Of a stretch of DNA of 64,000 nt, positions 1-64,000 are shown piece after piece. Location of the stretch: the NCBI GenBank assembly GCA_018902385.1, contig JABSSW010000044.1, positions 124,001 to 188,000 on the forward strand, read 5' to 3'. Made by a program: the position numbers and the translations under genes. Origin of the DNA: Physcia stellaris (lineage: Eukaryota > Ascomycota > Lecanoromycetes > Caliciales > Physciaceae). The notes beneath the pieces were generated by a model. The model was given only the letters and a program-made list of their open reading frames with translations, did no database searches and was not told the DNA's origin. Position 1 is the first letter of the stretch, and every line of letters starts with the position of its first letter.

Positions 1-1
1 G

Positions 2-3000
2 TCGATATTGAACATTCTAGACAACGAACGGACAGGAATCGTCATTAAGAAGAAGGCAGTAGCCGCCATGTCAACATTAGCACTGTACTTACCGGATCGC
101 CTGCTGAGTTCGTTCGTCACGAGCACAATACAAGGGTTCCGTGCTGCGCAAGTCACAGCACAGAAGCAACGTTTGCTCATCACTGTTGTTGGTTCACTTG
201 CTCGATCTGTACCGCAACGTCTTGGTCCGCATCTGAAGAAACTGGCCCCATTCGTACTGGATGCTCTAAGTCAAGAACGATATCAGGAGCATAGAGAGGA
301 GCTGGCGGAAAATGGTGCTTCGAATCCTGAAGTAGAGGAGGTCTACGAAGCTGCCTTGGTTGCTCTGGAGGGCTTCCTGGCGTGCTGCAGCTACGAGATG
401 CGCCCCTATACCGGAGAGGCTATCAGCGCTGCCTTACGGTATGTTACCTACGATCCTAATGTTGCTGAGGAAGACGATGATGAAATGGGCGGTACCCAAC
501 CGGACAGTGATGATGAATTAGATGCAAACGGACTGGAAGATGACGAGGATCAAGATTATGAGGAAGAAGCTGGTATGAGCGATGACGATGACATGAGCTG
601 GAAAGTGCGACGATGCGCCGCCAAAGTAATCTTCGTTATTGTATCGACCAGAAGTAATGGTGATCTCCTCGATGATGGAATTTTATATGACAAAATCGCG
701 CCCGTTCTGGTCAAGCGGTTCCAAGAGAGAGAGGAGAACGTGAGACTTGAGATATTGGCAGCTTTAAACCTTCTGATCAGCAAGACTGGGCAAGGTATAC
801 CAAGCTCTGAGTCGGACAAGAACGATGCTGAAGCTCCACAATCTGAGCCGGCCCGCTCACGCAAACGACGAAGGGCTAGCACAAGCGAAAACGAGTTTGA
901 TTCACAGGGAATAGTACAGGTAACACTAGGCGTCAATTCTCCTATACCATCGCCACCTCCTGCATCTGGCCCCAAGGCAGATCTCGCCAGATCTCGCCCT
1001 GCCATTGTTCAAGGTATCATCAAGATACTCAAGCAAGGTTCGGCGCCCACCAAACAGGCAGGACTGGATTTGCTGCGCAACTTGATATTGGTACAAAGTG
1101 GTGGTCTTTCGGATCATCTCACCAATTTGATCAGTCCCCTTGTCGATGCAATCAAAATACCCACCGGATCAACGTCATTTACCGTGGCAGGAGCAGGAAG
1201 TCAATTGAGGATCGACGCTCTGCGACTTGCAGGGACCATCTGTGATACCCACCCGTCGCGAGTTATTGCACCCTATCTAGGAAATCTCATACCAGAAGTT
1301 GTTGCTGCAGCCAGGGAGAAGACGTTCAAAGTTTCTAGCCAGGCTTTGTCCACCGTTGAGAGTCTCGTGAGAGTCCTAACACCGCCGCGCTCTGCGAGCA
1401 GCCAACAGCAATATCGTTCATATATTGGTGTTCTGTACGATACTATCGTTGATCGAGCGACAACAATTGATGCAGACCTTGAGGTACGCCAGCGAGCTAT
1501 CCAGGCCCTTGGCGTACTACTCGCACGCACTTCCGGCGGTGCAAATACCAAGCTTCTCCAGCCTACGAGTAGAACCAAAGCACTTAGTGTATTACTCGAT
1601 CGCATGAGGAACGAAACCACACGTCTAGCTGCCGCTCAGGCTATAGACCTCGCGGCTGTCTCCTTGACTGAAAAGGATGATGCACAAAAGACGTGGATCC
1701 GCGAAGTAGTGCTCGAACTAGCAGCACAATTCCGAAAGAGTGACCGGGCGATCAGAAGTGCCAGCCTTATTGCATTGAGAAATCTGTCTGGTAACCGGGT
1801 AGCAGTCTCTTGCCTGGATGCGAAGACGATTCGAACACTAAGTGGCATGCTACTCCCGGTGATTGACATCAGCGATCTCAATACCTTGGGATTAGCAATG
1901 GTGATAGCCACAAGACTTGTCCAAAGCAACCCCAAGACCGTAGTTAATGACGATCTCATCAAGGTCCTATGTACCGTGGTAGTAGCTCCACTTAGTGGGG
2001 CTGTATTAGAGAGTTTCCTTACTTTGGTTAAAGCGATTGGAGAAGCAGATGTCGGACAGCCTCTTATGATGGGACTGCTCAATGTCGGCATCAGCGGCGA
2101 CCCAGCGGTTGTTGGCAAAGCCATTGGTACGCTGCTAGTTGCTGGAGGTCAAAAAATAGGAATCAAAATCGAGGCTTTCGTCACTGAACTTCAAAAAACT
2201 ACTGACGATATGCGGAAATGCTTAGCCTTATACATTCTGGGAGAAGCAGGTCTACGCCTTGGAGCAGACTCGCCGCTTGACCCAAAGTTGTTCTCCAATC
2301 ATTTCGTTTCAAAATCAGAAACGGTACCTCGAGCTGCCGCTGTGGCGTTTGGCCGCGCTGGAGCTGGCAATGTCAACGTATATCTCCCAGCCATCCTTTC
2401 GAACGCCAAGAAGTCTGGGAATGCGCAGTATCTCTCTCTACATGCTATTAAAGAAATCTTACAGTACGCTGGGAGGTCTGAAGCCAATATATCGCCATAC
2501 ATACAAGATATTTGGGAGCGGTTACTTTCGGCGTCCAAAGCAGAAGATAACAAGGCCGTTGGAGCAGAATGCATTGGCAGAATTACCGTCATAGAACCCA
2601 AGAGGTTCCTACCAATGATTCAAGTGAGTTGGAGCATTTTCCTTGGCGTACAGAAACATACTGACTCGTGCGTGTTCAAGAATCTCCTTCAAGATCCCGA
2701 TTCCACTACTAGAGGAATGGCCATTCAAGCGACCCGATTTACATTTGCAGAGGGTGACGAATCGTTTGATGATATCCTCAAGCCCATGCTCACTAAGATG
2801 TTAATCACAATGCTGAATGATACCAATACCGAGAACCGGCGGCTAGCACTGACTACACTCAATTCGGCGATACGTAACAAGCCAGACTTCGTCCTTCCCG
2901 ACCTATCCCAACTTCTTCCACTTGTTTTAAACGACTCCAGAATTAAGCCTGAACTCATTCGGGAGGTCCAGATGGGCCCTTTCAAGCACAAGGTTGACGA

Positions 3001-3507
3001 TGGACTTGAGGTTCGCAAGGTATGTACAGAGCATTGGATCCACTCTAGGATGCCGCTAACTTATGTCGGTGCCAGAGTGCTTACGAGACCCTCTACGCTC
3101 TGTTGAAGAACGCTTTCTCGCGCATCAGCACGCTGGATCTCTTCGACCGTGTCATTGCCGGCCTGGAAGACGAACACGAGATCAAAGTGCTCTGCAACAT
3201 CATGCTAACGGACCTAATTACACTGGACCCCGATGAAACATTCCGACGGCTAGATGCTATTGCGGAGAGCTTCAGGCGAGTGCTGTCTTTCAAGCCCAAG
3301 GAAAATGCGGTCAAGCAGGAGCTCGAGAAGGTCGAAGAAGCGCGCAAAGGGGCATTGAAAGTCACTGTAGCTTTGCACGGCACGTTTCCAAATGCAATGT
3401 CGACGACAATACCCGGTCAAGGACAGCTCTGGGGGCAATACTGGGACTGGGTAGTGAAGGAAAATCGGGCACAAGTCCAGAGCCTAGATCCAAATATCAA
3501 GGCCTAG
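2..3507 (+). CDS. CAND1: Cullin-associated NEDD8-dissociated protein 1 (CAND1/TIP120), 5' partial
   Basis: HEAT-repeat exchange factor that binds un-neddylated cullins and swaps substrate receptors on SCF-type ubiquitin ligases (family knowledge). About 1,130 residues are visible; the frame is open at the window edge and the family is usually about 1,200 or more, so roughly the first 100 residues are missing. The family hallmark is seen at about bp 440-615: a YDPN motif, a long acidic loop, then SDDDDMSWKVRR. The C-terminal TIP120 part ends with WVVKENRAQVQSLDPNIKA. I infer two introns. One is 2624-2680 (GTGAGT...CTGAC...AAG, 57 nt, in frame and free of stops); removing it restores the expected HEAT helix spacing. 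The other is 3020-3075 (GTATGT...CAG), joining EVRK to SAYETLYALL. Identity is very secure; the exact splice of the first intron is inferred. Confidence 0.95.
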
Positions 3508-4709
3508 ACCATGTGTGAAACACGTTGCCTTTCAGTGCTTGATCTGTATTTAGGACATTAGCGACTTCCGGCTCTAGAAGGCTTCTCTAAAAACTAATGG
3601 AAGGAGTGATTAAAACTTAATTTGATTCAAGTGAACATGACGTTAAGAAGCAGCCGTTCATTGGACTCGAAAAGGATCATTTCCGAAGGACGAAGCGTTT
3701 GCGTTAGTAGGATCAAGGCTTCCTTGTGTCTTTGCTGTAAGTAGGTAATGATGGACAGTAAAGGACGATTTCCGAGATTGAATATTCTAGTCCTGCAGGG
3801 TGATGCAGTGGGATACCGACCCTGCTTGTACGAGTATCTCCGTACATGATCGATACGCAGTGTATCGAAGTACCTGGTACTGCAGGGTCTTGACTAGACC
3901 ACTACTCCAGCGCCATGTTACGTTCTGTGCTTCCTGGATTTATATTGCTTGATGATGGATGTGCTTCATCACATCGGATCCACTTTCAACCTTTCGCAAT
4001 AGACGACTCTTGCAACGCGGCAGAGTGTCTTACGCGAAGGATAGTAGTCAATGGCAGTCTTCTCTTCGGTGAAGCTGATACATTGATTATGACGTTGGCC
4101 AGCATCTGCGAGTAATATGTCATTTTAGCTTCGAAGATCGCAGCCGTTACAGAATTAGCGTGAATCAAAAGCCGATAAGCTCTATCCCCACATTATCCCG
4201 TCAACCCTGAGACTCATCGAACCTCATATTTCCTCAATTGCCCTCTTCCAAGCACGGACCAGCCTCCTGCTGCTAGTCTTCCAGTACGACTGGCAAACTG
4301 ACCTGTCGACCTCTTACCGAGTCTCATGCCAGACCGTACCCCTCATTGACATACCTCGCCCCGTTACCCTTCATTCTTTGCAACTCAACCAAATTTACAT
4401 ATACGTGCGGAGTGAATGCTTGTTTTTGGAGCCAAGTGCTGATAGCTTGCAGAATTGAGTTATCCTTCCCAAGCTTGCCAACCTCCCTCGACTATAATCG
4501 CGAACCCCCATTCTGACTTCAGTCTCGGGCTTCCTCCACACCTAAAGAAGTATTTTGCAGGCAAAATAACAAGATACCTTAACACCGATCGACCCGCTGT
4601 TTTCTGCTCAGAGCTTTCAAATCCCGGTCACTGATCATTACTCATCTTCAATCTGGCAGGCAATAAGCGGAGGAGCTTCTCCGCCCAGGGAGGGAACCTT
4701 TTAAACAAA
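3508..4709. other. Intergenic region between CAND1 and PTC1
   Basis: No convincing gene. It holds the CAND1 3' flank and the PTC1 5' flank and leader. The last 400 bases are pyrimidine-rich, as is common in fungal promoters. Short open frames here (for example around 3915-4115) lack coding character. Confidence 0.6.
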
Positions 4710-6540
4710 ATGTTTGGTGGCTCTACAGACCCAACCAGATCACCCAAAGACAGTGATGCTACACCTCCATCGCCTTCTACATCAAAACCGCATTCTGGAC
4801 CTGGAAGCATTCCTGACGGTCTAACTCTGAAGCCAGTTGACGAAGGACGCGATGATGACGACGATCGGCTGGGCAGTAGTACGTTGGGATCCACGGGGAG
4901 GAAATCTACCGAGGATGTGTCGAGTCCAACGTCTGACAAAAAGCGAAGGAGTAGCGGTATAGCAAAAGCGGGTGCATTGTTCTCAAGCGCCAAACATTCA
5001 TTACATCTATCCGGGACGACCAATACCCAATCTCAGGATAATGGACGCCCTTCTCAACCTTCGGTCTTACAAAAGCTTGGAGCTACCGATCCCGCGCTGA
5101 GTGTCCCTCAAGGCTCGCTCAACAATTCCGCTGGCGAGTCTCGCCCGGGTCCAAGATCTACATTTCGGGTTGGCGTGACTGAAGATAAGAACAAGAAATG
5201 CAGACGGACGATGGAAGACACGCATGCCTATCTTTACAATTTCCTAAGTACTCCTGCCCCCGCCCTTGGCTCAGAGGCAGGGTCAGCATCGGGTAAAAGC
5301 CATAACTCGAAAGGAGACTCAAACTCTGAACGGAGCTTCAACCAGACGTCGCAAGTGGTAGAAACTGACAATGGATATTTCGCTATCTTTGATGGCCATG
5401 CAGGAACCTTTGCCGCTGACTGGTGTGGTAAGAAGCTTCATGTCCTCCTCGAGGAGATGATAAGGCAATATCCGAATACACCTGTACCGGAATTACTTGA
5501 TCAAACGTTTACCTCCGTGGACCAACAATTAGAAAAGCTTCCACTCAAAAACAGTGGTTGTACCGCTATCTGTGCAGTCCTCCGCTGGGAAGACAGAATA
5601 CCCAACTCACAGTCCGCTACAGGATCATCAGCAATAGCACCTGCTGCGGCCGCAGCGATCAAAGCGGCCAAGGAACCTAGTGACAGAAACTCCACTTCTG
5701 ACCCATCGCCTGCATCACAGGCGAGAGTTGCCGGCTCAGCATCAAGCGCAACCACCGCTATCCCAAAGTTGCAGGAAACAGCAAGCAGGCATCGAGTACT
5801 CTACACTGCTAATGTGGGAGACGCTCGGATAGTCCTTTGCCGCAATGGTAAAGCTCTGCGGCTCTCTTATGATCACAAAGGCAGCGATGAGAACGAAGGA
5901 AAGCGGATTTTGAACGCGGGTGGCTTAATTCTCAACAGCCGCGTAAATGGGGTCCTGGCTGTAACAAGGGCACTGGGTGACGCATACATGAAGGAATTGG
6001 TGACTGGACATCCATATACGACGGAGACGGTCATACAACCGGACATAGACGAATTCCTCATCTTAGCTTGCGATGGCGTAAGTTGTTTCTTGGATCTCCT
6101 TGGTGCGTAGCTAATGGTAGAAGCTTTGGGATGTTTGCAGCGACCAAGAAGCTGTAGACCTTGTACGACACACTCAGGATCCACAGGTATCGTCGAAGCA
6201 GCTGGTTGATCATGCACTTTCTCGATTTTCCACCGACAACTTATCGTGTATGATTGTCAGATTCGACAACAAAGCGCTTCAGCAAAATGTCGAGAGAAAA
6301 ACGGAGCCGATCGGGGTTGAGGGAGATCCGGCGACAGTCAAGGGCGGCATCAGCGAGGCAGACGCCATTGTTCAAGAAGCAAGAAAAAGCATGGGCGACA
6401 GCGGTAGGACGGAGCCAGCCGAGGAGGAGAAGAAGAAAGCTAGCCAGGACATGATCAAGGAGGAAGAAGAGCAGGAACCCGGGCCGGAATTGGACCCTGA
6501 AGGCGTCAAAAAGCTGGCCACAGTCAGACAGAAGCAGTAG
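4710..6540 (+). CDS. PTC1: Type 2C protein phosphatase, Ptc1 type
   Basis: Mn/Mg-dependent Ser/Thr phosphatase; yeast Ptc1 damps the HOG MAP-kinase pathway and acts in organelle inheritance (family knowledge). The ATG at 4710 opens a 456-codon exon. An intron at 6078-6123 (GTAAGT...CTAAT...AAG, 46 nt) joins ACDG to LWDV, restoring the PP2C motif. The product is about 594 residues. Visible motifs in order: a Ser/Pro-rich N-terminal extension (about 1-150), CRRTMED near 163-169 (metal-binding E/D), DGHAG near 228, GCTA near 280, [24 protein letters not shown] near 453 and DNLS near 494. The last 85 residues form a charged tail rich in Glu and Lys. A low-complexity Ala/Ser insert of about 70 residues sits between RWED and the ANVGD motif. 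The family is certain; Ptc1 rather than another PP2C rests on the [10 protein letters not shown] and [11 protein letters not shown] similarity. Confidence 0.93.
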
Positions 6541-7194
6541 CATCGAGCTTCGGTGAGGGTACCTCGGGATCTGGCTTTCTTTTCAATGGTGATATGGGGC
6601 AAGTAGTCTGTCGAGGCTCAGTCAGGCGTTTGGCGGTGGATCATAACGAGTGGATACGAGCATCACGGCATTTGCTTTTGGGGCGGCTGTCTTACGGCGT
6701 GAGCACTGAGCACCCAGAAAGACATGCGTGTTCATGTGAATAGTTCATCAGGGAGAGTTTGCGAACCAAAAGGCAAGATCAGCCCCTGCTTTGATCTCAC
6801 CAGATATTTCCATTCCTGCGCATTTACTTCCGGTCTATCGTATTCACGGTTCATCTCTCCAAAATTCAAGCTCGGAGGAAGCGAGTAGCTCCTTGGTATT
6901 GTGGGAACAGATAAAGCATGATTAGTTCGAAGAGATTTCGGGAAGTATTGACTGACAACATGTTAACCAATTCTTTGCCTGAAAAGAGAAAAGTCAATTT
7001 CCAAGCTAGGCAAACCGTGGCTCTGCCATCCGCTTCGCTTTTCGAGGGTCAACACTCCAACCTCCCAAAATAGATTACCAGCTTTCGCTAGCGCCGTATC
7101 GTCGGCTTATCAGCATTTTATTGTTTTTTCCAAGCTGGCACTGCAACAAGATAGCTTGTCACTCCTTCCCTCCTTTTCGCTGAAATTTCAATTG
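6541..7194. other. Intergenic region, PTC1 3' flank and NDE1 promoter
   Basis: No gene seen. The last 130 bases before the NDE1 start are pyrimidine-rich and presumably contain its promoter and leader. A TTG-initiated upstream extension of the NDE1 frame (from 7156) is open, but the first ATG is at 7195. Confidence 0.5.
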
Positions 7195-8991
7195 ATGGCG
7201 ACAAAGGTAGCGATGCGGCATCCGCTGTGGGCGACCTCGCATAAGGCCTCCTTTGCTTTGGCTACTTCCGCACGACGCACCTTCACCAGCTCACCGCGTC
7301 CAATCACTTCCGGCCTTTCCCTCCGCCCAACTGCTCAAAAGCTTGAGCTTCAAAACTCTTTCCGACGTTCCTATGCCGACAACATATCTCCGGTCACAAA
7401 GCGACGAGGCCGAGGTTTCTTCAGGTGGACTTGGCGAATAACATACGTATCAGCAATTGGTGCTGTTGCCTATCTTTCCTACAACATCTACTCCCTCCGA
7501 ACTCCGCAAGAACAGTTTGAGCCTGATCCATCAAAGAAAACCCTGGTCATCCTCGGTAGGTAGGATGAATCCTACAGTCCGGCCGACAGTCACTGACACC
7601 TTTTAGGGACTGGCTGGGGCTCAATCTCTCTCTTGAAGAAACTTGACACGGAAAACTACAATGTCGTCGTCATATCCCCAAGAAATTTCTTTCTGTTCAC
7701 CCCCCTTCTACCATCATGTACGACTGGCACAATCGAGCATCGATCCATCATGGAACCAGTCCGAAGCATCTTGCGACACAAGAAGGCAACAGTCAAATAC
7801 TATGAAGCAGATGCTACAAAGATTGACCACGAGAAGAAGGTTGTCTACATCAACGATGACTCGGACATTAAAGGCGAAACATCCTCTACCGAAGTGCCGT
7901 TTGATATGCTTGTTGTAGGCGTAGGCGCAGAGAACGCTACGTTTGGCATCCAAGGGGTGAAGGAAAACTCTTGCTTCCTCAAAGAAGTTGGAGACGCTCA
8001 AAAGATCCGAAAGCGAATCATGGACTGTGTTGAGACCGCGAGCTTCAAAGATCAATCCCCCGAAGAGCGCAAACGACTACTGCACATGGTCGTGGTAGGC
8101 GGTGGCCCAACAGGTGTTGAGTTTGCTGGCGAGCTGCAAGACTTCTTCGAGGAGGATCTCCGCAAATGGGTCCCTGAGATTACTGACAACTTCCATGTCA
8201 CGCTCGTAGAGGCCATGGACAAGGTCCTTCCCATGTTCTCGAAACAACTCATCGACTACACCGAGAAAACCTTTAAGGAGGAAAGTATCACGATTCGCAC
8301 AAATACTCAGGTCAAGAAGGTTAATGAGAAAACCATCGAGGCCGAATGGAAGAAAGCCGATGGAACTAAAGAGAAAGAGACAATACCTTACGGGCTCCTT
8401 GTCTGGGCTACCGGCAATGCCGTTCGTCCGGTGGTCAAGGATCTCATGAGCCAAATACCCGCCCAGAAAGACTCACGACGTGGTCTAGCGGTGAATGAAT
8501 ACCTAGTCGTGAACGGCGCCGAAAATATATGGGCAGTAGGTGATTGCGCGATTGCCAATTACGCTCCAACGGCGCAAGTTGCTTCGCAAGAAGGTGCTTT
8601 CCTTGCTCGGATGTTCAATTCTCTGGCCAAGACGGAGACCATCAACGACGAACTCACCACGCTATCTGATAAGCAATCTCGAGAAATGGACAAGGAGAAG
8701 CGCACTGCAATCCTAGGCGAGATTAAGACCTTGCAAAAAAGCCTCCGCCGCGTCAAACAAATTGGACCTTTCGAGTACAGTCACCAGGGCAGCTTAGCAT
8801 ACATTGGCAGTGAGAGAGCGGTTGCGGATGTCAGCTGGCTAAGTGGAAACTTTGCTTCCGGTGGCACGCTGACGTACCTGTTCTGGAAGAGTGCATATCT
8901 GAACATGTGCTTCAGCCAGAGAAACCGGGTGTTGGTCATTATAGACTGGATGAAGGCAAAGGTGTTTGGGAGAGATGTCAGTCGCGAGTGA
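7195..8991 (+). CDS. NDE1: Alternative (type II) mitochondrial NADH:ubiquinone oxidoreductase, external type
   Basis: Rotenone-insensitive flavoprotein that passes electrons from NADH to ubiquinone without pumping protons (family knowledge). Exon 1 is 7195-7555. The intron 7556-7606 (GTAGGT...CTGAC...TAG, 51 nt) splits a glycine codon, and exon 2 is 7607-8991; the product is 581 residues. The N-terminus is rich in Arg, Ser and Thr, typical of a mitochondrial presequence. One hydrophobic segment near residues 79-100 (YVSAIGAVAYLSYNIY) is consistent with an inner-membrane anchor. The first Rossmann motif GTGWGS is at about 121, the second VVGGGPTGVEFAGEL at about 282, and the FAD-site WAVGDCA comes later. 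No EF-hand insert is seen, so it is not the calcium-binding subtype. External orientation is inferred from the anchor. Confidence 0.92.
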
Positions 8992-9357
8992 AGATCCGTA
9001 GGTTGTCTTCTGTTGAGATGTTCAGCGATACCATAATAGACGGGGATTGAATAATAGACGGCGATGGTGTTTACGCATGGCTTAAGGGTACTGGCACAAG
9101 GGATTCCATCCCTACTTTCTTCGGGGTACTGGGATGGTCATTTGGCTTCACCACTGGATCGATTAGATCTTTCATTATTGAGGGTGTGACCTTTTCATCG
9201 AAAAGAGCCTGAGTATCGTTGTTTTCAAGTGTTCAAAAACGTTCTGATTGCCGCAGCTTTCGAAGCATCTGCTCTGCAGCAAAGCTATTCAGAACATCTT
9301 TTCCGTGCTTCTTACGGGTTTCTCTTCGATCCCGAATCGCGACTGTCGATTGCATCC
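8992..9357. other. Convergent intergenic region NDE1/HEM3
   Basis: It lies between two stop codons of convergent genes. It should contain both transcription ends; no gene or clear terminator motif was recognised. Confidence 0.5.
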
Positions 9358-10560
9358 TCAAGCATTGTCCTGCCCCTGGATCATGCCCCTGTTCAGCGTA
9401 ATCTTCTCCAATATCTTCGCGGCGCCCTTTTCCACCAGCTCTTGAGCCATCTCCCATCCCGCCTCCTCGGCATCCTCATCGCTCTCTACCACCCTCCTTC
9501 TCTCCGCCTGTACGCACTCCTTCCCATCCAGACTCACAACCATGGCCCTCATAACCAGCACGCCCCTCCCCCTATCGTCCTCAACCCCCTTCCCTTCGTC
9601 ATGCCCACCACCTCGGTCTCCGCCTTCATTCCTCCCCTCTCTCTCCTCCTCCCACTCAGTCTCACACCCAAGCGGCACACTACACCCCCCCTCAACAGTC
9701 CTCAGCAAACTCCTCTCCGCCCTCGTCTCCCACTCGACCCTCCTCCTCTTAACCCCATCCACCAAGCCCTCCACCCACTCATCCCCCTCCCTAAACTCGA
9801 CCCCCAACGCGCCCTGCCCCACAGCGCGCAACATACCCTCCTTGGCGCCCAACCAGGCATCAATCCTCTCGCCGAGGCCCAAGCGCTCCACGCCCGCGCC
9901 CGCGATGATAATGGCGTCGAAGCCGTTCGCCGGGTCGTCGAGCTTGCGCAGGCGCGTGTGCACGTTGCCGCGGACGTTTTTGACGATCAGGTGCGGGTGC
10001 GCGCGGTGGACCATTGCTGATCTGCGGACGCTGCTGGTGCCTACCACTGCGCCGGGGGGGAGGGAGGCTAATCCCTTCTTCTCCTCTTCTTCTTCTTCCT
10101 CCTTCCCTAAGCCTTCCCCCTCCCCCTTTTCCCTCCCCTCCTCAAGCTCTCTCCGCAAAACAAGAACATCCCCCCCCCTCGCCCTCGCCCCCACGCTCTT
10201 GACTATACACCCCTCCTCCACCTTGGTCGGCACGTCCTTGAGGCTGTGCACGATGCAATCGATCTCCCCCCTCAGCAGCGACGCCTCGAGGTCGTGCGTC
10301 CAGAGCGATTTCCCCGACTGCGCCAGCGTGTGCAGGTTCGTTTCTTTGTCCGCGTCGCCCGCTTGCGTGGAGGTGCTGTGGGTTGTTGTCTGCAGCGTGG
10401 GCGTGCTGTGTGAGAGGAGGGTCGTGAAGAGGGAGACTTGCGCGAGGGCGAGGGCGGAGGCGCGGGTGCCGATGCGGAGGGTTGGGGGGTGGAGGGGGTG
10501 GGGGTTGGGTTTGGGAGGTTGCTGGGGGGTGCGCTGGTGGGAGGAGGGGGAGGTGGCCAT
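9358..10560 (-). CDS. HEM3: Porphobilinogen deaminase (hydroxymethylbilane synthase)
   Basis: Third step of the haem pathway: joins four porphobilinogen units into hydroxymethylbilane, in the cytosol (family knowledge). It is a single exon of 400 residues. Clear family blocks are IGTRASALALAQ near the start, LWTHDLEASLLRGEIDCIVHSL in two parts, KDVPTK, GTSSVRRSA, RGNVHTRLRKLD, GFDAIIIAGAGVERLG and VGQGALGVE. The cofactor block VEGGCSVPLGC carries the Cys (about residue 293) that binds the dipyrromethane primer. A Glu/Lys/Gly low-complexity insert sits between the KDVPTK domain and GTSSVRR. A second insert follows the cofactor loop. The coding strand is strongly purine-rich, which creates long mirror ORFs on the other strand. 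The start at 10560 gives a Pro/Ser/Thr-rich N-terminus of about 27 residues before the conserved core. Confidence 0.96.
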   Translation of the reverse strand: MATSPSSHQRTPQQPPKPNPHPLHPPTLRIGTRASALALAQVSLFTTLLSHSTPTLQTTTHSTSTQAGDADKETNLHTLAQSGKSLWTHDLEASLLRGEIDCIVHSLKDVPTKVEEGCIVKSVGARARGGDVLVLRRELEEGREKGEGEGLGKEEEEEEEKKGLASLPPGAVVGTSSVRRSAMVHRAHPHLIVKNVRGNVHTRLRKLDDPANGFDAIIIAGAGVERLGLGERIDAWLGAKEGMLRAVGQGALGVEFREGDEWVEGLVDGVKRRRVEWETRAERSLLRTVEGGCSVPLGCETEWEEEREGRNEGGDRGGGHDEGKGVEDDRGRGVLVMRAMVVSLDGKECVQAERRRVVESDEDAEEAGWEMAQELVEKGAAKILEKITLNRGMIQGQDNA

Positions 10561-11136
10561 TGTGGTGGAGGCAAAGGTGGGATTGGGTTGTGGAATGCGA
10601 TTGGAAAGTTGATAATCTACAGTAGCGGTCTAAGAGATGAGCACCGTCGACGATGCCGCTTTCACATGCAAATATTTGGATATTCAACCCCAGCCCTAGT
10701 AAGCTGGAGAATTCCTAAACTTATCAGGATGATTGTCAAGACTGTATCTTCGTACTCCTACTAGTAGAGAGTAGATACTATGAAGATGCCATTGACGATC
10801 TTGTGTCAATTACGAACGAATATCAGGGAAGATTGGGTCGTTAGAACTTTGACTAATTCCACAGTTTGAGGAATTAAAATGAAAAATGATTCCCTGGCTG
10901 AACTTCACTTGGATATCCACCATCAATGTTGAATACCGCTTCATTGCTTATAGCTACACATATTCATACCAGTAGGCCAGTTGCCCTCCAAGTGACATAC
11001 CAATTGTAAACCAAATACAACGAACAAAAGCCGCTTCCCCAAACATGCGTGAGCAGTTCCATCTTAGATCTCCCTCGCTAGAAATGCTGTCGTATATAGT
11101 CGTATGTCGTAACGTCGTGTATGCCCGCCGCTAATG
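10561..11136. other. HEM3 upstream region and arrestin-gene 3' flank
   Basis: HEM3 reads leftward from 10560, so its promoter lies here. The arrestin gene ends at 11137 on the same strand. No other gene is seen. Confidence 0.5.
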
Positions 11137-13322
11137 TCATTGAGCAATCGCCTGTCCCAAAGGTAACCATGTCCTCCGTTCATCCATACTTCTATTGATT
11201 CTCCCGCCAGGCGTCAGAGGTAGCTCCATCCTCGTCCTCCTCATGATATCATCTTCATCATCTTCGCCAACCTCATCTGCCAATCTAGCAAAATAGTCTG
11301 CAAGGCCACTCCTTGGGTCACCGTCGATGACATTCTCGTACCTTGGCGGAGGCGTCATCAGTGGTGGCGGTGGGTCGTCGTCCTGGAAAGGCGGAGGATT
11401 GAAGGATGGAGCTCGGAGCAGATGCATTGGTCGTGGGGCCCGTTCGTTGTTGGGATCGTGGATATGGGCGGCTTGCGGTCGTGTTAGGCCTGCGGTGTCC
11501 GTCCTTATCGGGGGCGGCAGTTGCGGACCGTTGTTCAGACTTGAAGAGGAATCGTTGTTTCCTTCACGAAGGTGGTTCAATGATGGCATAAGTGATGACG
11601 GTGAGTTTCGCCGTTTTGCAGCGCCAGGACAACCACATTCTAGATGCTCAGTGAGAAGAGTAGCAGATTCAGGAGACGTGTAGGCGGGAAGAGCGATATT
11701 TGCTTGAGTAGCGCGACAAGATAGTATGTGAAATGGAGAGTCGATGGAAATTTCAAAATGCCGCCGTTTGGAAGGGTCGATCGCATCGGGTTTGGAGAGT
11801 CTCATAACGATCTGCGAGAGAACAATTAGTGGAGGGTAACCTAATCTGTGGACGGGAGACTGACCTTAATCCAGTGGTGTACTTGAATCCCACCATAGGT
11901 AGTGTCAAAATGGAGCCTAGCGATCTTGTCTCTTTCCTTCATGGTTTGGCAGCTGGGCAGTTGAACATTGAACTCCATTTCGGTTGGGCCAACATTGTGC
12001 TCCCCGTCCAAGTTACCTAGCAGATTCGACGTGTCTCGAGGGACACTTTCATCACCAGCGGCAGCAGCTACTCGACTATCGTAAGGTATCCCACCTCCAG
12101 CAGTGATTCGCATTGAACTACCAGGATAGGCGCTCGTACTAGCTCCATCAGCCCTTTTCTCGAAGAGCTGGATTTTTCTTGTCGGCTCCAAGCGATGGAC
12201 GCGTTTATTGCTTGTATAATATTGAACGTTTTCTGTTACAAAAACCTTGATTCTGTGGCATTGCACCTTTGCCAGGGGAGTCAACTTGAACGCAATTGGC
12301 ACTTGCGCTCCTAGCGGGAATGATTTGCCAGAGATAACGATATCATAGTGTAATTGGTCCTCCCAATTTCTTGAAATAGCAATGGGCTCAACCTGCTCTA
12401 ACGAGCCTTCGGATGGCGCTCGGATCAACGTAACCTCTTTTGACCCCACAAGATTGGCTCGGAAGGCCCCAGCTCTTTCAACAGTAGCTTCCAATTCATA
12501 CTTCACGGACCCCAGATCAACGCTGATGGATTCTGGAAGTCGTGAATCGATGGGTAGCTCAAAGTTGTAGATATAAACACCGGGAGTGAAGGTACGGTAG
12601 CCTTTCTGGGCCACATTTGAACCTCCATTTGCGGAATCACCCTTGCCAAAGCTGCGAGATTGGTTTACCTGTAGTGATAAACGCTTTGCATCTTTCGCGC
12701 TGAGGTGGGCATCAACAATTGAAGGTCTTTTTGGTTGCTGGGTGCCATTGGGACATTCAATCTCCCTGGTCGTCGTTGTTGGGCCCTTAAGAGGCTGTAC
12801 CTGGTCTGCGCCTGAACCATATTCCGCTGTCTGAAACTGAGCATTGAAAAATGGCCAGGTATGGTTCATGATGCTCTCCTTGTCTTTAAACTCGGTCTTT
12901 TTAGGGGGTATACCTTCGGGCCACTCCGTCTCTGCACGACCCCGGAAGTTCAATGAAACAGTCTTGATTTTTGCACTCTTAGATACCCGTAATGAAAGTG
13001 TCCCTCGCAGCATCGTAGTATTCCGATCCCCAAGATCAGACTGATCGAACCCTTGCAAGAATAGCATGGGCTCAGCCAAGGCAATGGACATGGAAATCCC
13101 ATTGCCCGAAGCCAGGAAGCTTTCTTCGCCCATCGCATTCGGCACATTTGCCCGTTGCACGCTGCCACTAGTGGGTCGTGTGGGAGACCTAGGGGCCTCG
13201 GATACAGATGCAGTCCTAACATTTTCCACCAGAGAAGGTCGATGTAACATCCCGCTCACAGGCCCTCCTACCACGAAGTTGCCCCCAGAATGTCCATATC
13301 GTATTCCGTCTACACTTGCCAT
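11137..13322 (-). CDS. Alpha-arrestin (arrestin-domain ubiquitin-ligase adaptor)
   Basis: Fungal alpha-arrestins bring the Rsp5/HulA ubiquitin ligase to plasma-membrane transporters to trigger endocytosis (family knowledge). From the ATG at 13322 the protein has about 710 residues in two exons. The intron 11812-11864 (GTCAGT...CTAAT...CAG) joins VHHWIK to IVMRLSKP. Arrestin-N features are LRGTLSLRVSKSAKIKTVSL followed by FRGRAETEW; arrestin-C features are SFPLGAQVPIAFKLTPLAKV and the VFVTENVQYY strand. The C-terminal tail is disordered and holds PPPRY near residue 640, a PPxY ligase-docking motif, plus LPAY. The true start is uncertain: the frame stays open upstream to about 13655 with plausible Ser/Arg-rich sequence but no ATG, so an extra 5' exon is possible. 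I cannot name the orthologue. Confidence 0.88.
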
Positions 13323-14805
13323 AACTGTAGAATGCCGAAAGTTTGGATCCAAGTGCACTATAGGCGTCGAGCTGCTCGGCGACGGCCCTGTGGAAGCGAC
13401 TTGATTGGTGCTGCAAGAGGACGTGACGAAGCGGAATAGCCGCTTCGCGTTCTCTCTGGATTGTTCAAGCTTTCTAGCTCCGAAAGTTCTCCGTGTAGAT
13501 TTCGCTCCTCGGCTTGTAGTAGTGGAAGCGCTTACACGACGAGCTGGAGCGTAGAATAAAGGCCGCGGCGGCAGGGGAGTTCGAATGGAGCTGTGGCAGC
13601 ATCGGAGGGTAAGCGTGAGTCCATTGTGAGCATGGTACTTGACGAATGACTAATGAGAGGATAGGTGCTCGATTGACAAGGCGAAGCAGCGACAGTAGGT
13701 TGTCAATATGAAAGGGCGACAGGATTGTCATACTCACAAGTGCTGTTTCTGCAATAGGCGCAAGGGCAAGAGTTTCAACAAAGAACTTGTTTCTGTCCGT
13801 TGCTGCAACGACTCTGGAATGCTTTCTGCAAATCGAACTGGCAACCAAAGTACTTAATGTTTCCAAGTGGATTCGTGGCGTTATGAGGTCTCACAAGGTA
13901 GGCACGGGCTTGGGGGTGGTCAGCTCAGAGGGCTGACATGGCAATGAATGGGTGAGTTGGAAAGGATGATGATATGGAAGGGGTCTAGCCTGGATTGTTG
14001 GCAATCCGGCTTGATTTGGCGGTTTCCTGTAATCTTCTGTCCAGAAAGGATGATCGACGTGCATACGCCGAGCGATGGGGACTTGGAAACAAGCTAGGCA
14101 ATCTCGCCGCAATCACTATTAAAGTGACAAGGCTTTCGATATCACATCTGGCACAACCACTTTCCCAGGGTATTTGTATTTATTATCTCTTCCGTCACTC
14201 ACTTCACGGAAGTCTTCCGATCGGTAGTGTATTTGCTTGATCAAGACTCGCAAAGCTTTAGAGAATAGTTCCTGGCAGAAGGGGAAGTGATGTGGTGCTC
14301 CGCTCTGCCCGTCGGGAAAACAAGACTGCTTCCGACGCTCAACAGGGTGTCAGAGCTTTACAATCGAAACAACAGGTAAACGGTGCAAGAGAAAGTGACG
14401 AAAAGGCAGCGTCAGTCGGTAAAATCGGCTCACGGTCTGCTTATGTGTTTCTCCCTCTAGTGCAGTCACCTCTTGCATCACCTTCCCTTCCCCGCTCTCA
14501 TGGAACTGATCATGAATAATCCCTGTCTTAGCTAAGGTAGATCGATTGAGCAACTCTGTACACGGTGCCGTTGTCGCTTGAGGTATTTTGTCCAACTGCG
14601 GGCGGACCCACGTACGCAGGCATTTGCAAGAACAGGTCCAGACTCGGGGCACTTTCCGGGCAAAAGCATGATGAATCCGGGAAATATTCCATGCGAGCCA
14701 CGCCAGATTTACAGTACACTCTAAATCAACTAGTACCTTATCTCCGAGCCGATCAAATGGATCAGTCACGTGCCAGCGTCTTCACGCTTTCTCCAAGATA
14801 GGGCT
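13323..14805. other. Arrestin-gene upstream region up to the inverted-repeat element
   Basis: Normal composition. Bases 13323-13655 read in the arrestin frame without stops and may be an unmodelled 5' coding exon. A different reverse-strand frame over 13474-13866 is also open (130 codons). No gene is recognised between about 13870 and the left inverted repeat at 14806. Confidence 0.4.
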
Positions 14806-14839
14806 ACTACCTTAGCGGGCGGAGGGGGTCCTAGGAAAT
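14806..14839 (+). repeat. Left terminal inverted repeat
   Basis: GC-rich 34-bp end whose core reads CCTTAGCGGGCGGAGGGGGT and continues to CCTAGGAAAT. It matches the reverse complement of 28627-28660. It keeps CpC, CpT and GpG steps that are almost absent just inside, so it escaped the mutation that hit the interior. Confidence 0.9.
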
Positions 14840-15470
14840 TAACCCTGGATAATTAGTTAGTTATCGTTAGTCAGCAATCGTCGAAACTTCATCCGAATAG
14901 CATTCACAGTTTAACATAATATCGATATCGAATTCTTGAAGTTTCACATTTGATTTCATCGATCGATTTCGTGTCGATAATCGAAATACAATTATCGACG
15001 ATTGTCAATCGTAATGCAATCGAAAAATGAGTCAATGATTAATGAACTCGACGATGATTGCAGATTTTCGATGTCGTGATTTAAACAATATTGCAAAAAT
15101 AATTGTTTTTTGTCAATTCAACGAAAAATGTGTAATTTGAAATAAACAAATGATAAAAAAGTCAAATGCACGTAAATTTGATGTTTTCATCATTTGTATG
15201 AAATGAATAATTTTTCAAATTCAATGATTGAATTTTTGAAAAAATTGTGTAAAAATAAATCATTTTTCGACTATTCGATTGTTAAAAACATAAAAAAAAT
15301 TTCTCGATCAAAGAAAAAAAAATGATTTATTGAAAAATAATCATTTTTGAATCATGTGTTTTTTCGCATGATTTTGTTGATCAACGATGAGTTATCACGA
15401 ATCATGTCACGATTATTTCACAGCAAAAATGATATCCGATTCATTTGTGTTCGAGAATTCAATGCAAACG

Positions 15471-15565
15471 AGAAAAAGAAACGAAAAAAAAAGACGAAAA
15501 AACTCAAAAAAAAAAAAGAAAAAAAGAAAAAAAAAAAAAAAACGAAAAAAAAAAGACGAAGAAGA
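15471..15565. repeat. A-rich low-complexity tract
   Basis: Nearly pure adenine on the + strand, broken by single G or C bases (GAAAAAAA and ACGAAAA patterns). It creates Lys-rich mirror ORFs with no coding meaning. Confidence 0.7.
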
Positions 15566-16938
15566 AAACGACGCGAAAAGAACGATATTTCGCAACAATT
15601 TGAAAAACTTTTATAAAGTTCGAAAAAATTTCATATTCACAATCTGAAAGTTTGCTAATCGATCGAGCGAAACAATCGATAATGATTCAATTGTAAATTT
15701 CGAAATTATATTGCTGTATCATATAAGATTTTTCGTTTTTCGTAACGTTTTTGAAAAATTTCAGACTGTATGATGAATCGAAAACTGAAAAAATGATTAT
15801 GCAATTCGTTATCAATTGCAAAAATTTTCACTCGTTTCATTTTCGAAATTTCAGTTTTTTTCATTTTCATTTTTTGATTTTGAACAGAGATATTCTCGAA
15901 AATGAAATTAAATGAAAAGAAAATCGTCGTGCACATTGCTTATGTCATGAGCGAATAATCAAAAAAATTTCGAAACAATTAGAGTTCTCATCAATTCAAT
16001 ATAAATAACGCAATGCACAGTTTAAAAATATCGAAAACTAAATGAAAAAAAAACGTCAATAAATGTCAGTCACACAATTTTTCAAGCGTCATGTCAAATC
16101 TGATAGAAATTTCAAGCGTTATGTTAAAGTTGACAACGCAAAATGAATATTTTATGATCGCATAAATAGCAAATAAATGAAATAAACAAAAGCAAAAATC
16201 GAGACGAACACAACAACGTTTGATTGAAATAGCGCAACATGAACAATAAATAAAAATGAATTAATTCTCGACAGCGTTTGTCGAAAAAAATCAATAAACA
16301 AAAATTTCGAATAAAAAATAAAATATTGAATATTTATCAAGTTTTGATAGTTTTAATCGAACAAATGAATGAAATCAAAATCATTTTTGAAGAAAAAAAC
16401 GAGCGTTTTTTTTTTCATTTTTTTTCTTTTTTGTATATCGCGCAAACGCACGAATTTATTCGATTTAAAATTTTTGTATTTATTCTGTTTAGTCATCGTG
16501 TCGTAAAATTTCACGATTCAGATGTTTCATAAATACTTGAATTCGACAGAATTTTTCAGTCAGTCGAGATGAATTTTTATACGAACGATCAAGTTCAGAT
16601 ATATGATTACAAAAAAAATGAAATGAAAAATGTTTTCAGAAAGATGCGAATAATTCATTTTTCATAAAGTTCATCATTTTCGAGAAGCATTTGAATCAAT
16701 CGATCAGTTTAAAAATAAATTGTCAGTTATTTTCGATTATTTGAATAGCGTGCTTGTTTCAGATATTCGCAAAAAATCTTTTAAGCAATTTGAATTCGCT
16801 GATGCTATCATAAATTTCGTCATTTTTTTTGTTCAACGAAATAGCATTTTTTACATGATTTTAAGCTCAAGTGAATCAACAAAAAATCAGCAATGAGTTG
16901 AAAACACATATTTTGAGTTTTTTCAAATGTTCACATTT

Positions 16939-17235
16939 TCAATTAGTCATCAAATGTTTGTATTTGTTTTTAATTTCTCGATATGTTTCATCATTTTCGT
17001 TCATTTTTTCGAAAATTTTCTCTATTTCGTAATCAAAGTTTTCATGAATGTAATATCGAATCATGTTGTAACGATTGTTTCTTTCTAATTTGTTGCACAA
17101 ATTAAGAAATTTTTTTTTGATTTTTTTTTCGTCGTTAATTGCTGTATCGCAATAAATTTCTTTTTTTCGCTTTTGAAAAAATGCGTGATTTGACGTAATG
17201 ATGTTCGAGCGATAAAAAAACGAAAAAAAAAACAA
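16939..17235 (-). pseudogene. AT-rich open frame, unrecognised decayed coding relic
   Basis: A reverse-strand frame of about 98 codons with varied composition (Asn, Glu, Tyr, Arg) rather than pure Lys/Phe. A short similar block (FQKR..K.I.YDTAI) recurs at 15706-15936 on the same strand, hinting that both come from one family or a duplicated part of the element. No function is assigned; it may be chance in AT-rich DNA. Confidence 0.25.
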
Positions 17236-18892
17236 ATTGTTTTCATTTCGTGCAATTTGCGCATTTCAAACTATTAATATAAATTGTAACGAGTGATTCG
17301 AAAAATATTCACATCGTTGTTTGAGAAAAAGTTCGTGATGTCATCACGACTCAATGTGAAATTGTCATCGTTTTTTTGAAAAAATCATGTTTAATTTAAA
17401 CAAATGATTTAGAAATTATGTAAAGAAATTTAAACGACAGATTCGCAACAGAGTACTGATCAATACAATGCACAAATGAATCTTGAAAGTGAACAATAAT
17501 TGCTCGAAAAATGAAATCGAAACGAGCGAAACGAGAAATTTTTGAATTTTCAATTGCGATTAAAATTCAACTCGTTTAAATTTTGACGCTCATCTTCGCA
17601 TCACAATCTTGCGTCATTTTTCAATTCAGATTCTTCTAATTTTTTCAATAGATTTCGCTTTTTATTATTTCTTAAGATATTTCGACAAATTTTTTTCGAT
17701 TTGTTCGCAGAATCATGTTTTGATTTTTCATCATTTTTCGCAATTTTGCATTTAAGCACATGCGTTCATTGATTTTGTTTTTTTCATCAATTCGCATTCG
17801 TAAAGTCAAGTCGCGACATCAACGCATACATTTTCGCTTGTTTCAAGTACTCAAATCGATGCGCTGAAAGTTTTAAAATTCAAAATTTTTTTCGTTTGTC
17901 GTTAAATCGTCTGTCTATCGTATTGACGAAAAAGCATTGCGATTTTCATTATTTTTTCGAAAATTACAGCATTTTCTTGATTTCGAAACTTTGTTTCGAG
18001 TTGAATTTCACGATTCGTCGTTTTTAAAATTGCGTTTTCAATTTGAATCATCTTTTTTTTTTTTCGATTTCAGTGCTTGATGTTTTTTATTTCTATTTTT
18101 TCAAAAACACAGACACGACTATTTTTCAATTCAAATTCAATATTGAAGTTTTTTTTCGATATTTTTACAGAAATTTTAGCTAAAATATTACGATTGATTC
18201 ATTCATATGTCGTAAAAATATGAAAGAATTCGTATGATTTGTTATTGAATCAAGATTCATGTTAAATTTTGTCATGATTTTGAATATACAATTACAATTA
18301 ACATTTTAACATTCAACAAAAATTTATATCTTGTCAATTCGACTGTATCTCTATTGTTTATGATGTGTTTTCACTTGAATTGATGAGTGAAAAACTTAAT
18401 GAAAAATTCTGAAAATGACAGAGAATCGTTAAGAAATTCGTGAAAAAATTTAAAAAAAAGATGAATATACAAAGAAAAGTGAAAACGCAACGTTGAAATA
18501 AATTATCTGTAAATTTCATCTGTCGTGTTTATGACGCGATATTTTCGTGCAAATCGTGAAACAATTCGAATTTTTGTTTTGTGCTTGAGACGATTTCAAT
18601 ATTTGAACGTTTATTTTTACTAAATTATCGTGATTTGTTGATGTCGTTTCTTTCTTGAAGTCATTGTAAAATGTGATCAATTGTTCAAAAATACAGCGCT
18701 ATTTCGATTTTTTCAATTTCAGTTTTTCTCGTAACGATTTCAATTGTCATTTTCAGTTAACGCAATTTTTGTCTTGCATTAAAAACGCGAAGTTCAAAAT
18801 TTTTCGTTCGCTATTAATGTCGAAAGTTATTCTCGTCTATTTCGAAATATTGTATTTGTGATGATTGAACGAAAATTGTTATAACACGCAAA

Positions 18893-21800
18893 ATGTTTCG
18901 AAACGCAATGTTTCATCGTCGTTTTGTTTTTAATTTTCAATTTTTCGCAAAATTCTTATCGAAAAACGAAGAAACTCAAAATAATGTGAAAAATGAAATG
19001 TTATCAATTATTGTTTCAAGATTTGACAAACTCACAAATTTATTAAAAATCGAAAAAAACTTTAATGTTGCAAATGACAATGAAAATCATGAAAAAACGC
19101 GCTTGAACGACGAAAACATAAAAAAATTGTTTTCACGTTTTCGACAAAAAACGCATATATCAAAAAACGCAATAAATGTTGTTTCGAATCACGAAAATAT
19201 TAAAATTAACGATGAATTTAGAATGCGAACAAAATTTTTCGATTTTTGCGACGATCATGAAGTCAAAACTCGAAATTGCGAAAACATTTTTCAACTCGTC
19301 GCATCAACAAAATTTGAAAAGAATATCGATTTTCGTTATTTCGAAAAATTTATTGCTTGTTCAGTTTCAACAGCTTGTGAATGTTTTGAAAAAATTACAA
19401 TTTGAAATCGTTGACGTATATGACGAAAAAAAAAAATTTCGAAAATGATAAATTTTAATTCGATAACAAACATTTCGTTCACAATGTTTTTTTCGTCATT
19501 TCGTCGCGCGTTCGTTTTTGATCGCGCGTTCGTTTTTGATATTTTTGAAACGTTATTTTATTAACGAGTTGATTTGTTATTGAGCGATTTCGTCATGATT
19601 TTCGCAATTTGAACGAAAACAACGAATTTTATTCGCGTCATTTACAGTTTTTTTCTTGAGATTTTTTGACTGTTTTCAAGTTTAAATACTTTGAAGAAAT
19701 TATTTGAAATTTTTGACATTTTCAAAATTCGATTTCGCGTTCAGTTTTTTTTATTATCTTTACGATTTCAAAAAGTCAAAATTGAACGAAAACAACAATT
19801 CAATTTGTCAATTACATCTCGTGAAAAATCAAGAAAAAACATTCGAAATTTGATTTTTTTTGATTTTATATTTTTGATGTCGCGTTTGTTTTTTTCGCAA
19901 ATTTTTTCATCGAAACAGCATCGTGATATGACAAAAATCGTTAATAAATTTACAAAATTTTATCATTTTTTCAATTGAGTTTTTTTTATTCGTTTCATTT
20001 TCGATGTTTTCGCTTTTTATTTCGATAAATTTTCAATTTTTTTTTCGAATTTTTTGAATTTTGAATTGAACGACATTTTGCGTTTAAATCGTTTGACATT
20101 TGTGAACAAAAACATGCGAAATTCGATTGCGATCAAAAGCAAAATGACGATGTACGTTCAAAAAATAATTCAAATCAAAAATTGACAAAATCTTTGAACA
20201 ATTTTTGTGAATGACACGTTGTTTAATAACATTTCGTTTGAAACAAATGAATTATTGCTGTTCGAAAATCGAATTCATTACATTTTTGAAAAGCATGTTC
20301 GTCGTTGAAAAAATGACGTTTACAATAATTGAATTTTCGACGATTTCAATGAAAATTTTCATTTTTTTGACATATTCAAAAAACGTTATTTTGTCAAAAA
20401 AATTCTTAATGTTAATCAACAAAAAATTCGAATTTTTAATTTATTCGCATCAATTCGAAATGAATTAAAAATCGCAACATTTGATCGTCAATATTTTACA
20501 ATGATTTTTTTTTATCGCAAAACAAATATGATTGAAATAATTGATCAATTCGCACGAAAATGTGTGTCGATGTCATTTTTGATGTTTTTGAACGAATTTG
20601 AATTTTTTAAAAACGTTTATCGATCGATGATAAACGTTTACATTATTTCAACAATTTTGAATTATCGAAAACGCAATCGACGCGCGAATTGCTTGATTTT
20701 GATTTTGAAATTTCACGAAATCAAATTCGTTAATGTTGTCGAAATTCTCATCGAAACATTCGCAAAATTTGACAAAAATTTGTTGATGAATATTCAAAAA
20801 AAAAAATTGTGTGCGTTTACATTAAAGTTTTCATAAAAAATATGTTTCAACAATATCACAACAAAAAATTCATGATTTTCGCGATCATTTATGATTGCAA
20901 TTTTTGTTTCATAACTTTCAAGAAACGCGCAAATTTGAATTTTGATATTTATTTTCGAAAGCGTTATCATTTTTCGATTTTGAATTATCGCGAGAAAATT
21001 GATCGTCGCAATGCGATCGCAACGATCAAAAAAAAATTTTTCAACGTCGTTGACATGTTTGAGTATCAAACGTCGCTCATTCAATTTATTTTTGTTTTTG
21101 ATATCATACGTTTTCGATCAACGAATATGATTCATTCTGAGTTTCGCGATTTGAATAAGATGACGCAAAAGTTATTATTCACAGTTATTTTATTCGAGAA
21201 ATTTCAATTCGTTTATCTTTTCGAATTTCAAATCTTTTTTTTTTTTTTTCATGATTCAGAATACAATTCTCAAAGAGACATTTGAAAATATGATCAATGT
21301 CGAAAACGAATCGCGTCATCATAATTATTCTTGTATTATTGCGATGTTGATTTCGAAAAAGCATTTTGATACACGATATCGACGAACAACACAACGCGTA
21401 TTTTCTTATGATATGACTGAACACAACATTACGATAATTGACGTTATTGTTAAATGTTATGTTTGTTTCGCTGAAAATAATGTTATCATCATCGCATTCG
21501 TCATTCGTGCTCGAACAAATACAATTATGTTCGAAACACGTTCGATCATACAAAAGTTACTCGAAGCAACGCGACAAACAAAATCGACATCAACGATCAA
21601 AAATTTTTCGCGCAATCGAGTCATATCGATGAATTCAATAATCAATGTAATTATTGATCATCGTAATAAATCGAATAGTATAAAAGACGATTTTAGAACA
21701 AAATTTGTCGAAAACGATTTGTTGCGAAAAAATTGAAATGATGAAAATATCAGCAAACAGACACAATTTTTTCAAAGACTTAAAAAGCGATCTAATATGC

Positions 21801-22368
21801 ATGTGAGATTGCATTATGAAAATGTAATGAAAAAATTCGCTTTTTCAAGTAATTGTGACATTTTTTTGATGAAAATAGACATCGATATGTTCATTCTCAA
21901 AAAGATTGACTATTCTAATTATTGTAGCTTTTTTAAAAGCATAGCGTCGCATATCAACGTCGTCAATGTCGAAATCACGTTCATGATTCGTGAGAATTTT
22001 CAACAGATTATTCGTTTCGTTTTCATCAACGTTTTCGTCGACATTGAAATTTTTTGACTATTCAATTGCAAAAATTTGAAAAGAAATGTTTCGAATTGAT
22101 GCGAATTATTTTATCAATTTTTGAGCAACGTTTGACGATCGAATCAGAAATCATCATCACAGTTATGAACGAAAATGATCAGATTCGCGCTTTGATGTCT
22201 GAAAAAATAAAATCAACATTTGTTCAAAACATTTTGAAATTATTCATTTCTACGCGTCTTTTCGAAATATTGAATTTTTTTCATTTAAATTACGCAAAAT
22301 CTACGAAGTTAATTACGAAGAAATCAATTCAACACGATTTGATATTAATACTTTGCGATGATATTTGA
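18893..22368 (+). pseudogene. Decayed transposase-like coding region
   Basis: A colinear series of + strand open frames (around 18893-19405, 20211-20468, 20501-20836, 20809-21285, 21251-21736, 21797-22057 and 22054-22368) sharing one AT-shifted character. Blocks near 20570-21170 resemble, as far as I recall, a conserved stretch of large fungal transposase-like proteins. These include an N-R-RN-RRAN block, a Q-Q segment followed by a C-x2-C pair (NFCF), an LDFD/Y-like block, an NYREKID block and an HSEFR-L-KM block. The changes fit G-to-A and C-to-T mutation. This region is broken many times and cannot code for a working enzyme. The assignment to a KDZ-like DNA transposon rests on memory of the family and needs a profile search. 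Confidence 0.45.
19504..19540 (+). repeat. Two-copy 18-bp direct repeat
   Basis: CGCGCGTTCGTTTTTGAT occurs twice in tandem within the AT-rich arm. Confidence 0.7.
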
Positions 22369-25307
22369 AAATCTCGTTCACAAACAAATAAAAAGTGATT
22401 TTATTTTGCAATTTTCATTTTTTTCATTCGAACAAAGATTGAAATCATTTTCGAATCAATGATTATTTGAACATTGTTGTTAACGTATCAATAAATTTTT
22501 TCAAAAGCGTTTTATTTTCAAAATCGAAGATTTCATTCGCTGTCGCATTCACGATTTTTGTCAAATCGATCGCATTTTTGTTCACGAATTTCGTTCGAAA
22601 CAACGACGAGCTTTTCTGATGATGACTGTAATGAAAAAAAAAAAAAAAAAACGAATTCGATTTTTCGCATGTTTTTGATGCATTTTTTCGATATTCAATT
22701 GATTGTGAAATTTTCAAACGTAATGACTCAAAACATTTGAATATTATTCGTGAAACGAAAAAACAATCGTCTTGAAAAAAAGTTACAGTCTCAAAAGAAC
22801 ACATTTCTGTTACGTTGCTTTTGAAATATTCGTTTTTTATAATAACTATTCAATACGAACTTTGAAAAACAATATACAGCGAAACATTGTCGATGATCGC
22901 AAAAAAATGTGTTTAATGACAAATAAAAAATCGATAACTGTCAATTTTCATCTTAATTGTGAGAACATTAATTAGATAAAATTGTTATTTATAGTAAAAA
23001 TCTATTCTCAAAATATTTTACTTTGTATTTCTCGATTGATTTTCGTCGTGATAACGTGATTCGCTAAAAACACGTGATTTTTTTCGCATTTTTTCGACAT
23101 TTTTTTTTTTTCGTTCGTTCGAATTCATCGTTTTCATTTTCGCTTTTGCGATGTATTTTCATTTCATTCTGAAATCAAATTTTGAAATCATTGTTTTTGT
23201 TTTCATTATCGTCAATTTTTTCAAAAAAATTCGCTGAGCAATTTTGAAACTCAATGAACGCATCGTCGTCGTTTCAAAGTGATCGCAATATTCAATTTTA
23301 AAGCTTTTTCATTTATGTTTTTCACTTTTCGCAGCTTTGTCATTTCTGCGAAAAGTACATAGCGAGTCTTGAAACATCACACACTTTTTTTCGTTAAAAC
23401 GAGTTTTTTAGTTAATTTCACGAATTATTTAGCTGAACATGTCGCTATTGTCGTTACAAACGAATTTGATCTTTCAATTTGTTTTTATTTTTTTCTTTTG
23501 ACATGTCATTGTTAATTGTATTTTTCAGATTTTCAATTCACAATTTACGTTATTTTGAACACACGTTTTTGTTCAAAGACAATTAACATGTTTTTTCATT
23601 TTTTTTTTATCAACATCACAAATTATACGAAAATTGTTTTTGCATTTTAGATTTGTTATTTCATGAAAAAATCTGTGTGTATAATTATATTCGTCAAGTT
23701 GAATCATGAAAATTGTTTTCGTATGAATATACACATCATGATTCATATTCATGTTGTACACAGTTTTTTATACGTTTTTCACGTTTTTGTTTTGAGCACG
23801 TTTTCGTCTGTTTTGATATCATGATTTTTATGACATACTGAATGAAAAATCTTAGAATTGCAAAAGTTGATTGTGAAAAAATTTGAAAAAAAATGAAAAC
23901 AACGAACGACACATCGACAATTCGTGAAAAAAACGTTTCGATGAAATGTTGAATTCGACATGTTTTTCGAAATGTCTGTGTTTGCGCATGAGATTTAGAG
24001 AAAATTCGATATTGCATTTGATTTCGAGCATATTTCAAAAAGTAATTGTGTTGCGCAATATTGATTTTGAATTTCTGATGATTCGAAATGAAATGAAAAT
24101 TGTATACATCGAAAATCGCTGACATTGATTTTAAATTTATTCGCAATATTTAATGTTGACATTTTTCGTTCATTTTACATTTTGCAATGTTTGTTCGCTT
24201 AACGTTCAGTTGCTATTTTGTTTTTGAATTTATTTCGATCTCAACATTTGAAATTGAAAAAACGAAATGATTCGCAATTTGTTTTTGCGAAAATTGCTTT
24301 CTAGTCGATCATAACGTTATTTTCATTTTTTTTTTTTTTTTCATAAATCGTTCAAACTGTCGCGATGAGCATAACAGATGAGATTGCGTATGTCAATTAA
24401 CAATTGTCAATGCGTTTTCATGATTTAAATTTGAAATTAAAAAAATCAAAAGTTTGAAAAAGTTTGAACGAGTGCGAAATACACAAACAAATTTTCATTG
24501 TTTTGTCAAAGTGTTTTTGAGTCAAAACAATTGTTTCGAGATTTGCAATTCAACAAAAACAATTTTGTGAATAAAATGAAAGATGAATTTTCGAATTTTT
24601 TTGAATTTCAGATTTTAATATATCGAGCGTCGATTCTTTTCAATGTTTATACATTTTTGAAATAATTTTTGCTTTTTTCGTTTCAGTCATTCAAATTACA
24701 ACTAATTTGTTCAGCATTCTCGATGCGTTTTATTATATTTGAAATTAAAATGATCAATGAAAAAACAAACACGAATTTCACACATATTCGAATTTTTCAA
24801 TTTCAACTGTTCATTGTCACATTGAAATTCTGTTCTCGATAAAATATGATTTGAAATTTCGATCAAATCATACTCTATAATGTAGAAATCGAAATTATGA
24901 AAATCCGAAACGTGAAATGACTTTTCTTTTCTGAAATGTTTTTTTTTTTTTTTTTTTCAGCTCATTCGATGTCGTTTCGATATCGATTTCAATTTTAGTT
25001 TCATCAATTGTCAAATTTTCTACGATACATTTTTCGTTTCGAACAATCAAGATTGTTTGAGAATTTCAATTCAATCATTTTCAAGAATTTAAATTTGATC
25101 AATTTGCAAGTTTTGAATTTACAGTTTTTGAGTTTCACATTTTCGGATTGCACGTTTGTTCGTCGCAAACTCGAGTTTTTCGCGAATATGTCAATTTTTA
25201 CAAAATAATTTTTATACAATCATTTCATTTTCAATAATTTCGAGATTTCAACGTTTTTTTCATGAAATATGTGAAAGTTTTTTTTTTCGTTGAATTTTGC
25301 AATTTTT

Positions 25308-25440
25308 TTTTTATAGCAAATTTTCGTTTGCGACAAATTTTCGTTTAAGACACATTTCTTTACGACAAATTTTTTTACGACACATCTCTTTCTGCGACAA
25401 ATTTTTTTTTACGACAAATTTTTTTTTACAACGTATTTTA
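25308..25440 (+). repeat. Degenerate tandem repeat, CGACAAATTTT type
   Basis: About seven imperfect copies of a 15-17 bp unit (variants of ACGACAAATTTTTTT and GACACATTTCTTT) at the inner end of the left AT-rich arm, just before the island of normal composition. Confidence 0.6.
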
Positions 25441-25604
25441 TCAATGCGTATCAATCATGACAATTCAACAAACAACGAAAAATTGTTTGTTTGATGTAAC
25501 AAGATGTATCAATAAAAACGACGAAATAAACGACAATATGTAATCAATAAAATTCAATTTTTTTTATTTTGATTGTTCACGATTGATATCAAAACATGAC
25601 AAGT

Positions 25605-26473
25605 AGGCCCGGAAGTTTTTTTAAAAAAAAAACTTTGTCGAGAACTCTTAGGGTTAGGGTCAAATCTGATAAGATTACGAAATCAGAGTTCCTTGCGATC
25701 TCATCGATTTCGCACCTTAATAGCTTCTTGACTCAGTAAGTAAACCATACATTCGAAGGCTTGTTTTGAAGTACGAAGTGAGCACTATTCAAAGAATCAA
25801 AAATATCGAAAATCGAGCGAGTGCGCATTGAGTTATGGTGGATATGACATTGTTGCTTCGCAGGCGTTGTTGCGGAGTTGTTCTACAGGCACATTTCTAG
25901 CATGACCTTTCAAGTCCCAGAACTATTGCGATAATGAACCGATTTCTGTTATTTTTGCAGCGTTGGAATGCGCTCATTCTGCTCTACAATTCTGGCTAGA
26001 TAAGTGGAAATTATACTTGATTGCTGATTGATGTGCAGGTTGTAAATCAACTGCAACAACAAACTACATTTTTGGTGGTTGGCCGCCAAGTAGACCCTGA
26101 GCTAGCTAAATCGGGAAAGAGTGCCGCAAATCTGAAGTCCATAACTGGGGGTCTCAATGCCAGGCATGGAGTCTGAACTGCAGAAATTGCAGTCATTTGA
26201 CCATATCTTCGAAGCATATCATGGTTCTCGATTGGGTATAGCGCAATAGGGTATCAGGATAGATTTGCCCTGATATTGGCCATTCTGGATACTATGTACA
26301 TATGCTGGTCCCAGAATTCTGACTGGCCTGGCCATCTGCGGCAGAGATATCGAGAATATGCCATACAAATCGGGCCTGTTTCTCCAGCGAGGTCTTCTGG
26401 CTTATTAAGGCTCGAAAAGCTCGAATCTGCAGTCTTTGCATCGGTGTATGCCTGCGGAAGTGATCCGCGCATG
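25605..26473. other. Left part of the unmutated island, no gene recognised
   Basis: Base composition changes abruptly to normal near 25605. No convincing ORF is found before the 12-bp repeat array; the open frames here are short and overlap that array. Confidence 0.5.
25648..25659 (+). repeat. Two telomere-type TTAGGG units
   Basis: TTAGGGTTAGGG sits about 45 bp inside the normal-composition island, right next to its junction with the AT-rich arm. It is the standard filamentous-fungal telomere unit, but only two copies are present. Confidence 0.6.
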
Positions 26474-26581
26474 GAGGCATTCGGTGAGGCATTCGGTGAG
26501 GCATTCGGTGAGGCATTCGGTGAGGCATTTGCTGAGGCATTTGGTGGAGCATTCGGTGGAGCATTTGATAAGGCATTTGGT
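26474..26581 (+). repeat. 12-bp minisatellite, nine units
   Basis: Four perfect copies of GAGGCATTCGGT are followed by five diverged copies. The unit length is a multiple of three, so every frame stays open (EAFG repeats on +, HRMP repeats on -). It lies just 3' of the passenger gene (stop at 26620). I judge it non-coding. Confidence 0.85.
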
Positions 26582-26619
26582 GGAGGTCGATTCGGCCTGA
26601 AGAGGGCAATTCGTGGAGG

Positions 26620-27801
26620 TTATATCGACCATGGCATACTCGAGTAAAGCTCTCTTTTTTGCTTCCATTTATGCTCGTCTGCTTCGGTTCTCAATTCAAC
26701 CAACTCGCTCCATTGCACTCCCTCGTCGTCGTCAGAACGATTGTCAGAATCGATCGATTCGTCGGTCATATATGTATCGTCCGACTCATCAGAATCGTCC
26801 GGCTCGTCTGGCCAAGCTGAATGCTTTTCCCTTTCTATTCTTGTTGCCTCCGCTTTCACTCTTTCGTTCGCCTTTTTCGCCCGCTTGATATCCTTTGCAA
26901 GTTGAGCTTCTTCGGGGGTTGGGATATTGTGTGGAGGATCAAGTTTCCATCTCTTTCTTTGCATCGCATTGCAGGCGTATTTCGTCAACGATTTGAGAAG
27001 AAAACGACTGCTATGTCTGACTATTTCCTCCCTCATATGCAAGCGAATTTTCTCCTCATCGTTGGCTCGAACAGCCGTAGAAAGAGGAGAGTAATACTTC
27101 TTGAATTTGCAATGAGCATAACCACTCCATACAGAACGCTCCGTCCAAGGTTGAAAACGAAAATGCTCTTGAAACAAAGCCCCTCCAGACAGTCCTAACC
27201 GATATTCGAGATCCGAAGAAAGTTCTCCATTGATTCGTATGATTTCAGATCGTTCCAATCGCCAAAAGTATTGAAAGATCTGACCCTCCCAAGCTTCCTG
27301 ATCCTTTTGCAGCAGTTTTTGCTGTGATTCCACTTGAGAACGCGTATGTGTCTTAACCTTTGAAACATCGAATGCAACGTCAAACATGGGACGTGCTTTA
27401 GTCATTGGATCCTGAATAATAGCTGGCTGTGGGACCGGATAGATTCCAGGCTCTTGTCTATCCAACGTCATTCCATTTCGGCCATTGATTGTGTAGTGAG
27501 GCTCTCGAAACTCGACGGGTGTTTGAGGTGTAACAGTCATTGAATGACATTCGTAGGGAGCGCTGATTTCGATCGATGCAGCAGCAGAAGTAAAGGTAGA
27601 CGTAGAAGTAGGAGTAAGTTTCTGGAGAGCACCCCGTTTCTCTCGCTCTTTGGCATGGCGATTTGCTGCACCACGCGAACGCGCCGTAGTAGGAAGGCCT
27701 AAATCCAACGTCAGCTGCATGATTTGTTGGGATTCGTTGAAATTCTCGTGGTTGAGTTGATATGGAGTTGAAGTTGATGTTGTTGTTGGTGTTTGGATCA
27801 T
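26620..27801 (-). CDS. Passenger gene of the element: 393-residue protein of unknown function
   Basis: A single uninterrupted exon of normal composition between two heavily mutated AT-rich arms. I do not recognise the family. The N-terminus is Thr/Ser/Gln-rich. A basic patch near residues 40-57 (SRGAANRHAKEREKRG) could bind nucleic acid. The centre is mixed and apparently folded, with aromatic blocks (EGQIFQYFWRLERSEIIRING, SVWSGYAHCKFKKYYSP) and a Lys/Arg-rich helix. The last 75 residues hold a Glu/Asp/Ser-rich acidic stretch (DEPDDSDESDDTYMTD) before a basic end. No signal peptide or membrane segment is seen. It is probably nuclear, but that is inference. It may be an element-encoded accessory protein or captured host cargo. 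An intact frame inside a decayed element suggests either selection, recent arrival, or protection from the mutator. Confidence 0.7.
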   Translation of the reverse strand: MIQTPTTTSTSTPYQLNHENFNESQQIMQLTLDLGLPTTARSRGAANRHAKEREKRGALQKLTPTSTSTFTSAAASIEISAPYECHSMTVTPQTPVEFREPHYTINGRNGMTLDRQEPGIYPVPQPAIIQDPMTKARPMFDVAFDVSKVKTHTRSQVESQQKLLQKDQEAWEGQIFQYFWRLERSEIIRINGELSSDLEYRLGLSGGALFQEHFRFQPWTERSVWSGYAHCKFKKYYSPLSTAVRANDEEKIRLHMREEIVRHSSRFLLKSLTKYACNAMQRKRWKLDPPHNIPTPEEAQLAKDIKRAKKANERVKAEATRIEREKHSAWPDEPDDSDESDDTYMTDESIDSDNRSDDDEGVQWSELVELRTEADEHKWKQKRELYSSMPWSI

Positions 27802-28626
27802 CGAACCCCGAATCCATCAATTTGTATGCGATCAAAACTCCGCATTTCAATAACTCGATGCGCCCACGTCAGAATTTAACAAACGTTACAGTATTGGATT
27901 CCCCTCATTAAACTCTACAACTTTGACTACATAAACAAAAATCATATCAAGTTCTTGGTTGGTGTGCAATGTGCGAAAAAGTTGCACCAAAACTTTGATG
28001 TTCTTCGCCAAGATTGGTCTAACCCAATAAGGAAGTAAACTTTTGTAGAGGAAACGATAGATATTTTTTTATAGGTTGTGTTCTATTCGATTATTTCAAA
28101 ACGATTTTTAATCATTGTGATTCAATTTAATCATAATTTAATGATTGTTAATTTAAAAAATCATACGAAATATCAAAACTATTATAAGATAATCTTGATA
28201 TTATTGTGTGAATTTTATATTGTTACGTTCAAATTATTGTAAAATGATGTGATTTGTTTTTTGATTGACAAAACTTTATCATTTATTAATTTTTGTTTTT
28301 CAATAATTCAATGCAAATTTTAATTATTTTAAATTGTTGTGTTTGCGCATATTCTTTTTGATACATTATGATTGTATAACGATTGAATTGCGCATATGAT
28401 TGAATCACGTTAATTAATTTTCGTTCATTTTTTGCGTTAAATTATTTCAAGCATGTAATAATTTCATTGTCATATTTTTGATTGTAATTATAAACTTGAT
28501 ACAATAATTAAAATTCAATTTAATCATTGATGTATTCAAATATTGATCAAAGTCAATGTCTGCAACTGCATCCTGCAAATTTCAATGATAGGTTTCAGGC
28601 TGCTAACCTATAATAATCCTAAGATG
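27802..28626. other. Passenger-gene upstream region and right AT-rich arm
   Basis: Bases 27802 to about 28080 are of intermediate composition and probably hold the passenger promoter. About 28080-28600 is AT-rich with the same shortage of ApG and CpT, though milder than in the left arm and with more TpA. No gene is seen. Confidence 0.5.
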
Positions 28627-28660
28627 ATTTCCTAGGACCCCCTCCGCCCGCTAAGGTAGT
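28627..28660 (-). repeat. Right terminal inverted repeat
   Basis: Reads ATTTCCTAGGACCCCCTCCG and continues CCCGCTAAGGTAGT, the exact reverse complement of the left end. Its outer edge lies 63 bp before the DPB11 start codon. Confidence 0.9.
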
Positions 28661-28723
28661 GTGTCTACGCGACTCGTTGCGGAGAACCCCACCACATCCC
28701 ATGTTCAATTGGAACATTTGACC
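28661..28723 (+). promoter_or_regulatory. Residual DPB11 upstream segment with an ACGCGA box
   Basis: Only 63 bp separate the element end from the DPB11 ATG. They contain ACGCGA at 28667-28672, similar to the MluI cell-cycle box (ACGCGT) that drives G1/S genes in yeasts. A six-base match is weak evidence; the notable point is how little promoter remains. Confidence 0.25.
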
Positions 28724-31663
28724 ATGGCAGAAAATGGAGAATACAGTAAGCTCACTCCTCGCTCTCGTCAGGAAGAGACTCCTAATGATCAATCAGCAAA
28801 AGCTCAGCTCCCTTTGCTGGGCGTCGTCCTTTGTTGCACCTCCGTTCCCCCAGAGAAGCGCGTAAGTCATTCCGCGAAGAGTTATTGTCATGGGATGCCC
28901 CCTGACAGTCATATGCTTGTCGCATAGTCAGATCTGGCTTCAATTGCCTCGCGTATGGGCGCCGTCCATAAATTCGATCTGACATCCGATGTCACCCATT
29001 TAATCGTCGGAGACTCCGACACACCAAAATACAAATTTGTCGCCAAAGAACGCGAGGACGTCAAATGTCTCCTACCAAGTTGGATAGAAGCTGTACGAGA
29101 GGCATGGATGGAGGGTGAAGAGGTCGATGTTGACATTCTGGAAAAACAACATGCTTTGCCGACATTTGCTGGATTGAAAATATGTGTCACTGGGTTCGAC
29201 GACTGTAGGTCAAAGTCACAATGATGAGCTGCGAGAGTTAGGTCTAACTCATCGTAGTGGCTTACCGTCGAAATTTGGAGGAACTCATCAACGAGAACGG
29301 TGGCGAATATCGTGGTAATCTCACCAGAGACATTACCCATCTTATCGCAAAGGAGCCATCGGGAAACAAGTATAACTATGCTGGACAATGGCATATCAAG
29401 ACAGTCTCGAACGAATGGATGCAGGATAGTCTGGCCCGTGGTATGATACTGGACGAGACATCTTATAGTCTGTTACTACCCCCCTCAGAACGAGGGCGCA
29501 CGGCTTGGCTACGTAAAACGGCCTCTGCAACTTCTCTTGGTAAAAGACCACGCGAAAGTGAGCTTGGAAAGCCAAATTCCAGGAAGCTGAGAAGAACAGC
29601 AAGTGCCAAGCTTGGCAGTGAGAGCTCCGGAATATGGTCCAACATCGTGGGTGAACCCATCAATCAAGACCGCGTACAGCCGGACAAGTGGCAAGATGGG
29701 GTCGAAATCGCCGCGCCGGTCAAGACGGAATTTGGCTCAGCAGACATTGCGCAGACTTCAGGCGAGCAGAGGTTTAAGGATGAGCAGGCATCTGGGCCCA
29801 GAGCTGGTCACGATCCACACAGAGTGATTCGAAAAGCTGGCATCTTCGAAGGCAAAAGGTTCATCATATACGGCTACGGTGAAAAGAAGGTGAGTGCTGC
29901 ATGATTCAGTTGCGCAATTGCCCTGCACTGACCGGTTTTAGACCAACATTCTACAACGGCATCTTACATCTCACGACGCGGTCATACTCGGCGAAGTCTC
30001 ATCTCTGCCCTATCAAACCTCGGAAGGTCCTTCTAATGATTATTTCCTCCTTGTTCCTCATGCAATGCCTAGCAACAGTGTACCTGCTCCGCCTCAAGGT
30101 CTACAGCAACCAACAATCGTCACAGATCTATGGTTCGAAAGGTGTCTATACAAGAAAGTAATGATATCCCCGTCTGCGCACGTTCTAGATAGACCATTCT
30201 TTAAATCGCCCATTGAAGGTTTGCAGATCCCCCAACTCTAAAAACACGGCTGATAGGCAATAGGATTTGAAGATATCACTGTCTCTTCTACAGCGTTCCA
30301 CGATGTTGACCTCTTGCATATCTCGAAGATAGTGCCATTAATTGGTAATATATCAGGATACTGCTCGAGTAAGTACTGACAGCAGATAGGGGCAAACTTC
30401 AGCGAAGAATTGACTCTGAACACTTCGGTCCTGATATGCTACGAAGTGGTTAAAAGTAGCTCGAAGCGATCGTTTGCATACGAACATAGAATCCCTACAG
30501 TGACTGCCGACTGGCTTTGGGACTGCATTAGGAGAAGGGAGTTGCTGCCTTTCGACAAGTACCTCACGCAGCCTATCGTACCTAAACGCGAAGCTGTTGA
30601 GCATGTAACCCTCGAGACTCCGAAACCAAGTAATCTCAATGAACCCAGTAAAGCCACGACCCTACTCGGGCAAAAAGGCAGCGGTGCCGCAAGTCCCAAC
30701 TCAGGGAGCAGCAATCCCAAAGACGCGATGAAGACTTTAGCTCCGATGCGTCACAGCAGTACAACCTCCTGCGCAGATACCTCTTTCGACGCAGAGTCAG
30801 ACACCACCGTTACCAAACATTCTTCGGCCACTACCCATCCCCAGACAGTTCCACTCCATGAAATATCTGCGAATGCATCGCCAAAACCTTCACCCTCGCC
30901 GCCGAAACCTCCCTCTCAACATCCCACAAAGACGGACCACACACAAGAAGAGCCCCCCTCAAGTCTCGGTCCCGCTATCTCCTCCCTCCTCGCCCATCAC
31001 CAACGCGCCGTCTCGAACGCTGCCGAGCGCCCACCTCTCGGCCGCCGAAGACGCCAACTCCTCGGTCGCGCACCCTCCAATCTCTCCAATCGCTCACTCT
31101 CCCGCGCCAGCAGCGTCGACACCATCAACACCGACGGCCTAGGCACTCCTCTAGAACCCTCCAACCACTCCGTCCGTCCTTCTCAGTCCGCCCACGGAAA
31201 GGCAGCAAACTCTAAGCTGAAGGATACGAAAGACCCGTTCGCCACCCTGCGAGCGTATGCGGAAGAGGCGGAACAAGCCGAGAGCCAGCAGAGCAAGGAC
31301 GTGCAGTTGACGCAGCTGGGATACGAGGATCCGGATGTCAAGGCTTGGAGGGATAGGGTTGTGAGGAAGATGGGTGGGGGTGAGGAGCTTGACGCGGAGA
31401 GCCAGGCGAATGGGAGGGTGGCTACTGGAAGGGTGCTGGAGGATGTGTCGTTGGGGGCACGAGGGGGATTGCTGGACGGACAAGAGCTGGCGGGAGATGA
31501 TTGGGATAGGACTATTGGATGTATCAAGCAGGATATATTGTACGCTTTTGAGAGGCAGTGGATAGCCGTTTATTTGGGTAATGACCAGCTGGGTGTCCGG
31601 TTTGTCTTCAATAGAGAAATTTCATGGTGTGAACCACATTGTCAAGTCGTCGTGTCTGTGTGA
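28724..31663 (+). CDS. DPB11: DNA replication initiation and checkpoint protein Dpb11/Rad4 (TopBP1 family), four BRCT domains
   Basis: Scaffold that binds CDK-phosphorylated replication factors to load origins and activates the ATR-type kinase (family knowledge). I infer six exons: 28724-28861, 28928-29204, 29258-29889, 29942-30218, 30264-30344 and 30390-31663, 892 residues, all phases consistent. BRCT1 is at about 15-100 (LLGVVLCCTS...SRMGAVHKFDLTSDVTHLIVGD) and BRCT2 at about 108-190 (LKICVTGFDD, GGEYRGNLTRDITHLIAKEP). BRCT3 starts near 337 (FEGKRFIIYGYGEKK) and BRCT4 is at about 442-535 (ITVSSTAFHDV, TVTADWLWDCIRRRELLP). A Ser/Pro-rich tail follows. The intron with donor GTTTGC at 30219 is weak. 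The C-terminal end may hold one more unmodelled intron. The start at 28724 has ACC ATGG context and lies only 63 bp from the transposon end. Confidence 0.9.
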
Positions 31664-32044
31664 TAGATCAGATATCTAGGACTGATGCCCGATGAATTTG
31701 ATATAACGACTTGCCTCCTCATTGGATCTTTACCTCACGGGAATCTGCCATCATATCTCTGGTTCACAAAAAGGTTATGCATTCAGTATTCGTCTGGTCA
31801 GACAGACATGTGGCCAAAAGGCAGAAGAAGCACATAGGAATACAAGAAGCACATAGGAATACATTTCCAACATTTACTATGTATCAAGTGACGAGTGAGT
31901 TCCTTGATCTGCCTTCTGTTCCCTCAGGGAGATGCTAAGCCGCATTTCCCTCCCCAGCTAAACTCCGACCCTTAACACCGTCGCCACCATCGCCATGCTC
32001 CATCATGCAATCTCAGCTCCTCCCACTTCCCAACCTCCCAGCAT
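31664..32044. other. Convergent intergenic region DPB11/FZO1
   Basis: It contains both 3' ends. A 19-bp unit (AGAAGCACATAGGAATACA) is tandemly duplicated at about 31827-31864. No gene is seen. Confidence 0.5.
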
Positions 32045-34959
32045 TCAGACCAACACTTCATCCCCTCCATAACCCCCAGGGACTTGCGGTCCCCCCTCCA
32101 GATCCACATCCTCGACGCCCCTCTTCCCCTCCGCGCTCTCCCTCACCAGATTCCCGAAGTACTTCCTCGCGACTTCGCTCTCGCCCTTAACCTTCAGCGT
32201 CTCGGCTCTCTTCTCTGCGAGCTGGACGACACTTTTCTGCAGGCCAGCGCGCAGGTTCTCAGCGGGGTAGCGTAGGACCTTGCGGACTTCGGAGGAGATG
32301 CGAAGGGAGTTGGTGTGTGTGTATTCGAACTGGGAGAGGGTGCTGCGGAGTTTGGATGCCAGCCGGGGAGGTAGGGTGGTGGGGATGGAGTAGAGGGCGT
32401 AGGCTGAGGCGAGGAGGACTTGAGGCGTCGATTAGTATGTTTCGTCTACAGAAAGGGGATCGGGGAGGAAGGGGAAAGGGGCTAGTACATACTGGTAGCG
32501 AAAATCCCAGGCAGGATCATCCTCCTCAGATTCTGGGGGCCCATCACCCTCGCAGCGCCCAGAGCCCCATCGATCCAGCCTACACCGCCCACAATGCGTC
32601 CACCAACCATGCCAGCTACTGTGAGCGCCACGCTGGTACCTGCGACTTTCTCTTGACGCTCCCAGAGCCCGCCAATGTCGAAGAAGTCCCAGACCTCGAC
32701 TTCGGTATCTATTTGTCGGGCTAGGATATCACGTTTGCTGCGGAACATCTTGTCGGAGCGGAAACTGAGGTCTGAGTATTCATTCCCCAGGTGCAGGATA
32801 CCTAGTGACTTGATTGTGTTTACGCCGTTGACCGTTCTGGACCGAGCATCTTCTTCGCAAGTCGTCACGGCGGCGGATATCTGGTCTAGCATGGCGGCTT
32901 TGATATCGTCCGCATACTGAAACGCATTCAATACGCCAGGGTATGGGACGCCGAGATCGGTTTCTGCGACACGGGCGATGGTGTTGTTGAGAGTACTTCG
33001 CGTGTGGTTGTATATGTCATTGCAGGTTTCCTCGATCGTCTTGTCCACGTCGTCACTGGCTTCTGTACGCGCTTTCTTCGATTGCTCATACGCAGGTTCA
33101 AGTTCTTCCAATTCGGTTTTTACGCGATCGAGCTCGTTCTGGGCTACGTCTCGGTTTACGATTGCAAGGACACTGAGGTCGGAAAGCACGTTGAGAAGGT
33201 ACGTCTTTGCAGGTGCCAGCTTCGATCTTGCTCGCTTCTCCAGAACAAAACGTCGGAGAGCGCCTTCAAGTTCTTGAAAATCCTGCAATTTCTCTTTATC
33301 CTTGCCCTTGCCTTTTGCAGGTGGAGAGCCAGGTTCCCCATGCTTTCCGAGCGTCTCATCGTCGTCCTCAAACGAAGGAACGTTGTCTGGATCATAGCTG
33401 CTGCCGCTATCTCCTCCTCCACCGCCGTCTCCACCTGGAGGTCCTGGACCGATGGAAGGAGCGACAGGTATGGCATTGCTAGATACGAAGTGAACCAATT
33501 CTGATGATTCCTTGAAGGTCCTTGGGCTTAGCGTCGCCACTTGCTCAAGAATCATGCGTTGACATCTCTCCTTGTCCCGGATGTTATCAAAGCCATTGAC
33601 AACAATGAAGAGATAAGCCTTCTCCATTGCCGCATTCCATATGAATTCTTTAGCTGAGAGCGTGAAATGATTTGCAGCATTGACCACAAAAACCACGACA
33701 TCAATTTCTTCTTGCCTCGCAAAGACGGCTGTTGTTTTTAACGAGTCGGAATTTAGGCCAGGTGCGTCGATGATGGATATGTCGACGATGCCATTATTGA
33801 GTAGGGACTCGTTCACTGACCGGATGTCCTTGACATAGACCTTACACTGAGTGTAATCTTTGTTATCCGTGACCACCTTCTCTAACTCATGCAGTTGATA
33901 GACGTCATACGTGCTTTCATCGTTTCTGTTATATATTGTGTTCTTGTGTACCGCATGAGCTTCTTCGATGCCCCCGTTTTCTCTTGCGTCCAGAACTTCG
34001 CAGAAGATACTGGTGCATGGCTGTTGATCTTCTGGCAAGACCTTTCGCCTCAAGAGTGCATTGCAAAAGGTCGACTTGCCAGCGTTCAGATCTCCAGTCA
34101 CAAGCACCTTACTGGAAGTGTCTTCTATCCGATCTTTTAGCTGTTGCAGATGCCGTATACTTTGATTGATTTTCCCATCTAGTAACGAGGCTATGGTACG
34201 CTTGTCAGTGGAGTGTGCGATTTCCGCTTGTGTCAGACCCTGGACTCTTAGGTCTAATTTCAAGATCGAGAACTCCTGAGCTGCTTGCGGCGTAATTAGT
34301 CGAGTAGGCTCCGGTGGGACTTTTGACGTTGCGGTACTTGACTCTCCGGTACTCGTCTCCCCAAGCGAAGTTCCAGCTCGTCTCACGCCCGGCCGTAGAG
34401 GGATATCGTGGTCTTGGTGGCTGTCGCCCAATGCCCGTGTCGACTGTGTGTGAACGATACCAGGTCGTGGGTCTTGCTTCGACGCGTGGGGTTCCGGGGG
34501 TTTTACTGTAGGATATTGTGCCGGCCATGTTGAGTTCATCTCCTTCAGACCCTCAAGTGTGTCGACGGTTCGATTGATTGCACGCCCAAGCTTGACGCGA
34601 TTTTGGTTGAAAGCTAATTGGTGTATGTGGCTTGCAAGCACCTTCTTCTCATTCTCAGCTGCAGGATTGTACTCCCCAGGCAGTGTAGGCGTGTGGGCCG
34701 GTATCGGGCTATCTTCCGTAACCATTGGATTCCATCCCAGAGAGCTTCCATCACGGCCATATTCTCCAGTAGCATAGCCAGAGTCATGATCAAGTGAAGC
34801 CATCAAACCTGCAGCGCTTGCTGAGGTAGAACCAGAGCCTACGGTCATGTAATGTGGTCGCGGAAGATAGCGACTTGATGTGTTCGGCGGTCTTGATGAG
34901 GGTCGAGAGGATGAGCTTCCACTGCTCGAGCCATCGGCCGGAAAGTAGTTCTGGCTCAT
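32045..34959 (-). CDS. FZO1: Mitofusin, dynamin-like GTPase of the mitochondrial outer membrane
   Basis: Tethers and fuses mitochondrial outer membranes (family knowledge). Two exons: 32493-34959 and 32045-32418. The intron 32419-32492 (GTATGT...ACTAATC...AAG) joins GIFAT to ILLASAYALYSIP; the product is 946 residues. Seen in order: a disordered N-terminus of about 230 residues, G1 GDLNAGKST near 292, the G2 Thr in PCTSIF, G3 DAPG near 397 and G4 NGFD. A Gly/Asp-rich insert near 510-530 is followed by a coiled coil (ELDRVKTELEELEPAYEQ). The paired hydrophobic segment near 775-830 should span the outer membrane twice. A second heptad region follows (LRAGLQKSVVQLAEKRAETL). The second exon is needed for the transmembrane hairpin and the C-terminal coil, which supports the splice. 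Confidence 0.94.
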
Positions 34960-35294
34960 TGTGGTGGATTCTTAGAGTGAAACGAGTCGTGGTCGGTTCA
35001 TAGGTTTGGCGGTGGTACTGAAAATTGATAGAGTTCGAACATTTACCTTACCCACTCGCCTCGCCATTTGTCCATGACACTAGTGCGCTTTTGGCGAGGA
35101 ATCGTCATTCCGCGGGTGGGCGATCTCTGCAGGCTTGGCAATCTCAGAAGGCATCACATACGAATAGTTATCTTTAATCACCCCTTTAACCATGATTCCT
35201 TAGCCAGGCTTACCAAGTGCCCGAATTAAGCTGAACAAATTCCATCATTGGAGTCTCAGCAGGCCCTTTTACTAGACACCACAAGAGTTCCAAC
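34960..35294. promoter_or_regulatory. Divergent promoter region FZO1/VPS2
   Basis: A 335-bp gap between two divergent start codons, so it must carry both promoters. No specific binding site can be named with confidence. Confidence 0.5.
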
Positions 35295-36206
35295 ATGAAC
35301 GCAAGTACCCCTCGATAGATACCCCACGCCGATAGCAAGCTGATTGTCAACTGACAGATCGTCGAGTGGGCTTTCGGTAAGCGCATGACGCCTCAGGAGC
35401 GCCTACGTAAACATCAGCGCGCTCTAGAGAAAACTCAGCGCGAGCTTGATCGCGAGCGTGTCAAGTTGGAAAACCAAGAGAAGAAGTTGGTCGCCGACAT
35501 CAAGAAGAGCGCTAAGAATGGGCAAATGGGGGCTTGCAAGATACAAGCGAAAGATTTGGTCAGAACGAGGAGGTACGCTGTCTGGTCCTTGCAAGGAAGA
35601 ATCAGGGTCGAAGAAGGCATTGAAAGATTGAGATTGCTGATACATGGGGCGCAGATACATACAGAAATTCTACTCAATGCGTACTCAGCTCCAGGCAATC
35701 TCCCTTCGCATACAGACCGTTCGATCAAATGAACAGATGATGCAGTCAATGAAAGGGGCAACGTCCCTTCTAGGCAGCATGAATCGACAAATGAACCTTC
35801 CGGCTCTTCAACGCATAGCGATGGAGTTTGAAAAGGAGAACGACATCATGGACCAGAGGCAAGAAATGATGGACGACGCCATTGACGATGTGACTGGACT
35901 CGAAGACGAGGAGGAAGGTGAAGAGGTCGTCAAGGAAGTCCTTGATGAGATTGGTATCGATCTGGGACAAGCGGTAGGGAAACACCCCGTGGATTCACGA
36001 GCTCCCGTCGAGAGACAGCTCGATGACCATATGATGAATTCGACGCTAATGGCTCTGAACAGATGGGCGAAACACCAACTGGTCTACAGAAGAACGCTGT
36101 ACCTGAAGGAAGGATTGCTGAAGCCATAGGAGGTAGCGGCGGCGGCAGTGGTGGCTCTCACGATGATGACGACTTACAAGCACGGCTGGATAGTTTACGA
36201 AGATGA
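35295..36206 (+). CDS. VPS2: ESCRT-III subunit Vps2/Did4 (CHMP2)
   Basis: Caps the Snf7 filament on endosomes and recruits the Vps4 ATPase (family knowledge). Four exons: 35295-35300, 35358-35572, 35655-35973 and 36063-36206; product 227 residues. The first exon is only ATG AAC. The first intron starts with GC (GCAAGT) and ends CTGACAG; this yields MNIVEWAFGKR, the expected Vps2 N-terminus, while the nearby GT donor breaks the frame. The core shows TPQERLRKHQRALEKTQREL, KKSAKNGQ, QAKDLVRTRRYIQKFYSM and QLQAISLRIQ, all helix 1-2 signatures. The acidic helix (DEEEGEEVVKEVLDEIG) leads to a C-terminal MIM1 motif, DDLQARLDSLRR, which binds the Vps4 MIT domain. Identity is very secure. Confidence 0.93.
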
Positions 36207-36864
36207 GGTGTTGCACTCCTCGGCCAGCACATCGCAAGCTTCGAGAGGTGGAAGGTATATTATCACTTGGATGCCACCATGGACTTACTGATACGTCTAT
36301 CAAGCATGGCTAGCAGTATTGCGTTGATGTCTTGCTTGCCTTTCCAGATTACCTCTCTTGGGTAGGCGACTGATACCATGGATATCAGACCCTCATCTTC
36401 TGCCTAACGAGGAACAATATTCGCCTCTTCCTTCCAAAACTGTTGCTGACCAGCATCCCTGGGGAAGGATCTTGAACCAGGCATGTGTGCCAACTCCTAT
36501 CCCGACTAGGAACGAGCAAGTGGAACGAGTGGACTACCCGAAAGATCCTATTGGAATCATAAAAAATGGGGCTAAACGGCGTCTCTAGAAGGATTTGCGG
36601 TGGAAGACGTTTTCATGTTACGTATCCAACACCACTCAGGTGCAATTGATGACTCGCTAAAGCAACTGGCATCTTCAAAACACCCGTGGCATTTGTTCTA
36701 AAGACCAGACGTCTCCCAAACGCTTGAATACGGAAAGAAAGTCCCAAAGATTGTGGAAAGCAAGTTAGAAAGTCTAGGTCTCTGGTATGGGCAGAAATCT
36801 CGTGACATAAGCCACTCGTGAGACTGGCCCGGTTCTGATTAATTGCTCCCGTTCACTTTTGGAA
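36207..36864. other. VPS2 3' flank, no gene recognised
   Basis: One 76-codon + frame (36358-36588) is open but unsupported. Nothing else is seen. Confidence 0.4.
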
Positions 36865-37959
36865 CTAGGTCACAACAGAGGCCTCCCCCAGATCGAGGCT
36901 GGTCAGAAACGATGCAGCGTCGCTCCTGAACTCAAAGGTCTCGTTAATCTGTACGTTCAAATTAGGCAAGACGTCAGTAGTCAGATCACGAGCACTTGAG
37001 CGTAGCGAGAAATGTCTATCGGTGGTCCAAGCAGCCATCGCTTGTTGTCTTCACTGAAGAAATTGCCTCCAAATAGATTGCGTACCTGACGATTGTCGCC
37101 CGACATGCTGCGGACAAAGTGTTATAAAGAGATAGCAGAACTTAGTCCAAAGAGTCACCTGAAGCGACTGGTCGACGATTTCCGCAGGTAATGTCTCCGT
37201 GCACCTGCGTAAAGGGTCTGTCTTTTCGATAATCAGGCTGTGGACCCTGACGCCAGATATTGACGCCATTAAATGGTTGGACCCATCGAGTCATGATGAT
37301 AAAACAGATCGAGCTGAGATCAACCTGAGAGGCAGCTCATCCTCAAAGGATCTCCAGCAGCACAGCGCTAAACAACGATGATGCAGGCTTCTACCGTACC
37401 GTGCATCATGAACCATGTGATAGCAGATGCTCGGAGTAAGCAGAACATGCACAAGGGAGATGCAGTATTAGTACCTTTTCGAGAGGAAACACGAACATCC
37501 CGCAGTGGGGTGACAAAGACACCGAGGAAGGCAACCCGGTTGGAGCACGCGGCTCTTCGTATTGGGTTTCTCCTTGGATCATCGGATCAGGTGATCTGGC
37601 TTGTAGAGCAGGCGCAAACCGTTGGCATGCTCTAGGTGGACAATAATAATGGCCACTTACCTAGACCGATGGCCCTTGAGATGTTCGCATCACAGCCTGA
37701 GTCATCTGGACACTTCGTGCATTCGCAGGGTCCGCTCCATGTTGGCATCTGAGAGTCGTCTATGTCGGCTTTCTTGATATTGGATGAGGCAATCAAATCG
37801 GAGCGTAATTCCATAGACGGGCTCTAAATTCTTCTGATGAGGAATGCTGGCCAAAACCTTCATACAGAAATCTCCGCCTCCTTGTTGCATGTCTGGCAAA
37901 CGCTGTCGTTGCCGGAATGGGAAGCTGAGGAGCATGAGCGGTCTAAACGCAGGATCCAT
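36865..37959 (-). CDS. Possible multi-exon hypothetical gene
   Basis: I do not recognise this gene and the model is tentative. Several reverse-strand segments have coding character and sit next to plausible splice sites. First comes a segment beginning MDPAFRPLMLLSFPFRQRQ (37959 leftwards). Next is a block with a CECTKCPDDSGC cluster (C-x-C-x2-C-x5-C, possibly metal-binding) ending at a GTAAGT donor near 37660. Then come TETLPAEIVDQSLQ near 37160, VRNLFGGNFFSEDNKRWLLG near 37070, and INETFEFRSDAASF running to a TAG at 36865-36867. The first two blocks are in different frames, so either an intron is unplaced or the gene is broken. Exon limits are not fixed and no function can be suggested. Confidence 0.3.
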
Positions 37960-40900
37960 AGCTCATAATTTAATCCATGATAGTAGCGCTCATGTCGTCC
38001 AAGTCTGGGAATCTGAGGTCGAATTATTAAACCCCCTTAGCGTCATATCCTGGTCACTCTGGCCGAGTGATTTTCCGAGCCTGCATGTGCGGTGGCGCAA
38101 GTCATTCATGATGACAGATTTGCTTTGATGCAGCTACCAGTACCTACTTCGTTTCTGCCTGGAGAAGAACTCTAACGAAACGCACTATTCTTAGTGCTGC
38201 AGCACTGGTCTTATGCTTCGGGTATTTACTCAGAAGATTGCGTGAAAGGCTAAGTAAGTGTCACGAGGTGACGGAGATCACGGTTTACGTATGCCGCACG
38301 AGGTTTTTAGAGCTCTCCTCTCCAACTGCAAGATTAGTGAGGTGGAAGGCCAGACTTCTCCATGTGAGGTAAGGATCAGACCTTTGATGCAGCCGAAGGG
38401 GCGCAATCTCTTCTTGGGAATAATAGGTTAACGCCATACTCCTAAATTCCACCAACCGCTCGCCTCGGCCCCAAAATCTCCTTTCGCCATAGACAAAGCG
38501 CTAGTGTAAGACTGACTGAGTGTGTTTTGGACATTATTAGCTATTTGATATATTCGCTACGCCTACGGTAGGATGAAACTAATCTCGTTACCTCCTTCGA
38601 CGACGATAGTGTCAAGGGTCTCTTCTTGTCTCTCCGTGCAGCAATCATTGCCCAAGGAATGAAGTCCGGTTGGGAAACCATAATAATATCCAAGAAATTC
38701 GTCCCGCTACGAACTTTGTTTGAGGCTTGTTGAACCCGACCACCCATGCCTCGATCAAGATGCAGGATGCCTTTCCACCAAGTGGAACTCTGCGCTTTGC
38801 AGCTTTTTGACCGTTTCGGACGCTATACACATTCGAGACATTGCATTCGTGATAACCACCACCTATGATAATAATGGAGTCACTGTCGATTGTTACCGCT
38901 TTCGACACGGCTTGCCTTGATTGACGGAAGCTTTTGGCACCCTTGATTATTATTGCTTGTAGCCTCCGGTCCTCATCCATCCGTTAGCCAGCATCTGGCT
39001 CTCACCCGCAATGATCTAATGATTACTCCATGCACTTTACCAACAGCCAGCGGTTTGGTCAACTCCGAACGAACGGGCGTTTACCGTGCTTCTTCGCGAA
39101 GTATTGCCGCCAAGTGCCCACCCAAACTTACCTTCCATCCAATTATTCTTCGGACCGCCAGAGTCTCGTTGGCATGCTTATCCACCGTCGAGTACGTGGG
39201 ATGGAATGCCGCAGAGTTTCGTGGACGTCAAGCTTGAAGGCGGAATGCATCACAAGTCAATAACATGATTGCGCCGCTACCTTTGAACGGCGGCCACTCC
39301 CAGCCCAACTGGTTTCATCATCCTTGACTGCATGCTACTGGGTGAGACTCTCGAGAGGCTCTGGCGAGATGCACTCCAGGAGAAATGCACTTCGGATTGT
39401 CGACATCCTAGCGCATACCAGAATCCCTCACCGATGAGATGTGTGCGGCGCTAGACAGCAAAGACCGGAGCTGCTGGCGGGTTGTCGTACTGCGTGAGAT
39501 CGGTGCATACGGAGTGTGATGGAGTTCAGATGATGATTGTTGTTGTATGACTGCGTAACGATGTTGCCATAGCCGACCCGGTGAATGGTCAATGGTGGAA
39601 AGTGAGACACAGACTTTGCCTTGGGAGTTGGCGAAAAGTCAGACAAGGGGGGGCGAGGCCCACCGGTCAGACAACTGTATTTTATGGCGTTAGTGCGAGG
39701 AGTTGTCCATCAGGTAAGGCACGGCAATAATGCCTGTCGGGAAGTGGCTCCAATCATGCTGCTGGATACTCGCCCACAGGAAAGGGAAAAGGGTGATGCA
39801 AGGGTTTTTGATTCGTTGCTCAGCGAGCTGCAAGACCGACAACGCACCTTCACCAAGTCCGAAGAGGTGCTAGCTCATGTGCTACACACGCCAACCTCAT
39901 TCCTTTGATCAATCAATGCACTCAACCCTGCTTGCTGTGGTGAACTGCCTCCTTTTCTTTTTGTGGCCTGGCAGCTGAAGATCTAGGATTGCATGCCTGC
40001 AGACTGGTGAGCGTCAGCATGCTCTGAACGGCGGCGACACGCCGACTGGACTGGATGCACATCGACTCCAGCATCATTCAGATTCCTTTCCATCGACATC
40101 CCGTTTGGCCGCTTGTTGCATGTACGAGCTGATACGGGGATGATCCGTTGGATCAGCTTATTAGATTAGTGTTGAGAAATGCGCACACGTACAAGCCAAT
40201 ATCGGAAGAGCATGCTACAGTGTGCGACGGAGCGCCTAAAGTAAGACCTTGTGAACTCTGACGCAGCGGTCACAAACAGTTTTGACTCTAGCACACACGA
40301 ACGTAATCTCTCACACTCCCCTTTGTTCCCTTCTCGCGAAGTCGCGATCCCTTTCGCCTCCTCGCCTCCTCGCCAGCCCACCCCCTCATCTCAACCCAAC
40401 ATTTGCCCGTCCTGCCTGCCCACTCCAGGCTCACCTCGGATATTGAGCGAGCGGTGCGCCAATCATGGCGGGGGCGATGACAGGCCAGACGGCCATCCTC
40501 TTTGATTCGGCGGCACAATGCTGGACAGGATGCGTCTAACCCAGAGCTGCCTAGAGGCCAGCCGCTTGCAGTCAAAGCCCGTCAGCACCATTTAGTCTTA
40601 GAGTCGCTCCGCGTAAAGACAGGATCAAAGCCCATCACACACGTCAGAAGAAAAAAAAGCCAAAGCCAAAGCAACAAGGCTCCCAAACAATCCATCCCTC
40701 TCTCCTGCTTTCGTGTCCAATTCCCACCTTTTCGCAATCGCGGCACGCGGCGTCCGGATCAACCCCAATCTTCGTATCATTGGGTCTGATAGCAGCTGGC
40801 TGCCTCTGCTTGTTTCCCCTTGTCACCCTGTCTGCATGGAGGACTCCAAACTACCGGCAACAGACTAGATCCCAAGACCCTACCGTCGCTCTTCCCATAC

Positions 40901-41597
40901 CGATGCTCTGACACTATTTGCCCTCAAACCGGAAACATGACTATTTTCAACCCCTCGCTCCAAGCCTCCAAGACACACACTACCGCTTGCTTTCTTTCAC
41001 AAGCAACCGAGTGATCAGCCTGTGAACGAATCTTAGAGAGTAATAATACCGGCATGCCACTGACTGCCTGTCTGGCTCATCTGCTGCTATGCCGGGACAT
41101 TCATGATACCGCATCTCATACATCCTCCATTCCCTCTCCTAGCTAACTAATCTGTTTCGTCTACTGTCCATTCTTCAACTACCCCCCGGCACGCATCTTT
41201 TTATTAATTCCTATCATTCTAGGACCACCTCCCCTTACTAGGTCCATTCTGCCCATTGACTCTTACTTCCCGAGCTTCCCTTGTACCTTTCACTAGTCCC
41301 GTGCTGAACGTGACGCCAAAGAGTTCGAGTTACCAGAGCCTTCCGCTTTGGTCAATTCATTCGATAGCCTTCGCCCAGCTATTGTCGTTCCTCAACTTTT
41401 CCTCACATCTTTCGACCTTTGATGCCTTCACGGTGATGGAGGCAACCCATTGGATGAACTCATCGTGATCCCGTGATGAATGGAGGTCTTCACTTACTGC
41501 TGGAGCAATCACGATCGACATTCAGCCTTAATCAGCCACTCCCTGGACCGCCATAATACTAATCAATCGCTCTTCATCTTCAAGACAGTGCCACTCA
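37960..41597. other. Gene-poor region and CLG1 upstream region
   Basis: No recognisable gene in 3.6 kb. Open frames of 90-111 codons (38645-38980 on -, 39621-39908 on +) lack family features. From about 40250 the + strand becomes pyrimidine-rich with several short upstream ATGs, which fits a long promoter and leader for the cyclin gene. Short purine tracts such as 40648-40670 occur. Confidence 0.4.
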
Positions 41598-43649
41598 ATG
41601 CTCGCCGTACAGCAGTCACGTCCCTTGCCTTTGTCGGTCGAGCAACGCCAAAAGACCATGAACCAATCTCTACCTTCCTTGTCAGAGCTCCAAGAAGGGA
41701 CTGGGTTAGGCCGCTACAGCATCGAATCAAGAGGAGGGAGGGCGTCGGACCGGACAGTTGCACCAGGACTACGGACTCCGCCCTTGGAGATGGACGTGAA
41801 TCCTCTTCTTGCCCCGAACTATGGTCCACTTCAATACAAGGGGGTTCCTGTTGTTGCATCAAACCATTCGAGCTATCCCTCAAATCAAGCCGGCATCGGT
41901 ATCACGACGTACACAAGCAGAACTTCACTCCGTGAAACCAATCAAGCAACGCACCGCTCACACAATTCCGTGTCTAACAATGAAGTAACTGTTCCTCGGG
42001 CCCAAGCATCGCGCAGGCGGAACAGCGATGGCAACGAAATTGTTCACTATCTTCAAATTCCCCGGTCCATAAACGATAGCAAAGGCAGTCTCGCCGAATT
42101 TGCGGCCCAGGTAATTGTAACCCCTAGATGATCTGACAGCGATCTAATTGACTCTTAGATCACCTGTCTATTCTGGTTCGAGTCATCCGCCACGTTACAG
42201 CTTGTTGAAGAGTCGAGAACTGGATTTGAACCGTATGAGCCTTTGCTGCTTGAAGCGATACCAACACCCGGGTTTCGCAAGTGGGTCACAACCATACTTT
42301 CAACAACTCAAGTCACCCAAAATGTGATCCTCTTGGCGTTGATGTTCATTCATCGGCTGAAGAGACTGAATCCTGGAGTAAAGGGCAAATTGGGCAGTGA
42401 ATTTCGACTCCTTACGGTGGCTTTGATGTTGGGAAATAAGTGTTAGTCATGTGGACTGGAACCTGGGATGAATACCGCTGACGTGTCTAGTCCTCGATGA
42501 CAATACTTACACAAACAAAACATGGGCTGAAGTTTCGGGTATATCGGTACAGGAGATCCACATCATGGAAGTCGAATTCCTGAGTAACATGCGGTACACA
42601 CTCTACGTTTCTGATAAAGAGTGGGAGGCATGGCATGTCAAATTGAGCCGTTTCTGGAATTACTTCGCGAAGGCATCGAAAAAACCAGCTGAAAATGGTT
42701 CAAGAGGGCAAGAAGCTGAAGCTCCAAACTTCAGTTTCTCTTCCAATCTGCCCTCTCCTCCAGGCTCCAATCATACATCGCCACCATATACGACAAGTCG
42801 ATCTTTCGGTCACGCGGCCCTTCCTCATCCTTTATCTGTCCCACCTTACCTGCCGCCATCGGCGGCCTCGCCCAATACACAATTACCAGCAGTCGATGGA
42901 AGATTTTCGGCAAGAAAAAGAAGTCGTGAAGACGATTTGTACGAGCCTCCAGCAAAAAGACCAAATTTGCCCCCTCGATGCCTTCAGCCTCATCTAGCAC
43001 AACCGCTACACCTCCAACTATACGTGGAAAGAACCTCCCAGCACCCAGACTTCCAATGCCGAATCTCTCGATATCCACAGGCGCACAACCAAGCGGCTAC
43101 AGCAGTACTCACGGAACCCAGCTTCCAGCACCCAGTAGATGTTCGAACGGACAGTCATCAAACGCATCTCGATGGCCGCCAAGCAACCAACTGCCATCTT
43201 TGCCGCAACCATCACCATTTGCGCTTCCTTCTAGCGTGAACTTCACAGGGAATGGTGATTGGCAAAGTCGGCCATCTCCGTATGGTGTAAGCTCCGCAAC
43301 ACCATCACCGACAAGCTATCATTTCTCCCAGTCGCAGCACACACCGACCCATCTTTCACCTTCAGGCTTTCCAATCCCACGACATTCACCGTATAAGCCT
43401 GTTCGGAGTGTGAATACTCTGCTTGTTCCTCCTCCATCTGCATCATTACATGATCCGCCGCAGAATCTAAATTATGATCAGATGCATTATCAGCCACTCG
43501 GAAGACCGGTCAGTGAGCGCAGGAGTGGCACACTGCCATACGTGCACCCAGATGATTGGGCTCAACCGGCACCGTCTCAACCATTCTTCCTCCCTCAACC
43601 TACACATTACCCCATCCACCAGGACGGCGCCCAGTCAAGGGTACGCTAA
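41598..43649 (+). CDS. CLG1: CLG1/PCL-type cyclin, with an apparent one-base frame break
   Basis: Cyclin partner of a Pho85/CDK5-type kinase (family knowledge). Exons: 41598-42110, 42159-42441 and 42491 onward; introns 42111-42158 and 42442-42490 have good GT/AG and CTAAT or CTGAC signals. The cyclin box spans about residues 171-300 (ITCLFWFESS, PTPGFRKWVTTILSTTQVTQ, LALMFIHRLKRLNP, RLLTVALMLGNKFLDDNTYT, IHIMEVEFLSNMRYTLYVSD). A Pro/Ser-rich tail follows. At 42970-42974 (five C) the sensible frame changes: upstream REDDLYEPPAKRPN, downstream MPSASSSTTATPP. One extra C would join them. This is either an assembly indel or a real truncation giving a tail of unrelated residues to 43239. Near 43635 the best frame may change again. 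The start could also be the ATG at 41658. Confidence 0.8.
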
Positions 43650-44376
43650 CCTTGCTCCATCTAACGATTCTACCAACTTTGGAGCCCGGACTGCATCCCG
43701 GCTGTCTTCCAGAAATCATCAGCATATCAGCATATTGCACTTTTAGCGGAACATTTATGCATAGCGAGGCGCGCCATTCTAGGTTTCACTGGCTATAGCA
43801 ATGGGCTTAGCCCCAGGCGGAGCATTGGGAGGAGTCGGAAGAAGATTCTAAAATCCCGAAAGCTCGGCTTGAATTGTACATAGAGTAGCCCTGAAGAGGT
43901 CAACAGCATAGAGCTTTCGGTAAAATAACTGATGTTACGTTAGGTTCAACGTTCAGTTAAAATCTTATTTCTCGCTTTCGTCGCTATTTTTATGCTTGCA
44001 ATATCAATCCAGGGAGCATTTTCTCTGTTGGTGAAGTTCCGAAGGGCCGGTCATTGGCGATATCTTGTCTGAACATTGCAACGGGCTGGAGTCAATTTTA
44101 TCCTTCGTAGATTCGCTATACAATTATGCCATGATTGACTACGCTTTTGGTTGTGTAAACTTTTGGATCTTTCATTATAGTTTTGCAAACATTGGGTTGT
44201 TGGGGTACCAAAAAAGGATTCTTTAACCCTGACATCAGTCCACCACTTACGAGTTATTTTCCAACCCTTATCTTATCGACGTTGCTAAATTTAGAGCCGC
44301 AACATGACGCAACATGCGGCTCCTTCCAAGTCCTTCTCACAATGACCGCAATCCATGAGTGTGGGTGTTGCGCAGA
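43650..44376. other. Intergenic region
   Basis: No gene is seen. A frame related to the cyclin tail stays open to 43746 (GYANLAPSNDSTNFGART), so the cyclin C-terminus might end there. Confidence 0.4.
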
Positions 44377-45885
44377 ATGCACAAGACGCTACTATTGTGC
44401 TTCATCCATGGATTCAAAGTAGGTCGAACTACGTACGTGGTTCGAGAAGGACAGCGACTCATCCAGGTCTAGGGCAACGATAACACCTTCGGAGGCTTCC
44501 CTGAGCATTTGCGTGCCCTTGTCAGCAATGCATTACCCAAAGTTTCGGTTGTCGCCGTGACTTACCCTACATTCGAGACTCGAGGTGATCTTCATGAGTG
44601 TGTAGGAAGATTTAGAGAATGGTACGTCTTTAGTCCAACTCGTCAACTGCCAGACTCCACCTTCGGCCGAAGTCAGCGCGGTGGGCTTACTCTCTCCTCT
44701 ACTTAGGCTTCAGAATCAGGTCATCGACCTTGAGGTCTCTGCATCCACTCCTTCACCTACAATCGATCCTTCTGTTCGCGTTATTCTAATTGGCCATTCC
44801 ATGGGAGGCATTGTGGGTGCTGAGACTGTCCTTTCAATAATCTCGGATCCCCCAATCCCACCAGCATCTTCTCGAAACTCCACCGAATCTATACGATCGA
44901 AAAAAGGCTATGCGACACCTCTGAACAGGTCTAGGAAGACATCGCCCGCATCATCAGTTATATTGGACGACCCGGCGTCTTCAAACTCAAGCTTCATGTT
45001 TCCTTACATCCAAGGACTTCTCGCTTTCGACACACCTTACCTTGGTATCTCTCCTTCTGTTGTAGCTCATGGCGCAGAAAACCACTACAAATCTGCCTCG
45101 TCAGCTGTAAGCACCGTTTCGCAGTTTGCTAATGCATTAGGCTGGGGCGGTGCCTCCGCCCCAGCATCCTCAAAGGCGCCTCTACCGGCTCAAAAGCCTT
45201 GACTGCCGGACCCGAGTCCGCGAAAGATGCTCTCGCTGGCAGCGTAACTGGTGATGCCGCAGCGACCCCGGCTTGGCAGCGATGGGGAAAGTACGCAATG
45301 TTCGCGGGTGCCGCAGGAGCGGTAGCCGCTGGAGGAGCGGCTGCATACATCAAACGCGATGCTATTACCGAAGGCTGGACTTGGGTAGGAAGCCATCTCG
45401 AATTTGTGGGCTGCCTCGTACGCGGCGAAGAACTCAAGTCCCGGTTCGAGAAAATTGTGAAGCTCAAGAAGGAGAAAGGAATCGGATTTTCTGATTTAGT
45501 GACCGTACTCGGCAAGGGCGCCGTCGGAGGGAGTACCGCACAACCTAAAACCGTCGCAGGCGGCTGGGTCGAAGTAGGCGGTGCGCCCAGCGATTCAGAG
45601 AGTAAGAAGCGGACCTTTTGCAATATACCCAAAGCTGCGAAAGATCGAAAAAGCTTCGAGGAAGCGGTCAACAACAAGGCAACGGATGAAACAAAGGCGC
45701 ACATGACCATGTTCCTACCGAGAGAGAATCCTGGATATTACAATTTGAGCTTGCGGGCGAAGAAGCTGATCGTTGAGTGGGTTGATCAGGCTTGGTACGA
45801 AAGCAGCGAGATCCCAAAGGATAAGCTGCAAGATGTGGAAATGGAAGGGAGCCTGGGAGGGGAAGACCCGATCGTCTTGGATTGA
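44377..45885 (+). CDS. DUF676-type serine esterase/lipase (alpha/beta hydrolase), with an apparent frame break
   Basis: Exons 44377-44418, 44473-44621 and 44707 onward give MHKTLLLCFIHGFKGNDNTF, the usual start of this fungal family. The nucleophile elbow is GHSMGG near residue 93, followed by GLLAFDTPYLG. The family holds putative lipases and protein-serine esterases; the substrate is unknown. The C-terminal half has a hydrophobic segment (MFAGAAGAVAAGGAAAYI) that may anchor it in a membrane. It also has the conserved block DETKAHMTMFLPRENPGYY, ending at 45885. The frame of the catalytic half stops at 45202, while the C-terminal half is one base out of phase. No donor and acceptor pair of correct phase exists between them. 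A single missing base in the CCCC run at 45159-45162 would explain it. It may be an assembly error or a real break. Confidence 0.8.
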
Positions 45886-47603
45886 GCTTCAAGGATAAAA
45901 TGGACACGGGTGGGCTTGCTCACCATAAGATTTGGCCGACTCCAATACGGTAGCTTGCTGCGCGCACAACTATGGACTGGCTCAACTCCGTCACTACGAG
46001 GGGTGTAGGATTACAGCACAAGGCCCACTCTAGGCGTGGATCGTCGATAAGCCTAAATCGAAGAATTGCTGTGCTTCTCAGCACGTCACCTCGGTCAAAG
46101 TGAGATATTAATTATCGTTGCTTCAAAAGCCGGATAACCTCAGTCTCATTTCGAAGAAGACCGTACCACTAGCTGCACAAACGAGGTGCTCCATACACCA
46201 ACCTGTTCGGCCAGGAGCATTTAGCTAGACGGATCGATATATTGTCTCCAACGCATCACTTTATCCAAATAGAATTACCCAGATTCAGGCTTTGGTTTCT
46301 TAACACGTTGCCATTGCACTTCGATGAATAAAAGTCACAACAACCGTCATCATGCTTCGCAAGATAAATGTTGAGCCTTGCTACGTTTCAATCTCCTAGT
46401 TCTTCTACCTTTCCATTATGTCTCGGATTAACTATCCAACAGCCTGCATTTCACATCTCCCTACTCCCTTCCCTTTGTGTCGGGACAGCTCTCACCATTC
46501 CCATCAAGTCCCAGTATTCTTCCCGGCGTAGCACCAATGGCCAGAAGACGCCGGCCCCTCTTTCTCTCTACCTATACCCCCAAAAACAAGTCTGCTTTCA
46601 CTTCGTCTGGGGAAGTAAGCATTCGGACTTACCATCGCTACAAGAACAAACCCTCTCTCTCTCAAGAACTCCCCAGCATCGTCTCAGGTTTGCAATTGCC
46701 ATCATCTCGCCGAAGTTCTGAGCTTACGGGAATTCAGATTTCTGCTCTACGGGACGATCTGCTATTTGGTGATCCTCTGACCGACTCAACTAGAAGCCAT
46801 CACCGGATTTGCGGATTTGGAGCGCTCAGCTGCGATGTTCGGAAATCCATTTCTTCCTTTTCAGGGGCTTATGGCGGTAGGAAGACGGGTAATTGGCATT
46901 CCCGTGCTTCGGAGCTAGGCTGTTGATGCCCCTTTCCTTTCTTTCTTTCTGTCCTGTTCCTATAACAGAAGGGAGAGGGACATTCGAGAATCTGGAGCAG
47001 CTAGCTAGCTACGGTTATTTACTTACCCGCCTGGCGGCTTATGACCTTGGGTATCTCGAGGTGCAGGAGGTCTGACTGACCTAAGACGTCAAGGTGATGC
47101 GGACTGATCTAGCAATGGGCTTTTCAGAGGGGTTGTAGGCTGGATGGGAGGGCCGGTGGAGGTGGAGTGCACCCAGAGCGTCGAGCGCCAATAGTTTATC
47201 TGATGCCAGGCCGGAGAAAGGGGGTGGTTCGATGGTTTAGCGGTAGAGATGGATGTATCGATGAACCTGGCCCCGGTAAAAGACTGTCTGATCCGAGCAC
47301 GAAATGATCCGATGCTCACAGACCTAGATTCGACTACTCTGGTTAGCTCCCACCGTAGTTACCGTGATCTTGGGAGATGAAGGACAACTGCCTAGCTAGC
47401 CATGATAGAGCCGTTTCTGTGGCCTCGGTGGGTTGTCGGTCGAATGAAGGGATTTGACTTCGGTGATGGTTCTGATGGGGCTTGCTTTGTTTTTTGGACG
47501 GGAGGGATCATGAGTTGAGTTTAGATGGGAATATTAGTGTTTGATGAAACAGATGTAAGATGTTGATGTAATGGTAAGTGAGAAAGCCGAGAAAATGGTC
47601 AAA
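45886..47603. other. Gene-poor region
   Basis: No recognisable gene. A + frame from 46537 (MARRRRPLFLSTYTPKNKSA) to 46926 has mixed composition and could be a small orphan gene, but nothing supports it beyond being open. Confidence 0.35.
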
Positions 47604-47849
47604 TCGTCAAGTCGTCAAGTCGTCAAGTCGTCAAGTCGTCAAGTCGTCAAGTCGTCAAGTCGTCAAGTCGTCAAGTCGTCAAGTCGTCAAGTCGTCAAGT
47701 CGTCAAGTCGTCAAGTCGTCAAGTCGTCAAGTCGTCAAGTCGTCAAGTCGTCAAGTCGTCAAGTCGTCAAGTCGTCAAGTCGTCAAGTCGTCAAGTCGTC
47801 AAGTCGTCAAGTCGTCAAGTCGTCAAGTCGTCAAGGTCAAGTCGTCAAG
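47604..47849 (+). repeat. Octanucleotide satellite, 29 perfect copies of TCGTCAAG
   Basis: Twenty-nine uninterrupted 8-bp units run from 47604 to 47835, then one 6-bp variant unit (GTCAAG), then one more full copy. Eight is not a multiple of three, and the KSSSRQVV ORFs over it are artefacts. Such purity implies recent expansion. Confidence 0.95.
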
Positions 47850-49594
47850 TCGTAATATCTCATGATCTGATGTGGTGCTATCTTGTCTCACATGCATCGT
47901 CATCAATACACCCAATATGATAACACTCTTACCCGTGTTTGGCACAAAGCATATGAAAACGATCCGAAGACGATATGAAAATGACATGAAGACAACATCA
48001 TCTTCTGATTCCCTTCCAAGTCGGGTATTCGTAGATCTGTCGGTGTATCCTAAAAATAAGCAGCACTTATTACCAGACCATGGGATACGTCGTGCAATCG
48101 TGAAGTCGTGAAATGGAGCGTAGAGTCTACACAAGAGTGGCAAAGCATAGATGCAGTAAATCGTGCAATATTGATCCTACGTCTTCCCAGGCGGCGAAGA
48201 GGATAGTACCCTGCGGACTGAATGGTAATGTTTCCCACAGTGATCGTAAGAGGAAAAATGTAGCGAGCTTGAGATTCCAGTATAGGAGACTTGAGTAGAG
48301 CCTAAGAAACAGGATGAGACCTTTATTCTCTTACAGGATCTTTGACTGAGACGTACAGACACGACGTGGGGAAACAAAATCATCTGAACATAGAAGGAAG
48401 GTGGATCAGGGAGCAGAAGCAGGAGGAGACCCGTGTTACATCGGCGGTATCTCCAAACTAGAGTCCACCCCTCCCTGGAAAATAAAGCCATAGAACTTTT
48501 GTTAGGCAAGGAACGAAATGGAGAGGAACATGAACTGGAGAAGAATTGTCACTCTCAAGCTGAATAGTGGATGATGACATTGGAGAGGAAGAGATAAGAT
48601 GTGTTGAGCCGAAACCGTGGAAGCATAGCTTCGTCGAGCATCACCCATGACTGATGGCCTTCTGCAGCAATCTGTCATGTTTCTCACCGAGGCGTAGGAC
48701 ATGTTGTATGTGAAGCTTTTCCCATTATTGTCGAATATCCTAGCAAGTTTCTTGTCGCGGAGATACAATCGAGTACCGCTACGTGAAGCATTCCACTACT
48801 GCCTGCCATCGAGACGGCATATTTTGTAGAAGGATCTCTGCAGGGAACTTCCTCCAGGGAAAAGCGAGATCAGAGCCTCGCGTGTGCTGCGGATGCCCTT
48901 GCTAACAACGAGTCCAGCATGGAATGCTAGGAAAGCACAGGGACCTGGGGGGCTTCACGAAAGCCAGTGATTGGAAGGAATAACAGGAAGGCGATCTGTT
49001 TATTGCATGTGTTAACAGATGCTCTTCAACAATCTAGAAATTCGGACAGGGCTGGAACGATAGAAGTATCTAGATAACGTTCCTGGTGTTTTTCTCCGCC
49101 TTTCAGAGTTTTGGATAATTGTCGGCGGTTTCTGGCGGATGCCCTGGTCTGTTGAAGGTTGCAGGTATTTTCTTGTGGGCACAGGCAGTCGTCGTACAAC
49201 TGTTCTGGAAGCTCGTATCCCGTAGCAGACATTTGGGACCGCGGAGCTAGCCTAGACGGTGAAGACACATGGAGCGCCATTGGGGATTACCTGGCGGGCC
49301 TGACCCGGTAACGCAATCTGGCTGCTGAGGAAAACCATATCACAACCGAGAGTCCATTTGATAGGAGGCTGGTTGTACCCTCCATTGCTTCTTTCACACA
49401 TCGAGATTTATGTTGAGCTGTATCTAGAGTTGTACGACTCTGAACCCTGCCGACCGGAAAGGGCCGAATAGCCAGGGTGTGAGATTGCTTACAGAAACTT
49501 CTGCGCCAATGGTGAATGCAATAATCTTCAGCCTAGCCTTTTCATCCCCGGTATCTCAAGCAGTCATACAGTCATGCTCTGTGTCAGAACAGCG
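47850..49594. other. Gene-poor region after the octamer array
   Basis: No gene recognised; all open frames are short and overlap on both strands. Confidence 0.4.
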
Positions 49595-49919
49595 TCAAAA
49601 CGAGAACAGGAGATCAAAGGAGCTGCATAATTTGAAAGGGGTGGCTGCTGCAAGAGCTGTGGCGACACCTGCTGTCAGACCGCGGATAGGAAAGAGGCTT
49701 CCGGAGTGAATGTATCCCATCGTAAGATCGCCACAACTTCCAAACGCAAGAATGCCATTGAGAGGATTTATAACTACCGTCCAGCCACCACCAAGTGCCA
49801 AGTGCAAACGACATCATGATTTGATCCCACTGTGTCATGAATAATCGGCCTATGACGGAAAGAGGACCTTGAGACGCAACTCTATCAAGCGACTGGAGAA
49901 GCAAATAACCACGATGCAT
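49595..49919 (-). pseudogene. Possible membrane-protein relic with a 7-bp tandem duplication
   Basis: A reverse-strand frame starting at 49919 reads VIGRLFMTQWDQIMMSFALG, then loses sense. A second frame continues with GGGWTVVINPLNGILAFGSC and ends in a hydrophobic Ala/Thr-rich stretch at 49595. The switch coincides with a direct repeat of GCACTTG (seven bases, two copies), and loss of one copy would align the frames. It looks like a decayed host gene fragment, but I do not recognise the family and chance is not excluded. Confidence 0.3.
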
Positions 49920-50768
49920 CAGACATTCGAGTCAGCATGCGTATGTATGCAGCTGCGGTCTTATCAAGCTCTTATACGCGACTTCGAAACGCAGTATGAC
50001 ACACCGGTTCACACGGAGGGGTGGATTTTGACATCGTGATCTCTCTTGAGAAAGTTCCCGTCATTGGATTGAATAAGAACAGTATCAATCAATGTTGAAG
50101 CTGAGCATCAGCGGCGTAGACGCGGATACAGCACAATCTGACAATCGCGATCGAAAAGACCTATCACATGAAAGGATTTAGCTGAAGATCTGGCAAGCTT
50201 TAGAAAATCCATATTGAGCAAGCCTATGAACAGATCCGGGGTACAAGTGGGGGTATCTTTGTAAACTAAGCCAAAATCGCCAGCACGCTCGACATTCGAG
50301 TAAATAAGTAGAGCGCTTAAAGCCCAGAACGAGACCCAAGCGAAGGCGATCATCCAGTGATGTGGGGTAAGGGCATGAAACAGCAGCGCTAGCATCGCAG
50401 CCTGCCTCTGAGCTCTGGACAGCCCACGGGCTTCCTCGTGGTACCAAGTCTCCAACAGCGTCATCTCCTGATAGCTTCATCATGCGGCCACGCGATCACA
50501 CCACTTCTCGCCCCCTCTAAGGCTGCTTCCAGAGCGTATTGCCCTTCTGCCGAGATGACGGACATATGATCGTCACACACGCGGCGGGCCGCGTCAAAAG
50601 TGTATGCTAAGGAGACCAAGATGGATGTAGTGCGAGGACTGTAGACTGGTCTCTGGAACGGCAATGGGTTTGCTCCCAAACGGGGTTGGACGGCTAATTC
50701 CCCGGATGATTGTATGGAAAGGACGGTATGTATGCTTTGCTCCGGCCGGGGCAACACCTCTCGCTATG
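49920..50768. other. Open-frame cluster, unassigned
   Basis: Overlapping reverse-strand frames include 50108-50464, which has a hydrophobic stretch (WMIAFAWVSFWALSALLIY). The frame just upstream (50461-50757) overlaps it by four bases. They may be pieces of one decayed membrane-protein gene together with 49595-49919. No family is recognised. Confidence 0.25.
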
Positions 50769-50933
50769 TTATCGACAGAGTCCGCAAGAGCCTGCCTGCA
50801 CAACGATATAGCGTTCGTGTGGGCCTTTGGCGCATTTGCTGCCAGGATTGCCATCCGTCGTCGTCTTGAAGAAGTGCATTCCACGGTCCGTACAGTTGGG
50901 AAAGACGTAGTAGTATTTGACATATTCGCACAT
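50769..50933 (-). CDS. Possible 54-residue cysteine-containing small protein
   Basis: A short complete frame, MCEYVKYYYVFPNCTDRGMH at the start and AGSCGLCR at the end. Cys residues lie at 2, 14, 34, 50 and 53, and the region between is His, Lys and Gly-rich. The pattern MC-x-Y...F-x2-C resembles short, poorly characterised fungal proteins that start with Met-Cys. No signal peptide is seen. Other frames over the same bases are also open, so coding status is uncertain. Confidence 0.35.
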   Translation of the reverse strand: MCEYVKYYYVFPNCTDRGMHFFKTTTDGNPGSKCAKGPHERYIVVQAGSCGLCR

Positions 50934-53047
50934 GTTGCTTGTAGGTAGTGACTATGTCGATGTACTTGTTGCGTTGATAAAGCGATGAGATACTGACTGC
51001 GTAAGTTATATGTTTGAAGCACCGTAGGGATATGCTGCGTCTTACTGGATGATAGCACAGGGCGAACAAAGAATGGAAATGCAGTGAGGGTTCTTCGGTG
51101 TATCAGCAGCAACGACAACTATTTTGAGATGTAGGCAGCTCCAAGTATTATATATTCATGGCGCGACTCGGGCCCCTTGCATTGACGTACATCCCTTTTC
51201 TGCGGCCATGACAGTTTCTCATCCTTCAGGGGACAAAGATGCCGTGTCTATAAGATTCAAGGAAAGCCTATGTGGTAGTGGACGAGGCAGCGCTGGCCGC
51301 GAAGTGGGCACATCTCGACACTGGCTTTGAATCGTAGATGCCACGCTCAATTTCCAGGATATCATTAGGCGGGTAAGCTACGTATTCGCGCTGGCTTGTC
51401 ATCTGATAATTCGATGATAGACGAGGGTGACCCCGGCGTGGAGAATAAAACACCATAGCTCAGACGGTCTGTGTGCTGGTGACGAAAGCCAGGGCGGTCA
51501 AAGCACCGCAAGAGCCCCAGAAAGATTGCAAAGCTAGTGTAGTGTTGCCCACCAAGGCACATGCTCAGAGCCCAAAGGGCCATCTGACGGCTTGGAAGTT
51601 GAAGATCTGATCTGATTGCGTAGTGTCGAATTGGAGCGCAAGAAGGGACGTTGAAATATACAGAAGGCTTGGAATTTTTAATCGGTTAAAGAAAGGCGCG
51701 AAGAGAAGAGAATACGGAGAACATGATTGTTCGTTGTTTTGACGGCGTTGTTTTGGTTACGTTAGTATGGGGGTCACCTCAACCTAGCTCTGGATGTTTG
51801 AAACTAACTTCAGCCTGAGCCAGGTTTCACGCAGGGAGTCCCGAAGCGGTACTTCGTATGCTACCGTACCTAATCGTGATTGCTGATAGGCCTGAGATGG
51901 AAGCAATAGTCTTGAATTTCCTCCGTCTTGCCTTGTCGGCACTTGAGTCTTGACAGGCGCAGAAGCAAGGAGAATTGTGAACTCGGACGTTGCTTAAACG
52001 AGAAGACGTTAGGCCAGCCCAGCACAGCGCACTGGCCTTGACTTTTGAAAATTACAGCCTTTGGAAATACTGTACGTAGAATTTCCCACGAGCTTCCCCA
52101 GAACCTACGCTTGGTCAGGACATGTGATTCCGATCGCACTTGGAGCCGTTTCGACGATACTAAAGGAGGCAAGGACTGGCGGTGAGGCCTCGATGAGAGT
52201 AGCAAGACGCCTAGTAAGACCGAGCTCAGAAAGTCTATCCGTACTCCGTCCGTGGCAAATGTGGCTCTTTGACATTTATTTTCAAAGCGTCCCAAAGCGT
52301 CAAGACGTGGCTGCCTGTCAGCGCTGCATCCGCTGCAACAGGAAAGCCGGCATAACAGTGGATCCTGCAGTCCCCGAATGCGTCCAGATGGGCAAGTTCG
52401 TGACCCGAAAAAGTCAAAATGCCACGGCCAAGCATGTCATTGCCATGCGAGCAGCAGCAGGCCAGCCAACGGTCCGTGGGAGGAGGTCGCTGGCTATGGC
52501 CGCCTATGGACGGACATGGTTCCTGGAGAACGATGGTTTCATTTGTTGTGTCGCATGTCGCATATATCTTTTCAGAACCGAGTCACATGAGTGGGGTGAT
52601 GATCCAATCAGGTGAGCTGCAAGAGATCATGCAATGTCAGATCGACCAAGAGCCGGCCTCGAGTTGAATTAAGTCTGGATACGATGCTGTACGAGTTTAA
52701 GTGAGAAGATGGGCCTGGATGCTCCGACTTGGCAAAATGCGGGTCATATCTTTCGGACTGGCATAACGTTTCTCCGGCTGTCTGGGCAACAGCCGAAAGA
52801 GGCTAAACCCAGAAGGGATTTAGTAGCCAATGGAAGGACCCGAGGGGCGACGACGTCTCAAGAACACAGAAACAATTTCAGCAGCAACAGTCCGCCCCTA
52901 TAGAATATACACTCGTTCAACAGTCTCTCGTTTAGTGTTCAAGTCAGTCAACCTAGTACTCCCACTTTATCTCTTCTTCCCGGAGTCCAGAGACCGCACT
53001 CAGCGCGGAAGAGTATCTTCATCTCGGCGCTGAAAAGGCACCCCATC
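50934..53047. other. Gene-poor region and CHS7 upstream region
   Basis: It holds several open frames on both strands (for example 51365-51583 and 51870-52295 on -, 52061-52615 on +), none recognised. The last few hundred bases presumably hold the CHS7 promoter. Confidence 0.35.
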
Positions 53048-54122
53048 ATGGGCTTCGGAGACTTCGAGACAATATGCCACAAAAGCGCTCTGCCATTATG
53101 CTCAATCGTTGGGCCCCCGTCGCCCATCTCAGGCAGCGCAGGCATCCAAGCGACCTGCTACGCACGCAGCGTTGAGCTGGCCAACACCATCATCTTCGAA
53201 GCCGCCGCAGATTTCATGCACATCCTCGCTCTGGGCATGGCAGCGATCATGATCCTCCATGTGCGCTCCAAATTCACCGCAGTCGGTAAGTCGATTTTGA
53301 TCACCGCGGTCACTGTTGGGAGTAAATACTGATGTCTTTGTTTGTGTTCTAAATATAGGCCGCAAAGAAATCACAACCTTCTTCTACATCTACATCCTCC
53401 TGACCCTCACGTCCCTTATCCTCGATTCGGGCGTCATCTCTCCCGGCTCTGGCGCCTACCCCTACTTCGCCGCCGTGCAAAACGGCTTCACCTCCGCCCT
53501 CTGCACCAGTCTCCTCATCAACGGCTTCGTCGGCTTCCAGCTCTACGAAGATGGCACTAGGCAATCTGTCTGGTTGCTGCGAGGCTCTTCGATCGGCATG
53601 TTCCTACTTTCCGGCGCAGTCTCGATCTTGACGTTCAAGGGCAAGGCCGGGCTAGGACCTACGAATACCGTGGGCTTGTTTGTGGTGCTATATCTATTCA
53701 ATGCTATCTGCCTGTTCGTCTATGTGGTAATGCAGATCATACTCGTCGCCAACACGCTGCAGGACCGCTGGCCGCTGGGCCATATAGCGTTTGGAGTCTT
53801 CTTCTTTGTCGCTGGGCAGGTGATCCTTTACGTCGCTAGCGACACCATCTGCGAGAGCGCACAGCACTACCTGGACGGCTTGTTCTTCGCCACGATCTGC
53901 AACCTGCTAGCAGTCATGATGGTTTACAAATACTGGGATTCGATCACGAAGGAGGATCTGGAGTTTAGCGTTGGGACGAAACAGGGCAATTGGGAAGTCA
54001 AAGAGCTTCTCCCGGAAGAAGACAAGAGGGGGACGATATATCATGATGGGGGTTCGGAGTATGCAAGTAGCTTGACTCACCAGCCTTTGCACCGCAACTC
54101 GATGTATGGCGGTAATCTATGA
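53048..54122 (+). CDS. CHS7: Chitin synthase export chaperone Chs7
   Basis: ER membrane protein needed for exit of class IV chitin synthase (Chs3) from the ER, hence for cell-wall chitin (family knowledge). Two exons, 53048-53285 and 53359-54122; the intron 53286-53358 (GTAAGT...TAG) splits the Gly of AVGRKEI. The product has 333 residues. The N-terminus MGFGDFETICHKSALPLCS is the family signature. About seven hydrophobic segments follow, with conserved blocks ELANTIIFEAAADFMHILAL, TSALCTSLLINGFVGFQLYE, DRWPLGHIAFG, QHYLDGLFF and YWDSITKEDLEFSVG. The cytosolic tail of about 50 residues is polar. Identity is very secure. Confidence 0.96.
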
Positions 54123-54618
54123 TATTAGTAGGATCCTTGTGTTTCTTCAGCATAGCGATGCGTGGCAGTTCAGGCGTCTTGGGTATTGATATGTAATTCG
54201 GAAAAGGCAAGACCGGTTGCTGAGGTGGGACTTGGTCAACGTGACGCCGTCTAAGAATGTATAATGAATCGGTCTAAGCTATAGAGACCCATTAATTCCA
54301 TCTAAATAGCAAATAATGACTGAATATTTAGCGGAGTCACTGGTTGATATATTCATCCTCAAATCAAGGAGTTCGTTCATCTTGTATTGTTCGCTACATC
54401 CAGGAAAGGCGCTGAGACTACACTGAGTCGGCGTTAAGCCGGCCGAAAGGTTCATAATGCGAAAAAGCTAACAGGAATTCATATGTCTAGGCCTCATGTA
54501 CGTATCTGACGCTATGTGCGTGACATCCTCACCGCCTGACGGGTCCAAGCTCTCTCTTCCCCGAGTAAATGGCCAACATTTGTACAAGGAGAAGCAAAAG
54601 TCGGACGATCAGTCTCCC
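54123..54618. other. Convergent intergenic region CHS7/Aro80-like gene
   Basis: It contains both 3' ends; no gene is seen. Confidence 0.5.
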
Positions 54619-57600
54619 TCAAAACCCCATATCACCGCTAAACCCCTCATTGACCAGTCTCCCCAACACATCAAGATTGCTATTGATTTCCGGACCAAAG
54701 TTGCCAAACCAAGGATTATCCATACCACCAAACGAACTGTTGTCCAGCAGAGGGTTAAGATCGAGCGTCAGCCAGTCGTCTGCTGTTCCCGAGAGGTTCG
54801 GAATGGCCTCGCTTGGGTATGGCTGTTGGTGGATTAGGGGCGAAAGCTGATTTGCTGGGCTGAAGGTATAGCTGTTATCGATGCTGTAGATGTCGTTGGG
54901 CGGTGGCATTATGCTGATGCTTTTGTTGTATGTATTGAAATCGCTGCTGTTCATATCGACGTCTTCTTGCACACTAACCATGTGTGAGCAATGCTGTTTC
55001 TGGAAATAGGTTTCATATACTCTGGATACCTTTGGTTGACTCTGCTCGGCGGGCCCTGAGAGCTTGCGGTTATGGGCAACGGGCTATTTCGTTGCTCGGT
55101 GACCCTGTTGGTTGACTGTCCAGCAAGTCTCACAAATTTGTTCCGCACACTGGTGGTTAAACCTTCAAGCAGATCCGCAATTCGCAGGCACAAATGAACA
55201 TCGTCTACGACGCTTGTCCGTAAGGCTCTGATAGTGCGGTCTAGAAGTGATAGAGACGCCATCACTTCGTTTTCCTTGGCGCCCAACGCGAAAGACTACA
55301 GGCTCGGTCAGAAATCATAGAGGAATCGTCTTCAAGTGTTTACCTTAAGTAGAAACATTGCACCAGAAAGTATCCGGAAAAATGTCCTTACAGGCACATG
55401 CTTTAAATAGTCGTTAGGTAAGAGACCATCCACGACTTGCCGTAGCAGGTTTCTGGAAGCGCTGACGACCTCCTTGATGTAAATCTCGTTTCTCTTATAT
55501 ACATTGGAAAGAGATTGACTGGGTGACTGTGATGCATTGCTAGTCCATTGTTCAAGAACCGCTTGAAGTGCTAGCGAATTGATGTAGACACCTGGTCTTG
55601 ATCAGCGGCAACCCTTGCAGTCCTGTTCGAGAGGATGAAATACGGACGTGCATATTCAAATTCGATTGTAAGTATTATCTTTGGATACTTGGACACTGTC
55701 AAAGCATGAGATAAGCTTCTTGAGGAGGTGGTTTTGCACCTACGCGGAAATTGTTCGAATCTCTTCCACCATGAATGCAGGAGCGGCTGAAACTTTTGTA
55801 GTAGTCCAATATACTCTCCGCTGTGGATCAAACCCATGGTGTGCGATTTGGACGGGAATAGTCGTAGATTGAAGATTCTCATAATGCGGGTGATCTCAGT
55901 CCAACGAGACAGTACTGCTCCTCCCTGTGCTGATGTTTCAGAGGCGTTTTCTATGTGGCGTTAGCGCCACTTGAGCGTCGGAATGTAAGCAAGATTAGCG
56001 CTTTGGTGACACTGGTATTGTGGGCCATGCTCCGTAGGCGAGTGCCTACACACCACAAAGCAATACAGGATCTCGAATATGGGAAGTGGGGAAGGGACCC
56101 TTAGAGCAGCACAGCTCAGATGGGAGATCTGAAAGGGAAGGAAGGAGATTGTATGATGCTTACGGTCGAACAAGAACACTTCAAGGCTGGCAAAATTGTC
56201 TTCGCCTGTAATGCTGTGGAACATACTAGAGAAGCCGAGTCTGCCGCATGTTTGGCTGATATAGATGTAAAGGATGCGTTCAAGACGCTGAGACCTTGCC
56301 CCATCAACATGCGGCACTTCTGCAAAGCTGCCGAAAAGACCCATCTCATATGCAAGACTGTGAGCGAATCCAACCAAGCTCCAGCACAATCGATCTGATC
56401 TGAGCGCTGGCTCGGTCCAACTGGTGAAAGTTGACTGCGCATTTGAACCAGATCTTGATGGGTCATTGTCGAGCTTTGAAAGAGTATCATCGTCTACGTC
56501 TATGGATACTAGCGCCTCGTCGCCGTCATCCCCAGGTGGGAAGTGCATTGCCCGAGGGTGGAACTCGCTTAAGAGTAGAAGACTGTAGAATCCATTGTGA
56601 GTTTTCTTGCAAACAGTTTAACCTGGGTAGAAGCTACCTTTCTATTGTACCGAGCGTCCGAAGCCTACCTTGATCTCCAGGCTTTTGCGCAGTACCGCAA
56701 AAACCACCCCCGAATTGCTCTTGGGAGAAGAATGTGCGGCCAATCATCCGCTGTAGGTACTCCCACAAACGATCGTGGATGACAAATGATCGAGAACGTC
56801 CTCCGGGGCCAGGCAGTGCTTTGTAACGAGATGAAATGGTCCTGGAAGAGGCTTAACAAAATATGTGGGGGTGGATGCAGTTGTTGCAATCAACTTACAG
56901 TATTGTCACGGTCAACATTGGCTCGTCACGTAGAAGGCCTGGGGATTGATCAAGTGAGCGGAAGTCCGGCACGCTGATTGGAGTCAATGGTTCGAGGTAT
57001 TCATAGAAGCTTCCACGACGTGTTAGCTAGGAAACACTGCTCTTTGGGAGATTGAAGAGTACTATTCAATATAAGCCATTGCTTCGATGGCGGTGAACCA
57101 GCCTGCCCGAACAAAGCGCAGACTCGACCACGTTTTGAGTGCCTTGCGATACAGATTTAGCACCGAGGCGGGCTCATTCTCGGATGCTGTACTGTTGGCA
57201 ATTGCTGGGTCTATCTTGCTAAGGTATTCGTGATGATCTGACGGTTGAATGAAATTCGGTCTTTGAGCTCCACCATGCGCTGACGTCCTGGATCTAACTA
57301 TTTTGCTCTCTTCCCCCTTGAAGGAAGCCTGGCGATGTAGGTCTCCTGTCCGACCAGATGCTTCCAGTAGTAGATGTAAGGCATCCCCAGGATTATTGAT
57401 AGGACTCTGGAAAAGAGCAGCAGCCGTCTCATTGGTGACTTCCTGCTCGCCTGGTGTAACGGCAGGGTCTTGTTCAGTCTCTCTTACATATGAACTTGGC
57501 TGGTATGATCTATCTTGGTCCTCCCAGCCGTAAACGCCTGTTGGAGAGCCTGGTGATGGCGATTTGGATGCTGCCGATGTTTGGCTGTGCCATACTCTTG

Positions 57601-58069
57601 CTGGTGACTCGTCTAGGGTGTCTTGTATGTTGGATATCTTCCTTCTATGATTGCGAGTGGCATAGCCATCTGCAGTAGTAGCAGCAGCAGCGTCATCACC
57701 ACCATCGCCCTTGCGCTTACGTCTGGTGGCGGAAAAGTAACACTCTTTGCTCTCCCGTCTGCATCTCACACAGGGAGGCTCGTGTGGATCGTCGACAGGT
57801 CCTAGGTCGCATCGGACCTTCCTACGCCTACACGGAATCTGGAATGGGTGAGCAAAACGATAACCTAGGGCTTAGTCGGTAAACGAGCTTACGCAAGCTT
57901 GATATGTGCGCTTATGGATGGTGACTGGGGAATTGACTGTAGCATCTTTGGGATCTTTGACTACCGATGAGTCCTTGGTGGCATGTAGGTCCGGAGACGC
58001 AGACGCCATGAGGAAACTTAGACCTGATGGTGGTTTGTGACGGGTATCAGCGGAAAGGCAATCTGACAT
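54619..58069 (-). CDS. Zn2Cys6 transcription factor, Aro80-like
   Basis: The DNA-binding cluster begins KRTYQAC and continues [20 protein letters not shown]. It shows C-x2-C-x6-C-x12-C-x2-C-x6-C split by the first intron (57839-57892). The sequence around it matches yeast Aro80, activator of aromatic amino-acid catabolism, better than other families I recall. I infer exons 58069-57893, 57838-57063, 57009-56899, 56841-56638, 56582-56164, 56128-56054, 55950-55648, 55591-55344 and 55295 onward, all in phase. Middle-region blocks include [40 protein letters not shown] and [16 protein letters not shown]. The acidic C-terminus ([14 protein letters not shown]) could activate transcription. It is one base out of phase with the previous exon unless a 32-nt intron near 54975 is removed. 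Another intron (56129-56163) is only 35 nt. Product about 990 residues. The start may instead be 58009. Confidence 0.82.
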
Positions 58070-58551
58070 TTAGAACACGATAAGACTGGGAAACGCTTCA
58101 GCCTGCCATGATCGCCATGATGGGCCTGAAAGGCCAATAGATTCGTTATCCCAGATTCCATCATAATTGAATGGTATCGAGCACGCGGTGAACCGTATAT
58201 GACGTTGGTTGAAACTCGGAGACAGCTAGAAACTAAAACAGCAGGAAGCATTTCGCTTGATGCATCTACGAGTACGAGCACTTTTAGTTCGGCAGGGTCA
58301 TAGCAAGCTCAGCTGCAGTGGTTGCAATAATATTGATAAGCCGCTAATATGCAAATACAGGCGCAAAGCGTTGGCCGTTTTACCCACAGCGTGCAACGCT
58401 TTATGCCTTTACAGTTGGATGAACGCCAAACAACCTATTCTGATATGAGCCATACTCGGAATATCCACATGCAGAAAGCCTGAGCAAATATCCTCGTGTG
58501 CCCCAAACCATCACCGTTACTTCCATGTCAAGCTGATTCGTATGATAGCTG
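58070..58551. other. Upstream of the Aro80-like gene, downstream of the Tea4/Bud14 gene
   Basis: Both neighbours read leftward, so it holds the Aro80-like promoter and the Tea4/Bud14 3' end. No gene is seen. Confidence 0.45.
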
Positions 58552-61500
58552 TCACCTTCGCCGAGACTTCGACCTCCTCTCTCGTAAAGTGCCGAGCATT
58601 ACATCCAATTGATTTGACATCTCACCTAGCTTCCGGTTCTCCTCCTTGAACAGATTCTTTGCTACAGGATGGTCTGGCGGCGCTGGCTGAATGCTCGATT
58701 TGTCGTGAACGACAAGTAGAAGATCGCGAATCTCACTGTCATTCTCAAGGTAGGTTCGAAGGCTTGCGTCATTCCATGGGGGTGGTACATTGGACGACTG
58801 AGTTGTTGAGGCTGGTGTCTCGTCTCTGGGCGAGTTTTCGTTGCGTGGATCGATGAGCTCGGGCGACGAAATAGGTGAGACAGGAGAAGCCGATGGCTCT
58901 TCCTGTGAGGACGTATCGATCATCAGACCAGGCGGGCCAGGCGGGGACTGTCGAGCCTGTGCTTGTTGCTGTAATATAGAAGTACTGTCTTGGAGCGGCT
59001 GGCGGTCATTGCGAAGTTGTTGGTATTCCAAAGACCCCTGTTGTGGCGGCTGCTGGATAAAAGGCGACTCTTGTGGTGTGTGCGATCTTCCTTGCGGCTG
59101 CTGCCCAGCAAAGCTAGTTGACGATGCAGAGGACGAGCTCTGTTCTTGTGCTGGAACAGGCGACTCCGACAAACGTTCTCTCAGTGCCCCTTCTGGGATG
59201 TTGTGCGTGCCTCTTCGCTCTTGCTCTAATATAGGATCTGAATTCCCGAGGATGGGTTCATTCCCATTGTCGGTTCCTGGGGAAGAATCAGAGTCGAATT
59301 CATCCATAAGCATGCGATGTTTTGCCTTTTTGACTTTTTCGGGCTTCGGCTCAGACGAGACCGGTGAGGTCGATAATAATGCGTCGCGTATGGGAGAGAA
59401 CATGCCTCGCCTTGGCTCCTTGGGTGATTCGACTGGTACCTGTTGCTCGGAAGCTGGTTCGGGTGATGGTCGTTGTCTCTGTGAGACATCCTCGCCAACG
59501 TTTCGTGATGGCTCTTCGAAGGCTCTTGGTATGCTGATCTGTGCTACAGATGGTGGTGCTCCGTTAGTTGGGGGGTTCTTCGTAGTCTGATGTAGCTGCG
59601 CAACCATGATTGGTTTTGGCGAGACAACTTCTCTCCTTCCACCTGGTGGGGACTTCATGCCTGATACTATTCCTGGTGGCGGCGCTTTTTGTAGCTTGCT
59701 TGTCTGCCTCTGCGGACGGCCTTGGGAAGTGGGTTTCCCGCCTGGTGATTCGAGAGGTAACGACTCTGAAGAATCTTTAGGCTGTGGCGGTGATCTCGAC
59801 AATTCCTCCGACGTCTTCTCTCCTTCGTCCATGTCTTCGTCTTGGCTTCTACCCTTTCGATCCTTTCGTTTGAAGAGACCACTGAGCATACCCTTCTTCT
59901 CTCTTCGGCTTCGATCCTCTCTACCCTTGCCTGGAGGAGACGAAACTTTTTCGAGTGATTCAAGACTAGGTCGTGTCTTGAGGGGCTATTTAGGATCAGC
60001 GAGTGCGAGAAGCCCTTATCTTACCAAGGGTACATACCTCTCTGGTGTCAACGGGTCTGATAGTCGAGTTACTAGAGTCGTCTCGAAGCAGGCTAGGAGT
60101 TAAATTGATCTTTCGCGTCTCAACACCGTCGTCTTTAAAGAATGAGTCGGTATTGCGCACTGTTCCATTTCTTGATGTGGATGAATCATGGTCTGCGGAT
60201 GTTAATGGATAGTCTCACCTTGACCTCATAACAGACTTACCCATGCGATCGATATCCTGGTCAATTGACTGAGTTCTATCCGTGGTGGTGATTGGTCTAG
60301 GAGCATCCACTCGAGGATCGATAGCTGTTTGCGCATCCGGGGCAGCTTCTCCAACGTTCGTAAATTCGGTAGCCGCACCGTCGTCAGACATAGCATCTTG
60401 CTCTTGATTCTGCGGGTCTGTTCCCTCCTCATCCTGCGTGAAAAAGTCTCGCTCGCCTTCTTCTTCTTCTTCTTCCTCGGTAGAATAGTCTACGTCTGAG
60501 GCTTCAAAATACGTGGGTGCTGTGAACTGAACGGTCTTGGCGTTTCGCCTGCGCATAGCCTTCTTCAAAGGATTTTTTGACTTTTCTGGGTTGTCTCCAA
60601 GCATGGTTTGCGATAGCTGAAGCAATCAAGGTCAGATTTAAGATCAGCACGTTGACGACATCAACACCCTTACATCAATGTTCCTATGCTTATTCAGTCG
60701 AGCTAGCCTTTCTGTTGGGGTTTCTATGTGCTCGGCGGGAAGATATCCTGAATTAATAAGCCCATATTCGTGGAAACGATCGGATGAATCACCAATGCTA
60801 CTGTCCTTCACGACTCGCACTAGCCACCAATAGCTATTACTATCGTCTAATAGCACCATCGTATCGCCTTTGGTCGCATTGGCTTGGCCCTCCACAGTGG
60901 CGACAAAAGTGTGCAATGCGTACACGAATTCGAAATCAATGTCCTCTGCTTCACGTAAGCACTCTCCGCCCCAGCCTGAGTCGATAAAGCGAGAATCAGG
61001 GGAAAAGGAGACGTCTTCGGTATCATCATCATTATTGCCCTCATCGTCATCAGTGGAGCTGTACGTCTCTTCGGGCGACTCGAGCTGCCCCAGTGCCTCA
61101 TCCTCGAAGGAGTCCGAGATAGGAAGCGTTGGCGAGAGACTTGCATTGTCAAAGTCATTGTCCAGGAGAGGATCATCCGTCGGCAGCAGCAAATGGCGGA
61201 AGTCTTCTGGGTCGAAATCTCCCTCATATGAATCTTCCAGACTATCAAATTCCTCGTGGAAGAATCCTAGAGGCCTGTTGATGTTTGTAGGGCTTATGGA
61301 ACCGTAGGAACTGGGAGAGGTATTGTCGATCGTTGCAGTACTGTGATCTTCCCTAGCATACTCACCAGTATGATGATGATCCTCTGACCAATGGGGTGCG
61401 GGCTCTCCACCGAGAGGAATCAAAGGGAAATGCTTTGGAGTGGAAAGAAAAGGAGATGAGGAGGCTTCATGCTCGGGCGGAGCAGGAGGTTCATCTTCAG

Positions 61501-62026
61501 CGGCTGTATGGAAGGAACTGAGGGAATCCCCTCGGTCAGGCCAGGGCAAAGGTAAATCATACCCACCGTCTTCTATTGAGGGAGAACTTGAGATTTTGTC
61601 CATCATTTCATCATCCAGGCCATCATCTCCGTCGCCTTCTCCGCGATCCCCCTCCAGGCTGGCGGAGCCAGTCAATGCGCTGCGTTGCAATCCATACGCA
61701 TCATGCATCAGCCCATCCGCATCGTTTGTGTCGAAAGAATCGCCTTCGCTCTGCAGCAATTGCAACTCTTTGCCCGAAAGATCCTGCGACACTCGGGGGC
61801 TTCGTAGATGTAAGTCGGTCGCTTCTTGCTCTGCATGCTTGAGCGCAATTGCTTGGTGGGGTGCTGGAGGTCCATCACCGAGTGGGGCAGGATGAGCAGG
61901 CTGTCTTGAATGATCTTTCGCAGAAGGCGAATCCTGGCTCTGGAGGTCGATCGTATCTGATGTACTCCGAATCAGCAAGGGTGCTCGAGAGCGCTCGCTC
62001 TGTCGCTTCCGACGTAATCTAGCCAT
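58552..62026 (-). CDS. TEA4: SH3-domain cell-polarity scaffold, Tea4/Bud14 family
   Basis: Links microtubule plus-end or polarity landmarks to protein phosphatase 1 and formins at growing tips (family knowledge). Five inferred exons: 62026-60793, 60747-60674, 60616-60241, 60192-60038 and 59985-58552; 1,090 residues, phases consistent. The N-terminal 350 residues are acidic and disordered. The SH3 domain (about 355-436) reads FVYALHTFVATVEGQANATK, then SYWWLVRVVKDSSIGYLPAE. It becomes contiguous only after removing the in-frame 45-nt intron 60748-60792. KTVQF near residue 463 fits the RVxF-type PP1-docking motif expected in this family. It is followed by FEASDVDYSTEEEEEEE and the conserved VRNTDSFFKDDGVETRKINL. 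The tail is Pro/Gln/Ser-rich and ends with a predicted coiled coil. Family assignment is strong; the choice between the names Tea4 and Bud14 is nomenclature. Confidence 0.9.
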
Positions 62027-62763
62027 ATCAATCCCCCTGAATGATTATGAAATTCCTCACCGGCTCTGATTATATTGGGTCTTGTCATCCTGACCTATGC
62101 GCACTATCGTGGGGGACGGGTTGGCTGGAAAAGTCTAAGCGGAGGAGGAAACTGCGACCGTCAGCTGAAGTCTTCCGCTATCGACCACAGGCATATCGTA
62201 AGTAGAGCTCTCGAAATTGGGACTTTCGAATTCTCTGTAGGTGGGGTACTGCGATCCTACCTTTCCGGTCCACTTTTGGAAATCAATTGCTGAACGGTCA
62301 CAAACTTGGAAGTGCTGCACCTTGGCTGCTCGAGCATGTGAGACATACAAATTTCTTCTGAGATAGGCGGAACAGTCAAGAAACCTCCAATGCTATTCTT
62401 TCTCAAAAGGTGCTTTGCAGAACTTGAAGATGGGGGGGTTCAAAGGTCTCAGGAACGCCGATGTTTCGCCAGCTAACGGAATTTAGTCGCAGACGGGATC
62501 ACGAAACCCCCAGAATGGGCTTAGGTCATGCTTAAGCGAATTTCCGTTTTAGAATCACCTCCACTCCCAACTGGGTTAAAGGCATACCTGACAAGCTGTG
62601 TACAGACAGACTATTCACTTCTGAAGAGGTTGTCATAGGCTGACATTCTTCGATGAATTAAATACATCTGTATGGATGGCTGTATGTACATGGTATCTGA
62701 GCGCAATGTCACGAGACCGAAATCGTCCCATTTATCCAAAACACCACTTTACTTTACATGGAA
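62027..62763. other. Tea4/Bud14 promoter region and GT90 3' flank
   Basis: No gene is seen. Both neighbours read leftward. Confidence 0.5.
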
Positions 62764-64000
62764 TCAATGAGGAACATCACTGTTAGTGACCCCATCGTAT
62801 TTATCGAGCTCGCTGCCGTCCCCAGAATATCCGATACGATCTCGGTTGTCATCTACAACGCGAGCATATTCAATGAGAAGTCGGAACATGTACACCTGAA
62901 GTAAGGAATTAGCCCGAGGTAGCAGTCCGCACCAGCAGACTCTAACTCACTTCAATGTCTTCCCTTCGCAGCACTTTCTTCGCCCATTCCGATCCTTGAT
63001 CCGCGATCCGCTTTCCTTCCGTGTCATGTCTCGCAACGTATGCCTTCTCAGCCCCTGGACCGATGGAGCCATGGGATTGTTGTCCAGGAGGAGTTCCAAC
63101 TCCAAGGAAATAAGTAAGTAAAGTGTACAGGTCGTCGTATCGGTTGTCCATCGGAACGAAATGCCGCCACGCGAAAAGCCTGGAGTCGTGCCATTCTCGA
63201 AATATCGTTGCCTTAATGCCTAGTGATTTGCTCTCCAAAAAAGCGCGCCATCGACCCGAGAAGGAATGCCCATCGACATCGACCAGGAACTTGTATTTGA
63301 ATTGATCAGGTAGATCAATCATCTCCTTGAGTGTCCAGACATCTTTGTAAAACGGACAATCACCAGGAACGCATCCCCAGGTCTCAGTAAATCCTATGTC
63401 GGTATGATCATTTGCAAACGTCGACGGATGAAATTGTCGGTAATTCTCGTACTCGCCTCTCTTTTCTGGCTGTTCCGTGAGAATCCTGACTTCCTTACCC
63501 TCCATCTCCGTACCGTTGGCGAGCATCACCAATCGTTGACGATGCATCCGTCGCCAATTGTCTTCAGTCTGCGTTCCCCCAGAAGTAACGCCTCGCCATA
63601 CCATTTTGTCTTGCTTCTTTTCCCATTTGTCGTCATGCTTCGGACTGTAATCGTATCTTTCGTCGTGTTTCCAGTACATGTTCGCCGGGAAAAGTATGTC
63701 ACTGTTGACATTGACCTTACACTCTCCAAATATTGGAACCAGACGCTTTGTAGCAGTCAGTGACGAGCTAGAGTAGAGGAAGCCGTGCTTGTCTTGAATC
63801 TCAGGGCCAACAGTACATAAATCAGAGGAAAGATTGAAATTTGTAATGATACCACCCATGCGATTCTTGTATTTGCTCTCAATGTCTGCCGTATCTGACT
63901 CGTTCCTCCGGGCGTGCGAATCAGGAGGACATGCTGTCCGTGCGATCTCCATGTATTGCTTCCCAGGAGCCCCATACCATCCTGGGTCTTCTTTGGGGGG
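62764..64000 (-). CDS. GT90 (CAP10-like) glycosyltransferase, 5' partial
   Basis: The family includes Cryptococcus capsule proteins and protein O-glucosyl/xylosyltransferases of the secretory pathway; the donor and acceptor here are unknown. The visible part is 393 residues in two exons (62951-64000 and 62764-62895). The intron 62896-62950 (GTGAGT...CAG) joins REDIE to VYMFRLLIEYARVVDDNRDR. Conserved blocks are DILFPANMYWKHDERYDYSP, KMVWRGVTSGG, HRQRLVMLANG, LPDQFKYKFLVDVDGHSFSG, RWRAFLESKSLGIKATIF, EWHDSRLFAWRHFVPMD and RYDDLYTLLTYFLG. The frame is open to the window edge (DPGWYGAPGKQYMEIA), so the N-terminus with any membrane anchor is missing. The ATG at 63952 is internal. Confidence 0.92.

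Follow-up and report, generated by a model that had tools for sequence, protein, structure and literature searches.

What kind of mutational process can remove nearly every CC and GG from a stretch of fungal DNA and leave its CpA and CpG dinucleotides close to their original density? The question arose from an initial annotation of a 64,000-nt window (the whole stretch of Physcia stellaris DNA analyzed here), which had reported, from a hand count, that cytosines before a pyrimidine were lost on both strands between 14840 and 25605 whereas those before a purine were kept. The count, made over 20281-20760, proved exact (CA 29, CC 0, CG 30, CT 3; TG 31, AG 1, GG 0; TA 21). We extended it to the whole arm (14840-25604; GC 27.1%), the adjoining island and the flanks. 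The arm retains five CC and two GG (observed/expected 0.03 and 0.01), with observed/expected values of 0.35 for CT, 0.49 for AG, 1.39 for CA, 2.81 for CG and 0.38 for TA, so that CpC and CpT fall far below expectation. CC is at 0.89 in the island (25605-27900), 0.96 in 1-14839, 0.96 in 27901-45000 (which includes a small second tract, see below) and 0.92 in 45001-64000.

Densities counted on both strands were then compared with a flank reference (1-14000 plus 29501-64000). Relative to this reference, the region 14900-25550 has CC at 0.002, CT at 0.302, CA at 0.918 and CG at 0.919, together with TC at 0.948, TA at 1.21 and TT at 2.85. Since the absolute density of CpA and CpG is almost kept, their excess over expectation is not just a by-product of falling GC content. 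These data support C:G to T:A change on both strands, with cytosines followed by a pyrimidine targeted and those followed by a purine spared. The rule given in the initial annotation therefore holds, with the refinement that CpC was affected much more than CpT.

The borders of the affected DNA were set by scanning all 64 kb with a two-state Markov model whose training sequences were the arm and flanks. Two erased tracts were found: a main tract at 14910..25602 (10.69 kb; 2 CC, 1 GG, 189 CT and 242 AG remaining, consistent with both strands being affected) and a second tract at 28076..28551 (476 bp; no CC, no GG). The extent first proposed thus captured the main tract and was incomplete in missing the second. 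Across both tracts, 3 CC/GG are left versus 1,344 predicted from flank density, a stronger erasure than had been claimed. All three survivors, the CC at 15436 (in 15434..15440, + strand), the CC at 24905 and the GG at 25145, lie in the same context, ATCCGA(A/T).

Both tracts lie between the terminal inverted repeats (TIRs) of an element at 14806..28660 (13.86 kb, or 11.38 kb minus the island), of which the window holds one copy. The TIRs are 50 nt each (14806..14855 on the + strand and 28611..28660 on the - strand), with 44 of 50 positions identical between left and right, including all of the outer 34, and both are unmutated, the left one keeping CC and GGGGG. The outer 17-mer has two sites in the window with three or fewer mismatches, one at each element end, versus 0.03 expected. 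Read inward, the right end begins CACTACC and the left end TACTACC, which we take to resemble the termini of CACTA-type transposons, a group that also has short target-site duplications and a matching transposase. No convincing target-site duplication was seen at the element ends, where matches of up to 4 bp were at chance level with free offsets. A 20-mer from the TIR had no exact match in viral_contigs or genome_contigs (viruses; bacteria and archaea). The tract borders are sharp, lying 104 bp in from the left element end and 109 bp in from the right, and the DNA immediately beyond the tracts has ordinary composition.

C-to-T change was simulated forward on flank DNA, exploring 4,096 settings for rules on the 3´ base and as many for rules on the 5´ base; here the flanks stand in for the lost ancestor and C-to-T is the sole change modelled. 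Untouched flank correlates with the arm at a trinucleotide r of 0.09. The best rule based on the 3´ base (CpC 0.99, CpT 0.8, CpA 0.1, CpG 0) gave a dinucleotide r of 0.998, a trinucleotide r of 0.995 and a KL of 0.009; it requires ~10% loss of CpA. Settings with CpA as the top target (at best r 0.83, KL 0.20) or CpG as the top target (at best r 0.89, KL 0.21) described the arm poorly. A rule based on the 5´ base, as for UV or APOBEC/AID-type change, reached a trinucleotide r of 0.74 (KL 0.23) and was rejected, TpC being kept at 0.948. Relative to flank, TCA is at 1.76 and CTA at 0.28, which fits change of the 5´ C in CC. In the second tract CpG is scarcer than in the main tract (10 in its 476 bp) and TpA is twice as dense, so the 3´-base rule may not by itself account for it.

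The consequence of such a rule for a gene differs from that of CpA-type RIP. By the codon table, CpY (C-pyrimidine) change generates stops solely from TGG (to TGA), yet Gly and Pro codons vanish. The same is seen in a dead reading frame of 1,130 codons (18818..22207, + strand), in which TGG, Gly and Pro codons are all absent, 34 CAA/CAG (Gln) codons are retained, and the stops comprise 3 TAA, 0 TAG and 23 TGA. We regard this as a former reading frame because of its deficit of TAA/TAG (3/1,130 codons versus 52/2,258 in the other two + frames; p 9e-7, an optimistic value given that the frame was picked after stop-free runs had been seen). Stop-free runs in the arm are themselves no longer than under a second-order Markov null (431 codons versus a null maximum of 508 in 200 runs). 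The 23 TGA exceed the ~11 predicted by the 1.0% Trp of flank ORFs, and part of them may derive from CGA (a CpG change) or from non-coding stretches. The read-through frame had no phmmer match in the PDB (E up to 10), and the read-through frames spanning 16500-25604 (+) and 14860-23900 (-) had no match in Pfam (E up to 5), to a transposase family or otherwise. Composition, fitted simulation and the codon test together bear out the suggestion that the pattern is the reverse of CpA-type RIP.

A nearly open frame interrupted by TGA, in AT-rich DNA of ~11 kb with inverted repeats, is also what might be expected if foreign or organellar DNA, such as a linear mitochondrial plasmid in which TGA codes for Trp, had entered the nuclear genome and never undergone targeted mutation. 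We find this very hard to credit, since a working protein of 1,130 codons without any Gly or Pro is implausible, the scanned stretches matched no Pfam family with TGA read as Trp, and a CpG observed/expected of 2.81 with CC/GG near zero fits the mutation rule applied to flank-like DNA.

Between the two erased tracts lies an unmutated island (25603..28075, 2.47 kb) with an intact ORF of 393 aa (26620..27801, - strand). The ORF matched no family in Pfam at E 0.001 (the single match, to Cwf15 at E 0.031, did not reach the cutoff), and three phmmer matches in the PDB (E 0.032, 0.035 and 1.5) were judged to be chance. The island protein has no relatives in viral_contigs, and its fold model (mean pLDDT 43.9) was too poor for use. 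At the island edges we saw short AT-rich or chance matches, including TAGG (4) and TGTTC (5), and no convincing target-site duplication. That the spared parts are both element ends and a stretch with an intact ORF could reflect selection: mutation would strike the entire element, and the survival of only its ends and a gene required for mobility would make the TIRs and island look spared. The 1.0 kb of island to the left of the ORF argues against this: it carries 98.5 CC+GG per kb (120.4 in flank), too many for selection alone where the process leaves 0.2% of the CC in the arm, and we judge selection to be an improbable explanation. The island was probably inserted after the element had been mutated.

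The loss of CpT varies along the element and is greatest at 19900..20900, where CpT/ApG falls to 11 per kb versus 134 per kb in flank and CpA+TpG+2xCpG is 0.241 per bp versus 0.250 in flank. The fitted centre of the loss is 20500 (profile interval 20300-20600, bootstrap 20300-20700). This agrees with the midpoint of the element minus the island (20498; with the island, 21733), an agreement that is post hoc with three midpoints compared, that of the main tract alone (20256) lying just outside the interval.

A search for related DNA in the window compared the main tract with the remaining sequence in purine/pyrimidine code, with a reversed control. On the left side, overlapping matches joined the A-rich stretch 15278-15700 to ~9.95-10.07 kb (scores 104.6, 88.4 and 82.2 versus 81.4 for the control). 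An A-rich array is present at 15466-15571, and given this array we judged the matches to be probably low complexity. The best score on the right side was 53.4 versus 55.2 for the control; the best score for the island, which was run without a control, was 44.8.

From these data it appears fairly probable that a TIR-bounded fungal element underwent RIP-like hypermutation of both strands, with C-to-T change directed at the element and acting at C before a pyrimidine. Targeting of the element is favored by the confinement of the signature to one element within 64 kb, with flanks and island ordinary. The target would be C followed by a pyrimidine, CpC far more than CpT, with CpA and CpG little or not affected. 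By analogy with RIP, the element might be recognized as repeated DNA during the sexual phase, and a candidate enzyme would be either a RIP enzyme of the C5-methyltransferase type, from the RID or DIM-2 class, or a dedicated deaminase specific for a pyrimidine at +1; the island would be a later insertion. Against this reading, the TIRs, which are common to any mobile copy, are spared, and Neurospora-type RIP does not obviously predict that.

CpY to TpY and RpG to RpA are one identical change, so deamination is only a candidate route to it. The primary event could have been on guanine, as with O6-methylguanine, the element being the site at which lesions formed or escaped repair. The temozolomide/O6-methylguanine signature SBS11 shares this context, being defined by C>T at CpC and CpT in the portion of PMC12556801 consulted. 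SBS11 follows a chemical exposure and is not limited to one element; both tracts here lie in one element. Alteration of the 5´ C of CC (the TCA and CTA values above) fits a guanine-side event equally. Exposure would be expected to act genome-wide, however, and the sequence directly flanking the tracts has an ordinary composition. No local origin of lesions, and no local failure of repair, is known to us that would have such edges, which also counts against a guanine-side origin, and we consider it unlikely.

The data could point to a genome-defence mutator, with CpC far above CpT and CpA/CpG nearly immune, that makes transposons CC/GG-free and CpG-rich; we put this forward as a tentative proposal that the present element makes conceivable, though somewhat short of an even prospect. 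In its boldest form, also compatible with the data, such a mutator would be element-targeted on the guanine side (RpG to RpA) and involve no cytosine methyltransferase pathway. Its products would be missed by the CpA/TpA indices common in RIP surveys. The main tract is scored RIP-negative by these indices (TpA/ApT 0.42, (CpA+TpG)/(ApC+GpT) 1.47, composite -1.05; composite -0.59 and -0.63 in the flanks). A screen of 1,239 species of fungi published in 2025 gives, in the parts of PMC12543289 consulted, CpA preference as common to RIP-like defences; its k-mer screen is context-agnostic, so its tables are open to re-reading for a CpY signature. With a CpY rule it also becomes testable which feature of a RIP enzyme recognizes the nucleotide 3´ of the target cytosine.

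The initial annotation had suggested a context rule not previously described. CpT-biased change of repeats is in fact known: excerpts of the literature report CpT change alongside CpA (PMC4352252, PMC6180176), CpT change as the form that dominates alignments from RIP-capable ascomycetes (PMC7882544), CpT change exceeding CpA in Neurospora Tad1 and, in short Stagonospora rDNA repeats, CpT change unaccompanied by CpA change, whose status as RIP the authors question (PMC2621366). The part of the suggestion that stands is narrower. Loss of CpC far above CpT, with CpA and CpG nearly untouched, was not found described for fungi in the portions consulted of these four papers and of PMC4014442; other papers on RIP that mention CpC may describe it. 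In the sections seen, CpC is not named as a signature in PMC4352252, no CpY rule is given in PMC4188875, PMC6730849, PMC13207899 or PMC4858203, and the sequence context of mutation is not treated in PMC11969663 or PMC7296669 (one methods passage).

Neurospora-type RIP is a premeiotic process that acts on repeated DNA only and needs the RID or DIM-2 methyltransferase. The element resembles those changed by it in the apparent C:G to T:A change on both strands, the restriction to a mobile element, the sharp edges and the untouched neighboring genes. It differs in that CpA is preferred and TpA rises there, whereas here CpC loss far exceeds CpT loss and CpA remains at 0.918 of flank, and in the sparing of its TIR ends. 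CpT-biased repeats of Magnaporthe, Botrytis, Sclerotinia, Colletotrichum truncatum and Stagonospora share the CpT target, but CpA is usually lost too and TpA is up (excerpts of PMC4352252, PMC6180176 and PMC2621366). The element could be a product of known RIP with CpT as an extra target, as in the first four of these, and no new rule. Besides the published CpT-biased families (PMC4352252 Table 2, PMC6180176 Table 5, PMC7882544, PMC2621366, each seen in part), passages report that CpT is favored by DIM-2 methylation (PMC13297926) and that Stagonospora shows CpC depletion alongside CpA loss (PMC2621366). However, TpA/ApT is 0.42 here versus 0.93-1.68 in the families tested in the portion of PMC6180176 consulted, CpC is the main target, and CpA near flank density contradicts known RIP in this window, making this explanation decidedly unlikely. 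Hypermutation in the basidiomycete Rhizoctonia likewise shows a C-to-T excess with the densest SNPs at CpC (one per 214 bp, versus 370 for CpG, 422 for CpA and 491 for CpT; Table 2 of PMC4014442, seen in part), but its authors call it CpG-biased, genes as well as repeats are affected, and CpA and CpG change too. Among basidiomycetes, CpG-only genomes are also reported (PMC4352252, in part); here, CpG remains at 0.919 of flank and the change is found in one element only.

A recount of dinucleotides over 20281-20760 agreed exactly with the hand counts of the initial annotation, which had proposed that cytosines before a pyrimidine were lost and those before a purine kept. The same holds along the whole arm. 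Only five CC and two GG remain in the 10.8 kb of 14840-25604 (27.1% GC), and across 14900-25550, with strands pooled, CC and CT fell to 0.002 and 0.302 of their density in the flanking DNA of the window (1-14000 and 29501-64000), while TT rose 2.85-fold. TC (0.948), CA (0.918) and CG (0.919) were retained, and the absolute density of CpA and CpG is thus almost preserved in the arm, which is the key point of this analysis.

To define the context rule, we applied many mutation rules in silico to flank DNA (4,096 settings per rule type) and compared the resulting k-mer spectra with that of the arm. The best rule based on the 3´ base (CpC 0.99, CpT 0.8, CpA 0.1, CpG 0) reproduced the arm closely (dinucleotide r 0.998, trinucleotide r 0.995, KL 0.009), compared with r 0.09 for unmutated flank. 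Rules with CpA (r 0.83, KL 0.20) or CpG (r 0.89, KL 0.21) as the top target fitted less well even at their best, as did the best rule based on the 5´ base (r 0.74, KL 0.23). A slight 5´-base effect is seen in the remaining CT, with GCT surviving more often, and CTNC was mutated above expectation. Three CC/GG survive in the main tract (15436, 24905 and 25145), and a fourth, at 14893, is the final one at its left edge. Each of the four lies in ATCCGA(A/T), a context found for 13 of 5,838 flank CC, and within 0.7 kb of a main-tract end. This motif may be resistant to the mutator, or it may be protected or later restored by something.

The rule was also visible at the level of codons. Stops arise from CpY (CpC or CpT) changes only as TGG to TGA, and from CpA changes as CAA/CAG to TAA/TAG. 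The frame at 18818-22207 (+; 1,130 codons) contains 3 TAA, no TAG and 23 TGA, with 34 CAA/CAG and no TGG, Gly or Pro codons; in ten flank ORFs, Gly makes up 7.2% of residues, Pro 6.1% and Trp 1.0%. TAA/TAG number 52 in 2,258 codons of the other two + frames (p 9e-7, an optimistic value as the frame was picked after stop-free runs had been seen) and 23, 23 and 44 in the three - frames of ~1,130 codons each. The 23 TGA exceed the ~11 predicted by 1.0% Trp; CGA codons or non-coding stretches could be the source of some of them. The codon test supports the direction of mutation and the rule without an ancestor sequence.

A two-state Markov scan across all 64 kb called two tracts, 14910-25602 and 28076-28551, in which three CC/GG are left against 1,344 expected from flank density. 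In the right tract, CpG is rarer and TpA twofold denser than in the main tract, indicating that it was originally more AT-rich or lost some CpG too. Both are enclosed by 50-nt terminal inverted repeats (14806-14855 and 28611-28660; 44 of 50 positions identical, the outer 34 fully so) that retain G runs and C runs, with tract edges 104 and 109 bp inward from the two element ends. The outer 17-mer has no further site in the window with up to three mismatches; a decamer of the inverted repeats, GCTAAGGTAG, recurs once, at 14531-14540, 266 bp beyond the left end, perhaps as a relic of another insertion.

The 2.47-kb island separating the tracts has ordinary CT and slightly rarer CC (98.5 CC+GG per kb across the 1.0-kb stretch to the left of its ORF, against 120.4 in the flank). 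That intact 393-aa ORF (26620-27801, -) has an acidic stretch near the C-terminus and helices predicted with low confidence; neither it nor the scanned arm frames matched a Pfam family at E 0.001. The island also carries a 12-bp tandem array, GAGGCATTCGGT (9.1 copies, 26474-26582), and, barely inside its left edge, two telomere-like units (TTAGGGTTAGGG, 25649-25660). Flank genes matched CAND1, PP2C, NDH2, arrestin, BRCT, dynamin, porphobilinogen deaminase, Snf7, a Zn2Cys6 factor, GT90 and Chs7, a chaperone for chitin synthase export. This gene content places the host among the fungi, and the style of the sequence suggests Pezizomycotina. An 8-bp array, GTCAAGTC, lies at 47598-47853 (32.2 copies, 98% matches).

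Mutation intensity varied along the element. Remaining CpT/ApG dips sharply at 19900-20900, to 11 in that kb against ~134 per kb in the flank, where CpA+TpG+2xCpG is 0.241 per bp (flank 0.250). No equally low 1.5-kb window arose in 5,000 bin permutations, and the corresponding ratio at the minimum was 0.069, with 471 overlapping flank windows spanning 0.42-0.67. The fitted centre of CpT loss, 20500 (profile interval 20300-20600, bootstrap 20300-20700; 20400-20500 across six binnings), can be compared with midpoints of 20498 for the element without the island, 21733 with it and 20256 for the main tract alone. This comparison, which is post hoc, is suggestive of an element mutated as a single 11.4-kb unit, the island arriving later.

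The best supported mechanism is a C-to-T process resembling repeat-induced point mutation (RIP), targeted to the element and obeying a +1 pyrimidine rule; repeat-targeting, timing and deamination are what we infer from one copy of the element. The equivalent change could begin on the guanine side, as RpG to RpA, which is the context of the O6-methylguanine signature SBS11 in the portion consulted of PMC12556801, but the locality of the change counts against such an origin. For the RIP-like process, a RID/DIM-2-class enzyme shifted from a +1 purine to a +1 pyrimidine would be the smallest step, because RIP contexts, according to the sections available of PMC4352252, vary among fungi by the base 3´ of the cytosine and are tied to Dnmt1 subfamilies.

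In the available portions of the sources cited here, fungal signatures are reported at CpA, CpT and CpG (PMC4352252), with CpT alongside or exceeding CpA (PMC6180176, PMC7882544, PMC2621366) and one case of CpT without CpA, in short Stagonospora rDNA repeats (PMC2621366). Change in Rhizoctonia is CpG-biased, yet CpC is the densest class in Table 2 (PMC4014442). A common CpA preference is concluded in PMC12543289, where the 130 species with strong recent signatures all belong to four ascomycete classes. In the accessible text of the literature searched, we found no report in which CpC and CpT were lost and CpA and CpG stayed almost intact. The accessible part of PMC12542154, in which the terms CpA and dinucleotide are absent, describes a RIP-rich lichen fungus with sharp edges and later GC-normal insertions, and the anatomy of the present element matches this description.
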